From Roseospira visakhapatnamensis (GTDB taxonomy: Bacteria > Pseudomonadota > Alphaproteobacteria > Rhodospirillales > Rhodospirillaceae), in contig NZ_JACIGK010000006.1 in assembly GCF_014197915.1 (NCBI RefSeq), positions 62,001 through 126,000 of the forward strand: DNA of 64,000 nucleotides, read 5' to 3'. A model generated the notes under the pieces. The model was not told the DNA's origin. It ran no database searches and saw only the letters and a list, made by a program, of their open reading frames with translations. Shown here one piece after another: positions 1 through 64,000 of this stretch. Position numbers and translations under genes: made by a program. Within the stretch, counting starts at the first letter, position 1. The number at the start of each line of letters is the position of its first letter.

Positions 1-597
1 GGTCCGGCGCATGTCGGCCTTGCCTGCGACGTGACCGACAAGGCCGCCTGCGAGGCCGCCGCCCAGACCCTGGTTCGCCGCTGGGGTCGTGTCGACGTGC
101 TGGTCAACAACGCCGGCATCACCCAGCCCGTGAAGATCATGGGCATCACGCCCGAGGGCTACGAGGCCGTCACGGACGTCAGCCTGCGCGGCACGCTGTA
201 CATGAGTCAGGCCGTCATCCCCATGATGCGCGAGCAGAGGTCCGGCTCGATCATCACCATGTCCTCGGTCTCCGCGCAACGCGGCGGCGGCATCTTCGGC
301 GGCCCGCACTACTCCGCCGCCAAGGCGGGTGTGCTGGGCCTGACCAAGGCCATGGCGCGCGAACTGGCGCCGGACAACGTGCGCGCGAACGCCGTCTGTC
401 CCGGTTTCATCGACACCGACATCACCGGCGGCATGATGACCGACGAGATGATGACGACGGTGTTGTCGGGCATTCCCATGGGCCGCCCCGGTGCCGCCGT
501 CGATGTCGCCGGCTGCTGCCTGTTCCTGGCCTCCGACCTGTCCGCCTATTGCACCGGCACCGAGGTGGACGTCAACGGAGGATCGCTCATCCACTGA
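1..597 (+). CDS. Short-chain dehydrogenase/reductase (5'-truncated by window)
   Basis: This is an NAD(P)-dependent oxidoreductase of the classical SDR family; the reading frame is open to the window edge, so the N-terminal Rossmann glycine motif lies outside. In the visible 198 residues the NNAG motif is at about residues 36-39, and the catalytic Ser-Tyr-Lys set is at S91, Y104 and K108 (YSAAK). The C-terminal segment ends in the usual VDVNGG pattern. An internal GTG at 31 is not the start, because the frame continues sensibly upstream. The gene is followed after 124 bp by a TRAP transporter binding protein on the same strand. By context it may oxidise a hydroxy acid or sugar acid imported by that system, but the substrate cannot be read from sequence. 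FabG-like specificity is the generic alternative. Confidence 0.9.
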   Translation, partial: GPAHVGLACDVTDKAACEAAAQTLVRRWGRVDVLVNNAGITQPVKIMGITPEGYEAVTDVSLRGTLYMSQAVIPMMREQRSGSIITMSSVSAQRGGGIFGGPHYSAAKAGVLGLTKAMARELAPDNVRANAVCPGFIDTDITGGMMTDEMMTTVLSGIPMGRPGAAVDVAGCCLFLASDLSAYCTGTEVDVNGGSLIH

Positions 598-721
598 TCC
601 CGTCCCCCGGTCCACGCCGTCCGCGTGCAAGCTACCGCAGAGTCGCGCCGCGGCGGTGCCGTTCACCGTCCCCCGAAAGACCCAGGTCTTCCGGCAATCA
701 TGAAGCCACTGGAGGAACACG

Positions 722-1705
722 ATGCGTATCCTGTCCCGGACCATCGCCACGGCCGCCATCGCGACCGTCGGCTTCACCGCCAGCGCCCAGGCCGAGGAGA
801 TCATCCTGGCGCACGGCGCCAACGCCGGAAATCCCCGCTTCGACGCCGCCAATCTGTTCGCGGAACTGGTCCCCGGCTGCTCGAACGGCGAGATGACGGT
901 CAACGTCGCGCCATCGGCGACCATGGGCGACGATGCCGAGATGCTGACCTCCACCACCGCCGGCGTCATTCAGATGACGGCCAACTCGCAGGGCGCCATG
1001 TCGCAGGTCGTGCCCGAGTTCGGCATGCTCGGCCTGCCGTTCCTGTTCAAGGATCTGCCGACCGTCTGGCGCGTGCTGGACGGCGAGATGGGGGCGCAAC
1101 TCGACGACCTCACCCAGGCGCGCGGCATGAAGATCGTCGGGTTCTGGGACAACGGCATCCGCCACGTCACCCACGTCGGCCAGTTCATGGAAACCCCGGC
1201 CGACCTGGAGGGCATGAAGATCCGCACGCCGCCCGGCCGCGTGACCATCGATATCTTCGAGGCCCTGGGCGCCAACCCGGCCCCGCTGGCCTGGAGCGAG
1301 CTTCCGACCGCCCTGCGCTCCGGCGCGTTCGAGGGCCAGGAAAACCCGCTGACCAATATCTACACCGCCAAGCTGCACGAGATCACACCCTACATCACCA
1401 TGACCGGCCACAAGTACGAGACCACGCCGGTGCTGGCCGGTCTCGGCTGGTGGAACGGCCTGTCGGAAGACCAGCAGGCGTGCGTGCAGGACGCGGTGGA
1501 CCAGGCCGGCTGGTACCAGCGCGGGCGCAGCCTGATGGACAATGTGCAGCTTCGCGACGTCATGACCGAGGAAGGGGCGAAGTTCATGGACGTGGACCGC
1601 GCCGCGTTCCAGGAGGCCACGGCCTCGGTCTATGACAAGTACGAGGCCGAGTACGGCGACTTCGTCGCCGACCTGCGGGCCGCCGCCGCCGCCGCCGCGC
1701 AGTAG
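722..1705 (+). CDS. dctP: TRAP transporter solute-binding protein (DctP family)
   Basis: This is the periplasmic receptor of a tripartite ATP-independent transporter; it captures an organic acid and hands it to the DctQM membrane complex. The start is set by a GGAGG ribosome site just upstream. The first ~24 residues form a Sec signal peptide ending ASAQA. The body has the usual DctP length (327 aa) and features, including the conserved stretch around residues 155-175 (KIRTPPGR) that contains the Arg used by the family to bind a substrate carboxylate. It is followed by the small and large permease genes. The neighbouring tetronate catabolic operon suggests that a four-carbon sugar acid is the cargo; this is inference. 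The C-terminus is an alanine run. Confidence 0.92.
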   Translation: MRILSRTIATAAIATVGFTASAQAEEIILAHGANAGNPRFDAANLFAELVPGCSNGEMTVNVAPSATMGDDAEMLTSTTAGVIQMTANSQGAMSQVVPEFGMLGLPFLFKDLPTVWRVLDGEMGAQLDDLTQARGMKIVGFWDNGIRHVTHVGQFMETPADLEGMKIRTPPGRVTIDIFEALGANPAPLAWSELPTALRSGAFEGQENPLTNIYTAKLHEITPYITMTGHKYETTPVLAGLGWWNGLSEDQQACVQDAVDQAGWYQRGRSLMDNVQLRDVMTEEGAKFMDVDRAAFQEATASVYDKYEAEYGDFVADLRAAAAAAAQ

Positions 1706-1892
1706 GCGCGACACCCGATCCGAACACCCGGTTCTGTCCCGTCTTCCGCCTCGGGTTCCCGAGCGGACGGCGGGGCGGAGGGCCCCTCCCGCTTTCCACG
1801 GCGCGGTGCCGAGCCGTCTTCCGTTCGATACGGAGACCGGGCGCCGTCCAGGACGAGAGCGGGATACGGGCCGGGATAGGGAGTCGTCCGTC

Positions 1893-2462
1893 ATGTCCAT
1901 GCCTCCGTCGGATACCGAGGCAGGCCGCCCGCACTGGGGTCGGTCCGTTCGCGCCGCCCTGGCGATGGTGACCAGGGGTCTCGACGGTCTTGCCGCGATG
2001 CTGGTGGTCGTCACCCTGAGCGCGATGTTCGTGGCCCTGCTGGTCAACGTGATCCTGCGCTACGTGTTCTCGACCGGCATTCCCTGGGCCTATGAGATCC
2101 ACTCCATCCTGTTTCCCTGGCTGGTCGCGGGCGGCGCGGTGATGGCCGCCGTGCGCGGGCGCAACATCGCCGTCACGGCGATCGTGCGGCTGCTGCCGGA
2201 GTTGGGCCGGCGCATCGTCGCGCTGGCCGTGCATGTCATCATCGTGGTGACGGCGATCGCGGTTATCGACACCTCGTTTCCCATCGTCATGGCGTCGCGC
2301 TTCAGCATCCTCGCCGAGACCCGCATCCCGCAGATCTACGGCTACGCGAGCCTTCTGTTCGGCTTCGCGCTGGTCGCGTTGATCGCGGCCATGGACGCGG
2401 CCCGGCTGCTGCTGGGCGAACAGGCCCGGGATACGGAGCCCGGCCGGACGTCCATGGGCTGA
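1893..2462 (+). CDS. dctQ: TRAP transporter small permease (DctQ)
   Basis: This is the four-helix small membrane subunit of the TRAP transporter, linking the DctP receptor to the DctM permease in the inner membrane. The predicted protein is 189 aa, with hydrophobic segments at roughly residues 30-55, 65-85, 105-130 and 150-172. The conserved ILRYVF..GIPWAYE region is typical of DctQ. The frame is open further upstream, but the extra sequence is proline/arginine-rich and not protein-like. I therefore place the start at the ATG at 1893, with 1899 as an alternative. It lies 187 bp after dctP and 16 bp before dctM. Confidence 0.88.
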   Translation: MSMPPSDTEAGRPHWGRSVRAALAMVTRGLDGLAAMLVVVTLSAMFVALLVNVILRYVFSTGIPWAYEIHSILFPWLVAGGAVMAAVRGRNIAVTAIVRLLPELGRRIVALAVHVIIVVTAIAVIDTSFPIVMASRFSILAETRIPQIYGYASLLFGFALVALIAAMDAARLLLGEQARDTEPGRTSMG

Positions 2463-2478
2463 AAGGAGGACCCGCGCC

Positions 2479-3735
2479 ATGGTGATGATGCTGATCTGGG
2501 TCTTCCCGCTGCTGCTGTTCCTGTCGGTGCCGGTCGCCCATGCGCTGATCGCCGCCGCGACGCTGATCCTGGCGATCGACGGCCGCCCGGTGGCGGTGGT
2601 GGCGCAGCGGCTGTACACGCCGACACAGAGCTTCCCCATGCTCGCCATCCCGTTCTTCATCCTGGCGGGCAGCCTGATGATGTCGGGGCGCTTCGGCGAG
2701 CATCTCGTGAACTTCGCCAAGCTGTTGGTCGGCCGCTTCAAGGGCGGCATGGGTCACGTCAGCATCGTCGGATCGGTGATGTTCGGCGGCGTCTCCGGCT
2801 CCGCCGTGGCCGACGCCTCGGCCCTCGGCAACGCCTTGATTCCGGTGCAGAAGCGCGAGGGCTTCCCGGCCGCGTTCGCCGCCGCCATCAATTCGTGCTC
2901 CTCCACCATCTCCGTCCTGATCCCGCCGTCCATCCCGCTGATCATCTACGGACTGGTCTCCAACACCTCGATCATCGCGCTGTTCATCGCCGGTATTCTG
3001 CCGGGCGTGATGCTGGGGGTCGGCATGCTGACCGCCTGCTGGCTGTCGGCGCGGATCCGGGGCTTCCCGGCGACCGAGGTCGAGGGCGGCTGGTCCAAGT
3101 TCCGCAAGGAAGCCTGGCAGGCGCTGCCCGCCCTGCTCATGCCGGTTTTCGTGGTCGGTACCCTGCGCTTCGGCATCGCCACCCCGACCGAGGTCTCCGT
3201 CATGGCGGTGGCCTATGCCCTGCTGGTGGGGGCCGTCGTCTATCGGGATCTCACGCTGACCACGGTGCTGCGGGCGATGATGGAGACCGGCGTCATGACC
3301 GGCGCCGTCATGCTGATCATCATGGCCTCGTCGGTCATCCAGTGGATGCTGACCCTGGAGCAGGCCCCGCAGACCCTGGCGGCCTGGATGATGGCGTCCC
3401 TCAACCAGGAATGGATGGTCATCCTGGCGATGAACCTCATCATGCTGATGGTGGGAACGTTCCTCGACCTGCCGGCGGCGATCCTGCTGCTGGGGCCGCT
3501 GTTCGTGGGCATCGCCACCGCCATCGGCCTGGATCACGTTCAGCTTGGCCTGATGATGGTCGTCAACCTGGCGATCGGCCTGTACACGCCGCCCGTGGGC
3601 ACGACCTTGTTCATCTCCTCCACCATCGCGCGCGTCGGCATCGGCGCGGTCTTCAAGGAGCTGCTGCCGTTCTATCTGGTGGCGCTCGTCGTTCTTGGGC
3701 TGATCAGCTATGTGCCGGCGTTCACGATCCACTGA
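2479..3735 (+). CDS. dctM: TRAP transporter large permease (DctM)
   Basis: This is the ion-coupled permease subunit of the TRAP system (418 aa, the usual length), with about 12 hydrophobic segments along its whole length. Diagnostic stretches include the GSAVADASALG region near residues 112-122, PPSIPLIIYG near 150-160, and the C-terminal YTPPVGTTLF. A GGAGG site precedes the ATG. The stop codon lies inside the 3' end of the convergent lysR gene (14-bp overlap), so no intergenic terminator separates them. With dctP and dctQ it makes a complete TRAP transporter. Confidence 0.94.
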   Translation: MVMMLIWVFPLLLFLSVPVAHALIAAATLILAIDGRPVAVVAQRLYTPTQSFPMLAIPFFILAGSLMMSGRFGEHLVNFAKLLVGRFKGGMGHVSIVGSVMFGGVSGSAVADASALGNALIPVQKREGFPAAFAAAINSCSSTISVLIPPSIPLIIYGLVSNTSIIALFIAGILPGVMLGVGMLTACWLSARIRGFPATEVEGGWSKFRKEAWQALPALLMPVFVVGTLRFGIATPTEVSVMAVAYALLVGAVVYRDLTLTTVLRAMMETGVMTGAVMLIIMASSVIQWMLTLEQAPQTLAAWMMASLNQEWMVILAMNLIMLMVGTFLDLPAAILLLGPLFVGIATAIGLDHVQLGLMMVVNLAIGLYTPPVGTTLFISSTIARVGIGAVFKELLPFYLVALVVLGLISYVPAFTIH

Positions 3736-4738
3736 TCTCGATAGCCTCACCCTGGCCGGGGTGTCGCGTGCCCGGGGTCGCGATCGGGACGACCGGACAG
3801 TCCAGCCGGGCCAGAAGGGCTTGGGTGAGGGCCTCGTGCCGCGCGCATTCCTCCCGCAGCCAGTCCCGGAACAACTGGACGATCCGCCGGCTCTGGTTGC
3901 GGCTGGGCCCCATGAGCCAGTAGGCGGGAAAGCGCAACGCCCCCAGCGCCGGGCAGACCGGCACCAGCGTGCCATCGGCCAGTTCATCGTGCGCGAGCGT
4001 GACGGACTCCAGGACGATCCCGACGCCGCGCACCCCCAGCTGCAGCGCCATGGACGAGCGGTCGAAGCGCAGCCGCGCGTCGTCGGTGGCCGGGGTGATG
4101 CCGGCGCGCTCCAGCCATGCATCCCAGCGGTACAGCGTCTTGACGCTGTCGATCAGACGGGCCTGGCCGATCAGGTCGGCCTGTCCGGCGGATGGCGTCA
4201 CGATCTCGCGCAGGTGCGCCAGGTAGGCCGGGCTGCACATCGGCAGAACGTAGTCGTCCAGGATGTCCTCGACATACAGCCCGGACCAGTCGCCGGCCCC
4301 GTAGCGGACGTCCAGATCGACGGCCTCGCGGTCGAAGTCGGTCGGATCCGGGGTGGCGTCCACATGCAAGTCCCAGGAGGGATGCTGGTGGATGAAGCCC
4401 GCCAGACGGGGGCCGAGCCAGCGCACTCCGAAACTGGGGCTGACGCGCAGGATCAACTGCCGCCGCTCGCGCTGGCGGGCGACCAGCTGGCGCGCGTCGC
4501 GGATCATGCGGAAGGCGGCCGACGTGCTGTGAAACAGCCGTTCCCCGTCCGCCGTCAGACGGAACTGGCGCTTTTCGCGGAAGAACAGCCTGACGCCGAG
4601 TTGCTGTTCGAGAAGCTTGATCTGCTGGCTGACGGCCGAGGCCGACACCCCCAGTTCCTCCGCCGCCTTGGTCACGCCGCCGTGGCGGGCGACGGCCTCG
4701 AAGTACAGCATCCCGTTCAGCGTCGGATCACGCGACAT
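3722..4738 (-). CDS. LysR-family transcriptional regulator (GcvA-like)
   Basis: This is a LysR-type DNA-binding regulator. The N-terminal winged helix-turn-helix is at about residues 6-64 (FEAVARHGGVTKAAEELGVSAS region). A C-terminal periplasmic-binding-like effector domain follows at about residues 90-300. The PRLAGF and DLDVRYG patterns resemble the GcvA/AmpR subgroup. It is transcribed away from otnK and towards dctM, overlapping the latter's 3' end by 14 bp. Its position between the TRAP genes and the tetronate operon makes it the likely local regulator of both. The effector is unknown; a tetronate intermediate is a reasonable guess. Confidence 0.92.
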   Translation of the reverse strand: MSRDPTLNGMLYFEAVARHGGVTKAAEELGVSASAVSQQIKLLEQQLGVRLFFREKRQFRLTADGERLFHSTSAAFRMIRDARQLVARQRERRQLILRVSPSFGVRWLGPRLAGFIHQHPSWDLHVDATPDPTDFDREAVDLDVRYGAGDWSGLYVEDILDDYVLPMCSPAYLAHLREIVTPSAGQADLIGQARLIDSVKTLYRWDAWLERAGITPATDDARLRFDRSSMALQLGVRGVGIVLESVTLAHDELADGTLVPVCPALGALRFPAYWLMGPSRNQSRRIVQLFRDWLREECARHEALTQALLARLDCPVVPIATPGTRHPGQGEAIEISGS

Positions 4739-4845
4739 CGCAAGGGACCCCGGTCCGCGCCCGGCCGGTCCGGGCGACCGGGCAGTATGCCACGGAACCG
4801 GCCGCCGTGTGACTCCCGGACCGCGCCGCCGTCTTCACCCACATC
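4739..4845. promoter_or_regulatory. lysR/otnK divergent promoter region
   Basis: This 107-bp gap between two divergently transcribed genes must hold both start signals. The only symmetric element I see is a short GGCA-GTA-TGCC inverted repeat at 4781-4791, about 55 bp upstream of otnK. This could be part of a LysR operator, but it is too short to be convincing. No clear -35/-10 pair is visible. Confidence 0.35.
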
Positions 4846-6162
4846 ATGACGAGACCCGCCATGCCACTCCTGGGATGCATCGCCGACGACTTCACGGGCG
4901 CCACCGACCTCGCCAGCATGCTGGTGCGCGAGGGCATGCGCACGATCCAGGTGATCGGCGTGCCGGAGGCCCATGCGGCGACACCTGACCTCGCCGACGT
5001 CGATGCCGTGGTGGTCGCGCTGAAGTCGCGCACCATCCCGGTGGCCGAGGCCGTCGACCAGAGCCGGCGCGCGCTGTCATGGCTGCGCGCGGCCGGGTGC
5101 GAACGCTTTTTCTTCAAGGTTTGTTCGACCTTCGACAGCACGCCCGAAGGGAACATCGGCCCGGTGGCGGAGGCGCTGCAAGAGGACCTGCACGCCGGAC
5201 TCTCCATCGCCTGCCCGGCGTTCCCGGAGAACAACCGGACCATCGTCTTCGGGCATCTGTTCGTCGGCCATCGGCTGCTGAGCGACAGCGGCATGCAGCA
5301 TCATCCGCTGACCCCGATGACCGACGCCGACCTGGTGCGCTGGCTGGGCCGCCAGACCAGGCGGCCGGTCGGGCTGGTGCCATGGGACGTGGTCGCGCGG
5401 GGACCGGCGGCGATCCGGTCCGCGCTGGACGCGCTGGCCAAGGATGGACACGGCCATGCCATCGTCGATGCGCTGGACAACGACCACCTGCGCGCCATCG
5501 GCGCGGCGGTCGCCCCCGATCCGCTGGTCACGGGCGGATCCGGGGTCGCCATCGGCCTGCCCGACGCGTGGCGCGCCGCCGGCCTGCTCGGCCAACGGAC
5601 CGATGCCGCGACCCTGCCCCGGGTGGAGGGACCGGCCGTGGTGCTCTCCGGCAGTTGCTCGACGGCGACGCGGGGGCAGGTGGCCTGGATGACGGCCCGG
5701 CGCCCGGCGCTGGCGCTTGACCCGCTGGCGCTGTTCGACGATCCCGATCAGACGATCGACGCCACCGTCGCCTTCCTGACCGACCACATGGCCGACGGGC
5801 CGGTTCTGGTCCACGCCACCGCCGCCCCCGATGCCGTTCGCGCCGTCCAGGACCGCCTGGGCCGCGAGGAGGCCGGCGCCCTGGTCGAGCGCGCCTTCTC
5901 CGCCATCGCCCGCGCGGTCGTCGCGGCCGGCGCGCGCCGGCTGGTGGTCGCGGGCGGCGAGACCTCGGGCGCGGTGGTTTCCGGGCTTGGCGTCTCGGCG
6001 CTGCGCATCGGCCCCATGATCTGCCCGGGCGTGCCCTGGACGGTGGCGGACCGCGCCGGTGACGGCCCGCCCCTGGCCCTGGCGCTGAAGTCCGGCAACT
6101 TCGGGGCCGAAGACTTCTTCCTGGGCGCGTTCGACGCCCTGGATTCCATGGAGACGTCGTGA
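4846..6162 (+). CDS. otnK: 3-oxo-tetronate 4-kinase (OtnK, DUF1537 family)
   Basis: This is an ATP-dependent four-carbon acid sugar kinase that phosphorylates 3-oxo-tetronate at O4. The 438-residue length matches the family. Visible family signatures are the N-terminal CIADDFTGATD substrate-site motif, KSRTIP near residue 62, the FKVCSTFDSTPEGN segment near 90-105, and a C-terminal glycine-rich ATP site around GGETSGAV. A second in-frame ATG at 4861 begins closer to the conserved core and is an alternative start. The stop overlaps the otnC start (TGATG), implying translational coupling. The family assignment is firm; the exact stereochemistry is inferred from the otnC, otnI and denD neighbours. 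Confidence 0.93.
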   Translation: MTRPAMPLLGCIADDFTGATDLASMLVREGMRTIQVIGVPEAHAATPDLADVDAVVVALKSRTIPVAEAVDQSRRALSWLRAAGCERFFFKVCSTFDSTPEGNIGPVAEALQEDLHAGLSIACPAFPENNRTIVFGHLFVGHRLLSDSGMQHHPLTPMTDADLVRWLGRQTRRPVGLVPWDVVARGPAAIRSALDALAKDGHGHAIVDALDNDHLRAIGAAVAPDPLVTGGSGVAIGLPDAWRAAGLLGQRTDAATLPRVEGPAVVLSGSCSTATRGQVAWMTARRPALALDPLALFDDPDQTIDATVAFLTDHMADGPVLVHATAAPDAVRAVQDRLGREEAGALVERAFSAIARAVVAAGARRLVVAGGETSGAVVSGLGVSALRIGPMICPGVPWTVADRAGDGPPLALALKSGNFGAEDFFLGAFDALDSMETS

Positions 6163-6803
6163 TGAGTGCCGATGCCGCGCTGCGTGAACAGATCTGCATC
6201 CTCGGGAAGTCGCTGTTCGACCGTGGCCTGACCATGGGGTCCAGCGGCAACATGTCCGCCCGGCTGGACACGGGCGACTGGCTGGTGACGCCCACCAATG
6301 CCTGCCTGGGCCGGCTGGACCCGGCGCGGCTGTCGCGCATGGCGCCGGACGGCCGCCACCTGGACGGCGACCCGCCCACCAAGGAAGTCCCGCTGCACAC
6401 CGCGATGTTCGACGCCCGGCCCGGCGACGGCGCCATCGTGCATCTGCACTCCACCCATTCGGTGGCGGTGTCCATGCTGCCGGACGTGGACCCGGCGAAC
6501 GTGCTGCCGCCGCTGACGGCCTACTTCGTCATGCGGGTCGGGCGCCTGGCCCTGGTGCCCTACCACCTGCCCGGCGACCCGGCGGTGTCGGACGCGGTGC
6601 GTGGGCTGGCCGGCCGGCATGCGGCCGTGCTGCTCGCCAATCACGGCCCGGTGGTCGCCGGCAAGACCCTGGAAGCGGCGGTTTACGCCACCGAGGAACT
6701 GGAAGAGACGGCGAAACTGCACCTTCTGACCCGCGGCCTCAATCCCCGCCTGCTGACCCCGGATCAGGTCGCCGAGGTCGAGGCCCGGTATCCCCGGACC
6801 TGA
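6162..6803 (+). CDS. otnC: 3-oxo-tetronate 4-phosphate decarboxylase (OtnC, class II aldolase fold)
   Basis: This enzyme decarboxylates 3-oxo-tetronate 4-phosphate to dihydroxyacetone phosphate and CO2. The 213-aa protein has the class II aldolase/adducin fold. It carries the SSGNMS phosphate-site motif near residue 26, a KEVPLH segment containing the catalytic acid near residue 72, and metal-binding histidines in HLHSTHS and NHGP. The ATG at 6162 overlaps the last base of otnK; a GTG one codon earlier is also possible. It sits in the otnK-otnC-otnI-denD operon. Confidence 0.92.
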   Translation: MSADAALREQICILGKSLFDRGLTMGSSGNMSARLDTGDWLVTPTNACLGRLDPARLSRMAPDGRHLDGDPPTKEVPLHTAMFDARPGDGAIVHLHSTHSVAVSMLPDVDPANVLPPLTAYFVMRVGRLALVPYHLPGDPAVSDAVRGLAGRHAAVLLANHGPVVAGKTLEAAVYATEELEETAKLHLLTRGLNPRLLTPDQVAEVEARYPRT

Positions 6804-6822
6804 CCGCGACCCCAATACCGCC

Positions 6823-6852
6823 GCAGACCATAGACAGGCAGACCATAGACAG
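6823..6852 (+). repeat. Exact tandem duplication of a 15-bp unit before otnI
   Basis: Two identical adjacent copies (6823-6837 and 6838-6852) of a unit beginning GCAGACCATAG lie in the otnC-otnI gap. They end just before the AAGGAG ribosome site of otnI. This is seen directly. A duplication here changes the spacing upstream of the ribosome site and may be recent replication slippage. Confidence 0.8.
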
Positions 6853-6868
6853 AAGGAGACTCCCGCCC

Positions 6869-7675
6869 ATGCCCCGGCTGGCCGCCAACCTCAGCATGAT
6901 GTTCACCGAGGTGGACTTTCTCGATCGCTTCGCGGCCGCCGCCGCCGCCGGGTTCCAGGGGGTGGAGTACCTGTTCCCTTACGCCTGGGCGGCGGGTGAC
7001 ATCGCCGAGCGCCTGCGCGCGCACGGCCTGACCCAGGCCCTCTTCAACATGCCCCCGGGCGATTGGGAGGCCGGCGAGCGTGGCCTGGCCTGCCTGCCCG
7101 GGCGCGAGGCTGATTTCCGCGCCGGCGTGGTCGAGGCGCTGTCCTACGCCGAGACGCTGGGCTGCGCGCGGATCCATGCCATGGCCGGCATTCGGCCACC
7201 AGAGGCCGACCCGGCGGATCTCGAAGCGGTCTACGTCCGCAACCTGCGCTTCGCCGCCGCCGAGGCCGCGAAGGCCGGCCGGATCGTGACCATCGAGCCG
7301 ATCAACCCCATCGACATGCCGGGCTATTTCCTGGCGACGCAGGCCGACGCGCGCCGGTTCATCGGCCTGGCGGACGCGCCGGACGACACCCTCAAGGTCC
7401 AGTTCGATCTCTACCACTGCCAGATGAGCGAGGGCGGAGTATCCCGCGCCATGGACCGGCAGTGGCCGTTCCTGGGACATGTCCAGATCGCGGCCGTTCC
7501 CGGCCGGAACGAGCCCGACCAGGGCGAAATGGATGTCGGATGGCTGCTCGACCGCCTGGATGCGCGCGGCTACGAGGGCTGGGTCGGTTGTGAATACAGA
7601 CCGCGCGGCGCCACCACGGACGGGCTCGCCTGGGCGCGCCGGTTCGGTGTCGTGCCACAGGACGGGAGGACATGA
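6869..7675 (+). CDS. otnI: 2-oxo-tetronate isomerase (OtnI, hydroxypyruvate isomerase family)
   Basis: This TIM-barrel isomerase interconverts 2-oxo- and 3-oxo-tetronate; the superfamily includes hydroxypyruvate isomerase (Hyi). At 268 aa it matches the family. The metal/catalytic residues fall in the expected motifs: TIEPIN (Glu) near residue 140, QFDLYHCQ (Asp, His) near 175, HVQIA and NEPDQGE near 205-220, and the terminal GCEYRP Glu near 243. An AGAAGGAGA ribosome site precedes the ATG at 6869. Its stop overlaps the denD start (ATGA). Hydroxypyruvate isomerase activity is the main alternative, but the operon context argues for OtnI. Confidence 0.9.
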   Translation: MPRLAANLSMMFTEVDFLDRFAAAAAAGFQGVEYLFPYAWAAGDIAERLRAHGLTQALFNMPPGDWEAGERGLACLPGREADFRAGVVEALSYAETLGCARIHAMAGIRPPEADPADLEAVYVRNLRFAAAEAAKAGRIVTIEPINPIDMPGYFLATQADARRFIGLADAPDDTLKVQFDLYHCQMSEGGVSRAMDRQWPFLGHVQIAAVPGRNEPDQGEMDVGWLLDRLDARGYEGWVGCEYRPRGATTDGLAWARRFGVVPQDGRT

Positions 7676-8691
7676 TGCGTATCGTCGTCACGGGCGCCAA
7701 CGGGTTCATTGGCCGCAAGCTGGTCCGCGCCTTGCTGGACCAACCCAGTCTGTCCGGCGCCGACGGTGCGCCGGTCCCCCTGTCCGACCTGCGTCTGTTT
7801 GACGTGGTGCCGCCCGAAGTGCCGGCCGGCGCCGCCGACGGCCCGGTGACCGTCCGCTGCATGGCCGGCGACCTGTCGGACCCGGCGGCGCTCGGCGCCG
7901 TGATGAACGGCGGGGTGGACGTGGTCTTCCATCTCGCCGCCGTGGTCAGCGCCCAGGCGGAAGAAGACTTCGGCCTGGGGATGCGGGTGAACTTCGACGC
8001 CACCCGCGCCTTGCTGGACGCCTGCCGACAGAGCGCGCCCGATGGTGCCGCGAGGCTGGTCTTCACAAGCTCGGTCGCCGTGTTCGGCGGCGACCTGCCG
8101 GAGGTGGTGCGCGACGACACCGCCCCCGTTCCCCAGAGCAGCTACGGCGTCCAGAAAGCCATGGGCGAACTGCTGGTGCAGGACTACGCCCGGCGCGGCT
8201 TCGTCGATGGCCGCACCGTGCGCCTGCCGACCATCGTCGTGCGCCCGGGACCGCCCAACAAGGCCGCCAGCACCTTCGCCAGTTCCATCATCCGCGAGCC
8301 CCTGAACGGCGAGGACGCGGTGTGCCCGGTGCCGGCCGAGACCGGACTGTTCGTGTCCTCGCCCCGGCGCATCGTCGCCAACCTGATCCAGGCCGCCACG
8401 CTGCCGGCCGCGCGGTTCGGCCGCGACCGGACGGTCATGCTGCCGGGCCTGTCGGTGACGGTGGCCGAGATGATCAAGGCCCTGCGGGCCGAGGCCGGCG
8501 ACGGCGCCGTCGCCCGCATCCGCTTCCAGGACGATCCGCGCGTCCGCGCCATCGTCGCGAGCTGGCCCGCCCGTTTCGAGACCGCGCGCGCCACGGCCCT
8601 CGGGTTCCAGGCCGACGCCTCCTTCGCCGAGGTGATCCGGGCCTTCGTCGAGGACGAGATGGGCGCCCCCCACAAGGACCCTGTTTCATGA
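7672..8691 (+). CDS. denD: D-erythronate dehydrogenase (DenD), extended-SDR epimerase family
   Basis: This is an NAD-dependent oxidoreductase with an N-terminal GANGFIG nucleotide-binding motif and the SYGVQK (YxxxK) catalytic pair near residue 160. The 339-residue protein matches the DenD subgroup better than sugar-nucleotide epimerases, including a VRPGPPNKAAS stretch and no UDP-sugar signatures. DenD oxidises D-erythronate to 2-oxo-tetronate, which OtnI, OtnK and OtnC then convert to DHAP. It overlaps otnI upstream and the transketolase gene downstream by ATGA junctions, so all three are probably co-translated. Confidence 0.87.
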   Translation: MMRIVVTGANGFIGRKLVRALLDQPSLSGADGAPVPLSDLRLFDVVPPEVPAGAADGPVTVRCMAGDLSDPAALGAVMNGGVDVVFHLAAVVSAQAEEDFGLGMRVNFDATRALLDACRQSAPDGAARLVFTSSVAVFGGDLPEVVRDDTAPVPQSSYGVQKAMGELLVQDYARRGFVDGRTVRLPTIVVRPGPPNKAASTFASSIIREPLNGEDAVCPVPAETGLFVSSPRRIVANLIQAATLPAARFGRDRTVMLPGLSVTVAEMIKALRAEAGDGAVARIRFQDDPRVRAIVASWPARFETARATALGFQADASFAEVIRAFVEDEMGAPHKDPVS

Positions 8692-10673
8692 CCACTTCGA
8701 GAGACATGGCGAACGCCATCCGGTTTTTGTCGATGGACGCCATTGTTCGCGCCGAGGACGGCCATCCCGGCACGCCCATGGGCGGCGCCGACATCGCCAC
8801 GGCCCTGTACGGGCTGGCGATGACGTACGATGCCTCGGCGCCGCTGTGGCCGGACCGCGACCGCTTCGTGCATTCGGCCGGGCACGGTTCCATGCTGCTG
8901 TACGCGGCGCTGCATCTGGCCGGATACGACGAGATCGACCTGGACCAGATCCGGAACTTCCGCGTGCTCGGCTCGCACACCCCCGGGCATCCGGAAGTCC
9001 ACCCGGAGGCCGGCATCGAGACCACCACCGGTCCCCTTGGCCAGGGCATCGGCAACGCGGTCGGCATGGCCATCGCCGAACGGGTCCTGAACCACCGGTT
9101 CGGCGACGGCATCGTCGATCACCGCACCTTCGCCTACGCCGGCGACGGCTGCCTGATGGAGGGCGTGGCCGCCGAGGTCATCGCGCTGGCCGGGCACCTG
9201 CGGCTCGACAAGTTGACGGTCCTGTGGGACGACAACCGCATGACCGACGACGGCAGCACCGACCAGGCGGTGTCCGAGGACAACGCGGTCCGCTTCGAGA
9301 CCGCCGGCTGGCACGTGATTCGGGGCGTGGATGGCCACGACGCCCAGGCCGTGGCCGACGCCATCGCCCAGGCCGGGGCGGACCCCCGACCCTCCATGAT
9401 CGCCTGCCGCACCCTGATCGGCTTCGGGATCCCGCGTATCGAGAACACGCGCGCGGCCCACGGCGGCAAGATCACCAAGGACGACACGGACGCCGCCCGC
9501 GCGCATCTGGGCTGGCCGCACGCGCCGTTCGTCATTCCCGAGGACATCCTGGTCCGCTGGCGCGAGGCCGGGGTAAGGGGTGCCGCCGCGCGCAAGGCGT
9601 GGGACGGTCGGCTGGCCGCCCTGCCTCAGGACGAGCGTACCGAGTTCGAACGCCTGATGGCGGGCCGCCTGCCCGAGGCCTGGCGCCGCACGCTGCTGGA
9701 CGTCAAGCGGTCCGCGGTCGAGTCCGGCGCGGCCAAGGCCGGCATCAAGGCATCCGGCGAGGCGCTGTCGGCGCTGGCCGACGTCATCCCGGAGCTGATC
9801 AGCGGCGCCCCGGACCTGGAGGCCGCGACCCAGCACAAGCGCCAACTCGCGCCCTTTACCGCGATGGACCGGGGCGGACGCTACATCCACTACGGGGTGC
9901 GCGAGCACGCCATGGGCACCATCATGAACGGCATGACCGTCCACGGCGGCGTGCTGGCGGTGGGGACCACGTTCCTGGTGTTCTCCGACTACATGCGCCA
10001 CACCTTGCGCATGGCGGCCCTGATGGGCATCCCCAGCGTGTTCGTGTTCAGCCACGATTCCATCGGCATCGGCAAGAACGGCCCGACGCACCAGCCGGTG
10101 GAGTACCTCGCCTCGCTGCGCGCCTACCCGAACATGCGGGTGATGCGCCCCGCCGATGCGGTCGAGATGGCCGAGTGCTGGGCGCTGGCGCTGGAGAAAC
10201 GCGACGGACCGAGCGCCGTCATCTGCTCGCGCCAGCCGCTGACGCTGGTGCGGACGACCCATGCCGAGGAGAACCTGTGCGCCCGGGGTGGCTACATCCT
10301 GGCCGATGCCGGGGGTGGTGAGCGCCGGGCGACGCTGTTCGCGACCGGGTCGGAGGTGGCCGTGGCCCTGGCCGCGCGGGCCACGCTCCAGGGCCGGGGG
10401 GTGCCCACGGCCGTGGTGTCCATGCCCTGCTGGGACCTGTTCGAGCAGCAGGACGAGGACTACCGCAAGGCCGTCATTGGACGCGGTACCGTCCGGGTGG
10501 CGGTCGAGGCCGCCGTGCGGCTGGGCTGGGACCGCTACATCGGCGAGGATGGGGCGTTCATCGGCATGAGCACGTTCGGCGCGTCGGGCGATGACCCCGA
10601 CCTGTTCGAGCACTTCGGCATCACGGCTGATGCCGTGGTCGCGGCGGTCGAGGCCCGGATGGTGGAGGGATAG
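8688..10673 (+). CDS. tkt: Transketolase
   Basis: This is a thiamine-diphosphate enzyme that transfers two-carbon ketol units between sugar phosphates. The 661-residue protein is full length. It shows the GHPGTPMGGAD motif near residue 25, SAGHGSMLLY near 63, LGSHTPGHPE near 95, the TPP-binding GDGCLMEG...DDN motif near 151-180, and the pyrimidine-domain motif GVREHAMG near 405. The ATG at 8688 overlaps the denD stop; a much longer upstream frame exists but is inside denD. The placement is unusual: the known tetronate pathway needs no transketolase. It may connect the DHAP and triose pool to the pentose-phosphate pathway or be specialised for a related acid sugar. Confidence 0.92.
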   Translation: MTTSRDMANAIRFLSMDAIVRAEDGHPGTPMGGADIATALYGLAMTYDASAPLWPDRDRFVHSAGHGSMLLYAALHLAGYDEIDLDQIRNFRVLGSHTPGHPEVHPEAGIETTTGPLGQGIGNAVGMAIAERVLNHRFGDGIVDHRTFAYAGDGCLMEGVAAEVIALAGHLRLDKLTVLWDDNRMTDDGSTDQAVSEDNAVRFETAGWHVIRGVDGHDAQAVADAIAQAGADPRPSMIACRTLIGFGIPRIENTRAAHGGKITKDDTDAARAHLGWPHAPFVIPEDILVRWREAGVRGAAARKAWDGRLAALPQDERTEFERLMAGRLPEAWRRTLLDVKRSAVESGAAKAGIKASGEALSALADVIPELISGAPDLEAATQHKRQLAPFTAMDRGGRYIHYGVREHAMGTIMNGMTVHGGVLAVGTTFLVFSDYMRHTLRMAALMGIPSVFVFSHDSIGIGKNGPTHQPVEYLASLRAYPNMRVMRPADAVEMAECWALALEKRDGPSAVICSRQPLTLVRTTHAEENLCARGGYILADAGGGERRATLFATGSEVAVALAARATLQGRGVPTAVVSMPCWDLFEQQDEDYRKAVIGRGTVRVAVEAAVRLGWDRYIGEDGAFIGMSTFGASGDDPDLFEHFGITADAVVAAVEARMVEG

Positions 10674-10777
10674 GGTACGCGATCCGCCCGGGAGAGAGGC
10701 CGGACCGAGCCGGTGTGATCGCGCCGGCTCCCGATCGGCGCGGGCCTCGGCGCCGCCCAGAATCACAGGAGATCTTC

Positions 10778-11749
10778 ATGGACCCGAAACCCGTGCTCGC
10801 CCTGGCCCGTGTCCTGCCGGACGCGGTCGAGGCGCGCGCCGCGCGCGACTACAATGTCCGCCCCGCCCCCGTCGATCATCCGCCGCTCGGCGGGGACGCC
10901 CTTGTCGCGCAGGCCGCCGGGGCCGACGGCCTGCTGGTCGCGCCCGGCAATGCGGTCACGGCGGCGGTGATCGGTGCCCTTCCCGACAGCCTGCGGGTGA
11001 TCGCCACCTTCTCGGTCGGCTTCGATCACATCGATCTCGACGCTGCCCGCGCGCGGAACCTCATCGTCACCAACACGCCGGACGTGCTGACCGACGCCAC
11101 GGCGGACATCGCCATGCTGTGCCTGCTGGGGGCCGCGCGCCGGGCCGGCGAGGGTGAGGCGCTGATGCGCGCCGGCACCTGGGCCGGATGGACGCCCACC
11201 CACATGATGGGCACCCAGGTGACCGGCAAGCGCCTTGGCATCGTCGGCATGGGCCGCATCGGCCGCGCCGTCGCCAAACGCGCGCGGGCCTTCGACATGA
11301 CCATCCACTATCACGACCGCACGCCGCTGCCGCCGGACCAGGCCCAGGGCGCCGTCCACCATGACACGGTGGAGGGCCTGTTGCCCCACTGCGATGTCCT
11401 CAGCCTGCATTGCCCGGCCACGCCGGCGACCACCGGCCTGATGAACGCCGCGCGCATCGCCTTGCTGCCCCGGGGAGCCATCCTGGTCAACACCGCCCGT
11501 GGCCCCGTCATTGATGACGCGGCGGTGATCGACGCCCTGAAGCGCGGCCACCTCGGCGCCGCCGGGCTCGATGTCTACACCGGAGAACCGGACGTGCATC
11601 CCGACTACCGGATCCTGCCCAACACCTTCCTGTTGCCGCACCTGGGCAGCGCGACGATCGAAACGCGCGAGGCCATGGGCTTTCGGGCACTCGACAACCT
11701 CGACGCCGTCCTGCTCCGGGGCGAGGCGCCGGGCAACCGGGTGGCCTGA
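10778..11749 (+). CDS. D-2-hydroxyacid dehydrogenase (glyoxylate/hydroxypyruvate reductase-like)
   Basis: This is an NAD(P)H-dependent D-isomer-specific 2-hydroxyacid dehydrogenase of 323 aa. The cofactor motif is GMGRIGRAV near residue 150. The catalytic Arg lies in NTARG near residue 235, Glu in the GLDVYTGEP region near 265, and His in HLGSAT near 287. The ATG follows a CAGGAGAT ribosome site, 104 bp after the transketolase, so it is probably the last gene of the tetronate operon. It may reduce 2-oxo-tetronate, hydroxypyruvate or glyoxylate. GyaR/GhrA-like naming is family-level only. Confidence 0.9.
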   Translation: MDPKPVLALARVLPDAVEARAARDYNVRPAPVDHPPLGGDALVAQAAGADGLLVAPGNAVTAAVIGALPDSLRVIATFSVGFDHIDLDAARARNLIVTNTPDVLTDATADIAMLCLLGAARRAGEGEALMRAGTWAGWTPTHMMGTQVTGKRLGIVGMGRIGRAVAKRARAFDMTIHYHDRTPLPPDQAQGAVHHDTVEGLLPHCDVLSLHCPATPATTGLMNAARIALLPRGAILVNTARGPVIDDAAVIDALKRGHLGAAGLDVYTGEPDVHPDYRILPNTFLLPHLGSATIETREAMGFRALDNLDAVLLRGEAPGNRVA

Positions 11750-12075
11750 CCCCCGCGCCGGGACCGGCGGCGGCGGACTCGCCCGCCGGACCGGCCGGGG
11801 GCACCCATGGCTCGTCCCGGTCACCCCACGGACCGCTGATCCGGTGCCTGGGATGGTGGCCGGCACGGCGTTCGTGCGATACGGCTGGTGTCTGGCATCC
11901 GATGGTCCGTCCCGGTCCGGGCTTCCGTCTCCGTCCCGGCTTCGGTAAACAACGGGGTCCGCCCTGGCGCGGTGGACCCGGGGCACGTGGAGTCACGCCC
12001 GCCCGGGTTTCCGTCTTCCGAGGCCCCGGCGTTCGTCCGGGCGCCTTCCCCACGCGACCCAAGGACCCGCCGGCC
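11750..12075. other. Non-coding gap, 326 bp, between hydroxyacid dehydrogenase and purU
   Basis: The frame of purU is open through much of this stretch, but the translation is arginine/proline/glycine-rich and unlike protein. I see repeated GGTCCG/CCGG words but no convincing hairpin terminator, riboswitch or RNA gene. It should contain the purU promoter. Confidence 0.5.
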
Positions 12076-12945
12076 ATGAACGCCGATCCGAACACACCCT
12101 TCATCCTCATCCTTCAGTGTCCCGACGGCATAGGCGTCCAGGCGGCGGTGATGGGATTCCTGGCCGGTCATCAGGCCTTCATCACGGAATCGCACAGCTA
12201 CGGCGATCCGTTGACCGGGCGCTTTTTCATGCGTGTGGTCTATCGGGCCGGGCATCCCACCATGCCGGACCTGGCCACCATGAAGGCGCACTTCCAGACC
12301 GTGGCCACCAACTTCGGCATGGACTGGGACCTGCGCGACGCGACCCAGCCCCCCCGTGTGCTGATCGCCGTGTCGCGTTTCGGGCATTGCATGAACGACC
12401 TGCTGCACCGTTGGAAGACGGGTCAGCTGCATATCGACGTTCCGGTGGTAGTGTCCAACCACGAGGACTTGCGCGACCTGGCCGAATGGCACGGCATTCC
12501 CTTTCACCATCTGCCGGTCACGCCGGAGACCAAGGCCGACCAGGAGCGCCGGTTGCTGGATCTTGTCGACGAGCACCGCGTCGACCTGGTGGTGCTGGCG
12601 CGCTACATGCAAGTGCTGTCCAAGGAGCTGTCGGCGGCCCTGGCGGGACGCTGCATCAACATCCATCACTCCTTCCTACCCAGCTTCAAGGGTGCCCGTC
12701 CGTACCACCAGGCGCATGCGCGCGGCGTCAAGATCATCGGTGCCACCGCCCACTACGTGACCGCTACCCTGGACGAGGGGCCGATCATCGAGCAGGAGGT
12801 GGTGCGCGTGGACCATACGTTCACCCGCGAGGCCCTGGTGCGCATGGGACGCGACGTGGAGACCGTGACGCTCGCGCGGGCCGTGCGCTGGCACTGCGAA
12901 CGGCGCGTGTTCATCAACGACAACAAGACCGTGGTGTTCAATTAG
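12076..12945 (+). CDS. purU: Formyltetrahydrofolate deformylase (PurU)
   Basis: This enzyme hydrolyses 10-formyl-THF to formate and THF, balancing the one-carbon pool with glycine and purine metabolism. The 289-residue protein has an N-terminal ACT-type regulatory domain (residues ~8-85, starting FILILQCPDGIG) and a formyltransferase-like catalytic domain. The catalytic domain carries the SNHEDL, NIHHSFLPSFKGA, GATAHYV and DEGPII motifs that hold the Asn/His/Asp active site. The start is placed at the ATG where the ACT domain begins; upstream in-frame sequence is not protein-like. It converges on the glycosyltransferase gene with only 24 bp between the stops. Confidence 0.94.
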   Translation: MNADPNTPFILILQCPDGIGVQAAVMGFLAGHQAFITESHSYGDPLTGRFFMRVVYRAGHPTMPDLATMKAHFQTVATNFGMDWDLRDATQPPRVLIAVSRFGHCMNDLLHRWKTGQLHIDVPVVVSNHEDLRDLAEWHGIPFHHLPVTPETKADQERRLLDLVDEHRVDLVVLARYMQVLSKELSAALAGRCINIHHSFLPSFKGARPYHQAHARGVKIIGATAHYVTATLDEGPIIEQEVVRVDHTFTREALVRMGRDVETVTLARAVRWHCERRVFINDNKTVVFN

Positions 12946-12969
12946 GGCCTGTTGACAAGAGGGGGACGC

Positions 12970-13878
12970 TCACCGCCACCAGGCGCGCGCCTTGGCGGCC
13001 GCCGTGCCTACCAGCGTCCGGACCAGCAGGCCGGCCGACAGCAGCGCCCAGACCACGGCCAGGCGCCAGGGGGGCGTGGTCCCGGCCGGCCGGCCGAACT
13101 CGCGCCACAGATAGCGCCGGAAGCTCCGGATCTTGTGGCGGGTGACGAACAGGCCGGAGACCGGCGAGCGGCTCTTCAGGTGGGTGACCGTCACCGCCGG
13201 CGCGAACAGCACCCGGCCGCCGGCCCGCCAGACGGCGCGGCACAGCGCCAAGTCCTCGAAGTGCAGGAAGTAACCCTCGTCGAATCCCCCCAGGCGGGCG
13301 AAGAAGGCGCGTGGCAGCAGCATGGCCGCCCCGGAGATCGCCGGCATCTCCACCACCGGCGCCACCGGCAGGGGGTCGGTATGGCGGTTGACCCGGCGCC
13401 AGGTTCCCGGATCCAGGCGGTCCAGACGCAGTGCCTCGGCCAGCCACTCCCCGGGGGTCCCGGTATTGCGACGGCCACCGGCCTGTTCGCTGCCGTCCTC
13501 GTTCAAAAGGCGTGGTCCCAGCAGCCAGCCGTCATCGGGTTGCATCGCCGCCAGATCCAGCAGGCGCGGGACCGTGCCCGGCTCCAGCCGGCCGTCGGGG
13601 TTGAGGAGCAGCAGGACATCGCCTCGCGCGCGCGCGGCGCCCCGGTTGCAGCCGGCCCCGAAGCCGACGTTGCCCTGCCCATGCACCAGGGTCAGGCGCG
13701 GTTCCTCGCGTGGCAACGCGCCCAGGTCCGTCGGCCAGGGCGGCGCGTCACGGTTGTTGACCAGGATCACCTCGATCACGCCCGGTTGGGACAGGGCGGA
13801 CAGCAGACAGGCGCGCAAGCCCTCGCCACCATAGAACACCACGACCACCGAGACGGTCACGCCGTCCGCGCCTTGCAT
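12970..13878 (-). CDS. Family 2 glycosyltransferase
   Basis: This is an inverting GT-A glycosyltransferase of 302 aa. It shows the VSVVVVFYGG N-terminal strand, GAGCNRGAARARGD and LLLLNPDGRL nucleotide/metal-site motifs near residues 65-85, and a later GFDEGYFLHFEDLALC segment typical of rhamnosyltransferase-like GT2 enzymes. A moderately hydrophobic segment near residues 275-295 may tether it to the membrane. The start is fixed by an AGGAGAAAGG ribosome site. It begins 11 bp after the stop of the UDP-sugar decarboxylase gene, so the two form an operon for a surface polysaccharide or glycan; the donor and acceptor are unknown. Confidence 0.88.
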   Translation of the reverse strand: MQGADGVTVSVVVVFYGGEGLRACLLSALSQPGVIEVILVNNRDAPPWPTDLGALPREEPRLTLVHGQGNVGFGAGCNRGAARARGDVLLLLNPDGRLEPGTVPRLLDLAAMQPDDGWLLGPRLLNEDGSEQAGGRRNTGTPGEWLAEALRLDRLDPGTWRRVNRHTDPLPVAPVVEMPAISGAAMLLPRAFFARLGGFDEGYFLHFEDLALCRAVWRAGGRVLFAPAVTVTHLKSRSPVSGLFVTRHKIRSFRRYLWREFGRPAGTTPPWRLAVVWALLSAGLLVRTLVGTAAAKARAWWR

Positions 13879-13889
13879 CCGCCTTTCTC

Positions 13890-14864
13890 CTAGCCGCGCC
13901 GGGTCGAGCCGGCCACCGCCGCCTGACCCGCGCTCAGGATGTGTTCGAAGTAGGCGATGGTCGGCTTCAGGCCGTCGGCCAGCGACACCGCTGGATGCCA
14001 TCCCAGGGCGTCGCGGGCGAATCCGATGTCGGGCTGGCGCTGCCTGGGATCGTCCGATGGCAACGGCTTGAACACGATGCGCGAGGACGCGTTGGTCATC
14101 GCGATCACCGTCTCCGCCAGTTCGCGGATGGTCACCTCGACGGGATTGCCCAGGTTCATGGGGCCGGTGATGGGATCGGGCGCCGCCATGAAGCGCGAAA
14201 TGCCCTCCAGCAGATCATCCACATAGCAGAACGACCGAGTCTGCCGCCCGTCGCCGAACAGCGTGATGGGCTCGCCCTTCAGCGCCTGGACGATGAAGTT
14301 GGATACCACCCGGCCATCGGACGGATGCATGCGCGGGCCATAGGTGTTGAAGATGCGGGCCACCTTGATGCGCACCTTGTGCTGGCGGAAGTAGTCGAAG
14401 AACAGCGTCTCGGCGCAGCGCTTGCCCTCGTCGTAGCAGGCGCGCACGCCGATGGGGTTGACGTTGCCCCAATAGGTCTCGGTCTGCGGTCGCTCGACGG
14501 GATCGCCATACACCTCGGACGTGGACGCCTGGAACACCTTGGCGCGGGTGCGCTTGGCCAGGCCGAGGATATTGATGGCCCCGTGCACGCTGGTCTTGGT
14601 GGTTTGAACCGGATCGAATTGATAGTGTATCGGCGAGGCGGGGCATGCAAGGTTGTAAATCTCGTCCACCTCCACATACAGCGGAACGGTGACGTCGTGT
14701 CGCATGGCCTCGAACGCGGGGTTGTCCAGGAGGTGGTGAATGCTGCTTCGGCGTCCGGTAAAGTAGTTGTCCACGCACAGCACCTCGTGCCCCTCGGCCA
14801 GAAGGCGCTCGCACAGGTGCGATCCTATGAATCCCGCGCCACCGGTCACCAGGATTCGCGTCAT
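13890..14864 (-). CDS. UDP-glucuronate decarboxylase-type NAD-dependent epimerase/dehydratase (UXS-like)
   Basis: This extended SDR of 324 aa begins with [14 protein letters not shown] for NAD binding. The catalytic Tyr-x3-Lys lies in CYDEGKR near residue 148, with a Thr/Ser in the ASTSEVYG segment. The [17 protein letters not shown] stretch and [10 protein letters not shown] motif are hallmarks of UDP-xylose synthases, which convert UDP-glucuronate to UDP-xylose. It starts the operon with the GT2 gene and diverges from the diguanylate cyclase gene. A dTDP-glucose 4,6-dehydratase is the less likely alternative. Confidence 0.88.
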
Positions 14865-15206
14865 GTCGCTGCCATGCCCAACCCATGCGTCGTCGGCGTC
14901 CAGCCGCGCCCAGATCCCGGACGCCCTAGGCCATCCGAGACCGCCAGGGGTCCGAGCCCTTGGCCCGGGCGCGAGTCTCGTGCGCCCCGCGACACATCCC
15001 TTGTCGACGAGCGTGCCGCTCCCGATCCGGACAGTGGCAGGACGGTCACGCCCCCGTCGGACCCGGAGCCCACACGATGCCCTATGTACCGTGTTCGGCC
15101 GCCCTTGAACACCACCCTCAAACGTGCCACGCGGGTTTCCTGGCCAGAACGGTTCACGGAGGTTAATATTTCTCCCTCCCCCGGTCGCGACGGACGGACT
15201 TTTTTC
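14865..15206. promoter_or_regulatory. Divergent promoter region, uxs-like gene / diguanylate cyclase
   Basis: This 342-bp gap separates two divergent genes. Most is GC-rich and featureless. An AT-rich TAATAT hexamer at 15164-15169, about 40 bp before the cyclase start, could be a -10 element, though no matching -35 is obvious. No small gene is supported here. Confidence 0.4.
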
Positions 15207-16982
15207 ATGCCTCAACCGCTATCCGCGCGTCGTCGCACGGCCATTCCAGAAATCGTCATCGGCGTGATGCTGGCCGGGGCGATCATCGCCCTGGTTGCGA
15301 TCACCGCTCTTGCCGTGTGGACGGCCGACGAAACGGAACGAGCCTGGGACCGGTACCGCGCGGAGGTCCAGGCCAAGGGTGCGCTGCTGGCCCGTCTGCC
15401 CGAACCGGAGGATCTGGAGGACCGGACTCTCCGATCGGCGGTTCTGCAAGCCGAGTCGGCGGACACCCTCGGCGCCCTGCTGGACCGCTACCGGGACCTG
15501 CCGCTCTCGGATGGGGAACGCGATGCGCTCGCCACCCTGAAGGCCGCCTTGACGGCCGACCCGGCGGCCGTCCGTGACAGACCGGAGGTGGTGCCCGAGG
15601 TGGCGGTTCAACACGGGGTGCCGGCGGTGGCCATCGCCGCCCTCGCGACTCCCCGCGACCACGCCAGCGCCGTCACGGCGCTGGCCAGCCTCCACGCGGC
15701 CGCGCGTGCCGACGACGCCCGTCAGAGCCGGCGCCTGAGCACCCTTTTGACGCGTGCGGACTGGATCACGCACGCCATGACGGTGACTGTCCCCCTGCTG
15801 CTGGTAAGCATAACCCTGGCGGCGGGCTCGGTGTGGCGCCGGGCGACCCGCCGCGTCCCTTGGGCGCATCATGACGGTGATGCGCCTCATGCCGCGCCTC
15901 CCCAGGCCGCGCTCCCCCACACCGAGATCCTCTATCGCGATCTGGTGGAGGGATCCACGCAGGGCATGTATGTCCACGAGAACTTCAAGCCCGTGTTCGT
16001 CAACCGCGCCTTCCTGCGTCTGTTCGGGTTCCAGTCGGAACAGGAGGCCCTGGCCCAGGAGACCGTCCTTGATCTGGTGGACGAGTCCGCCCACGCCGAC
16101 ACGGTGCTGATTCACCAGAAAATCGCGGCCGGAGAGGTGGACGACTGGTGGTCCCGCCTGCAGTGCCGGACGCTGGACGGTACCCCGCGATGGGTGGAGG
16201 AAATGGTCAAGCCCGTGCGCTGGCAAGGCCGGCCGGCGGTCCAGGTCACGTTGCTGGATATCACCGACCGGGTACAGCACGAGATTGACAAGGAAATGGA
16301 GCGCACCCAGACCGAGCGCCAGGCCGAGGAGGTCGTCGCCCTGGCCGAGGAACTGGACGCGGCCCTGCAACTGGCCGAGACGCAGAAGAAGCAGCTGCAC
16401 CGTCTGTCCATCTCCGATCCGCTGACGGGCGCCTACAACCGGCGCCACTTCCTGGATCGGGTCGACGAGGAAGTCGCCCGCATGCGGCGCCAGTCGACCT
16501 ATCGGGTCAGCGTGTTGATGATGGACATCGACCACTTCAAGCGGATCAACGACACCCATGGCCACGGCGTCGGGGACGAGGCGTTGCGTCGCTTCACTCA
16601 GGCCTGCCAGGAGAAGCTGCGGGAAAACGACGTGTTTGGCCGGCTCGGCGGCGAGGAGTTCGGTGTTCTGCTCCCCAATGCGTCCCTGTCCGATGCGGCC
16701 GTGGCCGCCGAGCGGCTCCGCGCGCGGTGCCGCGATATCCAGGTCCCGACAGAGGATGGCGGCCGCTTCGGCTTCACCGTCAGCATCGGCGTCACCGAGA
16801 TCCTCGATCCCTCCGCGTCGTTCGACGACACCCTGCATCGGGCCGACACCGCGCTCTACGCCAGCAAGACCGGCGGACGTGACCGCGTCAGTCTGGATTC
16901 CATCGCGATGGCGGCCTCCGTCGCCCGGCATCGGACATGCGGGCCGTCGGCCCCGGTCGCGGTCCAGGGCGGCGACGCATGA
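15207..16982 (+). CDS. Membrane diguanylate cyclase (PAS-GGDEF)
   Basis: This 591-aa protein makes c-di-GMP from two GTP. It has a transmembrane helix at about residues 15-37, a ~150-residue periplasmic region and a second helix near 190-213. A PAS domain (~240-355), a coiled-coil linker and a GGDEF domain (~405-565) follow. The active-site motif is GGEEF at residues 481-485. An RxxD inhibitory site (REND) sits exactly five residues before it, so product inhibition is expected. The start is the ATG at 15207; the frame is open upstream, but only antisense to the uxs-like gene. Its stop overlaps the ATG of the gmhB-like gene (ATGA), suggesting coupled translation. Confidence 0.93.
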
Positions 16983-17560
16983 GCAGGCTCGACACCGCCG
17001 AGCCCGAGCCGCCGTCCGCGCCACGCCCTGCGGAAGCCCCCACCGCGACACCACGGCCGGCCGCCTTTCTGGATCGCGACGGCACCTTGAACGTCGAGGT
17101 CGGCTATGCGCACCGTCCCGACCAGATCTCCTGGATCGACGGCGCGGTGGCGGCCATTCGCCGGCTCAACCGCGCGGGCTGGTGGGTGATCGTGATCACC
17201 AACCAGGCGGGCGTGGCCTACGGATACTACGACGAGGAGACGGTGCGCGCGCTGCACCGCTGGATGACCGCCGACCTGGCGGCGCGGGGGGCGCGGGTGG
17301 ATGCCTTCTACTACTGCCCGCACCATGCCACCCGGGGCCTGGGTCGCTATCGGGTGGCCTGCGACTGCCGCAAGCCAGGTCCCGGCCTGCTGCGACAGGC
17401 CATGGCGGACTTTCCGGTGGATCCGGCGCGGTCGTTTATCCTTGGCGACAAGCCCAGCGATGGCGCCGCCGGCCATGCCTTGGGTATTGCCGGTCATCTG
17501 TACCGGGGGGGCGACCTGGACACCCTCGTCTCGCGGCTGATGGCCGAGTCCGGGGCGTAG
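16979..17560 (+). CDS. gmhB: D-glycero-D-manno-heptose 1,7-bisphosphate 7-phosphatase (GmhB-like, HAD)
   Basis: This HAD-superfamily phosphatase has 193 aa, near the family norm. The nucleophile motif DRDGT is at about residues 31-35. The VITNQAG motif II, a zinc-binding CPHH...CDC cluster with the CRKPGPG lysine motif, and the GDKPSD metal-binding motif IV all follow in order. The zinc cluster is typical of GmhB rather than histidinol phosphatase. It acts in ADP-heptose synthesis for lipopolysaccharide or glycosylation. It overlaps the diguanylate cyclase gene by ATGA. The rest of the heptose pathway is not in this window. Confidence 0.87.
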   Translation: MSRLDTAEPEPPSAPRPAEAPTATPRPAAFLDRDGTLNVEVGYAHRPDQISWIDGAVAAIRRLNRAGWWVIVITNQAGVAYGYYDEETVRALHRWMTADLAARGARVDAFYYCPHHATRGLGRYRVACDCRKPGPGLLRQAMADFPVDPARSFILGDKPSDGAAGHALGIAGHLYRGGDLDTLVSRLMAESGA

Positions 17561-17611
17561 GGGAGGGGACGCGGCCCCATCGGGCACTGCGACGGTCATC
17601 CTCAATGATCT

Positions 17612-17629
17612 TTGGTGTCACAACACCAA
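17612..17629. terminator. Small hairpin at the gmhB/HNH convergent junction
   Basis: A perfect 7-bp inverted repeat (TTGGTGT, CACA loop, ACACCAA) lies across the stop codon of the HNH gene, in the 57-bp gap between two convergent genes. It has no T-run, so a terminator role is only plausible. Confidence 0.35.
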
Positions 17630-18328
17630 CCGGCGCATCTTCTGGCAGGTCCACACAACCGCGTCGGTCCACAGGCGTTCCGGCATGTCCTGGTCCAGGG
17701 TCCAACGGGCCTTCACCGACAGCCAGGCCCCGGTGTAGGCGCACCAGCGGCGCGGATCGCCCGGCAACCAGCTCAGCGGGTCGCCATCGGCCTTGGCGCG
17801 ATTGGACCGGGCGCTCACCGCCACCAGGGTCAGCGGCGAGGAAAGGTCGTTGGCGAAGGCACGGCGGCGTTCGGTGCTCCAGCCGTCGGCGCCGGAGCGA
17901 TGCGCCTCGGCCAGCGGCACCAGATGGTCGATATCGACATCGCGCGGATCGGTCAGCGTCCGTCCCGAGTAGGGATCGATCCAGCGTCCGGAGAGCACCT
18001 GGCAGCCGTCGACGGTCATCTGCGGAGTGACGCGGCTGTCCCGGATCAGGACCTCCTGGCGGGTGTCCCGGCAATCGCCGTCGGCGTCGATCCAGTGCTG
18101 GTATAGGGTGCGGTCGTAGGGTTCGATGACCGGGCTGAACAGCTCGGTCTGGCGCAACGCAAGGATACTGGCGGGCAGGGCGGCGGCCAGAATCAGGAGA
18201 CGAGACCAGACCCAGAATCGCCGGCGCGACTCAGACGCGCGTAACCACGATGGCCGCGTCCCGGACCGAACCCGGGCAAACCCCGCCCGTGAAAACTCCG
18301 CCCGTGAAAACTCCGAATGTGATGCCAT
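17618..18328 (-). CDS. Membrane-anchored HNH nuclease domain protein (DUF1524/GmrSD C-terminal-like)
   Basis: This protein is 236 aa. An N-terminal arginine-rich segment is followed by a hydrophobic helix at about residues 42-60, then a DUF1524-type HNH domain. The catalytic His is in DIDHLVPLAEAHRSG near residue 133. The downstream FANDL, SNRAKADGD and WCAY motifs match secreted actinobacterial and proteobacterial HNH proteins. The domain is expected outside the cytoplasm. Near the N-terminus two EFSRA copies are encoded by an exact 15-bp tandem duplication. The start is the first ATG of the frame and could lie further downstream. The biological role is unknown; extracellular DNA processing is a possibility. 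Confidence 0.8.
   Translation of the reverse strand: MASHSEFSRAEFSRAGFARVRSGTRPSWLRASESRRRFWVWSRLLILAAALPASILALRQTELFSPVIEPYDRTLYQHWIDADGDCRDTRQEVLIRDSRVTPQMTVDGCQVLSGRWIDPYSGRTLTDPRDVDIDHLVPLAEAHRSGADGWSTERRRAFANDLSSPLTLVAVSARSNRAKADGDPLSWLPGDPRRWCAYTGAWLSVKARWTLDQDMPERLWTDAVVWTCQKMRRLVL
18284..18313 (-). repeat. Exact tandem duplication of a 15-bp unit in the HNH gene
   Basis: Two identical copies (18284-18298 and 18299-18313) of a unit beginning CGCCCGTGAAA on the + strand encode repeated EFSRA near the protein N-terminus. It is in frame and seen directly. Confidence 0.8.
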
Positions 18329-18376
18329 GTGGTCATGGTCTCCTGACCGCGTGCCCCCGGATCTCCATGCCGGGAT

Positions 18377-18907
18377 CTACCATTCCTTGATGTGCGCCCG
18401 AAGCACTTTTTTCAGACGATCGACGGACAGGGTCACGCTGGCCACCGCTTCGGTCACCTCGCTGTCCTCGATGACCGGGAGGCTTTGAAGCTTGCCGATA
18501 AGCTCATCAAGGGGCAGGCGGTCCAGGGCCTCGATCACCACTTCCAGGGGGTCGGGGGGCGGCGCGAACGAGGGCCGGGTGTCTCCACAGAACCGCAGGC
18601 CGACCTCCATGCCGACGTTGCGGATGACCTCGGCGTCCAGCATCTCGCCGTCCGGCATCGCCAGAAGCAGGCGGCCGCTGATCCGGGTGATGTCGGCGAG
18701 GCGGACCCGCGCTCCCGTGGCCGAGATGTCCTTGATGGTGCAGTCGAGGGTCGACAGGCCGCCCCCCAGCACCAGTCTGGCGCCCTTCAGCACCCGTTTG
18801 CGTCGTGCCCCGCGTTTCGGGGCCGGCGGCGTCTGCGCGCCAGCATCGGCGGCGACGCCGACGCCGACACGAGTGGGTCCGTTTCCCCTGCCTGGGTCCT
18901 CAATCAT
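18377..18907 (-). CDS. PilZ-domain protein
   Basis: This 176-aa protein has a PilZ-like domain at about residues 30-110: an arginine-rich start (RRKRVLKGAR) followed by the DISATGARVRL motif corresponding to the c-di-GMP-binding D/NxSxxG. A separate C-terminal ~65-residue helical segment is unassigned. The start is set at 18907, where GGAG is about 8 bp upstream; 18913 is an alternative. As a likely c-di-GMP receptor it may respond to the cyclases in this window. It is transcribed from just downstream of ruvX on the same strand. Confidence 0.8.
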   Translation of the reverse strand: MIEDPGRGNGPTRVGVGVAADAGAQTPPAPKRGARRKRVLKGARLVLGGGLSTLDCTIKDISATGARVRLADITRISGRLLLAMPDGEMLDAEVIRNVGMEVGLRFCGDTRPSFAPPPDPLEVVIEALDRLPLDELIGKLQSLPVIEDSEVTEAVASVTLSVDRLKKVLRAHIKEW

Positions 18908-18995
18908 GCGCATGCTCCAGACGGATCGGGGGGCGTGACGGCGCGAGCGGTGGCGGCGCGCATGCCACGGCGGCTCGCCGCCCGGATCCCCGGTG

Positions 18996-19475
18996 TCACG
19001 AGACCGGACGCCCTCGCGCCAGGGCTTCCAGCGCCCCCTGAAGGATGTATGCGGCGGCGGCGGCATCCACCTTGGCCGCGCGCCGGCCGCGCGACAGATC
19101 GAACTCCTCGACCATCATGCGCTGGACCGCGCTGGTGGACAAGCGCTCATCCCAGAACAGGAGAGGAATGTCTCTTATTTTCAGTAAATTATCGGCGAAT
19201 GCTCGAGTCGCCTGACATCGGCTCCCCTCCCGGCCATCCATCTCCCGGGGCCAGCCCAGCACCAGGCCGACGACCGCGCGATGATCCATGCGCGCGAACA
19301 GCGCCTCGGCATCCCGCGTGAACTTGGTCCGCCGCAGGGTTTCGAGCGGCGACGCCACCGTCCGGGTCGCGTCCGAGGTGGCCAGGCCAATGGTCCTGGT
19401 GCCGAGGTCCAGGCCGAACACCGCCCCACGCGCCGGCAACGCCGCCGCCATCGCCATCGGATCCGGCAGGATCAC
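18996..19475 (-). CDS. ruvX: Putative pre-16S rRNA nuclease / Holliday junction resolvase (RuvX, YqgF)
   Basis: This RNase H-fold nuclease has 159 aa with the GTG start at 19475, which has a strong GGGGAGG site 8 bp upstream; an upstream ATG frame and a downstream ATG at 19457 are alternatives. Family motifs are present: GLDLGTRTIGLA (first catalytic Asp), LGWPREMDG, FWDERLST (Glu) and the terminal VDAAAAAYIL (Asp). It acts in 16S rRNA 5'-end maturation. It is divergent from gatC, an arrangement common in alphaproteobacteria. Confidence 0.92.
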   Translation of the reverse strand: MILPDPMAMAAALPARGAVFGLDLGTRTIGLATSDATRTVASPLETLRRTKFTRDAEALFARMDHRAVVGLVLGWPREMDGREGSRCQATRAFADNLLKIRDIPLLFWDERLSTSAVQRMMVEEFDLSRGRRAAKVDAAAAAYILQGALEALARGRPVS

Positions 19476-19605
19476 GCCCGTTTCCTCCCCATCGCGCCAC
19501 CGCCCGGGCCGGCCCACCACGGTTGCCAAGCCCGGAGCCTTCCGAGTAAACAAAAGGCCGTGCCCGACGCCCCGAAGGGCCCCAAAAGCCGGAGATGTCT
19601 ACTCC

Positions 19606-19893
19606 ATGTCCCTGGACAAAGAAACCGTCCGCAAGATCGCCTTCCTGGCCCGCATCGACGTTCCCGACGCCCAGCTTGAGCCCCTGGCGGGCGAACTCTC
19701 GGGCATCCTGGGCTGGATCGAGCAATTGCGCGCGGTGGACACCAGCGATGTCGAGCCCATGACCAGCGTGGCCGCCATGACCCTGCCGTGGCGCGACGAC
19801 GTGGTGACCGAGGGCGACGACACGGCGCGGGTGACCGCCAACGCGCCGGACGGCCAGGACGGCTTTTATCTGGTTCCCAAGGTGGTGGAGTAG
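19606..19893 (+). CDS. gatC: Asp-tRNA(Asn)/Glu-tRNA(Gln) amidotransferase subunit C
   Basis: This is the 95-aa helper subunit that wraps around GatA in the tRNA-dependent amidotransferase. It is the usual length, with the typical start [14 protein letters not shown], an [11 protein letters not shown] helix, and the C-terminal [11 protein letters not shown] that contacts GatB. The ATG at 19606 is preceded by GGAGAT. It begins the gatCAB operon, 11 bp before gatA. Confidence 0.95.
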
Positions 19894-19904
19894 GATCGCG
19901 CGCC

Positions 19905-21413
<1,509 letters not shown>

Positions 21414-21418
21414 GACCG

Positions 21419-22930
21419 ATGGATGCCCCAATGGATGACACGCCCGCCCCTGCTTACGTGATTCGCGGCGACACCGGCGACTGGGAGGTCGTCATCGGCC
21501 TGGAGGTGCACGCCCAGGTCGTTTCCCAGGCCAAGCTGTTCTCCGGCGCCTCGGCCACCTTCGGCGGCGCCCCCAACAGCCACGTCTCGCTGGTGGACGC
21601 CGCCATGCCGGGCATGCTGCCGGTGATCAACCGCGTCTGCGTCGAGCAGGCGGTGCGCACCGGCCTGGGCCTGCGCGCGCACATCAATCATCGCAGCGTC
21701 TTCGCGCGGAAGAACTACTTCTACGCGGATCTCCCCCAGGGCTACCAGATCAGCCAGTACGAATTGCCGGTGGTCGGCGAGGGCACGGTCATCCTGGACA
21801 TGCCCGACGGATCGTCGCGCGCGGTGGGCATCGAGCGCCTGCACATGGAGCAGGACGCCGGCAAGTCCATGCACGATCAGCACCCCACCAAGTCGTTCAT
21901 CGACCTGAACCGGGCCGGCGTGGCGCTGATGGAGATCGTCTCCAAGCCGGACATGCGCAGCCCCGAGGAGGCCGGCGCCTACCTGCGCAAGCTGCGCTCG
22001 ATCCTTCGCTACCTCGGCACCTGCGACGGCAACATGGAGGAAGGCTCCATGCGCGCCGACGTCAACGTGTCGGTGCGTCCGGTGGGCTCGACCGAATTGC
22101 GCACCCGCTGCGAGGTCAAGAACGTCAACTCGGTGCGCTTCGTCATGCAGGCGATCGAGGTGGAAGCCGCGCGCCACGTGGAGATCTGGGAGGCGGGCCG
22201 GGAGGTTACCCAGGAAACGCGCCTGTTCGACCCTGGCCGGGGCGAGACCCGCTCCATGCGCGGCAAGGAAGAGGCGCACGACTACCGCTACTTCCCCGAC
22301 CCGGATCTGCTGCCCCTGGAGTTCGACGACGCCTTCGTGGAGGGTATCCGCGCCACCCTGCCGGAACTGCCCGACGACAAGAAGGCGCGGTTCATCCAGG
22401 ACTTCGGCCTGACGCCCTATGACGCCTCGGTGCTGGTGGTGGACCGCCGCGAGGCCGACTTCTTCGAGGCCGTCGCCCAGGGAAGCGATGGCCGGCGACG
22501 GGACGGCAAGACCGCCGCCAACTGGGTCATCTCCACCCTGTTCGGCACGCTCAACAAGAGGGGCCTGGGCATCGACGAGAGCCCCGTCTCCGCCGAAAAC
22601 CTGGGCAAGTTGATCGACCTGATCGCCGACGACACCATCTCCGGGCGCATCGCCAAGGATGTCTACGAGATCATGGTCGAGACCGGCGAGGCGCCGGACA
22701 GGATCGTGGAAGAGCGCGGCCTCAAGCAGGTCACCGACACCGGCGCCATCGAGGCGGCCATCGACGCGGTCATGGCGGCGAACCCCGACAAGGTCGAGCA
22801 GGTCAGGGGCGGCAAGGAAAAGCTGCTGGGTTGGTTCGTGGGGCAGGTCATGAAGCAGACCCAGGGCAAGGCCAACCCGGGCATGGTGAACGAGCTGTTG
22901 CGGAAGAAGATGGGCCTCCTCGACGCCTGA
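21419..22930 (+). CDS. gatB: Asp-tRNA(Asn)/Glu-tRNA(Gln) amidotransferase subunit B
   Basis: This is the kinase/tRNA-binding subunit of GatCAB (503 aa). Signatures are [12 protein letters not shown], the MEQDAGKS activation-site region near residue 144, and [10 protein letters not shown] near 290. A C-terminal YqeY-like helical tail ends [12 protein letters not shown]. The ATG at 21419 is chosen because GGAGGG lies about 10 bp upstream; an earlier TTG (21410) and a later ATG (21431) are possible. It is followed by a strong hairpin. Confidence 0.96.
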
Positions 22931-22964
22931 TACCAGCGGCGGCACCGGCCCGCTCCCGCTTCCA

Positions 22965-22999
22965 ACCCGCCCCCGTGACCCTCCGGTGCGGGGGCGGGT
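22965..22999. terminator. Bidirectional hairpin after gatB
   Basis: A perfect 11-bp stem (ACCCGCCCCCG paired with CGGGGGCGGGT) with a 13-nt loop lies between the convergent gatB and the DUF4332-like gene. There is no T-tract, as often seen in GC-rich genomes, but position and stem strength support termination. Confidence 0.7.
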
Positions 23000-23107
23000 C
23001 GCGTCCCCATAATTCGGTCTCCCCACAGGGCGACGCGGGTGGTGGACGTCCATCGGCCGGTCTTGGAGATGCCCAAGACATCCGTGGTCGGCGCCCCCCG
23101 CCCGGGT

Positions 23108-23788
23108 TCAGGGTCCGGGCTGGGGCCGTGTCTGGGGAATATAGGCCGCGGCCGCCACCAATCGCCTCACGTCTCTCAAGCCCACCTCGCCGCCGTAGAA
23201 CTTGGCACCCTGGTTCGCGGTCGCGATCGCCTGGACCAGGGCTTCAGGATCGGCCCTGGCGACCGTCACGGCGCTGGCGTGACCGGCGGCCAGCAGCGCC
23301 CTTGCATACTTTGGACTGACCCACTGAATGCGACACAGGTCGGAGATCGCGACGAGGTCCGACAGATCGTTGGCATCCGCGCCGAGATCTGTCGCCAGGG
23401 CGCCCGTTCCGTTGGACGCCGCGTCAAACAGCGTCTGGGTGTTCGTTATACCTGCCTCCTTGAGACGCGAGACGATGTCACTGTCCAACCAGTCAACATC
23501 ACTCAGCGGTCTCGGTTTCGGGAAGAACCCACCGACGGCTCGCTTGAGCAATCGCAGGTATTCCGGATCGACACCGGACGCTGCCGACAGGGAGGCCAGG
23601 GACGACTGCGACTTGAGCGCGGCCCGCAAGTCCGCGACCGACTCTAGTTCCGTCGCGCGAAGAGCGGTCAGTTTGGCGTCGAGCCCGTCGAGCAGGGGTT
23701 CCTGGCTTGGAATCAGATCGGAGGTTTCCAGACGCGTCCGCAAGGCGGCCAGATCGATCGAGCGATCGTCGAGGTGATAGCGTGTCAC
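23108..23788 (-). CDS. Helix-hairpin-helix-like protein resembling DUF4332
   Basis: This 226-aa soluble helical protein resembles the DUF4332 family. The central region contains a VDWLDSDIVSRLKEAGI segment and a LCRIQWVSPKYARALLAAG segment, each reading like helix-hairpin-helix units. A final GGEVGLRDVRRLV helix follows. DUF4332 proteins are predicted nucleic-acid or protein-binding helical modules without a settled function. The GTG start at 23788 is supported by AGAGGA about 7 bp upstream; a longer ATG frame from 23857 has unlikely N-terminal sequence. It lies downstream of another small uncharacterised gene on the same strand. Confidence 0.6.
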   Translation of the reverse strand: MTRYHLDDRSIDLAALRTRLETSDLIPSQEPLLDGLDAKLTALRATELESVADLRAALKSQSSLASLSAASGVDPEYLRLLKRAVGGFFPKPRPLSDVDWLDSDIVSRLKEAGITNTQTLFDAASNGTGALATDLGADANDLSDLVAISDLCRIQWVSPKYARALLAAGHASAVTVARADPEALVQAIATANQGAKFYGGEVGLRDVRRLVAAAAYIPQTRPQPGP

Positions 23789-23925
23789 GGTTTTTCCTCT
23801 GGGAAGGCTTCCGCAATGAGCGAGTCGAAAACGAGTCCTGAAACAGGGCACAGCCATGACCGATCCGGCTGATCCCCCTGGTTCCGGTGACGGCGGTGGT
23901 GGACGGGCGCGGTCTGCCCGCGATC

Positions 23926-24354
23926 TTACCCGGGCAGTTGGACGGGCTGCGGGCGCGCGCCCTTGGGCGCGCAGCCCAGGGCTTTGTCCAAGTCCGACGG
24001 GTCCAACTCGGGTTTCATGCGCGCCCGAAGGTAGGTCACGACCCCGTCGCGCTTGTCGGCCTTGATGTAGGCCCAGGTCATGAACAGGCCGCCCCGCGCC
24101 TCCAGGGTCGTGAGGTCCGGGTGGTCCTGCAACGCCATGACGGTGGCCCCCAGATTGGCGGTGCTGCCCACATAGACCCAGCGCGGTTGCACGCCGCCGT
24201 GGAACACGACGAACACGCCGCCGCGCCCGGCCAGGTCGCGGCGAGTCGTCTTCAGGGCCAGCAGCCGAAAGAAGCGCGCCTTGTCATCGCGCTGCCAGTA
24301 GGGATCCGGTGGCGGCTTCTCGGCATCGCCGAACAGGAACGACAGGAACGACAT
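23926..24354 (-). CDS. Uncharacterised protein with possible degenerate GIY-YIG-like core
   Basis: This 142-aa protein does not match a family I can name with certainty. A strand GGVFVVFHGG is followed by RWVYVGSTANLGATV, which resembles the paired GIY and YIG strands of GIY-YIG nucleases. A helix ending ARMKPELD could supply a Glu. The Arg normally found after the second strand is not evident, so catalysis is doubtful. The ribosome site is weak. The first 20 residues are hydrophobic at the very start (MSFLSFLFG) and then charged. Confidence 0.6.
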   Translation of the reverse strand: MSFLSFLFGDAEKPPPDPYWQRDDKARFFRLLALKTTRRDLAGRGGVFVVFHGGVQPRWVYVGSTANLGATVMALQDHPDLTTLEARGGLFMTWAYIKADKRDGVVTYLRARMKPELDPSDLDKALGCAPKGARPQPVQLPG

Positions 24355-24934
24355 GAGCGAGGGGTATCCCGGCTGAACCCGTCATCCGGCCGACGCGGTG
24401 GCGGCGATGCGGCAGGATCGGCGAGCAATGAGGCACACGAACCCGCATGATGGGTCGCCCAGCATGTCGAAACCGTGGCACGCCTTTCAAGGGTGGTTTT
24501 GTGCCGGTGGCCGTGACGGGGTGCGTCGCGTCCTGCGGGTCAGAATGACCCGGGATGCCGGCCGGCGCCGGTCAATGTGACACGCGGGGCGTCGCGCACA
24601 TGCCGTGTATATCTCACTGACACGATCTGTTTTTCGGGGGGCGATCCCGCGCGGGTGGTGGCCGGTCCGGCCCGGGGCCCGCGAAACCGGGCCTTTCGGA
24701 GGATCGGCGTGGCCGCGTCCGGCGGCCGGTGAACCCTGGTGGATACCTCCGACAGCCTTGGCATGCCGGGTGCTTGGCCGACATCCGGCGCTCATCCTTG
24801 CGTGTGCGATCAGCGGTCCCGCCCCGGTGTCTGGACGTCCCGGTCCCGGACACCGCCCCGGGCGATGGGCCGCGAGTGCCGCGCCGGATGGGACGATGCG
24901 GCCGGCGTGCGTTTCCTGGCGGAGGTTCTGTCCC
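24355..24934. other. Non-coding divergent gap, 580 bp
   Basis: No frame here translates into credible protein. A perfect 7-bp inverted repeat (CGGGTCA, GAA, TGACCCG) sits at 24536-24552. An AT-richer patch containing TGTATAT lies at about 24604-24612. Both could be regulatory for the divergent genes. I find no tRNA or obvious structured RNA. Confidence 0.4.
24536..24552. repeat. Perfect inverted repeat, possible operator
   Basis: The arms are CGGGTCA and TGACCCG with a GAA spacer. It is seen directly, and lies about 380 bp upstream of the response regulator and 180 bp upstream of the divergent small gene. No known regulator can be assigned. Confidence 0.4.
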
Positions 24935-25354
24935 ATGGTTTCCGTGTCTCACAACGGGTTCCGAGCCAACATTCTGGTCATTGACGAGGATCCGCGCACG
25001 GCGCAGGTGATGCGCCGCATCCTGGATGAAAGTCGCGACGGGCGGGTGCTGGCCGTGCCGGATGTTCTTGGGGGCCTGCGCCTGGCCTGCCAGGAACCGC
25101 CGGCGGTTATCCTGCTGGACGGCATGATGCAGGACATGGACCGCGTGACCGGGCTGTTGCTGTTGAAGGCCCATCCGTCGACCCGGATCGCGCCGGTCGT
25201 GGTGATGACACCGCGCTTGCGTCCGCCGGACATGGAGGCAGCCTACCGGGTCGGCGCGCACGCGCATGTTCTCAAGCCCCTCCAGAACGAGCGACTGACC
25301 AATGCCCTCCAGGCGGCGCTGGTCGCCGGGCGGCCCGCGGCCGCCTTGAGTTGA
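24935..25354 (+). CDS. Single-domain response regulator
   Basis: This 139-aa receiver domain has no output domain. The acidic pocket is at D17 and D19, the phospho-acceptor is D62 in ILLDGMM, and the conserved Thr and Lys fall in VVVMT and VLKP. The ATG at 24935 follows GGAGG by 11 bp. CheY- or DivK-like diffusible regulators of this kind act by protein contact or as phosphate shuttles. No histidine kinase is adjacent; the nearest starts at 27.7 kb on the same strand, beyond two unrelated genes. The partner is unknown. Confidence 0.88.
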   Translation: MVSVSHNGFRANILVIDEDPRTAQVMRRILDESRDGRVLAVPDVLGGLRLACQEPPAVILLDGMMQDMDRVTGLLLLKAHPSTRIAPVVVMTPRLRPPDMEAAYRVGAHAHVLKPLQNERLTNALQAALVAGRPAAALS

Positions 25355-25675
25355 GCGTGCCGGCGCGGACCGGTCGCCACTCCCGCCACTCCCACCACCG
25401 CCTTCCACCACCGGCCGGTCATGCCCGTCGCCCGGCCGGCCTGTCTGTCGTCGGGTCGTTGATCGAGGCGCCCTGTCCGGCGGCCCGGGCGGCATCCGGA
25501 GCCGCGCGGTCCCGACACACGCCGGGTTCGGGGGCGGGCGGCAACGTCGCCCTGGCGCTGCCCTCAAAAAGCGCCATATTGGCGCTAAACGCCGCTCGCC
25601 ACTGACCCGCGCCTGTGCCGCCACCGTCCGTGCCGACGCACGGGGCCGGCGGTCGCAGAACAACAGGACCCGTGC
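25355..25675. promoter_or_regulatory. Intergenic region upstream of DUF502 gene with a palindrome
   Basis: This 321-bp gap holds a perfect inverted repeat at 25570-25586 (AGCGCCA, TAT, TGGCGCT), about 90 bp upstream of the DUF502 start and preceded by an A-tract. It looks like a dimeric regulator site. No gene is supported in the remainder. Confidence 0.45.
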
Positions 25676-26545
25676 ATGTCCATACCTCAGCGTCCCGGGG
25701 GCTCCCCCGACCGTTCCAACCCATCCGATCGGCCGGCGCGCGGCAAGAAGCGCGCCGCCGGACCCACCTCCGGACCAGCATCCCATCAGGGCGTGTCGCT
25801 CACCGCCCGCCTGCGCAACCATTTCTTCGCCGGCATCCTGGTCACGGCGCCGGCCGCCATCACCTTCTTCGTCGCCTGGAAGTTCATCGAGTTCGTGGAC
25901 CAGCAGGTGGCCAACATGATTCCCGACCAGTACCACCTGGACTTCAGTGTTCCGGGGCTGGGCCTGCTGGTCATGGTGGCCCTGCTGATCATGATCGGCG
26001 CCTTCGCCACGGGGCTGGTCGGGCGCATCCTGTTCCGCTCGGGCGAGCGGCTCCTCAACCGCATGCCCCTGATCCGCAGCATCTACGGCGCGCTGAAGCA
26101 GATCCTGGAAACGGTGCTGGCTCAGCAGTCCACGGCCTTTCGGCAGGTGGTGCTGGTGGAGTACCCCCGTCGGGGCATCTGGGCCATCGCCTTCATCACC
26201 GGCGTGACCGAGGGCGAGGTGCAGAACCTGACGGCCCAGGAGTGCGTGAACGTGTTCCTGCCGACGACGCCCAACCCGACCTCCGGGTTCCTGCTGTTCT
26301 TGCCGCGCGAGGACATCGTCGTGCTGAACATGTCGGTGGAGGATGGCATCAAGATGGTCATCTCCGGCGGCATCGTCACGCCGCCCGACCGCCGCCCGGA
26401 GGAGGTGCGCCGGGTCCCCCTGGTCTCCGCCACGCCGGACATGGACCCGGGGACCGCGCGCAAGATCACTCCCCGGACCGACAAGGACACCGCCGATGCG
26501 GCCATGGGGGCCGGGACCACGGGGCCGGACTCGGCCCGGGTGTGA
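25676..26545 (+). CDS. DUF502 family inner-membrane protein
   Basis: This 289-aa protein has two strong transmembrane segments at about residues 48-72 and 88-115. A conserved soluble region follows, with GERLLNRMPLIRSIYGALKQ and VEYPRRGIWAIAFITG, the defining stretches of DUF502. The proline/lysine-rich first ~40 residues and the charged last ~50 residues look disordered. The function of DUF502 is not established; plant relatives (COV) affect vascular patterning. The gene stands alone and converges on the thermonuclease-like gene. Confidence 0.88.
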   Translation: MSIPQRPGGSPDRSNPSDRPARGKKRAAGPTSGPASHQGVSLTARLRNHFFAGILVTAPAAITFFVAWKFIEFVDQQVANMIPDQYHLDFSVPGLGLLVMVALLIMIGAFATGLVGRILFRSGERLLNRMPLIRSIYGALKQILETVLAQQSTAFRQVVLVEYPRRGIWAIAFITGVTEGEVQNLTAQECVNVFLPTTPNPTSGFLLFLPREDIVVLNMSVEDGIKMVISGGIVTPPDRRPEEVRRVPLVSATPDMDPGTARKITPRTDKDTADAAMGAGTTGPDSARV

Positions 26546-26628
26546 CGCGGCCGGCGCGCGATCCTGGACGTCGCCGTGCCGGGGGGCGGGGCGGCCCGCG
26601 TGTCCGCCCGCGACGGTCCGGCGGACGC

Positions 26629-27189
26629 CTACCGGGCGGCGCGCCAATCGGCCGGATGGTCGAACGGCCCCGCCCACAGGCCCCGGCGGGCGGCGCGGGC
26701 CTCGTCCTGGTCCTGGGTGTAGCGGGTGCCGGTGGTGACGGCGAAACCAAGCTGGACCATCATCCGGTTCACCTCCATGCCGTCGACATGGCAGACGCCG
26801 ATCAGCCGCCCCTCGCGATCCCGCGAGTTACCCATGCAGCGGACGGTCCGGTTCAGGGTCAGGCGGAGCAGCATGGATGCCGCGTGACGGCCGCAGGGCC
26901 AGGATTCGCCCTCCCGCGTGCAGGTCTGCTTCACGTCCGGGGCGTCGATACCATAGAGCAGGACCGGATCGCCCCCATGGCACCGCCCGTAGGCCCTGTG
27001 GCCGTTGAGATAGAGGAGGCGGCCATTCTCCACGCAGGCGGGCCCAGCGGCGTCGGCCCGTGCCGGCTCTGGAGACCCACAGAGACCGACAAGGCCGGCC
27101 AGAATCAGGATCAGACTCCGGCGCGGTCGCCGGGCGCCCTGGACCGTCCGGGCGGACGACGCGGCGCCCGTGGCCGTCGCTGTCCTCAT
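26629..27189 (-). CDS. Exported thermonuclease-like (SNase-fold) protein
   Basis: This 186-aa protein has an N-terminal region of ~25 basic residues, then a hydrophobic signal segment (about residues 25-45, ending ARADA). A staphylococcal-nuclease-like OB domain follows. Recognisable motifs are LLYGIDAPD, the WPCGRHAA helix start, and DREGRLIGVCHVDG, corresponding to the second catalytic Arg region. Four cysteines (QTC, WPC, RC and VC) suggest disulfides in the periplasm. Activity as a secreted calcium-dependent nuclease is a family-level inference. It is divergent from the large hybrid kinase. Confidence 0.82.
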   Translation of the reverse strand: MRTATATGAASSARTVQGARRPRRSLILILAGLVGLCGSPEPARADAAGPACVENGRLLYLNGHRAYGRCHGGDPVLLYGIDAPDVKQTCTREGESWPCGRHAASMLLRLTLNRTVRCMGNSRDREGRLIGVCHVDGMEVNRMMVQLGFAVTTGTRYTQDQDEARAARRGLWAGPFDHPADWRAAR

Positions 27190-27702
27190 CCTGCGTCTCC
27201 TCGCCCATCACGCACGGTCTGGTTCGACATCGTCCGGTTCGACACGGTCTGGCCCGATACGCATACCGTCACCATTTTAGCACGAGTTGGACAGCCGGTC
27301 GCCATGGGAGCGACGACTCAGCAGGACTCAGGATGGCGTTTCAAGGCGTGGCGGGCGGACGCGGTATGACCCAAGACCCGACCCGGTGCCCGGACTTCGT
27401 CCCCTTTCGAAGAGGGTGGCCAGGGTGGGGATGGACTCGGCCCCCGTGGAATGGGGGACGAGCCTCGTGGGTCCGTGGTGACCGTTACCGCCGTCCACTG
27501 GGGTTATGGAACCATGCCGTGCCAAGATCGATCGCGACCGCGCGATGCGATATACCGTATCCTTGGACGCGTTCCGAACGGGGGCGACGGCGGAGGATTG
27601 ACCCTTGCTCCCCGGGACACATCGTCGCAAGACCGGCGGCGGATGCGTGAGACTCAATCGCCGAACGGCAGCATGCCGCTCACCGCCATGAACGAGGCCG
27701 CG
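27190..27702. promoter_or_regulatory. Divergent intergenic region, thermonuclease-like / hybrid kinase
   Basis: This ~510-bp gap starts with three imperfect 15-bp tandem copies (27213-27257). An AT-richer patch lies at about 27270-27290 and a GATATACCGTATC segment near 27549-27561. The kinase frame is open from 27451, but its first ~60 codons there do not look like protein. No RNA gene is evident. Confidence 0.4.
27213..27257 (+). repeat. Three imperfect tandem 15-bp repeats
   Basis: The consecutive units CACGGTCTGGTTCGA, CATCGTCCGGTTCGA and CACGGTCTGGCCCGA lie just upstream of the thermonuclease-like gene start. They share the 15-bp period with the exact duplications elsewhere in the window. 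They could be slippage products or binding-site iterations. Confidence 0.65.
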
Positions 27703-30700
27703 ATGACCAGCGCTCCACATCTTGACAGTCAGCCGGAGCCGGATACGTCCGGCGGGGGCGGTTGGCGGCGCTGGAAGCCGGCGCTGCCGCTTTTCCTGCC
27801 CCTGTTGGCGGTCGCGCTGGTCAGTGGCGGTATCATCGGCGCCCTGAGTTACGACAACGAGGTCAACCGTATCGAGACCGATCAACATAACACGGTCTCC
27901 ATTGCCAGCCGTCAGCTCAACACCCCGATCGAGGCGGCCATGAGTCACCTGGCCGGCCTGACCCACGAGAACGATGTCCGAGGCGTTCTTCAGTCCCTGA
28001 AGCCGGCCGAGCGCCTGGAGAATGCGTTTTCGACGCTGCTCAATCGAAACCCCACCTACATTCAGGCCCGGTGGATCGGAGCGGATGGCGTGGAGCTGAT
28101 CCGGGTCAACCGGGTCGGAGGCTCGGTCATGGCTGTCCCCGCGTCGGCGTTGCAGGACAAGAGCGAGTCGCGATACTTGTTGAATACCATGGCTCTGAGT
28201 CCTGGTTCGATATATGTTTCGAGTTTTGATTTGAATAGAGAGCATGGAAATATTGAGAGGCCTCTGGTGCCGACTGTTCGGGTCGCAATTCGAATGGGCG
28301 TTATCAACGAGGAGGACAAAGGACTCTTCATCATCAACGTATCTGTTGGTGATGTACTTGGTAGAATCCTGGATTTATTTGACGGAAATCAGAATGTCAG
28401 GATCCTCGACTCGTCGGGCCATTGGGCCGTGCATGAGAATCCGGACAAGGCCTGGGCGGTGGCGCTCGGGCGCGGGACCGCGCTGGCCGAGTCCGATCCC
28501 GACACGTGGGCGGCCATTCGCGCGACCACCAGCGGGCAGGTCCGGACGACCTCGGGACTGTGGACGTGGGAGCGATCGGCCCCCGTTGGCCGTTCGGGCA
28601 ATCCTGTCGAGCTTGGCGGCCGCTGGACGGTTCTGACGCACGTGCCGCATGTGGTGCTGGCTGACCTGGCCAGGCGGATCTGGCTGGAAGTCGGCGCGGT
28701 CACGCTTGTCATCAGTCTGATCTTCTACGGCCTGAGTGTCACGGTTCAGCGGCTTTCCTCGGCCCGCCGGCGGGAGGCGCTGGACCTTGTTCGCGCCCGA
28801 ACCGAGGCGGAGAATCTGGGCCGGCTGAATCAGGCGAAGGAGGTGTTTCGTGATCTGGTCACGGTGTCGCCCAACGGAATCCTGGTCGCCGACATGTCCG
28901 GGACCATCGTCATCGCCAACCCCGCCCTGGAAACATTGTTCGGCTATGGGGCCGGCGACCTGATCGGGAAGACCATCGAGGATTTGCTCCCTGGTCACCT
29001 GAACGAGCATCGTCCGCCCCTGCGGGCGGAAGAGTTGTTGGCCGAAATCGACCGGCTCGCCCGTGGTGGTGACCGGACCGGATGCACGAAGGACGGCGCG
29101 AGCGTGCCCGTCAATGTCAGCCTGGGCCGCCTTCTGATGGAGGGGCAGCCCATGGTCATGGCCAGCGTCGTTGACCTGTCGTTGCGCCATAGACTGGAAT
29201 ACGAAAAAGAGGTTTACGTCTCCCTCGTAAAAAGTAGCCATGACCTGATCGCGGTCGTCGACGGCTCGGGGCGTATCGTCTTCATCAATGAAGCCGGCGC
29301 CAGGGTCATGGGTGCCGACTCCTCTGATGACCTCGTCGGGCGAAGCTTTCTTGACTCTCTCGTGACCGATCAGGATGGCGATGAGTCGTTCAGGTCGTTC
29401 GGGCACCTGCTGGAGCAGGCCTATCGACTTCGCGTCCGCCATGTTCGGTTCGCCGCTGGCGAGACGAGCCATGATCGGCGCGTTCTGTTGAACGTCTTCC
29501 CCATCGCGGTGCGAGCCAAGACGCGGCAGCAGTACGCCATTGTCGGTCTCGACGATACCGAACGGTACAGCATGTCCGTCGCCCTGGAGGAGAGCCGGCG
29601 AAAATGGCAGACCCTGGCCGAGTCCATGCCGCATCTGGTCTGGACCTGCAATGCGGACGGGCTCTGCGACTACCTGAGCAGGCAGTGGGTCGAGTACACC
29701 GGTATCGGCGAGGACGAGCAACTCGGCACCGGCTGGCTGGAGCAGGTGCATCCCGATGACAAGGACTGGCTGTTCGCGCGCTGGAAGGCGTCCGTGGAGC
29801 AGTTGATCCAGCTCGACGTCGACTTCCGCATCCGGCGTCACGATGGCCAGTATCGGTGGTTCGCCACCCGGGCCGAACCGATCCTGGACGACCAGGGACG
29901 GCTCGTGAAGTGGTACGGGTCAAACACGGACATCGAGGACCTGAAGCGGTCCGAGGTGCGGGCCAGGGAGGCCTACGAACGGGTTCAGGCCCTGCTGACG
30001 ACGGCGCCGGTGACGCTGTTGGAGGTCGACGCCCAGAACGGCCTGGCGCTATGGAAGGACGTCCAGGCGGGCGCGGAACCATCGCCCGCGTCCACGGATG
30101 TGCTGGCCCCGCCACAGGTCGCCGACCTGCTGGCGGCGATGACCATTGTCACGCGGGGAGGCGCCGGATCGCTGACCGAGGCCTGGGGCGATCAGGCGTC
30201 GACGCTCCTCGACGTGTTCACGGACCCGGAGGGCCAGAAGGTCGTCTTGGGCGGTCTTCTCCATCTGGCGGCGGAGGGGGGCACGGACGTGACCGCCGGT
30301 CAGGTCCGCACCACGGCCCGGGATGGATCGGCCGTCGACCTTCTGGTCTCGATGTCCCTGGCGAGCGACGGCCCGCTGGCCGGGCGGGTCTTTCTCGCCT
30401 TGCAGGATATCACCGAACTGCTGGTGATGCGGCGCGAGCTGGAGCAGTACAAGGACGGACTTGAACTCCTTGTGGATGAGCGGACGCACCAGTTGGCCGC
30501 CACGAACCGGCTGCTGGAAACGGTCACGGATTCCATCCCCTCCACCGTGTCCTACTGGACGACCGACGAGCGATGCACCTTCGCCAACGTGGCCTTCGGC
30601 ATGGCATTGGGTCTTCCGAAAGGGTTGTGCATCGGCAAGACGGTCGGCGAGTTGATGACCGATGATATCTATGCCGAAAACTACCCGCGCTTCCTGCGTG

Positions 30701-33156
30701 CCATGGAAGGCCGCACGGAGATCTTCGAACAGGAGCGTGTGACGCCGGGTGGCGGGACGATGTACGTGATCGCCAACTACATGCCCGACATCGTCGACGG
30801 GGCGGTTCAGGGGATCGTGGCGATCGTCACCGATGTTTCGGACTACAAGACCGCCCAGGTCCGGCTGGAGGCCCTGAACGCCGAACTGGAGAAAAGAACC
30901 GTCCAGGCAGAGCAGGCCAACCGCGCCAAGAGCGAGTTCGTCGCCAACATGAGCCATGAGGTTCGCACGCCCATGAACGCGGTGCTGGGGCTGGCGCAAC
31001 TGCTGCAAAAAACCAGCCTGGATGATCAGCAGAAGGACTTCATTGGAAAAATACTGAACGCGTCGCGATCACTGATGGCCATTCTGAATGATATTCTCGA
31101 CTACTCAAAAATGGAGGCGAGAAAAATCGTCATCGAGGCGGAACCCTTTGATCTTGACGACGTCTTCCAGAATGTTTTCGACATGTTCACGTTCTCGGCG
31201 TCCGGCAAGGGCGTCGAACTCCTGATCGATCTTCCCCCGGATGTTCCCAACAGGCTGGTCGGCGATCCGCTGCGTCTGTCGCAGGTTCTCACCAACCTGG
31301 TCGGCAACGCGCTCAAGTTCACCACGTCGGGTACCGTGAGCATCGCCGCCCGGAGGGACCAGGGGACCGCGCGGGACTGCACGGTGAAGTTCACGATCAC
31401 CGACAGCGGCATCGGCATGACGGTCGAACAGCAGTCCGGAATCTTCTCGCCGTTCTCCCAGGCGGATACCTCGACCACCCGACGCTTCGGCGGGACCGGC
31501 CTGGGGCTCGCCATCTGCCGGCACCTGGTGACCCTCATGGGCGGCGAGATCGGCGTGATCAGCGCCCCCGGGTCCGGCAGCACGTTCTGGTTCACGGCGC
31601 GCTTCGGGGTGCAGGACGCCGAGGCGGTGGACGCGCGGGTGCCCCTGGAACGGCAGGTCCTGTTGCTGGGGGGCTCGCAGGCCAGCCGCGACATCGTGCG
31701 GTCACATCTGGCGATGTGGGGTATCCAGGGCATGGATGCCCCGGACGAGGACACAGCCCGGCGGGTTCTGGAGACGGCCGAGGCACAGGGCACGCCGTGC
31801 AAGGCCATCGTCGCGGATACCCTGCCGTCGGACTCCGCCGACGACGACCGCGAGGTCGGCGCCGCCCGGCTGCGGGCCTTCTGCCAGTCCACGGGCCTGC
31901 CGCTGGTCTATCTGGTCGACCCCGGCACGGACCCGGCGGTGCGCGCGGCCGTCGACGAGGACCCGTCGTGTGTCGTCCTGGCCAAGCCGGCCACCGCCTC
32001 CAAACTGTTCGAGACGCTGTCCCGCGTTTTCGCGCCGGATCCGCCGGCCACGCGGAGGCGCGGGACGCCGGCGCGCGCGGATGGTGCCGACGGCCCGGGG
32101 ACGAGCCGGCTTCGGGGCGCGCGGCTTCTGCTGGCCGAGGACAATGTGGTCAATCAGGAGGTGGCGTTCCACATCCTGACGAGCCTGGGGGCCGAACTGG
32201 ACATCGTGGACAACGGCGCGGAGGCCGTGACCGCCGTGGCGACCATCGCCTACGATCTCGTTCTGATGGACGTGCACATGCCGGTCATGGACGGCTTGCA
32301 GGCCACCCAGATCATTCGGACCCTGGCGGGGTGCGAGACGTTGCCCATCATCGGCATGACGGCCGCCGCGTTCAACGAGGACCGGGCGGCGGCCCTCGAC
32401 ATCGGCATGAATGCCTACCTGTCCAAGCCCATCGACACGACCCTGCTGGAGCGCACGCTCGTGGCCTGGCTTCCCGACAGGGACGCGGTGCCGCCGGAGA
32501 CGGGGCGTCCCGACCCAGCGCCGCCCGACCCAGCGCCGTCGCCCGACGCGCCGCCATCCAGACTTCCCGGGGAGATGGAGGGATTCGACCTTCCCCTCGT
32601 TCTGTCCCGTCTGTCGGGAAACACGGCGCTGCTGGCCCGGTTGTTGCTAGTCTTCGCCAAGGAAAGCAAACAGTGGAGCCAGACGTTCGACGAGGCCATG
32701 GACCGCGGGGATACGACGCTGGCCGCGCGCCTAGCCCATACCCTCAAGGGATCGGCGGGGAACATCGGCGCGACCGAGATCTACGAGGCCGTGGTGCGGC
32801 TGGAAGAGGACCTGCATGCGGGGCGCGCCGTGGATGGCGGGGCGACCCATGAGGCCTTGTCAAAGGCCTTGACGTTCATCGAGGCGATGGTCCCGGACCG
32901 GACCGCGGCGCCGTCGACGTCTTCCCTGGATCGGGACGCGGCGCTCGCCGACCTTGACAAGATTGTCTCGTTGCTGGAAAAGCATCGATTGTTGCCGGAT
33001 GAGATCGTTGATACACTGAGAGAGCACTTGGGTGGACGTCATCAAGACCTTTTCATGAGTGTCGCGGAAAAAATAGAGACATTCGACCTGCCAGGAGCGG
33101 CGAAGTCCGCCTCGGAGCTACGAAAGGCCGTGCATGATGACATCAGACTCCAGTAA
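27703..33156 (+). CDS. Large hybrid sensor histidine kinase with multiple PAS domains, two receivers and HPt
   Basis: The protein is ~1,817 aa. A TM helix at ~27-48 is followed by a ~280-residue periplasmic sensor (Cache-like by length) and a second TM at ~327-347. Four or five PAS-type domains span ~383-1060; the clearest is the third (HPDDKDWL...DGQYRWF). HisKA has its phosphorylated His at ~H1085 in [11 protein letters not shown], and a HATPase follows (NALKFT; GGTGLGL). A first receiver-like domain lacks the acidic pocket. A second receiver has D1523 in [11 protein letters not shown], and an HPt domain has H1679 in [10 protein letters not shown]. The ATG at 27703 has GAGG five bp upstream; 27643 or 27673 are possible. 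The 3' end overlaps the REC-GGDEF gene by 23 bp, its likely phosphorelay target. Confidence 0.9.
32509..32538 (+). repeat. Exact tandem duplication of a 15-bp unit in kinase linker
   Basis: Two identical copies of CCCGACCCAGCGCCG (32509-32523, 32524-32538) encode the PDPAP repeat in the linker between the second receiver and the HPt domain. Frame is preserved. Confidence 0.8.
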
Positions 33157-34057
33157 AAAGCCGCTTCTGCTCCTGGTTGAAGACGATCCGAATACACTTC
33201 GACTTTTGTCAGGTCTTTTCAAGGAGTCGTACGAAATACTGGTTGCCATGTCCGGCCATCAGGGTATGGATGTGGCGCGGTCCGAGGGACCGGACCTGAT
33301 CCTTCTCGACCTCCGCCTGCCGGACATGGATGGCCTGGAAATCTGCCGCATCCTGAAGGCGGAACCAGACGTTGAGCGGATTCCGATTATCTTCCTGACG
33401 GCCGACCAGGATCCGGCCACCGAGGAAAAGGGGATCACCCTGGGGGCCGTGGACTTCGTGACGAAACCCTTTTCCACCGCCGTGCTGCGGGCGCGGGTGC
33501 GCACCCACATCGATCTGCGACGAAAGACGGAGGCCCTGGAACGCCTCGCGGCCACCGACGCCCTGACCGGTGTCCCAAATCGCCGGTCCTTCGAAACGGT
33601 GATCGCGCGCGAGTGGCGGCGCATGATGCGCGAGAAGATGCCGCTGTCCGTGGCGATGGTGGATATCGACCATTTCAAGGCCCTGAACGACACCTTCGGC
33701 CATCCGTTCGGCGACCACGTTCTTCGGGTGGTGGCGGCGACCATCGACGCCCACCTCCGACGTCCGAGCGACTATGTCGCCCGCTATGGGGGGGAGGAGT
33801 TCGTCCTGGTGCTGCCCTCGACGGATGCAGCGGGGGCGGCCTCGGTGGCCGAGGGCGCGCGGCGCGCCATCGAGGCCCTTCAGTTCGACGGCATGCCGGT
33901 GGACAAGCCCCTTCAGGTCACGGCCAGCCTGGGATGCGGCACCGTCGTGCCGTCCGTCGAGGGGGGCGTGGAGGCGCTGGTCGGGGAGGCCGACCAGAAC
34001 CTGTATCGGGCCAAGAACAATGGACGGAACCGCGTGGAACCCTCGTCGCCAGCATAG
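33134..34057 (+). CDS. Response regulator diguanylate cyclase (REC-GGDEF, PleD/WspR-like)
   Basis: This 307-aa protein has an N-terminal receiver (acidic E16/D17/D18, phospho-acceptor D59 in LLDLRLPD, Lys in VTKP) and a C-terminal GGDEF domain. The catalytic motif is GGEEF near residue 222. The RxxD inhibition site (RPSD) sits five residues before it, so it should be an active, product-inhibited cyclase switched by phosphorylation. The start lies inside the 3' end of the upstream kinase gene (23-bp overlap), strongly suggesting that kinase as its cognate partner. A REC-EAL-type gene follows after 38 bp. Confidence 0.94.
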   Translation: MMTSDSSKKPLLLLVEDDPNTLRLLSGLFKESYEILVAMSGHQGMDVARSEGPDLILLDLRLPDMDGLEICRILKAEPDVERIPIIFLTADQDPATEEKGITLGAVDFVTKPFSTAVLRARVRTHIDLRRKTEALERLAATDALTGVPNRRSFETVIAREWRRMMREKMPLSVAMVDIDHFKALNDTFGHPFGDHVLRVVAATIDAHLRRPSDYVARYGGEEFVLVLPSTDAAGAASVAEGARRAIEALQFDGMPVDKPLQVTASLGCGTVVPSVEGGVEALVGEADQNLYRAKNNGRNRVEPSSPA

Positions 34058-34095
34058 CGGTGGCCGGCGGCGTGGGATCCGATGGAGGCTCGGCG

Positions 34096-36288
34096 ATGCG
34101 CCACCCCGACATGCAAAGAAACGCTAAGTATCCTCTTATCCTCGTGGTGGATGACGATCCCACCAGCCTGCGGACCCTGCTGGAGGCGCTGCGGGAAGAG
34201 TACGATATTTCCGTCGCCACGAACGCCAAGGATGCCTGGGACGCCCTGTTCGTTGACGACATGCCGGATCTGATCCTGCTGGACATCATGATGCCGGACA
34301 TGGATGGGTACAGGCTCTGCCAGAAGATCAAGCAGGACGAACGGGCCCGGAAGGTTCCCGTCATGTTCATGACGGCCCTGACCGACGACGTTTCGGAGGC
34401 CCATGGTTTCAGCCTCGGCGCCGTCGATTACATCCACAAGCCGTTCAAGATTCCGCTGGTGCGCGCGCGCGTGCGCACGCACATGACCACGCGCGGCATG
34501 ATGGACGACCTGTTGTCGGCCAACCAGAGACTCTGTGACCACATTGTTCGACTACAGCAGGACGGCAAGTCCCTGTCCGACGGCGCGCAAAATCAGAGCG
34601 AAGGTCAGATATACCAGAACCTGATGGAGCGTATTCTCGACAACACGGCCGAAGGCGTCATCATCAGCGATACGACCGGCAAGATTATTCGCGTCAACCC
34701 ATCCTTTACCCGCATCTCGGGCTTCACCGAGGAAGACGTTCTCGGGCACGACGTTCGAGAGTTCAAGCCCCTCAGTCATGACTCCGAGCATGGCCGCGGG
34801 ATATGGGAGCTTCTGGAAGAAAACGGACGCTGGCACGGCGAACTGAGCGGTCTTCGCAAGAACGGGGAAACCTACCCCGAGTTCCTGACGGCGAGCACCA
34901 TTCGCGGACAGGCCGGTCTCGCGACATACTATGTTATCATCTTTAATGACGCCTCCGCCGCTTTGAAGACGCAGGAAAAGATCGATCGTCTGACGTGGTA
35001 TGATTCGCTGACCGGTCTTCCCAACCGCCTCCTTTACCTGGACCGGCTCAATATTTCATTGCGATACTGCAAGAGCACCGACATGGTCTCGGCGACCCTC
35101 GTCTTGGATGTCGATTCATTCAGATCCATTAATGACGCGCGGGGATTGCCTGTCGGAGACCGGATTCTTCAGGAGATCGGCAACCGGATTTCGGCGGAAA
35201 TCCAGGGGGACGGAACGGTCGCGCGCATGGCGGCGGACGAGTTCGCCATCATTCTTCTGCCGTCGGAGGAAAGCAAGCAAGAGGTCGCGGAGCGGGCCCT
35301 GGCCATGGCCGAGCGTATTCAAGGGGCGTTGGCCAGCCACTTTCAAATTGATTCCTTCAATTTTGTTGTCACATGCAGTTTCGGTGTCAGCATCTTCCCA
35401 ACGGATCAAAATGATTCGCCGGAAAAGATACTGCAATGTGCCGAAATTGCCAGAAGTCGCGCCATGAAGGAAGGCGGGAACAAGATATTTTTCTTTGACA
35501 AATCGATGGGGCAGTATGCGAAAGAAAAGTTTTCAATGGTGCACGACCTGAGGTCGGCGCTCGAACATCAGCAACTTCAAGTCTTTCTGCAAACGCAGGT
35601 CAGCAGTGCCGACCACGTGATCGGCGCGGAGGCGCTGGTTCGATGGAACCACCCCGTGCGGGGCATGGTGTCGCCGGAGAAGTTCATTCCGGTGGCCGAG
35701 GAAACGGGCCTGATCGTCGATCTGGACCGGTGGGTCCTTCAACAGGCCGTGAGGCTCATCCAGGACGCCGACGCGCAAGGAAAGCGGCTGAGGGTCTCGG
35801 TCAACATCAGCCCGCCCCATTTCGCCGACGCGACGTTCAGTGATCACGTGTGCCACACCGTCCACGCCGCCGGTATCGACCCCACCCTTCTGGTTCTTGA
35901 GGTCACGGAGGGTTTGATGCTGCACGACATCGACGTCGTTATCGAGAAAATGAAAAAAGTTGGCGATACAGGAGTCAAGTTTTCTCTTGATGATTTCGGA
36001 TCGGGATATTCCAGTTTGTCCTATCTCAAGCGGTTGCCTATCCACGAGGTCAAGATCGACAAGTCCTTTGTTCTGGATGCGCCAACCGATTCGAACGATG
36101 CCCTGATCATCGACATGATCTATAGCATCGGCAACGTGCTCAGGATTGATGTTGTCGCCGAGGGTGTTGAAACGGATGACCACGCCCAGTATCTGAAGAA
36201 GTATAAGGGGTTGATCCGTCAGGGGTATTTCTTCGGGCGACCGCAGCCCATGGCGGACTGGCTTCGCGACAACCTGCATCGGATCTGA
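34096..36288 (+). CDS. Response regulator c-di-GMP phosphodiesterase (REC-PAS-degenerate GGDEF-EAL)
   Basis: This 730-aa protein has a receiver with D63 in LLDIMMPDMDG and Lys in IHKP. A PAS domain lies at ~175-290. A GGDEF-like domain at ~305-465 reads AADEF in place of the catalytic motif and lacks RxxD, so it is probably inactive or only GTP-sensing. The C-terminal EAL domain (~475-725) retains its key residues: EAL in AEALVRW, NIS, LEVTEG, DDFGSGYSS, KIDKSF, EGVET and QGYFFG, so c-di-GMP hydrolysis is likely. Patches of this gene are visibly less GC-rich than neighbours. Paired with the REC-GGDEF gene, it would give one kinase opposing outputs. Confidence 0.93.
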   Translation: MRHPDMQRNAKYPLILVVDDDPTSLRTLLEALREEYDISVATNAKDAWDALFVDDMPDLILLDIMMPDMDGYRLCQKIKQDERARKVPVMFMTALTDDVSEAHGFSLGAVDYIHKPFKIPLVRARVRTHMTTRGMMDDLLSANQRLCDHIVRLQQDGKSLSDGAQNQSEGQIYQNLMERILDNTAEGVIISDTTGKIIRVNPSFTRISGFTEEDVLGHDVREFKPLSHDSEHGRGIWELLEENGRWHGELSGLRKNGETYPEFLTASTIRGQAGLATYYVIIFNDASAALKTQEKIDRLTWYDSLTGLPNRLLYLDRLNISLRYCKSTDMVSATLVLDVDSFRSINDARGLPVGDRILQEIGNRISAEIQGDGTVARMAADEFAIILLPSEESKQEVAERALAMAERIQGALASHFQIDSFNFVVTCSFGVSIFPTDQNDSPEKILQCAEIARSRAMKEGGNKIFFFDKSMGQYAKEKFSMVHDLRSALEHQQLQVFLQTQVSSADHVIGAEALVRWNHPVRGMVSPEKFIPVAEETGLIVDLDRWVLQQAVRLIQDADAQGKRLRVSVNISPPHFADATFSDHVCHTVHAAGIDPTLLVLEVTEGLMLHDIDVVIEKMKKVGDTGVKFSLDDFGSGYSSLSYLKRLPIHEVKIDKSFVLDAPTDSNDALIIDMIYSIGNVLRIDVVAEGVETDDHAQYLKKYKGLIRQGYFFGRPQPMADWLRDNLHRI

Positions 36289-36580
36289 CGGGCGGCTCAT
36301 CGTCCGCGCGCGCCGCGCCGGGGTCGCGGTCCGTCTCGCCCGCCCGTGCCGTGGAGACATTCCCGTCGGCCAAGGACGGGGACGGGACGGTCACGAGCGC
36401 GGTGGCCGCCGGGCGGAAACGGGTGACGCGAAGTTCGCGCTTGTTCCGTCCGATGCGGAGCCATACCGTACTCGAAAGGGATTTTGCCCGGTCGAGCGGC
36501 AGGTGACTCGTGTCCACACCGTAAGGGCGTGATGGAGCTTCCCGCGAGGGGGCGAACCGGCGTGGAGGAGGGCAGGGACG

Positions 36581-39500
36581 GTGACGACGGAGTCGTCCGC
36601 CCGTGTGGCGCACCTCGGGACGGCCCGCGACGGGGGCGGTCGCCCCGGCAGCGCTGACGACTCTTCCACCCGGGCGCGCCCGGGGCCCGGTCTGGCCCTG
36701 ATCCGCGTCCTGCTTGCCCTGGTGGCGGTGCTGATCCTCGGGCTGTCGCCGCCGTCGGCCGGGGCGCAGGAGGCCGCGCCGACAGAGGCGGATCCCGCGC
36801 CCCTGACCATTGCCGTCGTCGACGACTATCCCCCGTTCGCGGTCCAGTTGCCGGACGGCACGCCGGCGGGGCTTCTGGTCGACCTGTGGCGGGCCTGGTC
36901 GGAGACGACTGGGCGGCCCATCGTCCTTGAAACCTGCGGGTGGTTCGAGAGCCTGGCCGCCGTGCGCGAGGGACGCGTGGACATCCACGCCGGCCTGAAC
37001 CAGACGGCGGAGCGGGCCGAGTGGATGGCGTTCTCGGCGCCCATCCACAGGACGGAGTCCCGCCTGTTCTTTCGCGCGACCGACCCGCGCGGGGTTCGGT
37101 CGGTCGCGCGCATGGGCGGTCAGCGGGTCGGGGTCATGCGCGACACCCTCCACCACGACCACCTGACCCGAACCCATCCGGACCTTCAGACGGTCCCCTA
37201 CGGCGACGGCGTGCCCCTGGTCCAGGACCTGGTGTCCGGCGCCCTGGATGCCGTCTTCAACGAAGTGCCCGCCATGATCGGCGTGCTTGACCGCATGGGC
37301 CTGCGCGGGGCCGTGCTCCGTGGACCGGAGATGCTGTCCAGCAACACCCTGCATGCCGGGATCGCCCGCGACCGCCCGGCGCTGGTGACGGCCGTCAACG
37401 AGGGGCTGGCCGCCCTTCCCGCCGGGGTCCTGGCCGACATCGACCGGCGCTGGCTGGCCGATCCCCGGGACCGCTACCACTGGCCGGCCGCCGCCGACGT
37501 GACGCTGACCCCCGACGAGAGGGCATGGCTGGAGACCACGCCGGCCATTCGCCTGGCTGTCACCGACTTCCTCGATCCCCTGGATATCGTCGGCGAGGAC
37601 GGCAGCCACGCCGGCTTCAACGCCGACTTCATTCAGCGGCTCGCCCAGGCGCTCCAGACGGACATCGTCCCGGTGTTCTATGGGTCCTGGTCGGATCTGG
37701 AGAGCGACCTTCTGGATGGGGCCGTGCATGGGGCCCTCGGCCTCTCGCGCACGCCCGAGCGGAGCCGGCATCTCATCATGACGCATCCCTACGCTTACGA
37801 TCCCGTGATCGTGGTGACGCGCGAGGATGACATGGACATCCAGGCGTTCCGTGACCTCGCGGAGCGCACCGTCAGCATGGCGCGCGGGAGCCCGGGCGAG
37901 GGCGAGGTGCGGGGACACCTGGGAACCGCCGGAACCCTGGTGTCCGTGGACGACGATGGCGAGGGATTGACGCGGCTGGTCGAGGGCGGCGTGGACGCCC
38001 ACGTGACGACCCGGCTGTCTTACACCCGGCACCAGCAGCGGGCGCTTGTGCGAGGGGTGCGGATCGCCGCCCGGCGGGACCTGGAGAGCGGGGCGCTGCG
38101 CATGGCCGTCCACGCCTCGACCCCGCAGGTGTTCTCCATCCTCCGCAAGGGACTGCACGCCATTCCGCGCGAGGACCTGGCGCGGTTGCGCGATCGCTGG
38201 CTGACCGCGCCCCTGGACGCGCGCTGGCTGGAGACCCTGAGCGAGGAGGAACGCCGCTGGATCGCCACCCACCGCACCGTCCGGGTCGGCCTTATGTCCG
38301 ACTCACCGCCCTTCAACACCATCGGTGTCGACGGGGACCCCAAGGGCATCTCGGCCGATATCCTGCGCGGCGTCGCCGAACGGGTCGGCCTGGGTGTGGA
38401 GATGGTGCCCGGCGCCTGGAGCGATCTCTATGGCCAGTTGGCGGAGCGGCGCCTCGATGTCCTGATGGACGTCACCCCCAGGCCCTGGCAGCGCGACCGG
38501 ATGCATGTCACGGCCCCCTACCTCTCCATAAACCACGCCATCATCGCGCCCCGGACCCGCCCCGTCCTGGAGGATGAGAGCGGCTTGCGCGGCTTGACGG
38601 TGGCCCTGGACGCCGGGTCCGGCAACGTCGCGTGGTTCCGGAGCAATGAGCCCGACGTGGCCATCCGCGAGTACACCGACACGCGGGCCGCCCTGGCCGC
38701 CGTGCTGCGCGGCGAGGCTGACGCCTACGTGGGCAACCGCGTGGTGGCCATGTTCGTGATGAAACAGCAGGGCCTGCACGACCTTTCCGTCCATGGGCGT
38801 CTGTCGCGGTCCCCGACCGACCTCGCCATGGGTGTGCGCAAGGACTGGCCCATCCTCGCCGGCATCCTGGACAAGGGCCTGAGCGCCCTGGGGCGCGTGG
38901 AGGTGCGGACCATCCTCACGCGCTGGGCCGGCGAGAGCGTGGACGGGCGTCCCCGCCTGGCGGCGGAACCGCCGGCCGGGTCGGATGTCTGGGACCGGGT
39001 GGCGCCTCCCGACGTGACCATCCCGGAGTCGAACGCCGATCTGCGGTTGCTGGCCGGGATCGTGGTCGCCGTGATCCTGATTCTGGCGGCGCTGGTCTGG
39101 CTGCTGCTGCGATCGGGCCGAAGCGAGAGCCTGGCCTTGCAGATGGGCTCGCGGCGTCTGCGTCTTCTGGTGCTGGGGGCGCTGGCCGTGCTGGTCCTGC
39201 TGGTGCTCACCGTGACCTGGGTGGTCTACCAGCACAACCGGGTCCGCATTCTTGAAGTCGTCGGGAGCAACCTGCAAACCGTCCTGGGCAGCACGGTCGA
39301 GCGTCTGAGGATGTGGACCGACGCCCGCGAACGCCAAGTCGCCCAGTTGGGGCGCGACCCGGATCTGGTGGCCCTGACTCGGCGGCTGATGGAGCTGCCG
39401 CGCGACCGCCTGGTGGTCGAGGCGTCGCCCGCGCTGGGCGACCTGCGCCGCTTCTTCCGGGACAAGGGACGGGGCTTCGGGACCACGGGCTTCGCCATCG

Positions 39501-42500
39501 TGGCGTTGGACGGCACGGCCATCGGCGCCACCGACGACGTGGACCTGACGATCGAGGATCTGCTGATCGAACGCCGGCCTGACGCGTTCAACCGCCTGAT
39601 GGCCGGACAGGCCATCACCATTCCACCGATCCGTCCCGATCCGTCGGAGGCCGACGCGGATGCGGAGCAGGACACCGCTACGGCGGCCTCCCAGGTCGCC
39701 GATCCCCCGGCCGTCATGTTCTTCGCCGCGCCCGTCATCGATCCCTACGGGACGGTGCTGGCGATCGTGACCCGGCGGGAGGACCCCATGGGGGACTTCG
39801 CGCGCATCCTGGAGACGGGCCGCATGGGGCGCAGCGGCGAGACCTATGCCTTCGACCGGACGGGCGTGATGGTCTCGCGCAGCCGCTTCCGGACGGTCCT
39901 GGAAGACACCGGCCGGCTTGCGCCCGGACGGACGAGCATCCTCAACCTGGAGGTCCGGGTGCCGGCAACCCGGCGGGGGGCGTGGGACCCAGGTCCGGAG
40001 GCGGGCCAACTGACCCGCATGGCCCAGAGCGCGCTGGGGGGGCGCGCTGGCCTGGACCTCCAGGGATACCGAGGCTACCGCGGCGCGCTGGTCATGGGGG
40101 CCTGGACCATGGACGGTCCCCTGGGGCTGGGCATCGCCTCGGAAATCGATGCCGCCGAGGCGCTGGGCCCCGTGACCACGCTGCGCGACACCATGGGCGC
40201 GATCCTGCTGCTGACCCTGGTGCTGTCGGCGGGCGCCACGGTGGTCACGCTGATGCTGGGCGAGCGCACCAGTCGTGTCCTGCTGCGGGCGCGGGATGAG
40301 TTGGAGGAGAGGGTCCGGGACCGAACGCTGGAACTGGAGAGGACATCGGACCGCCTGTCCCTGGCGCTGGAGACCATGTCCAACGGGCTGTGTGTCCTGG
40401 ACGGCGACCTGCGCTTCCTCATGTTCAACGATGTCTATCAAGACATGATGGATGTGCCGGGCGACCTGATCGCACCGGGCGCGCCGGCGGAGCGGCTCGT
40501 CCGTTTCCTGGCGGAGCGCGGCGACTATGGAACGGGCGCCAGTGTCGAGGATCTGGTCCGCGATCGCATGCAGAGCGTGCGAAGCCCGTCGGACACGGTC
40601 CGGCAAGTCCAGACGCCCAAGGGCCGCGTGCTGGAGGTGCGCACGCGCACCGCCCGCACCGGCCTGACTGTGGTCGCCCTGAACGACATCACCGAACTGA
40701 AAGAGAAGGAACGGGACCTGACGCTCAGCGGCGAGCGCCTGGACATGGCGCTCAAGGGGGGCAGCCTGGGGTCGTGGGACGTGGACCTGATCACCGGAGA
40801 GACCATCGTCAACGACCGCTATCTGGAGATGCTGGGCTACACGCGCGACGAGGTCGCGGATGTGCGCGCCCTGTGGCTGGACAGCATGCATCCCGACGAC
40901 CGGCCCGGGGTCCTGGCCGCCGGCGATGCCTACCGGACCGGTCGCACCCAGGCCTACGAGGTCGAGTACCGCGCCCATACCAAGGACGGCGAGGAACGAT
41001 GGATGATCTCCAAGGGCGCGGTGGTCAAGCGTGACGAGACGGGGAGGCCCACCCGCATGGTGGGCACGGTCTCGGACGTGACCGAGCGGCGCGCGGCCGA
41101 GGAGGCCTTGCGCGACAGCCGGCAATTGCTGGAAAGCGTCATCGAGAACAGCGGCGCCGTCATCTTCGCCAAGGACATCGAGGGGCGCTATATCCTGGTG
41201 AACCGGCAGTGGGAGGCCCTGACGGGCTTAAGCCGCGACGCGGTCATCGGCCGGCACGACGACGAGATCTTCCCGGAAGATCTCGCCGCCGAGCTGCGGG
41301 AGCACGACCGGACGACCATCGCCGCGCGGGTGCCCCAGTCGTTCGAGGAGGTGGCCAGGGCGGAGATGGGCAACCGCATCTTCCTGACCATGAAGGTTCC
41401 GCTGTTCGATTCCGACGGCGCCGTGGAGGGGGTGTGCGGGATTTCCACCGAGATCACCGACCGCAAGCGCATGGAGGTCGAGTTGATGACGGCCAAGGAA
41501 AAGGCCGAGAGCGCGACCCGCGCCAAGTCCGCCTTCCTGGCCGCCATGAGCCACGAGATCCGCACCCCCATGAACGGCGTCGTGGGCATGATCGACCTGC
41601 TGGGCGAGACCGAGATGGACAGCGAGCAGCGGCAGATGCTGCGCATTGTGCGCGACAGTGCCTTTGCCCTGCTACAGATCATCAACGACATCCTCGACTT
41701 CTCGAAGATCGAGGCGGGCAAGATGGGCCTGGAGACGATGCCCATCTCGGTGCGGGATGTGGTCGAGAGCGTCTCCGAGATCCTGGTTCGCAACGCCGAC
41801 GCCAAGGGGGTGCGTCTGGTCGCGTTCATCGACCCGGCCATTCCGGACAGGGTGATCGGCGATCAGGTGCGGTTGCGCCAGATTCTGTTCAACCTGATGG
41901 GCAACGCCATCAAGTTCACCGGAAGCGGTGATGGGCGGACGGGCCTGGTCCAGGTGCGGGCCGACCTGGCCGAACCCCTCCACGACGGCATGGCCTGGGT
42001 CCGCCTCCAGATCATCGACACCGGAATCGGCATCTCGGAACAGGGTCTGGCGACGCTGTTCCAGCCCTTCACCCAGGCCGAAAGCTCAACCACCCGGCGG
42101 TTCGGCGGCACTGGCCTTGGGTTGACCATCTGCCGCAGCCTCACGGACCTGATGCGCGGGCGGATCACGGTGCACAGTGTGGAGGGCGAAGGCTCCACCT
42201 TCACCGTCACCCTGCCGATGCCGGTGGTCGACGCTGGCGAGGCCGTTCAGGACGAACCCGACCTGACCGGCTTGCGCGTGCTGCTGGTGGGCACGGACCC
42301 GAACCTGTTCGCGTCCATGCCGGCTTACATCGCCGGGCGGGGCGGCACCGTCCAGGAACAGGCCGACCTGTTCACCGTCGCCATGGCCTTCCGGCGTGGT
42401 GTCAGGGCGGGCACGCCGGCGCATGTCATCGTCTTTGGCCCCGAGTACAGCCCGGACCAGGTCGATCCCGTGATCGACGTCATGCGGGCGGAGTCCGCCG

Positions 42501-43573
42501 ACGTCGATCTGCCGGTGCGCTTTGTTCTGGTCACCGACGACCGCCGCGTCCGTAAGGGGCTGGTGACGCCGGATCTGGTGGTCGTGGACGCCAGTCCCAT
42601 GAAGCGCTCGGCGTTCCTGCGGGGCCTTGGCGTGGCCTGCGGCCGCGCCAGCCCGGACCTGGAGGACAGCGTCGAGCGCCTGACGGCGGGGGTGCGGTCC
42701 GCGCCCACGCCGGAGGAGGCCGCCGCGCGGGGATGCCTGATCCTGGTGGCCGAGGACAACCCCACCAACCAGGACGTCATTCGCCGGCAATTGCGGGCGC
42801 TGGGCTATGCCTGCGAGGTGGTCGACAATGGCCGGCGCGCGCTGGAGGCGTGGGCGAGCGGCCGGTTCGCGCTGGTGCTGACCGACTGCCACATGCCGGA
42901 GATGGACGGCTACGAAATGACCGGGGCCATCCGGGCGACGGAGGCCAGGGCCGATGAGATCGACCGCATACCCATCATCGCCATCACCGCCAATGCGCTG
43001 CAGGGCGAGGCCGATCGCTGCCTGGCCGCCGGCATGGACGACTATCTCGCCAAGCCTTTGGAGATGTCCAAGCTGAAGCGGCTGCTGGCCCGCTGGATGC
43101 CGGTGGGGCACTCCGGGCCCTTGACCGCGCCGTTGGCGTCTGGAGCCGCGTCGGACGGGGAGACCACGGCGCCTGGCGAACCGGCCTCAGGGGTGCCGCC
43201 GTCCGGCACGGTCCAGGACGATCCCGTCACCGGGCTACTGGCCGGCGGGGGGGTGGATCCCACCTACCTGCGCGAGACCTTCGGCGACGACCACGACATG
43301 ATCCGCGACATCCTCAAGGACTTCGTGGCGCCGGCGCGGGGCATTCGCGGGGAGATCGACGCGGCCCACGCCGCCGGTGATCCCGCCGCCGTGGGGGCCG
43401 CCGCCCACAAGCTGAAGTCGTCGTCCCGGGCTGTCGGGGCCACCGCCCTGGCCGACCTGTGCCAGGACCTGGAAACCGCTGGCAAGGCCGGGGATCGGGA
43501 CCGGATCGAGGCTCGCTATGGCGATCTGGCCGGCCTGATGGACCGCGTGACCGGCGTCATCGAGCGTCTGTGA
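36581..43573 (+). CDS. Giant BvgS-like hybrid histidine kinase with three SBP-like sensor domains and a Cache-like domain
   Basis: This is a 2,330-aa protein with a GTG start after GGAGGAG. A signal/anchor helix (~39-62) precedes three consecutive SBP_bac_3-type domains (~72-305, 310-550, 555-790). These are joined by BvgS-like linkers ([18 protein letters not shown]). Helices at ~825-843 and ~865-884 follow, then a ~310-residue dCache-like region and a helix at ~1204-1227. Next come three PAS-type domains, HisKA (H1658 in [11 protein letters not shown]) and HATPase (GGTGLGL). The first receiver lacks the acidic residues; the second is intact (E2058/D2059, D2102 in [11 protein letters not shown]). 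A terminal HPt has H2276 in [10 protein letters not shown]. It probably senses several solutes; its response regulator is unidentified, the c-di-GMP regulators upstream being candidates. Confidence 0.92.
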
Positions 43574-43575
43574 CG

Positions 43576-43603
43576 GCGCGGCCCGGCGAGGCGCCGGGCG
43601 CGC
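43576..43603. terminator. Bidirectional hairpin after the giant kinase
   Basis: The perfect core stem GCCCGGCG / CGCCGGGC has a 3-nt AGG loop and is extended by further GCGC pairing past a bulge. It lies in the 40-bp gap between the convergent kinase and rubredoxin-like genes. No T-tract is present. Confidence 0.6.
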
Positions 43604-43613
43604 CCGTGGCGGG

Positions 43614-43955
43614 TCAGGCCACCCGGTCCTTCACGAACCAGATCTTGCCGGCGCCACAGATCGGGCATCGCCAGTCGTCCGGCAGATCCTCGAAGGTCGT
43701 GCCCGCCGGGATCGGGTGATCGCCCATGATGTTCTCGGGGTCGCCATGGGACGGCATGTAGTAGTACGGATCGCACTCATTGTAGGTGCAGCGCCATGTC
43801 TGCCGGGCGGGATCGTAGGGCGCGCTGCCCGCGCGGGGTTTGGCGGCCGCCGGGCGAGGGGCGGGCAGGGCCGCCGCCGCGAGACCCAGCAGGGCGACGG
43901 GCAGGCGTCCGAGAAGGCCGCGACGGCTGGTCGGGGACAGGGGGGATGGAGCCAT
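43614..43955 (-). CDS. Exported rubredoxin-like protein with CX4C first knuckle
   Basis: This 113-aa protein starts with a twin-arginine-type signal (SRRGLLG followed by a hydrophobic stretch, residues ~10-32). A rubredoxin domain follows, whose C-terminal half ([20 protein letters not shown]) is canonical. The four cysteines are C56, C61, C97 and C100. The first pair is CTYNEC (CX4C), not the usual CX2C, so the iron site geometry or metal may differ. Tat export of a folded metalloprotein to the periplasm would explain the signal. It could carry electrons for a periplasmic oxidoreductase. Neighbouring phoX also has a Tat signal but is probably separately transcribed. Confidence 0.85.
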
Positions 43956-44111
43956 GGGAGACCCTCCGTGATCGACGGGTGTGGCCCGAGGATGAACACC
44001 CGAGGCAGCGTGCCCGCCCTCGGCCGGCGGCCGCGTTGATCGGGCGCAAACCGGCAGGAGATATCATGCAACGGTAACGGTCATGGAGACACGGCGCTGC
44101 CCGCTCGGGAT

Positions 44112-44151
44112 CCCAAGGGCCGGCCGGGGGAGTTCCCGACCGGCCCTTGGG
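44112..44151 (-). terminator. Strong hairpin downstream of phoX
   Basis: A perfect 12-bp stem (CCCAAGGGCCGG / CCGGCCCTTGGG) has additional pairing inside the 16-nt loop. It lies 47 bp past the phoX stop, in the direction of transcription. It is likely the phoX terminator, although without a T-run. Confidence 0.7.
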
Positions 44152-44198
44152 TTGTCACGCGGCGCGCGCCGGCCGGGGTCGACCGGCGTGGGCCAGGG

Positions 44199-46253
44199 TT
44201 AGCCGATGGCGCCGCCGCCGGTCTTGACGATCACCTGGATCGAGGGGCGCGGCGGCAGGGCGTCGTCGAAGTCCGGCCAGCGGGTGGACGGATTGTCGAA
44301 GGTGCTGTCCTTCTCGTCCGCCGGGTGCTGGACGGCCGCGAAGTAGGTGCTGTCGTCCGGCGTGAACTCCGGGCCGCACAGCTCGGCGCCCTGTGGGCAG
44401 GCGTAGAAGCGGCGGGTGATGGCGCGCCCCGGGCCGGCCACGTCGGCGGCCCACACGCCGTCGGCGATGCCGCTCTTGGGGCCGCCGTCGGTGGAGATCC
44501 AGATGCGGCCCTTGCTGTCGAAGGCCACGTTATCGGGGCAGGACAGCCAGCCGTTCTCGCCCACGTCGCCGCCGTACCGGGCACCGTCCTCGGGCTTGGC
44601 CGGATCGCCGGCCAGCAGGAAGATGTCCCAGGTGTATTGCGCGGCGGTGTGGTCGGCGTTGGCGCCGTCGCCGTCCGGCGCGGTGCCCGGCGGGATAATC
44701 TCCACGACGTGACCGTGGCGGTTCTTGGCGCGCGTGTTGACCACGTTCACCTGGTCGTCCTTGCGCTTGGTGTTGTTGGTCATCATGGCGTAGATGATGC
44801 CGTTGACCGGGTTGGGCTCCACGTCCTCGGGGCGGTCCATCGGCGTGGCGCCCACCAGGTCGGCGGCCTTGCGGGTGTCGATGAGGATATCGGCCTGGCT
44901 GTTGAAGCCGTTCTCGGCGGTCAGCGGGCCGTCGCCGAACACCAGCGGCATCCAGTCCAGGGTGCCGTTCTCGTTGAACTTGGCGACGGACAGCACGCCC
45001 TCGTCCAGCAGGTCCATGTTCGCCGCGCGGTCATCCGGATTGTACGTGCCGGCGGTGACGAAGCGGTAGACGTACTCGAAGCGCTGATCGTCCCCGGCGT
45101 AGACGACCACGTGGCCGTCCTTGTTGACGGTGGTGGTGGCGCCTTCGTGCTTGAAGCGGCCCAGGGTGGAGCGCTTCTTGGGCACCGAGTTCGGGTCGTA
45201 CGGATCGTACTCGATCATCCAGCCGAAACGGTTGGGCTCGTTGGGCTCCTTCTCGACGTTGAAGCGGTCGTGGACGTTGCCCCAGGCATAGCGGCCACCG
45301 CCCACGCCGTAGCGCTCGTAGTTCTCGGCCTCGGCGGTCTTGGTGATGTCGCCCAGGAAGTAGCCGTGGAAGTTCTCCTCGGCGAACAGGATGGTGCCCC
45401 AGGGGGTCTTGCCGCCGGCGCAGTTGTTGACCGTGCCGATCACCTTGGTGCCGGTCGGATCGGCCTTGGTCTTCAGGCGGTCGTGGCCGGCGGCCGGGCC
45501 GGCCATCGCGAACTCGGTGGCCAGGGTGGTGATGCGGCGGTTGTAGGGGCTGTCCTTGACCACGGACCAGGTGTTGCCCTCGCGCTTGATCTCGACGACG
45601 GCGTGGCCGTGGGCGGCCATCTCGATGTCGATCTGCTCGGCGGTCAGGTCCTCGGCGCCAGGGCCGCCCGGGAACATCAGGTCCGGGTTGGTGTACTCGT
45701 GGTTCACGCACAGCAGGCCGTGGTCGGAGGTGTCGGAGCCGACCGGCAGCGGCATGAAGCCGACGTAGTCGTTGTTGTAGCCGAACTGCTTGGCCTGCGC
45801 GTCGGCGGTCTGGTTCATCGGGTCGAAGTCGGGCGCGCCGGCCACGACGGGATCACCCCAGCGGATCAGGGTCTGGATCTCGTAGCCATCGGCCACATGG
45901 CTGGTCTCGTCGTAGCTGTGCGGCAGCGGCGGGAAGGTGAGGGTGCTGGCCTCGGCGCCGGCGGCCTGCGCCGAGCGGGCGGTGAGGGCGGTGCCCAGGG
46001 CGCCGGCCGTGGTGGCCAGGGCCAGGCTGGCGGCGGCGCCCTTCAGGGCGTTGCGACGGCTGAAGGTCTTGCCGCTGAACAGGCTGGCGCCCACGACGGC
46101 GGCGCCGGCCCCGGCGACGGTGACGCCGGTCAACGCGGTGCCCTGGCCGAGGCGCGCGGCGAAGATGGTTTCGAACGACGGCTGGGTGGAGGCGTTGAGG
46201 ACGACATCGTCATCCGCTTCGAGCTGCTCGCTCCAGGTCAGGCCAGTGTCCAT
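44199..46253 (-). CDS. phoX: PhoX-family alkaline phosphatase
   Basis: This is a calcium/iron-dependent, Tat-exported phosphatase that releases phosphate from organic esters in the periplasm. The 684-aa protein has a long N-region before the Tat motif (FSRRNALKG near residue 64) and hydrophobic segment, as in many PhoX proteins. Family stretches include LLCVNHEYTNPDL near residue 180, which carries a metal-site Cys and Glu, NCAGGKTPWGT, and the DRPEDVEPNP and LSCPDNVAFDSKGR propeller motifs. A GGAAGGA ribosome site precedes the ATG. It is normally induced by phosphate starvation, but I could not identify a convincing Pho box upstream. Confidence 0.92.
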   Translation of the reverse strand: MDTGLTWSEQLEADDDVVLNASTQPSFETIFAARLGQGTALTGVTVAGAGAAVVGASLFSGKTFSRRNALKGAAASLALATTAGALGTALTARSAQAAGAEASTLTFPPLPHSYDETSHVADGYEIQTLIRWGDPVVAGAPDFDPMNQTADAQAKQFGYNNDYVGFMPLPVGSDTSDHGLLCVNHEYTNPDLMFPGGPGAEDLTAEQIDIEMAAHGHAVVEIKREGNTWSVVKDSPYNRRITTLATEFAMAGPAAGHDRLKTKADPTGTKVIGTVNNCAGGKTPWGTILFAEENFHGYFLGDITKTAEAENYERYGVGGGRYAWGNVHDRFNVEKEPNEPNRFGWMIEYDPYDPNSVPKKRSTLGRFKHEGATTTVNKDGHVVVYAGDDQRFEYVYRFVTAGTYNPDDRAANMDLLDEGVLSVAKFNENGTLDWMPLVFGDGPLTAENGFNSQADILIDTRKAADLVGATPMDRPEDVEPNPVNGIIYAMMTNNTKRKDDQVNVVNTRAKNRHGHVVEIIPPGTAPDGDGANADHTAAQYTWDIFLLAGDPAKPEDGARYGGDVGENGWLSCPDNVAFDSKGRIWISTDGGPKSGIADGVWAADVAGPGRAITRRFYACPQGAELCGPEFTPDDSTYFAAVQHPADEKDSTFDNPSTRWPDFDDALPPRPSIQVIVKTGGGAIG

Positions 46254-46815
46254 GGGGTGATCCTTCCTAGCAGGGGTTCGGCGGCCGTCGCGTTCGGCGT
46301 GATGTCCCGGGCACCATGCCCGACACCGTGATGATGGGGCCCGCCGCGTGACGCCCTTGGCGCGGCGGCCGGCCTCGGGAGGTCGGAACCGACGGTGGGT
46401 GCAGCTTGGTCAACCACGCGCGCGTCGGCTATCCAGCAAGGATGAAGATTCGGAGACACACGGACACCGTGCCGGCGGTGATCGGCCGAGTCGTCGCCGG
46501 ACGCGCCGGCTGGCTCGGTTCTTTCTTTAAAGATCAATGGGTTACGGCGCGCCCGTCGCGCCGGGTCGAGGCGCGCGGCACGTGGGCGCGGCGGGCACCG
46601 GACGTCCTTCCGGATCCGAACACGAGTGTCGCGCGCGCGTCAATCCTGGCCATCGGGGCGGGGCGGCGGCGGACGGGATCCGCCCGTTCTCCCGGAAACG
46701 AGTCGTACTGTATTGGAAAACTTGGAAAACAGAGCGGTCCGAATCGGGTGGTGTGTCGACCATCCCGATCGGTCCGGTCCGGGGCGGCGCCGGCCATTCA
46801 GAAGGACCGTGGGTC
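46254..46815. other. Non-coding region upstream of phoX, 562 bp
   Basis: This lies between the phoX start and the end of the siaA-like gene, both transcribed leftward, so it should hold the phoX promoter. A perfect palindrome TCTTTAAAGA lies at 46524-46533 and a 9-bp exact tandem repeat TTGGAAAAC at 46713-46730. A small 6-bp hairpin (AGGACC/GGTCCT, 46803-46817) overlaps the siaA-like stop. None matches a Pho box well. No small gene is supported. Confidence 0.45.
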
Positions 46816-48528
46816 CTACAGGGGGATGAACCCGATCATGGTCATGTCGTCACGGCGCGGTTCGTCGCCGCGATAGGCCTCCAATTCGCGTTGAATGGCC
46901 GCCAGTTGCTCGGCCATCGGCAGGCCCTGGTTCTCGACGATGATGCGGCCCAGCCGCCGGCGACCCAGCAAGCGCCTGGGCTCACCGCCCATCTGGTCGG
47001 GGACGCCGTCGGTGGGCATGTAGACGGCCGTGCCGGCCCGCACCGTCATGACGTGATCGGTGAAGCGTTCGGGGGCCGGCAGGGTGCGATAGCCCAGGTA
47101 GGCGCGATCGCCGCGCACCTCGCGCAGCGCGCCGTCCTCCACGTACAGGAGCGGCAGCCCGGCCCCCGCGAAGGTCAGCGTCCGGGCGCGGCGGTCCCAC
47201 AGGCAGATGGCCGCCTCCAGGCCATCGTCCGAATCGGACTCCGGCCGGTCCTGGCGCAGCCGCGCGCGCACCTGTCCGTCGATGGCCCGCAGGATGTCGG
47301 AGGGCCGGCGCAGGCCCTCGTCATGGAGCGCCCGGTCAAGGGCCGAGGCCACCACCAGGGTCATGAAGGCCCCGGGCACGCCATGGCCGGTGCAGTCGGC
47401 GACCAGCAGAAGGGCGGTGTCGTCGTCGAACCGCTCCAGCCAGAAGTAGTCGCCGCCGACCACGTCCAGGGGATCCCAGCAGACGTGAAGGTCGCGCACC
47501 AGCCCCGTGAGGGCCGTCTTGTCGGGCAACAGCGAGGTCTGGATGCGCCGGGCATAGTGGATGCTTTCCAGCAGCAGGCGGTTGGCGTTGGCCAGGGCCC
47601 GATGGGTTTCGTCCAGGCGCGCGAAGGCGGCCTCCGTTTCCTCCTTCTCCGCCGCCAGTTCGTCCATGGCGTCTTCGAGGTCCCGGGTGCGCAGCGCGAC
47701 GCGCCGCTCCAGGTCCTCGGTCAGGGCGCGCAACGCCGCCTCGGCCTTGTCCCGGGCGTCGAGGCTGTGCTGAAAGGCGCGCAACAGGGCATTCAGCGCC
47801 TGAGCCACATGCCCCAGTTCATCTCGCCGGTGACCGCGCGGGGCCGGGATGGGGTGCCCCGCCGGATGGGTCGGGTCGACCCGGGCGATGGCCACCGACA
47901 GGCGGGACAGCGGGCGCACCATCAACACCAGGAACACCAGCGCCAGAATGGCGGAGATGACCGCGGCTCGGGCGGCGCCGCCGGCCAGGGTGGCCAGGGC
48001 CCGGTCCCGGTAGCGTTCGCCCAGGGCCTGCGGCGACAGGCTGACCATCAGGGAGCCCACGCCTTCCACGCCGGTCGGCGACACGTAGACCAGGGGTTCC
48101 CGGTGGTGGACCACGTCCGAGAACAGGGTCGCGAACCAGCCGGTCAGGCCCCCGTCCGGACCGGCGCCGCGATCCAGGTCGGCCAGCACCCCACCGAAGT
48201 TGTCGCGCAGGTCCACGCGGGCGACGAGGGCATTGCGGGCCAGGCCGTCCACCACTCCCTCGGCGATGGCGGGGTTGAGCTGAAAGGCCGCCTCGGCCGC
48301 CGAATCCCGCACCAGCGAGACGGTGCGATCCAGTTCGGCGACCACCTCCGCCCGGTCGGCGCGCAGGTCCATGGCCAGTTCCAGCGCGCCGCCCAGCAGA
48401 CCGACCAGCAAGGCGACCAGCAGCGTCACCAAGGCCAGGCGCGGAGTCAGGCCCCGCCAGACCGACATTGGCGTGACCGAGACCGACGGCACGGCGGCCA
48501 TGCGGTCCTGCGAGACCGGGTCCGTCAT
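46816..48528 (-). CDS. siaA: SiaA-like membrane PP2C-type (SpoIIE) phosphatase with HAMP domain
   Basis: This 570-aa protein has TM helices at ~31-52 and ~183-205 flanking a ~130-residue periplasmic region. HAMP (~206-256), a long coiled coil (~255-318) and a SpoIIE/PP2C phosphatase domain (~345-570) follow. Metal-binding motifs are DVVGGD (355-360) and ADCTGHGVPGA (377-387), with a late PTDGVPDQ and the terminal RRDDMT. The ATG at 48528 has GGAG 10 bp upstream, 7 bp after the stop of the solute-binding protein gene. In Pseudomonas, SiaA dephosphorylates SiaC. The SiaB-, SiaC- and SiaD-like genes upstream in the same operon support that role here. The symbol is by architecture and context. 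Confidence 0.88.
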   Translation of the reverse strand: MTDPVSQDRMAAVPSVSVTPMSVWRGLTPRLALVTLLVALLVGLLGGALELAMDLRADRAEVVAELDRTVSLVRDSAAEAAFQLNPAIAEGVVDGLARNALVARVDLRDNFGGVLADLDRGAGPDGGLTGWFATLFSDVVHHREPLVYVSPTGVEGVGSLMVSLSPQALGERYRDRALATLAGGAARAAVISAILALVFLVLMVRPLSRLSVAIARVDPTHPAGHPIPAPRGHRRDELGHVAQALNALLRAFQHSLDARDKAEAALRALTEDLERRVALRTRDLEDAMDELAAEKEETEAAFARLDETHRALANANRLLLESIHYARRIQTSLLPDKTALTGLVRDLHVCWDPLDVVGGDYFWLERFDDDTALLLVADCTGHGVPGAFMTLVVASALDRALHDEGLRRPSDILRAIDGQVRARLRQDRPESDSDDGLEAAICLWDRRARTLTFAGAGLPLLYVEDGALREVRGDRAYLGYRTLPAPERFTDHVMTVRAGTAVYMPTDGVPDQMGGEPRRLLGRRRLGRIIVENQGLPMAEQLAAIQRELEAYRGDEPRRDDMTMIGFIPL

Positions 48529-48535
48529 GGGTGCG

Positions 48536-49327
48536 TTACTCCGGCGGATCGACGCCGTGCTCCACGCCGTGCTCGTCCTTGAGCGCGGTAATGCGGTTCG
48601 CGTTGGTCTCCACCCAGGCGTCAAGCTGGGTGATCACGTCGGGATGGGCGATGGTGGACATCAGGTAGGACCCGTAGTCGTGCGGCAACCCAGGCGCGAA
48701 CACCAGGGCGCCGGGCTGGTTCAGGTCCTGGTCCAGCACGCGGTTGACCACGGCGATGCTGGCGTAGGCGGCGTCCACCCGGCCGGCCAGCACCTGGCGC
48801 ACCAGGGCCGCGAAGTCGGCGTTCTCGGACAGCGTGACCGTGCCCGCCTCGATCCGGTCGGTCCAGGGCCAGGGGCCGAATCCGGTCACCGTGCCCAGGG
48901 TTTTCACCGCGTCGGGCGCGATGTCGATGCGATCCGCCCGCACCACCGAGGCATCCAGGAAGTCGGCCACGGGACCGCTGTATACCACCGCGTTGTCGGC
49001 CACGAACGCCGTGTTCCAGTTCGGGTTATCCGGAAACTTGAAGTCGATGGTCCCGGCCGCCAGGCTGGCGTACAGGCGCCGCACCGGCATGGGGCGATAG
49101 TCGAACCGCAGCCCCTGATCGGCGGCGAAGGCGTCGAGGAACTGCCGGGCATAGCCCACGTAGGCGCCGTCCTCGATCCCGTAGGCCGGCAGGTAGTCCA
49201 GGTTCTCGACGCCGACGACGTAGGCGCGCGCGGATTCCTGGGCGTGCCCCCGGTCGGAACCCGCGATGCTCAGGACCAGCGCCATGGCCAGCGTGGCGCC
49301 GATCCCCCGCGCGGACAGGGTGTGCAT
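48536..49327 (-). CDS. Orphan periplasmic solute-binding protein (SBP_bac_3 family) in Sia locus
   Basis: This 263-aa protein has a signal peptide (residues ~1-29, ending GHAQ) and a type II periplasmic-binding fold. It starts YVVGVENLDYLPAYG and continues through DFKFPDNPNW and a hinge-crossing segment near ARADR. The ATG at 49327 follows GGAGG by 5 bp. No ABC permease or ATPase gene is nearby. Instead it is the penultimate gene of the Sia-like operon, 7 bp before the membrane phosphatase gene. This suggests that it presents a ligand to the periplasmic part of that phosphatase; that role is inference. Amino acids or similar small solutes are typical ligands. Confidence 0.87.
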   Translation of the reverse strand: MHTLSARGIGATLAMALVLSIAGSDRGHAQESARAYVVGVENLDYLPAYGIEDGAYVGYARQFLDAFAADQGLRFDYRPMPVRRLYASLAAGTIDFKFPDNPNWNTAFVADNAVVYSGPVADFLDASVVRADRIDIAPDAVKTLGTVTGFGPWPWTDRIEAGTVTLSENADFAALVRQVLAGRVDAAYASIAVVNRVLDQDLNQPGALVFAPGLPHDYGSYLMSTIAHPDVITQLDAWVETNANRITALKDEHGVEHGVDPPE

Positions 49328-49491
49328 GGTGACCTCCGGTGAGCGGGACCGATGATGGTCATGGGCCTGATGGCCGGGAGGGGACCGACGCGAGGAGTCG
49401 CACCGCCCGCTTGCGCCGATGCATGGCCGGTGCCGAGGGGACCGGCGGCCCCGGCCCGGGTCCACGATCGGGAGGATGGCGAGGGCGGCGG

Positions 49492-50343
49492 TCACGCCGC
49501 GCCACCGGTGACCGGCGCGGCGGTGACGACGCGGTTTCGGCCGGTGCGCTTGGCCTCGTAGAGGGCGTTGTCGGCCCGGTGCAACAGTGAGTCGAGGCTT
49601 TCGTCCGGCTCGTGCTCGGCGACGCCGAAGCTGGCCGTGAACGTCACCGTCCCGCCGTCCGGCAGGCCCACGGCGCAGACCGCCGTCGCTTCGCGTAGAC
49701 GTTCGGCGATATGCTGCCCGCATGTCAGGGGGGTGTCGGGCAGCAGCACCGCGAACTCTTCGCCCCCCAGGCGGCCGGCCAGATCCAGCGTCCGCAGGGC
49801 ACCGCGCAACACCTCGCCCATGGCGCGGAGAACGGTGTCCCCGACGGCATGTCCATGAGAGTCGTTGATGTGCTTGAACCGGTCCAGGTCGAGCATGACG
49901 GCGGTGACCGGGCCGCGCGTGCGATGGCGGCGGGCCAGTTCCCGCTCGGCCAGATGCATGAAATGGCGGCGGCCGAACAACCCGGTCAGTTCGTCGATGG
50001 TGGCCAGCCGCTGCAACTCCATGGCCAGCCGTTCCCGCTCCTCGATCTCGGTGCGCAAGACGGAATTGAGGTCGCGCAGTTCGTCAGCTTGAGCGGTCAG
50101 CCCCTGGTTGGCCTCCTGCAACTCCTCCTGCATGCGATCGCTCAGGCGCACCAGGCGGCTTTGCTCTCGGTAGCTGCGTCGATATGCCTCGGCCAGGTCG
50201 CGCACGCCCCGCGCGACTTCGTCGAGTTTGCGCACCATCTCCTCGGCGTCGCGCAGAACCCGTTCCTCGACATCGAAGAGGGTGTAGTCCCCGGAGCCGG
50301 TCTCGTGGGTGGCGGGTGTGCTCACGACCCGGGTGCTCCTCAT
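49492..50343 (-). CDS. siaD: SiaD-like diguanylate cyclase (coiled coil-GGDEF)
   Basis: This 283-aa soluble cyclase has a long coiled coil (~26-118) leading into the GGDEF domain (ATIDELTGLFGRR start). The active motif is GGEEF at ~193-197, and an RxxD inhibitory site (RTLD) lies five residues upstream. The short coiled-coil-plus-GGDEF layout matches Pseudomonas SiaD, which is switched on by unphosphorylated SiaC binding the coiled-coil stalk. The start is placed at the ATG at 50343. A GTG at 50325 with a better-spaced GAGGAG site, or a TTG at 50394, are alternatives. It is 72 bp after the siaC-like gene. Confidence 0.9.
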   Translation of the reverse strand: MRSTRVVSTPATHETGSGDYTLFDVEERVLRDAEEMVRKLDEVARGVRDLAEAYRRSYREQSRLVRLSDRMQEELQEANQGLTAQADELRDLNSVLRTEIEERERLAMELQRLATIDELTGLFGRRHFMHLAERELARRHRTRGPVTAVMLDLDRFKHINDSHGHAVGDTVLRAMGEVLRGALRTLDLAGRLGGEEFAVLLPDTPLTCGQHIAERLREATAVCAVGLPDGGTVTFTASFGVAEHEPDESLDSLLHRADNALYEAKRTGRNRVVTAAPVTGGAA

Positions 50344-50415
50344 CTTTTCGGCACCAACCAAAGGGCTGGTCGTCTGTAACGCTGGACTAACCAAGATTTA
50401 AGTGGTGGAAAAACT

Positions 50416-50820
50416 TCACGTCTTGGGGGTAGGGCGCATTCGGAACGCGGCATTCTCGAAATCCAGCCCAAAGTCCTCTCCGAATTCCTCCATTGTATCG
50501 TCGTCGGGGTGAAAATGCCAGTTGACGACCACCTCCCGGCCGCGCGCGCCGGCATCTTCCAGCATCTGGAACATGTTCATCAGGGCCTTGGCGCTGCTGC
50601 TGTTGAAATAGGTCATCGCCAGATCGAACGAGACCGGGCGGGTGTCGTCCGATTCCAGGAAAGCGCGCAGGGCGGCCAGAAGCGGCGCGAAGAAGCTCGC
50701 CGAATTCTCGGGGTATGACTCTCCCTCCAGGCGGAACCGGCCCTGGGAAAAATCGAACTCCACCAGCGGCGATCGGTCGGTGGGGGCGATCGAAATGGTA
50801 TCCATGTCCTGTCGTTGCAT
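50416..50820 (-). CDS. siaC: SiaC-like regulatory phosphoprotein (DUF1987)
   Basis: This 134-aa protein (129 if the internal ATG at 50805 is used) has the SiaC core pattern: GESYPENSASFFAPL near residues 33-47, MTYFNSSSAKALM near 69-81, and VVNWHFHPDDDTMEEFGEDF towards the end. In Pseudomonas SiaC the phospho-acceptor is a Thr in the equivalent NTSS loop; here the aligned residue is Ser (S74, NSSS). It is expected to be phosphorylated by the SiaB-like kinase and dephosphorylated by the SiaA-like phosphatase, and to bind the cyclase when unphosphorylated. It starts 3 bp after the siaB-like stop. Confidence 0.9.
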   Translation of the reverse strand: MQRQDMDTISIAPTDRSPLVEFDFSQGRFRLEGESYPENSASFFAPLLAALRAFLESDDTRPVSFDLAMTYFNSSSAKALMNMFQMLEDAGARGREVVVNWHFHPDDDTMEEFGEDFGLDFENAAFRMRPTPKT

Positions 50821-50823
50821 CTT

Positions 50824-51384
50824 TCAGATGAAGGCTTTGATGCAGAAGAACGCTTGGTTGTGTTCGGGGTCAAGCCAGACGATATCGAAGGAGATCGGTT
50901 CGCTCGACCGCCGCGCGATCTCGATCAAGCCGATGGAGGCTCCCTGACTTTCCTCCTCGGGCGGTTCCCTGAGCTTTTCCCGGTAGTACGCCTTCAGTTG
51001 GTCCTTATCAAGGCGCGCCAAGTGGGTCAGCCGTTCACGCAGCGGCTCGGCGCGGGCCGCGTCGACGACGTTGCCGCAGACGACAAAGAAGCGGTCGTCA
51101 TCGACACCGACGGTGACCATGCCGCCGCTCATCTCCGTCGGGGGCTCGGTTCCGGCAATCCGGTCGGACGAGTAACGGATGATGTTCTGCACCTGCTCGA
51201 CGAAGACGGAAAACACCCGTTTCGCGACGTTGGCGTTGGTTTCGCTCAGGGCCATGCTCTTCTTCAGCGCGTTGCCCAAGGTTGTGAGCATGTCCTCGGA
51301 AAGGTAGCCGGTGAACGAAAAAATGATTCCCTGACCGGTCAGCCAGTCTCGATATTCGTTGTAGGACTCGGCCCAGGTCGCCAT
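50824..51384 (-). CDS. siaB: SiaB-like protein kinase (DUF6272)
   Basis: This 186-aa protein belongs to the SiaB kinase family, a divergent GHKL-type fold. Visible family features are IIFSFTGYLSEDML near residues 22-35, a VFSVFVEQVQNIIRYS helix (about 62-77) carrying the N-box-like Glu and Asn, and GMVTVGVDDDRFFVVCGN. A late GASIGLIEIARRS segment corresponds to the glycine-rich nucleotide loop. It phosphorylates SiaC in the known system. The start is uncertain: 51384 gives the most family-like N-terminus, and 51426 is the longer option. It is the first gene of the operon, 101 bp after the coxE-like stop and just past a strong hairpin. Confidence 0.87.
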   Translation of the reverse strand: MATWAESYNEYRDWLTGQGIIFSFTGYLSEDMLTTLGNALKKSMALSETNANVAKRVFSVFVEQVQNIIRYSSDRIAGTEPPTEMSGGMVTVGVDDDRFFVVCGNVVDAARAEPLRERLTHLARLDKDQLKAYYREKLREPPEEESQGASIGLIEIARRSSEPISFDIVWLDPEHNQAFFCIKAFI

Positions 51385-51440
51385 CGCGCGCTCATTTCCC
51401 AATGCCCTCACGATGCCTGTGACCATGATCCAAGACGGCG

Positions 51441-51478
51441 CCCGGGGCAACGACGAAGTGATGCCGTCCTGCCCCGGG
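51441..51478 (-). terminator. Hairpin between coxE-like gene and Sia operon
   Basis: A perfect 9-bp stem (CCCGGGGCA / TGCCCCGGG) with a 20-nt loop begins 8 bp beyond the coxE-like stop. It should end cox transcription, leaving about 57 bp (51385-51440) for the Sia promoter if transcription is independent. Confidence 0.6.
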
Positions 51479-51485
51479 TTCGATG

Positions 51486-52713
51486 TCAGGCCGGCATGCG
51501 TCCGCGCCAGGCGCGGGCGGCCTCCAGGCGGCGCGGGCTGCGGCCGGCGGCGTGGTCGGACACGGCGCGGACCAACTCCGCCAGGCTGTCCAGGCTGTGC
51601 GACGGGCGGAAGTCGTCCACATGCGGCAACATGGCGCGCACGCCCGCGGCCCTGGGCTGGAAGCCGTCCCAGCGCAGCAGCGGGTTGAGCCACACCAGCC
51701 GCCGGCAGGAGCGATGCAATCGGGCCATGGGCCGCGCCAGGCCCTCGGCGCCGGCCTGATCCAGGCCGTCGGTCATCAGCAGCACCAGGGCGCCTTGACC
51801 GAGCACGCGACGGGACCAGTGGCGGTTGAAGGCCGTCAGGCAGTCGCCGATGCGCGTGCCGCCGGCCCAGTCGGGCATGGCCGCCGCCGCCGCGTCCATG
51901 GCCTGGTCGGGGTCGCGGTCGCGCAGGGGACGGGTGACGTTGGTCAGCCGGGTCCCGAAGACGAAGCCATGGAAGTGGGGCTCCCGGTTGGCCAGGCCAT
52001 GCATCAGGCGCAGGAACACGCGCGCGTAGCGGTCCATGGAGCCGCTGATGTCGCAAAGGGCGACCACGGTGGGCGGGCGCGGCTCCGGCGCGGTCCGCCG
52101 CAGGGGGATGACGTCGCCCCCGAACCGCAGGCCGGCCTTGAGGGACGCGCGCAGGTCCACCCGGCGCCCATGGGGGTGCGGGGCATGGCGGCGCGTGCGG
52201 ACCGTCAACGGGGGCAGAACCAGGGCGTCGATCAGGCGTTGGGTCTGGCGGAAGTCGTCGGCGCTCATCTTATCGAAATCGAGGGTGCCGAGGCGCTCCC
52301 GGTCGGACCAGTCCAGGTCCACGTTCAGGCGCTGTTCGGGGGTGGGGCGGTCGCGATCGGCGGGCGGTGGAGGCTGTTGAGCGCCCAGGGCGTCGCGCAG
52401 CCGCTGGGATCCGGCGGGGTCTTCTCCCGGCGTGGTCAGGCGCGGCAGCAGCAGGCCCATCATGCGGCCCAGCAGGTCGGGGTCCTTCCAGAAGATGTGA
52501 AAGGCTTCATCGAACAGGGCCAGGTCCTGGTGGCGGCGCAGCAGCACGGCGGACAGGGCGGCGCGTAGGTCGGCGCGGTTGGCCACGCCCACCGCCTCCA
52601 CGGCCCGCAGCGCGTCCAGGGTGTCCCCCGGGCCGACGCGCATCCCGGCGGCACGCAGCGCCCGGGCGAACTGCATGACGTTGTCGGCCAGCTTGCCCCC
52701 GGGCGGGCCGGCC

Positions 52714-52730
<17 letters not shown>
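51486..52730 (-). CDS. coxE: CoxE-like VWA-domain protein
   Basis: This 414-aa protein has an all-helical N-terminal half and a C-terminal von Willebrand A domain. Its MIDAS motif is CDISGSM near residue 225, with further metal-site segments near WAGGTRIG and LMTDGLD. CoxE works with the MoxR-type ATPase CoxD in maturing the molybdenum-copper or molybdenum centre of CO-dehydrogenase-type enzymes. The GTG start at 52730 overlaps the coxD stop by 17 bp, implying coupling. A downstream start near MQFARAL is possible, since the ribosome site is weak. Confidence 0.88.
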
Positions 52731-53676
<946 letters not shown>

Positions 53677-53715
53677 GGGGGACCTCTCCGGGGTGTGGAC
53701 GGCGGGGCAGGGGTG

Positions 53716-53733
53716 TCGTACATTGATGTACGA
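53716..53733. promoter_or_regulatory. Perfect palindrome upstream of hicA, probable operator
   Basis: The arms TCGTACAT and ATGTACGA are separated by TG, 70 bp before hicA and 40 bp before coxD. HicB antitoxins with a C-terminal DNA-binding domain autoregulate by binding such palindromes. The site could therefore also affect coxD, transcribed in the other direction. Confidence 0.65.
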
Positions 53734-53802
53734 AATGCGTTTTTCACTTGGTTGTTTTTGCGCGTTCCCGCAGTCTATGCGCAAGGCTGACGGGAGGCGC
53801 GC

Positions 53803-54003
53803 ATGCCGACACGGGACCAGTTCCTGAGGGCGTTACGGAGGGAGTGTCGAAAAGCTGGCTATGTCCTGCTCCTCGACACCAAAAAAGGCAAAGGTTCACA
53901 TATTGAGGTTTCCGTGGGGTCGAGATCGACCTACGTGAAGGACGGCGAACTCTCTCCAGATTACATGAGGCTTGTCCGCAAGCAACTTGGCTTCAAAAGG
54001 TAA
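53803..54003 (+). CDS. hicA: HicA-family mRNA interferase toxin
   Basis: This 66-aa protein has the HicA double-stranded RNA-binding-like fold, with the catalytic His in the GKGSHIEV motif near residue 33. GELSPDYMRLVRKQLG forms the C-terminal helix. The family cleaves mRNA independently of ribosomes and is neutralised by HicB. It is the usual size, lies 27 bp before hicB, and is the only gene pair on this strand within the cox region. Confidence 0.88.
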   Translation: MPTRDQFLRALRRECRKAGYVLLLDTKKGKGSHIEVSVGSRSTYVKDGELSPDYMRLVRKQLGFKR

Positions 54004-54030
54004 CCCTGTTGCAAGATGAGGAGGTGTGTC

Positions 54031-54471
54031 GTGAATCTGTCCTATCCCGTCACGGTCGAAAATTATCCCGATACCTGGATCGTTCAGTTCATTGATATCC
54101 CCGGGGCGATTACCGAGGGTAAGACCCGCGAGGAGGCCCTGCACAATGCCGAAGACTGCCTGGACGTCGCCTTGCTCTGCCTGTTCGACGACGGCGATCC
54201 CTTCCCACCGACGGCCTCGTCCGAGGGGGACGCCTGGGTCTCGCCCACCGCGCCCATCGCCGCCAAGCTGGCCGTGATGATGGCCTGGCGGGACAGCGGC
54301 CTCAGCAAGAGCGACTTGGCCCGCCGCCTGCGCAAGTCCGAGTCCGAGGTGCGCACCCGCATCCTCAACCCCCGCCACAACACCGCCCTGGCCACCCTGG
54401 ACGCCGCCGCGCGGGCGCTGGGATCGCGGCTGACGGTGGACATTGCTCCTGTGTCGGGATCGCAGGCTTGA
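54031..54471 (+). CDS. hicB: HicB-family antitoxin with C-terminal helix-turn-helix
   Basis: This 146-aa protein has an N-terminal partial RNase-H-like HicB domain (YPVTVENYPDTWIVQFIDIPG, then EGKTREEALHNAEDCL). A C-terminal helix-turn-helix (GLSKSDLARRLRKSES) is suited to autoregulation. The GTG start at 54031 is chosen because GAGGAGG lies 6 bp upstream; an ATG five codons earlier overlaps that site. It neutralises HicA. A hairpin separates its 3' end from the convergent coxM. Confidence 0.9.
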   Translation: MNLSYPVTVENYPDTWIVQFIDIPGAITEGKTREEALHNAEDCLDVALLCLFDDGDPFPPTASSEGDAWVSPTAPIAAKLAVMMAWRDSGLSKSDLARRLRKSESEVRTRILNPRHNTALATLDAAARALGSRLTVDIAPVSGSQA

Positions 54472-54511
54472 GGTGGGGGATCGCCCGCTGCCCGCTGCCA
54501 GTATGGGAGAC

Positions 54512-54536
54512 GGCGGCCGGCCGTTGGCCAGCCGCC
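54512..54536. terminator. Bidirectional hairpin between hicB and coxM
   Basis: GGCGGC pairs with GCCGCC around an inner GGCC-GTT-GGCC stem, with one mismatch between stems. It is in the 75-bp gap between the convergent genes. Confidence 0.55.
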
Positions 54537-54546
54537 CTACGCTGAT

Positions 54547-55344
54547 TTACCCTCCGCACGCCGCCACCGCGCGCGCCGCCAGGACGGAAACCAGCGCTGC
54601 CCGGTACGCCGGGGTCGCGTGCAGGTCGCTGTTCAGGCCATCGGCCGAAATGGTCACGGCCTTCGCGGCGGCCGGCGAGAAATCGGCGGCGAGCGCCACC
54701 TCCAGCGCCGTGGCGCGCAAGGCATAAGGGGCCGCGCCGGTGACGCCGACGCGCACCGCCCCCCCGGGCATGCGCGCCACCATCACCCCGGCGATGGCGT
54801 ACCCCGAGGCCGCCTGCGCGAACTTGGCGTAGGCGGCGACCTCGGGAATGGGGAAGGCGATTTCGGTGATCAGTTCGCCCGGCTCCAGGGCGGTGGTGAA
54901 CAGGTCCTGGAAGTAGTCGTCCCCGGCAATCTCCCGCCGGTTGGTGCGCACGGTGGCGCCCAGCCCGATGACGGCGGCGGGGTAGTCGGCGGACGGATCG
55001 GCATTGGCCACGGAGCCGCCGATGGTGCCCCGGTTGCGCACCTGGGCATCGCCGATCTGGCTGGCCAGATGGGCCAGCGCCGGAATGGCGCCGGCCACCG
55101 TGTCGGACGCCGCCACCTCGGCATGGCGCGTGCCCGCGCCGATGATGACGTGATCGCCCTCCCGGCGGATGCCGCGCAGGGCCTCGATCCCGCCCAGGTC
55201 CACCAGCGCGTCGGGCATGGCCAGGCGTTGCTTGAGGGTGGGTATCAGGGTCTGCCCCCCGGACAGGAACTGGATGTCGTCGCTGGTGATCAGGGCCACG
55301 GCCTCGTCGATGGAGGACGGCCGGTGATACTCGAAGGCGTACAT
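54547..55344 (-). CDS. coxM: CoxM-like FAD-binding subunit of molybdenum hydroxylase
   Basis: This 265-aa FAD subunit passes electrons from the Fe-S subunit to an acceptor. Flavin-binding motifs of the family are present: LSGGQTLIP near residue 31 and TIGGSVANADPSADYPA near 110, then the DYFQDLFTTAL segment. It is about 20 residues shorter than many CoxM proteins, mostly at the C-terminus. It starts 25 bp after coxL on the same strand and is the last gene before the inserted hicAB pair. Confidence 0.92.
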   Translation of the reverse strand: MYAFEYHRPSSIDEAVALITSDDIQFLSGGQTLIPTLKQRLAMPDALVDLGGIEALRGIRREGDHVIIGAGTRHAEVAASDTVAGAIPALAHLASQIGDAQVRNRGTIGGSVANADPSADYPAAVIGLGATVRTNRREIAGDDYFQDLFTTALEPGELITEIAFPIPEVAAYAKFAQAASGYAIAGVMVARMPGGAVRVGVTGAAPYALRATALEVALAADFSPAAAKAVTISADGLNSDLHATPAYRAALVSVLAARAVAACGG

Positions 55345-55369
55345 GCGATGATCTCCCCGAACCGTGACC

Positions 55370-57763
55370 CTATTCCGCCGCCCGGGCGGGGGCGCGCGCG
55401 TCCTGAATGGCCTGCCAGACCGCGAGCGGCGTCGCCGGCATGGCGATATCCTCGACCCCCAGCGGTTCCAGCGCGTCCAGGATGGCGTTGATGATCGCTG
55501 GCGGGCTGCCGATGGCGCCGGCCTCGCCGCAGCCCTTGGCCCCCAGCGGATTGTGGGTGCAGGGCGTGCAGGTGAAGTCGAAGCGATAGTCCGGGATGTC
55601 GGCGGCGCGCGGCATGGCGTAGTCCATGTAGCTACCGGTCATCAACTGGCCGTCATCGTCATAGGCGCAGCCCTCCAGCAGCGCCTGGCCCAGCCCCTGG
55701 GCGACGCCGCCGTGCACCTGGCCCTCGACGATCATGGGGTTGATGATGGTGCCGAAGTCGTCCACCGCCGTGAACCGCTCCACGCTGACCCGGCCGGTGT
55801 CCGGGTCCACCTCCACCTCGCAGACATAGGTCCCGGCGGGGAAGGTGAAGTTGGCCGGGTCGTAGAAGGCGCTTTCGTCCAGGCCGGGTTCCAGGGTGTC
55901 GTGCGGGAAGTTGTGCGGCACGTAGGCCTGGAAGGCGACCTCGCCCATGGTCAGCGACCGGTCCGTGCCGGCCACCCGGAAGGCGCCGTCCGAGAACTCG
56001 ACATCGCCCTCGCCGGCCTCCAGCATGTGGGCGGCGATCTTGCGGCCCTTGTCGATGATCTTGTCCATGGCGCGGACGATGGCCGACCCCCCCACCGCCA
56101 GCGAGCGCGACCCATAGGTGCCCATGCCGAAGGGAATGCGGCTGGTGTCACCGTGCACGATCTCCACGTTGGCCATGGGCACGCCCAGGCGGTCGGCGAC
56201 GATCTGGGCGAAGGTCGTTTCGTGGCCCTGGCCGTGGCTGTGGCTGCCGGTGAACACGGTGACCGAGCCAGTGGGGTTCATGCGCACCTCGGCGGCCTCG
56301 TACAGGCCGGCCCGCGCCCCCAGGGCACCGGCCACGGCGGAGGGGGCGATGCCGCAGGCCTCGATGTAGCAGGACAGGCCCCGGCCGCGCAGCTTGCCCT
56401 TGGCCTCCGAGGCGGCCCGGCGCTCGGCGAAGATCGCGTACTCCGACAGGTCGAGCGCCCGGTTCAGGCTGGCCTCGTAGTCGCCGGTGTCATAGGCCAG
56501 GGCCACCGGCGTCTGGTAGGGGAACTGGTCGGGCTGGATGAAGTTGCGCCGGCGCAGGTCCGCCGGGTCCATGTCCAGTTCGTGGGCCGCCTTCTCGACG
56601 ATCCGCTCCAGCAGGTAGGTGGCCTCCGGACGGCCGGCGCCGCGATAGGCGTCCACGGGCGTGGTGTGGGTGAACAGCGCCTTGACCTCGGCGTAAATGG
56701 CCGGGGTGCGGTACTGACCCGCGAGAAGCGTGGCATACAGGTACGTCGGCACGCATGAGGCGAAGGTGGACAGGTAGGCGCCCATGTTGGCCAGCGTCCG
56801 CACCCGCAGCCCGACGAAGTGGCCCTCGGCGTCCAACGCGAGTTCGGCGGTGGTCACATGGTCGCGGCCATGACAGTCGGTCATGAAGGATTCCGAGCGG
56901 TCGGCGGTCCACTTGACCGGGCGGCCCACCTTGGCTGCGGCCCAGGTGACCACCGCTTCCTCGGCATAATGGAAGATCTTGGAGCCGAAGCCGCCCCCCA
57001 CGTCCGGGGCCACCACCCGCACCTTGTGCTCGGGCAGGTTCAGGACGAAGGCGCACATCAGCAGCCGGATCACGTGCGGATTCTGGCTGGTGGTGGTCAG
57101 GGTGTAGGACCCGTCCGCCGGATCGTACTCGCCGAGGGCCGCGCGCGGTTCGACGGCATTGGGAATCAGGCGGTTGTTGACCAGGTCCAGCCGGGTGACA
57201 TGGGCGGCGCCGGCGAAGGCGGCGTCGGCGGCGGCCTTGTCGCCAATGTCCCAGTCGTAGCAGACGTTGCCGGGCACGTCGTCGTGGACCAGCGGCGCGC
57301 CGGGGCGGGCGGCATCGGCCACGTGGGCGACGGCCGGCAGCGGGTCGTAGTCCACCACCACGGCCTCGGCGCCGTCGCGGGCGGCGTGGCGGTTCTCGGC
57401 CAGCACCACCGCGACCGCGTCGCCGACGGTGCGCACCCGGTCGAGGGCCAGGGGCGGGTGCGGCGGTTCCTGCATGGGCACGCCGCCCTTGCCGATCACC
57501 TGCCAGCCGCAGGGCAGGCCGCCGATGCCCTCGGCGGCCATGTCGGCGCCGGTCAGCACCGCCACCACCCCCGGAATGGCCATGGCGGGCGCGCCGTCGA
57601 CATCCAGCACGCGGGCGTGGGCGTGTGGGGAGCGCACGAAGCAGGCGTGCACCTGCCCCGGGCGGTGAAGGTCGTCGGTGTACCGGCCGCGACCGGTGAG
57701 GAAGCGGGCGTCCTCGGTGCGCTTGACCGAGGTGCCGACGGTCCTGGTGGCGGTCTCCGTCAT
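55370..57763 (-). CDS. coxL: Molybdopterin-binding large subunit, form II CO-dehydrogenase-like (CoxL)
   Basis: This is the 797-aa catalytic subunit of a xanthine-oxidase-family enzyme with bound molybdopterin cytosine dinucleotide. It has the early [19 protein letters not shown] start and QNPHVIR near residue 235. The active-site loop is AYRGAGR near residue 375, the form II signature, in place of the Cys-containing form I motif of proven CO oxidisers. The catalytic Glu is in GCGEAGAIG near residue 752. The ATG at 57763 has a GGAGG site and starts 4 bp after coxS. Its true substrate is uncertain: form II enzymes may oxidise CO poorly or use other aromatic or aldehyde substrates. Confidence 0.92.
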
Positions 57764-57767
57764 GGCC

Positions 57768-58250
<483 letters not shown>

Positions 58251-58688
58251 GGGGTGCGGCTCCTCCCTGCGGGGGGCCGGCCGGCGTCGGTGCCGCGCCG
58301 AACCCTTGTCTGACGGGACCCTTTGGTCTTGCGGGATCCCTTGATCTCTTGGGATCCCCGGATCGGCAGGGATCCTCTATGGTCCGGCGGTGGTCCGGCG
58401 TCGACGAGAGACGGCACGGCCCCGTCACGAGATGATCCCGGAGCCTCCCGGCGGGAGGTTCGGCTTGGTGCGCGCGACGCGACACAGGGAAAAGACAATG
58501 GGCCCGGCGACGCGTGGCCGGGGCGGGCATCCTCCCTCGTCGTCTCGGACCTTGATGGTGTCTGGAGCACACCTTGAGTCCGGTGTTGGTTGAGTCTTAC
58601 GCTACGGAAACGATCGGAACTCTGTCAACCGCCGTGCGCCGCCCTCCCGGGTCCGTGCGGGACGGTGGCATGCCGAGAGGGACCTCCC
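58251..58688. promoter_or_regulatory. Divergent region between coxS and coxF/xdhC
   Basis: This 438-bp gap separates two divergent genes. It contains a four-copy 18-bp repeat array (58304-58375), starting about 54 bp upstream of coxS. Right after that, an 11-bp near-exact tandem (TGGTCCGGCGG / TGGTCCGGCGT, 58380-58401) follows. No gene is credible in the gap. It probably holds the cox promoter and its regulator sites. Confidence 0.5.
58304..58375 (-). repeat. Four imperfect 18-bp tandem repeats upstream of coxS
   Basis: On the minus strand, consecutive 18-bp units begin GGATCCCTGCC, GGATCCCAAGAG, GGATCCCGCAAG and GGGTCCCGTCAG. The GG(A/G)TCCC start recurs every 18 bp exactly, while the rest of each unit drifts. 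The regular phase suggests an iterated protein-binding site in the cox leader or promoter, or simple slippage. Confidence 0.7.
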
Positions 58689-59699
58689 ATGATCCAGGAC
58701 TTCGACGAGACGGTGCTGCCGATCCTTTTGGACTGGCGCGGGGCCGGCGGCGCCGGCGCGCTGGTGACCCTGGTGCGCAAGAGCGCGTCCGGTCCCCGCC
58801 CGCTGGGCAGCCAGTTGGCGGTGGCCGCCGACGGTCGGGTGGTGGGGCTGATCTCCGGGGGCTGCGTGGAGGGCGGAATCGCCGAAGAGGCCCTGTCGGC
58901 CATGCGCGCGGGGCGCGACCGCATGGCGCGCTTCGGCGAGGGGTCGCGCTACGTCGACCTGCGCATGCCCTGCGGCGGCAGCATCGATGTCCATGTCAAC
59001 GTCACCGTGACCGACGAGACGCTGGCCCAGGTGGTGGCGGCGCTGGCCGAGCGTCGGCCCGTGGTGATGGTCACGGACCTGGAGACCGGGGCGGCCTGGG
59101 TGGAGCCGCCGGGTGCCGGCGACGACGCGGCGTTCGCCGTCGCCGAACTGGCATGGCAGGGCGAGAGCCGCTTTCGCCGCCTGCATCGGCCGCCGCCACG
59201 TCTGGTGCTGGCCGGGCGGGGGCCGATCCTGACCCTGACGGCGCGCATCGCGGCGCTGAACGGGTACCAGGTGGTGGTGCTGACCGATGACGCGCACGCG
59301 GCCGACCAGGCGCGCGCGTCCTGTGTCGAGCCACCGCGCGGCACCGGGCCGGGCGACGTGGCGGCGGTGGCCCTGGACGCCGCGACGGCGGTGGTGACCC
59401 TGTTCCACGATCACGACGTGGAACTGCCGGTCCTGCGCCGGGCGCTGTCGAGCCGGATGGGGGCGGCGCCGGTGTTCCACATCGGTGCGCTGGGGTCACG
59501 GACCACCCATGCGGCCCGGCTGGCGCGGCTGGCCGACGAGGGCTTTGACGACGCGACGCTCGCCCATATCGAGGGACCGGCCGGCGTGCCCATCCACGCC
59601 GCCAACCCGGCGGAGATCGCCACATCGGTGGTGGCCGGGGTGATTCGCGCCTACCGAAGCCGGCGGCCGCGCGTCAGCCAGGATGTGGCGGCGGAGTAG
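58689..59699 (+). CDS. XdhC/CoxF-family molybdenum cofactor maturation protein
   Basis: This 336-aa protein binds and matures the molybdenum cofactor, including its sulfuration, for insertion into xanthine-oxidase-family enzymes. The XdhC N-terminal segment (GSQLAVAADGRVVGLISGGCVEG) is followed by a Rossmann-like C-terminal domain (LVLAGRGPILTLTARIA) and the family's IGALGSRTTHAAR motif. The ATG at 58689 has GAGAGGG upstream; the earlier in-frame start at 58590 is unlikely. It is divergent from coxSLM, whose enzyme is its likely client. Confidence 0.9.
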   Translation: MIQDFDETVLPILLDWRGAGGAGALVTLVRKSASGPRPLGSQLAVAADGRVVGLISGGCVEGGIAEEALSAMRAGRDRMARFGEGSRYVDLRMPCGGSIDVHVNVTVTDETLAQVVAALAERRPVVMVTDLETGAAWVEPPGAGDDAAFAVAELAWQGESRFRRLHRPPPRLVLAGRGPILTLTARIAALNGYQVVVLTDDAHAADQARASCVEPPRGTGPGDVAAVALDAATAVVTLFHDHDVELPVLRRALSSRMGAAPVFHIGALGSRTTHAARLARLADEGFDDATLAHIEGPAGVPIHAANPAEIATSVVAGVIRAYRSRRPRVSQDVAAE

Positions 59700-59861
59700 G
59701 GGGCCGGCCGTCCCGGTCATACCTCTTCCGGGTCATCCGTCTTCCCGGCCGAGCGTCAGGTGCGCCGGCGGCTGGCGCGCTCCCGCACGATCATCGGGGG
59801 GCATCCGGTCTCGGTGCCCAACCCCTTGAAACCCCATCTCCTCCGGCGCAAAGTGCGGCCC

Positions 59862-62150
<2,289 letters not shown>

Positions 62151-62208
62151 ACACGCGCGCCAGCGCGCCCCCGAACCGGGTGGCCGGCGGGGGCGGTCCG
62201 GTCCGGTG

Positions 62209-63120
62209 TCAGCGGACGTAGTCGGTCAGCGAGATCGAGGTCAGGGACGACAGCGCCGAGAACGATGCCTGCAACACCGCCTCGTGCTGGGCCACGGTGG
62301 CGGTGGCGGCCGCCACGTCCACCTTGGTGATGCTGTCCAGCGCGCTTTCGGCGTAAAGCTGGAACTCGGTCTGGCTGTCGATCAGGGTGGAGAGCTTCTT
62401 GCTTTGCCCGGACAGGGCTTCCTGGTCGGTGGCCAGCGCCGTGGCGGCGTCGTCAAGCAGATCGTAGGCGTCCTGCATCAGGGCCGTGTCGGGGGGGTTG
62501 GTGGTCATGCCGGCCAGCAGCGACAGGGCGCGCAAGGTCTTCTCGGCGCCGTCGCCGTCGGCGCGCACCCCGTAGGTCAGGCCGGTATCGCCGTCCACCA
62601 TCAGAATCCGGTCGGTGCCGGCGCCCTGATAGTAGTCGCCATCGGGGAGCGCCGGCGCGGACAACGGGTCATAGGCCGGGTCATTCAGGTCGACCGGCGC
62701 CGCCGTGGCCCCGTTGCCGCCGAACACCGCGCGCCCGCCCACGTCGGTGTTGAACAGGCTGGCCACGGTCTTGAGCCACCCGTCGGCGGAGGTCTGAAGG
62801 GTGCCGGTGTCGGTGATGGTGCCGTTGATGGCGGCGGCGATGTCCACCTTCGCGGTCTCGATGACGTCCACGATGTCCGCGAGGGTTCCATAGGCCGTGT
62901 CGACCAGGGCTTTGGCGTTTTCGGCCTCCGAGACCAGATGCGCCGAGGCCTTCAGGTCGCTTTCCAGGCTGATCGCCGTGCCGGCGGCGCCGTTCAGGCC
63001 CGACAGCGTCGCGCTCTTCAACTCGCTGCCTTGCTGAACCAGCGCGGTGCTGAAGTCCGACTGAACCCGCATGGCCTGGGCCAGCAGCGTGGCTTGCATG
63101 GTGCTGGTGCTTACCCGCAT
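62209..63120 (-). CDS. flgL: Flagellar hook-associated protein 3 (FlgL)
   Basis: This 303-aa flagellin-like junction protein links the hook (via FlgK) to the filament. The N-terminal helix starts MRVSTSTMQ and the C-terminal helix pair ends in the LTSISLTDYVR region. The central domain (about 110-200) is variable, as usual. The ATG follows an AGGGA site and is 11 bp after the flgK stop, so the two are co-transcribed. Export is through the flagellar type III system. Confidence 0.88.
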   Translation of the reverse strand: MRVSTSTMQATLLAQAMRVQSDFSTALVQQGSELKSATLSGLNGAAGTAISLESDLKASAHLVSEAENAKALVDTAYGTLADIVDVIETAKVDIAAAINGTITDTGTLQTSADGWLKTVASLFNTDVGGRAVFGGNGATAAPVDLNDPAYDPLSAPALPDGDYYQGAGTDRILMVDGDTGLTYGVRADGDGAEKTLRALSLLAGMTTNPPDTALMQDAYDLLDDAATALATDQEALSGQSKKLSTLIDSQTEFQLYAESALDSITKVDVAAATATVAQHEAVLQASFSALSSLTSISLTDYVR

Positions 63121-63131
63121 GGGTCCACTCC

Positions 63132-64000
63132 CTAATTCATCATGGCGACGAGGCTGTCGAACATGTCCTGGGCGGTGCTGATGATCTGAGACACCGACTG
63201 GTACGACTGCTCCAGCGCCAGCAGTTTGGCCGATTCCTCGTCCACGTTGACGCCGTGGGCGTTGGTGAAGCTGTTCGACAGCGTGGCGTAGGTCTGCGCC
63301 GACAGGCTCGCCGCGTCACCGGCCGCGCTGGCCCGGTCGGCGACGTCGTCGATCAGCGCGGCGGTCTGGCCGATCGCCGAGCGTTCGGCGGCGGTCATCG
63401 TGCTTGTGGCGTCGAAGGCGATGGGGTCGTCCAGCGCCGTCCACAGGGCCTGGAGACCGCTGGTGTCGCCCTTCACCAGGGCGGTGTCACCCACGGTGGT
63501 GGAGGCCGGGATGGCCACGGGTAGACCCTGGGAGCCCACGGTCTCCGCCACCGCCAGGTCGGACGCGCCGGTTCCGGACATCACGGTGTTGATGCCCAGG
63601 GCATGCGCCAGGCCCCATCCGTTGGCGCCCACCGTGGTCTCGCCGGCCAGCACCACGCCGGTGCCGGCGGTGTCGGCCGTGATCACCACATGGCCGTTGG
63701 CGTCCAGGGTGGCGGAGACGCCGGCGGCGCCGTCCAGGGCGGCCACCAGATCGGCGTGGGTGGCGATGGTGGACAGGTCGATGTCGGTGGACGACACCAC
63801 GGTGCCGTCCGCGTCCACCGCCGCGACCGAGAGGATGCCGGATCCGCTGAAGGGGTCTGCTCCGGCGACGGCGGTCGTTCCGGTGAGGGTGCCCGGCGCG
63901 GGCACGGGCGTGGCCTTGCTGGCGGCGGCGTTCAGGGCGTCGGCGATCCCCATGGCGAGGGCGTCCAACCCCTCCTGGATCGCCGGCAGCGTGGTGTCGC
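63132..64000 (-). CDS. flgK: Flagellar hook-associated protein 1 (FlgK), C-terminal part
   Basis: The frame is open at the window edge, so only the last ~288 residues are visible. The C-terminus has the conserved NVDEESAKLLALEQSYQ helix and IISTAQDMFDSLV, diagnostic of FlgK. The preceding sequence is a variable, alanine/threonine/glycine-rich beta region (TADTAGTGVV, SGTGASDLA), as in the exposed domains of large FlgK proteins. It precedes flgL in the operon; the start and conserved N-terminus lie beyond the window. Confidence 0.9.
   Translation of the reverse strand, partial: DTTLPAIQEGLDALAMGIADALNAAASKATPVPAPGTLTGTTAVAGADPFSGSGILSVAAVDADGTVVSSTDIDLSTIATHADLVAALDGAAGVSATLDANGHVVITADTAGTGVVLAGETTVGANGWGLAHALGINTVMSGTGASDLAVAETVGSQGLPVAIPASTTVGDTALVKGDTSGLQALWTALDDPIAFDATSTMTAAERSAIGQTAALIDDVADRASAAGDAASLSAQTYATLSNSFTNAHGVNVDEESAKLLALEQSYQSVSQIISTAQDMFDSLVAMMN

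Follow-up and report, generated by a model that had tools for sequence, protein, structure and literature searches.

A Sia-type partner switch in Roseospira visakhapatnamensis with a candidate solute-binding input protein encoded beside its SiaA-like phosphatase

The window (the whole 64,000-nucleotide stretch of Roseospira visakhapatnamensis DNA that was analysed) carries between positions 46816 and 51384 five genes on the reverse strand, encoding in the order of reading a SiaB kinase, a SiaC phosphoprotein, a stalk-GGDEF cyclase (SiaD), an orphan protein of the SBP_bac_3 fold (SBP) and a HAMP-PP2C phosphatase (SiaA). This gene content and strand agree with the original prediction, whose five family assignments were borne out by profile scores and structure-sequence alignments (Table 1). 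The intergenic gaps were measured as 3, 21, 164 and 7 bp; the SBP gene thus lies 7 bp ahead of siaA, as had been claimed, and a description of all gaps as short holds for three of the four, since that ahead of the SBP gene is 164 bp. The corresponding gap is 29 bp in the relative G039 when the chosen ATG is taken as the SBP start. A scan for promoter- and terminator-like sites placed none in the 164-bp gap; the single match of each kind that it gave is within the range of shuffled sequence and uninformative on a second transcription start. The genes flanking the locus were matched by profile to PhoX, rubredoxin and CoxE, and no ABC-like gene was matched within 5 kb of the SBP gene using six seed proteins covering ABC types, consistent, for ABC types, with the earlier statement that transporter genes are lacking.

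Table 1. Coordinates of the genes and features of the locus in the window
Feature	Position	Strand	Basis
SiaA-like phosphatase, 570 aa (TM-periplasmic sensor-TM-HAMP-coiled coil-PP2C)	46816..48528	-	SpoIIE 78.9 bits
SiaA sensor half, residues 24-252 (part co-travelling with the SBP)	47773..48459	-	genome comparison
Orphan SBP, 263 aa	48536..49327	-	PF00497 (SBP_bac_3) 27.6 bits, barely above cut-off 26.4
K-x-P-D-x-x-x-W motif (KFPDNPNW) in SBP	49016..49039	-	orthologue comparison
Gap ahead of SBP gene	49328..49491	-	164 bp
SiaD-like diguanylate cyclase, coiled-coil stalk then GGDEF	49492..50394	-	PF00990 147.2 bits
SiaC-family phosphoprotein, 134 aa	50416..50820	-	Pfam SiaC PF09345 140.1 bits
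SiaB-family kinase, 186 aa	50824..51384	-	NF038262 (SiaB_fam_kinase) 199.4 bits, cut-off 85

SiaB was aligned to P. aeruginosa SiaB (6kko_A; E 5.9e-22), which places the Glu of FVEQVQNI at the position of Glu61 as the predicted catalytic residue, and SiaC was aligned to 6kko_C (E 8.2e-21), which places Ser74 at the T68 position, with NSSS replacing NTSS, as the putative phosphorylatable residue. The cyclase contains GGEEF, aligns to SiaD (7e6g) and has SiaD as its top NCBIfam model, yet below the equivalog cut-off (185.7 vs 290 bits); its stalk displays one clear SDRxQ SiaC-binding motif (RLSDRMQ, residue 83) as against two known. All four proteins scored below the Pseudomonas equivalog cut-offs of NCBIfam (SiaA 220/700, SiaB 115/225, SiaC 98/150 and SiaD 186/290 bits). 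As judged from sequence, the parts of a Sia partner switch are in place: a SiaC, a SiaB with its Glu, a HAMP-PP2C SiaA and a stalk-GGDEF protein with a SiaC-binding motif. The Sia genes of Pseudomonas are ordered A-B-C-D, whereas the window has the order B-C-D-SBP-A, an added SBP, Ser in place of Thr68 and a SiaA reaching 220 of the 700 bits of its equivalog model. Shared with SiaABCD of P. aeruginosa are the kinase, the phosphoprotein, the PP2C phosphatase and the stalk-GGDEF cyclase, together with the SiaC site and one SiaC-binding motif (available text of PMC7647112 and PMC8457831).

The SpoIIE score of SiaA lies above its cut-off and the HAMP score slightly below (23.3 against 25 bits). 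The PP2C half was aligned to the SiaA-PP2C structure 6k4e with an E of 4.7e-43, the fold also matching 6k4e, and the best-matching stretch of the NCBIfam SiaA model falls in the C-terminal part. Hydropathy peaks at residues 26-55 and 177-215 delineate two hydrophobic segments enclosing a periplasmic domain of about 120 residues. Because the best 50 Foldseek matches of the full SiaA model were all phosphatase entries by title or matched range, structure gives this domain no name, and CHASE8 matches were sub-threshold and in relatives only. The AlphaFold model of the SBP displays a confident fold (pLDDT 91.4), which Foldseek matched to amino-acid SBPs, and the N-terminus, judged by eye from the sequence, resembles a signal peptide. 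Among the 27 SBP orthologues compared, the K, P and W of the K-x-P-D-x-x-x-W motif were present in all 27 and the D in 26. In the alignment to 4zv1 this motif occupies the region of T-x-x-R, the Arg of which, together with a second Asp, holds alpha-amino acids in amino-acid SBPs; neither residue is conserved in the SBP alignments. An enzyme derived from a solute-binding protein, such as cyclohexadienyl dehydratase, for the activity of which a catalytic Glu would be needed, was also considered and set aside, only weak profile matches to ancestral CDT proteins being obtained.

Orthologues were compared across 73 genomes of the family and 199 genomes of the order as raw counts, with kinship ignored. 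A strong SBP orthologue (E <= 1.9e-78) was present in 5 of the 73 family genomes and a full-length SiaA orthologue in the same five, the two genes being adjacent in every case; strong orthologues of both were absent from 68 of the 73, and the three congeners G130, G143 and G155 likewise have neither. A genome search for the five-gene set, as the original prediction had proposed, found the order B-C-D-SBP-A in four species (the window, G218, G217 and G039, with overlapping SBP and SiaA reading frames in the last three), and because of this recurrence the arrangement is taken to be beyond chance. In G161, for which no SiaC match was obtained, the SBP-SiaA pair occurs in reversed order, and identity to the window is 50% for the SBP and 43% for the sensor half vs 24% for the PP2C half, which is of another PP2C type; in all 19 other orthologues compared, PP2C identity was the higher of the two halves, the opposite of G161. 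A mirror-tree distance correlation over 21 genomes did not discriminate between the SiaA halves (0.82 for SBP-sensor and 0.73 for SBP-PP2C; 0.89 and 0.91 respectively when G161 was left out). Within the order, SBP and SiaA orthologues co-occur in the same 23 of 199 genomes, but in 20 of these (group f22) they are not neighbours, being on other contigs or at least 11 kb apart. Both genes of the f22 member G022 lie at contig ends, so adjacency is undecidable there. Outside the order, a recognised sensor gene stood alongside only one of six strong SBP orthologues; in G683 an SBP orthologue is followed by a protein in which a matching sensor half is carried on a histidine kinase. As the co-occurrence control, 40 of the 374 class-search genomes that gave no SBP match at E 1e-20 were picked by handle number, unmatched for genome size, with eight small or incomplete genomes skipped. 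The co-occurrence of the SBP with siaA, which the original prediction had put forward as a check, is seen in the five family genomes and the 23 order genomes, but linkage fails in 20 of the latter.

Of the alternatives, the one that survives best, though we consider it unlikely, is that the SBP works for an ABC importer whose genes lie elsewhere, its co-expression with the Sia genes serving only to control uptake and biofilm mode together. It would suit the fold, which is that of amino-acid importer SBPs, the separation of the SBP gene from SiaA in f22, and the position of the G161 pair next to an amino-acid ABC importer, the SBP gene there lying 149 bp from an SBP-permease-ATPase cluster. However, that importer has its own SBP, the T-x-x-R Arg and second Asp are both unconserved, and an ABC-like ORF was found within 5 kb in only 2 of 32 SBP neighbourhoods (six seeds; some contigs short), namely one importer (G161) and two long ATP-binding ORFs with no permease match. 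Nor would an importer protein be predicted to stay with the sensor half after the Sia-type PP2C had been lost. Linkage of the SBP gene to the receptor gene was observed in all five family genomes, and the two were unlinked in the 20 f22 genomes. From these comparisons the SBP appears to belong with the periplasmic sensor half of SiaA and not with a transporter.

A phylum survey of 78 SiaC loci (raw counts, kinship ignored) identified an SBP match near SiaC in 11, ten of them Pfam-confirmed, vs 2.0 expected, and none in 67. Six of the nine phylum loci with a sensor half of the window type have no SBP within 5 kb, and B-C-D-A without an SBP is found in Methylobacterium variabile (L167), L289 and L306. 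A contig scan with the SiaA alignment relied on generic PP2C peptide patterns, with many Bacteroidetes PP2Cs among the matches listed; from its at least 80 loci only L166, L167, L178 and L204 entered the neighbourhood analysis, and statements on these four are therefore a choice and not a count. SBPs of other types also occur in Sia loci: a second type, 41-77% identical to that of G126, stands directly ahead of SiaA in nine genomes, and a third lies within a Thioalkalivibrio Sia operon. By Pfam, a single polypeptide encoded next to siaB/siaC or at most 2 kb away joins SBP_bac_3 and SpoIIE in L257, L260, L298, L305, L325, L326, L333 and L334; one of the Sia loci with an SBP-phosphatase fusion is that of a congener. 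These observations bear on a second alternative, marginally less probable than the importer, in which SiaA is a sensor in its own right, responding to the state of the membrane or to a ligand that it binds itself, while the SBP has no part in signalling and persists next to it through operon inertia. The available text of PMC12834913 reports that P. aeruginosa SiaA senses membrane perturbation, and the six SBP-free loci of the nine point the same way, but adjacency in five of five family genomes with joint absence of strong orthologues from 68 of 73, the reversed order in G161 and the SBP-phosphatase fusions all argue against it, and operon inertia does not account for the varying place of the SBP gene, which lies ahead of B, ahead of A or between D and A in different loci.

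A partnership of the SBP with the SiaA sensor is supported, in contrast, by their joint presence and adjacency in the family, by the survival of the SBP together with the sensor half where the output domain was exchanged, by the other SBPs beside SiaA or within Sia loci, and by the additional Sia loci in which phosphatase and SBP domain form one fusion protein. What the original prediction had named as counting against it was for the most part not observed: relatives do have Sia loci free of the SBP, yet all five full-length SiaA orthologues of the family have it adjacent, and an importer stood in only one of 32 SBP neighbourhoods. The co-receptor role originally proposed for the SBP thus stands in so far as genomic evidence places it with the SiaA periplasmic domain and not with a transporter; its weaker side is that the genes are often unlinked outside the family.

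Comparison of many genomes suggests that the SBP is the sensor of the switch for an extracellular molecule, and we regard it as probable that this Sia partner switch has a periplasmic input of its own, in the form of a solute-binding SBP that docks on SiaA. The steps among SiaA, SiaB, SiaC and SiaD are established in P. aeruginosa. The SBP would be exported, bind a small solute and dock on the periplasmic domain of SiaA, from which a change relayed along TM2, the HAMP domain and the coiled coil would alter PP2C activity; SiaA and SiaB would then determine how far SiaC is phosphorylated, Ser74 being the probable site here, and unphosphorylated SiaC would bind the SiaD stalk and raise c-di-GMP. 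The SBP most likely acts as a gate for the phosphatase and, by way of it, for SiaC and c-di-GMP, whose level may thereby rise or fall. That the SBP partners SiaA in a ligand-dependent manner, but with control of SiaC or another partner-switch target as the main output instead of c-di-GMP, is quite improbable, a stalk-GGDEF gene lying inside the five-gene set in the window and three relatives and SDRxQ being intact in the window, even though in G161, which has no SiaC match, the pair is retained with a PP2C of another type, and SiaB-SiaC pairs elsewhere adjoin histidine kinases or a nucleotide cyclase.

The available text of PMC9602780 describes SBP control of chemoreceptors, sensor kinases, c-di-GMP enzymes and Ser/Thr kinases. 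Loaded SBPs bind receptor domains of such histidine kinases, chemoreceptors and Ser/Thr kinases, and their genes often adjoin the kinase gene (PMC9602780, PMC11113362), but phosphatases are not among the receptor types given in that text of PMC9602780; no SBP-gated PP2C receptor was found described in the literature searched. In NspS-MbaA of Vibrio cholerae and Sinorhizobium meliloti c-di-GMP is likewise under the control of a periplasmic binding protein that acts by way of a membrane receptor (PMC9993111, PMC5646818), but MbaA itself modulates c-di-GMP, whereas in the window the receptor would be a Ser/Thr phosphatase acting ahead of both SiaC and the cyclase. RmcA and CdgH, with fused SBP_bac_3-type domains, also use the periplasmic-binding-protein fold as c-di-GMP input (PMC8846402, PMC5431781); the window SBP, unlike theirs, is a separate protein, with a PP2C phosphatase as output. 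For the P. aeruginosa switch, carbon availability (PMC7647112) and membrane perturbation (PMC12834913) are given as cues, with no ligand named in the available text of either, and the words 'periplasmic' and 'binding protein' do not occur in that of the main text of PMC12834913.

The chances seem to us evenly balanced that the locus represents a widespread class, in which SBPs, separate or fused and recruited several times, gate Ser/Thr phosphatases of the PP2C type, through which extracellular solutes act on SiaC partner switches; the outputs would have been swapped, this locus acting on c-di-GMP and others possibly on histidine kinases or further targets. A dedicated soluble SBP makes the Sia cue testable, as its ligand could be sought by thermal shift or co-purification without a membrane protein, and a phosphatase receptor, if true, would bring Ser/Thr partner switching among the outputs controlled by SBPs.

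All five genes of the original prediction, namely siaB, siaC, a siaD-like gene, a gene for a solute-binding protein (SBP) and a siaA-like gene, were recovered on the minus strand of the window using Pfam, NCBIfam and PDB sequence searches, with intergenic gaps of 3, 21, 164 and 7 bp from siaB to the siaA-like gene. The Sia proteins are family members, yet score under the NCBIfam cut-offs for the Pseudomonas equivalogs.

Table. Genes of the Sia locus in the window, each assigned by Pfam, NCBIfam and PDB sequence searches.
Feature	Coordinates	Strand	Transcription order
siaB	50824-51384	-	1st
siaC	50416-50820	-	2nd
siaD-like gene	49492-50394	-	3rd
SBP gene	48536-49327	-	4th
siaA-like gene	46816-48528	-	5th

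The Sia core looks intact at the level of its residues and domains. Alignment placed Ser74 of the window SiaC at the position of Thr68, the phosphorylation site of P. aeruginosa SiaC (excerpts of PMC7647112), and Ser also occupies this place in genomes G039, G217 and G218 and in Thioalkalivibrio ALJ3. In the aligned SiaB, Glu is retained at the place of P. aeruginosa Glu61, the predicted catalytic residue (excerpts of PMC7647112). The sequence RLSDRMQ in the SiaD-like stalk matches the P. aeruginosa SiaD motif containing S82, D83, R84 and Q86 (excerpts of PMC8457831), and no second SDRxQ-type copy was found in this stalk by eye. SiaA contains two hydrophobic segments approximately 120 residues apart, followed by a HAMP match slightly below the Pfam cut-off, a coiled coil and a PP2C half that superposes on SiaA-PP2C 6k4e. 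The SiaD-like sequence carries GGEEF and, five residues upstream of it, an RxxD which we take to be the I-site.

The window SBP scored 27.6 bits against SBP_bac_3, about 1 bit over the Pfam cut-off of 26.4, and its confidently predicted structure (mean pLDDT 91.4) aligns with PDB entries for amino-acid SBPs (lowest E 3e-15). Alpha-amino acids are held in amino-acid SBPs by the Arg of a T-x-x-R motif and a second Asp. Neither residue is conserved in the SBP orthologues aligned to amino-acid SBPs, which makes it unlikely that the ligand is a standard amino acid bound in the usual pose. The orthologues share K-x-P-D-x-x-x-W, with K, P and W present in 27/27 compared and D in 26/27.

Of 73 family genomes searched, five encode a strong orthologue of the SBP (E ≤ 1.9e-78), and a SiaA match spanning both the sensor half (residues 24-252, the periplasmic input part) and the PP2C half (the C-terminal output part) was found in the same five, in all of which the two genes adjoin. 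Weak SBP matches (30% identity) were present in two more of these genomes and half-matches only to SiaA in nine further ones, including G091 and G115, where both halves were matched, but in different genes. The siaB, siaC, siaD-like, SBP, siaA-like order (B-C-D-SBP-A) recurs in G217 and G218, where SBP stop and SiaA start overlap, and in G039, where the SiaA frame opens upstream of the SBP stop. A second SBP_bac_3 gene, divergent, lies just upstream of siaB in G217 (locus L149:2727-3695). Strong orthologues of neither SBP nor SiaA were found in the congeners G130, G143 and G155. Across the order, strong orthologues of the SBP (E ≤ 1e-58) occur in 23 of 199 genomes and weak matches in 14 more; the same 23 encode SiaA over its full length, which in G195 is split into two pieces of one frame. 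In 20 of the 23, all of family f22 of the same order, the two genes do not adjoin and lie on different contigs or at least 11 kb apart, except that in G022 (f22) both are at contig ends and may yet be neighbours. Partial Pfam scans of four f22 SBP neighbourhoods identified housekeeping genes in L068 and L069 and a histidine kinase adjoining the SBP on the opposite strand in L066 and L080. In the class (385 genomes), strong SBP orthologues occur in five genomes outside the order, and searching with a single sequence detected the sensor half in 4/5 of these versus 3/40 genomes lacking the SBP (Fisher P 0.001, uncorrected for relatedness or genome size). Fisher values obtained for the family and order sets likewise take no account of relatedness and are purely descriptive.

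In G161, SiaA precedes the SBP and no SiaC match was found in the whole genome. Relative to the window, the PP2C half is more conserved than the sensor half in all 19 other orthologues compared. Identities of G161 to the window (sensor half 43%, SBP 50%, PP2C half 24%) indicate that sensor half and SBP were retained with an output domain of another type. G683 encodes, 358 bp after an SBP orthologue and separated from it by a 109-aa ORF, a protein in which a matching sensor half (E 1e-18 by profile, 19% identical to that of the window) sits on HAMP, HisKA and HATPase.

The phylum search yielded 83 SiaC places, of which 78 were analysed after leaving out the window, G022 (order set), contig-end fragments G316 and G389 and the sub-cut-off G043; domain labels in this large survey came from home-made profiles, and named cases were checked with Pfam. 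An SBP match lay within 5 kb of SiaC in 11/78 loci by the home-made profiles (six separate genes, five large proteins), and SBP_bac_3 exceeded the Pfam cut-off in 10 of the 11, the exception being L248; by Pfam, four of the large proteins are SBP-PP2C fusions and that of L308 is a hybrid histidine kinase. Since PF00497 has 231 domains in 81.0 Mb of 20 survey genomes, including the 11 positive ones, 2.0 positive loci are expected of 78 (binomial P 4e-6 for 11 loci and 3e-5 for the 10 confirmed, related genomes not being discounted). Within the order, the corresponding count was 10/32 distinct SiaC loci, window excluded, in a set not blindly chosen. No SBP was present in 67/78 phylum loci, and it was absent from 6/9 with a window-type sensor half, including L289 and L306 (both B-C-D-A). 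The G161 SBP-SiaA pair adjoins an amino-acid ABC importer having its own SBP, and more remote sensor-half matches occur on other receptors in genomes without the SBP. The SBP is therefore not obligatory for the receptor family.

A second SBP type, with 18-22% identity to the window SBP and 41-77% to that of G126, directly precedes a SiaA-like gene in G126, G195, G118, Azospirillum sp. B21, G683, G559, G668, G781 and G871, with SBP-A-B-C-D consecutive in G559 and G668. Those of G126, Azospirillum B21 and G683 match SBP_bac_3 only under the Pfam cut-off, that of G668 matches a phosphonate-binding model slightly under that model's own cut-off, and that of G559 gave no Pfam match. Weak SBP matches in the class had a SiaA-like neighbour of this sort in 5/7 cases and lacked one in G895 and G909. 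The order in Thioalkalivibrio sp. ALJ3 is SBP-B-C-D-A, its SBP being of the T-x-x-R kind, and in Azospirillum oleiclasticum the ORF of a Peripla_BP_5 protein overlaps that of siaA, with siaB and siaC next in line. SBP_bac_3 and SpoIIE share a single polypeptide (Pfam) adjoining siaB/siaC or within 2 kb in loci L257, L260, L298, L305, L325, L326 (of congener G155), L333 and L334, and home-made profiles also indicate fusions in L332, L337 and L345. In the L334 protein (1881-7262; 1793 aa), encoded directly before siaB-siaC, SpoIIE is combined with PAS domains and five copies of SBP_bac_3. In the second Sia locus of G039 (L085:5092-7238), SiaB-SiaC is accompanied by a protein with an adenylate/guanylate cyclase domain; home-made profiles showed no PP2C match beside it and an unlinked SBP-SBP-PP2C protein (L329:6747-11546), which could be its phosphatase. 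The window also encodes a 2330-aa hybrid histidine kinase (36581-43573), whose domains include three of the SBP_bac_3 and several of the PAS family together with receiver and Hpt. SiaD-like stalks are found on histidine kinases, not GGDEF, in f22 Sia loci and on a hybrid kinase of another genome (L093:4647-5702, L094:6676-7698, L335:1133-3394); these stalks probably bind SiaC, suggesting that SiaC-controlled histidine kinases exist.

In full-text searches of openly licensed PMC papers for Sia or PP2C with SBPs, none of the papers listed linked an SBP to a Sia locus. The SBP-activated receptors named in excerpts of a repertoire study (PMC9602780) are chemoreceptors, sensor kinases, c-di-GMP enzymes and Ser/Thr kinases, phosphatases not being among them there. 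Activation of SiaD upon SiaC dephosphorylation is established for P. aeruginosa (excerpts of PMC8457831 and PMC7647112). Compared with this known switch, the window locus is a variant with an added SBP, which, ligand-loaded or empty, most likely docks on SiaA and would thereby set its phosphatase activity, as the genome comparisons suggest; SiaA would then dephosphorylate SiaC, freeing it to activate SiaD.
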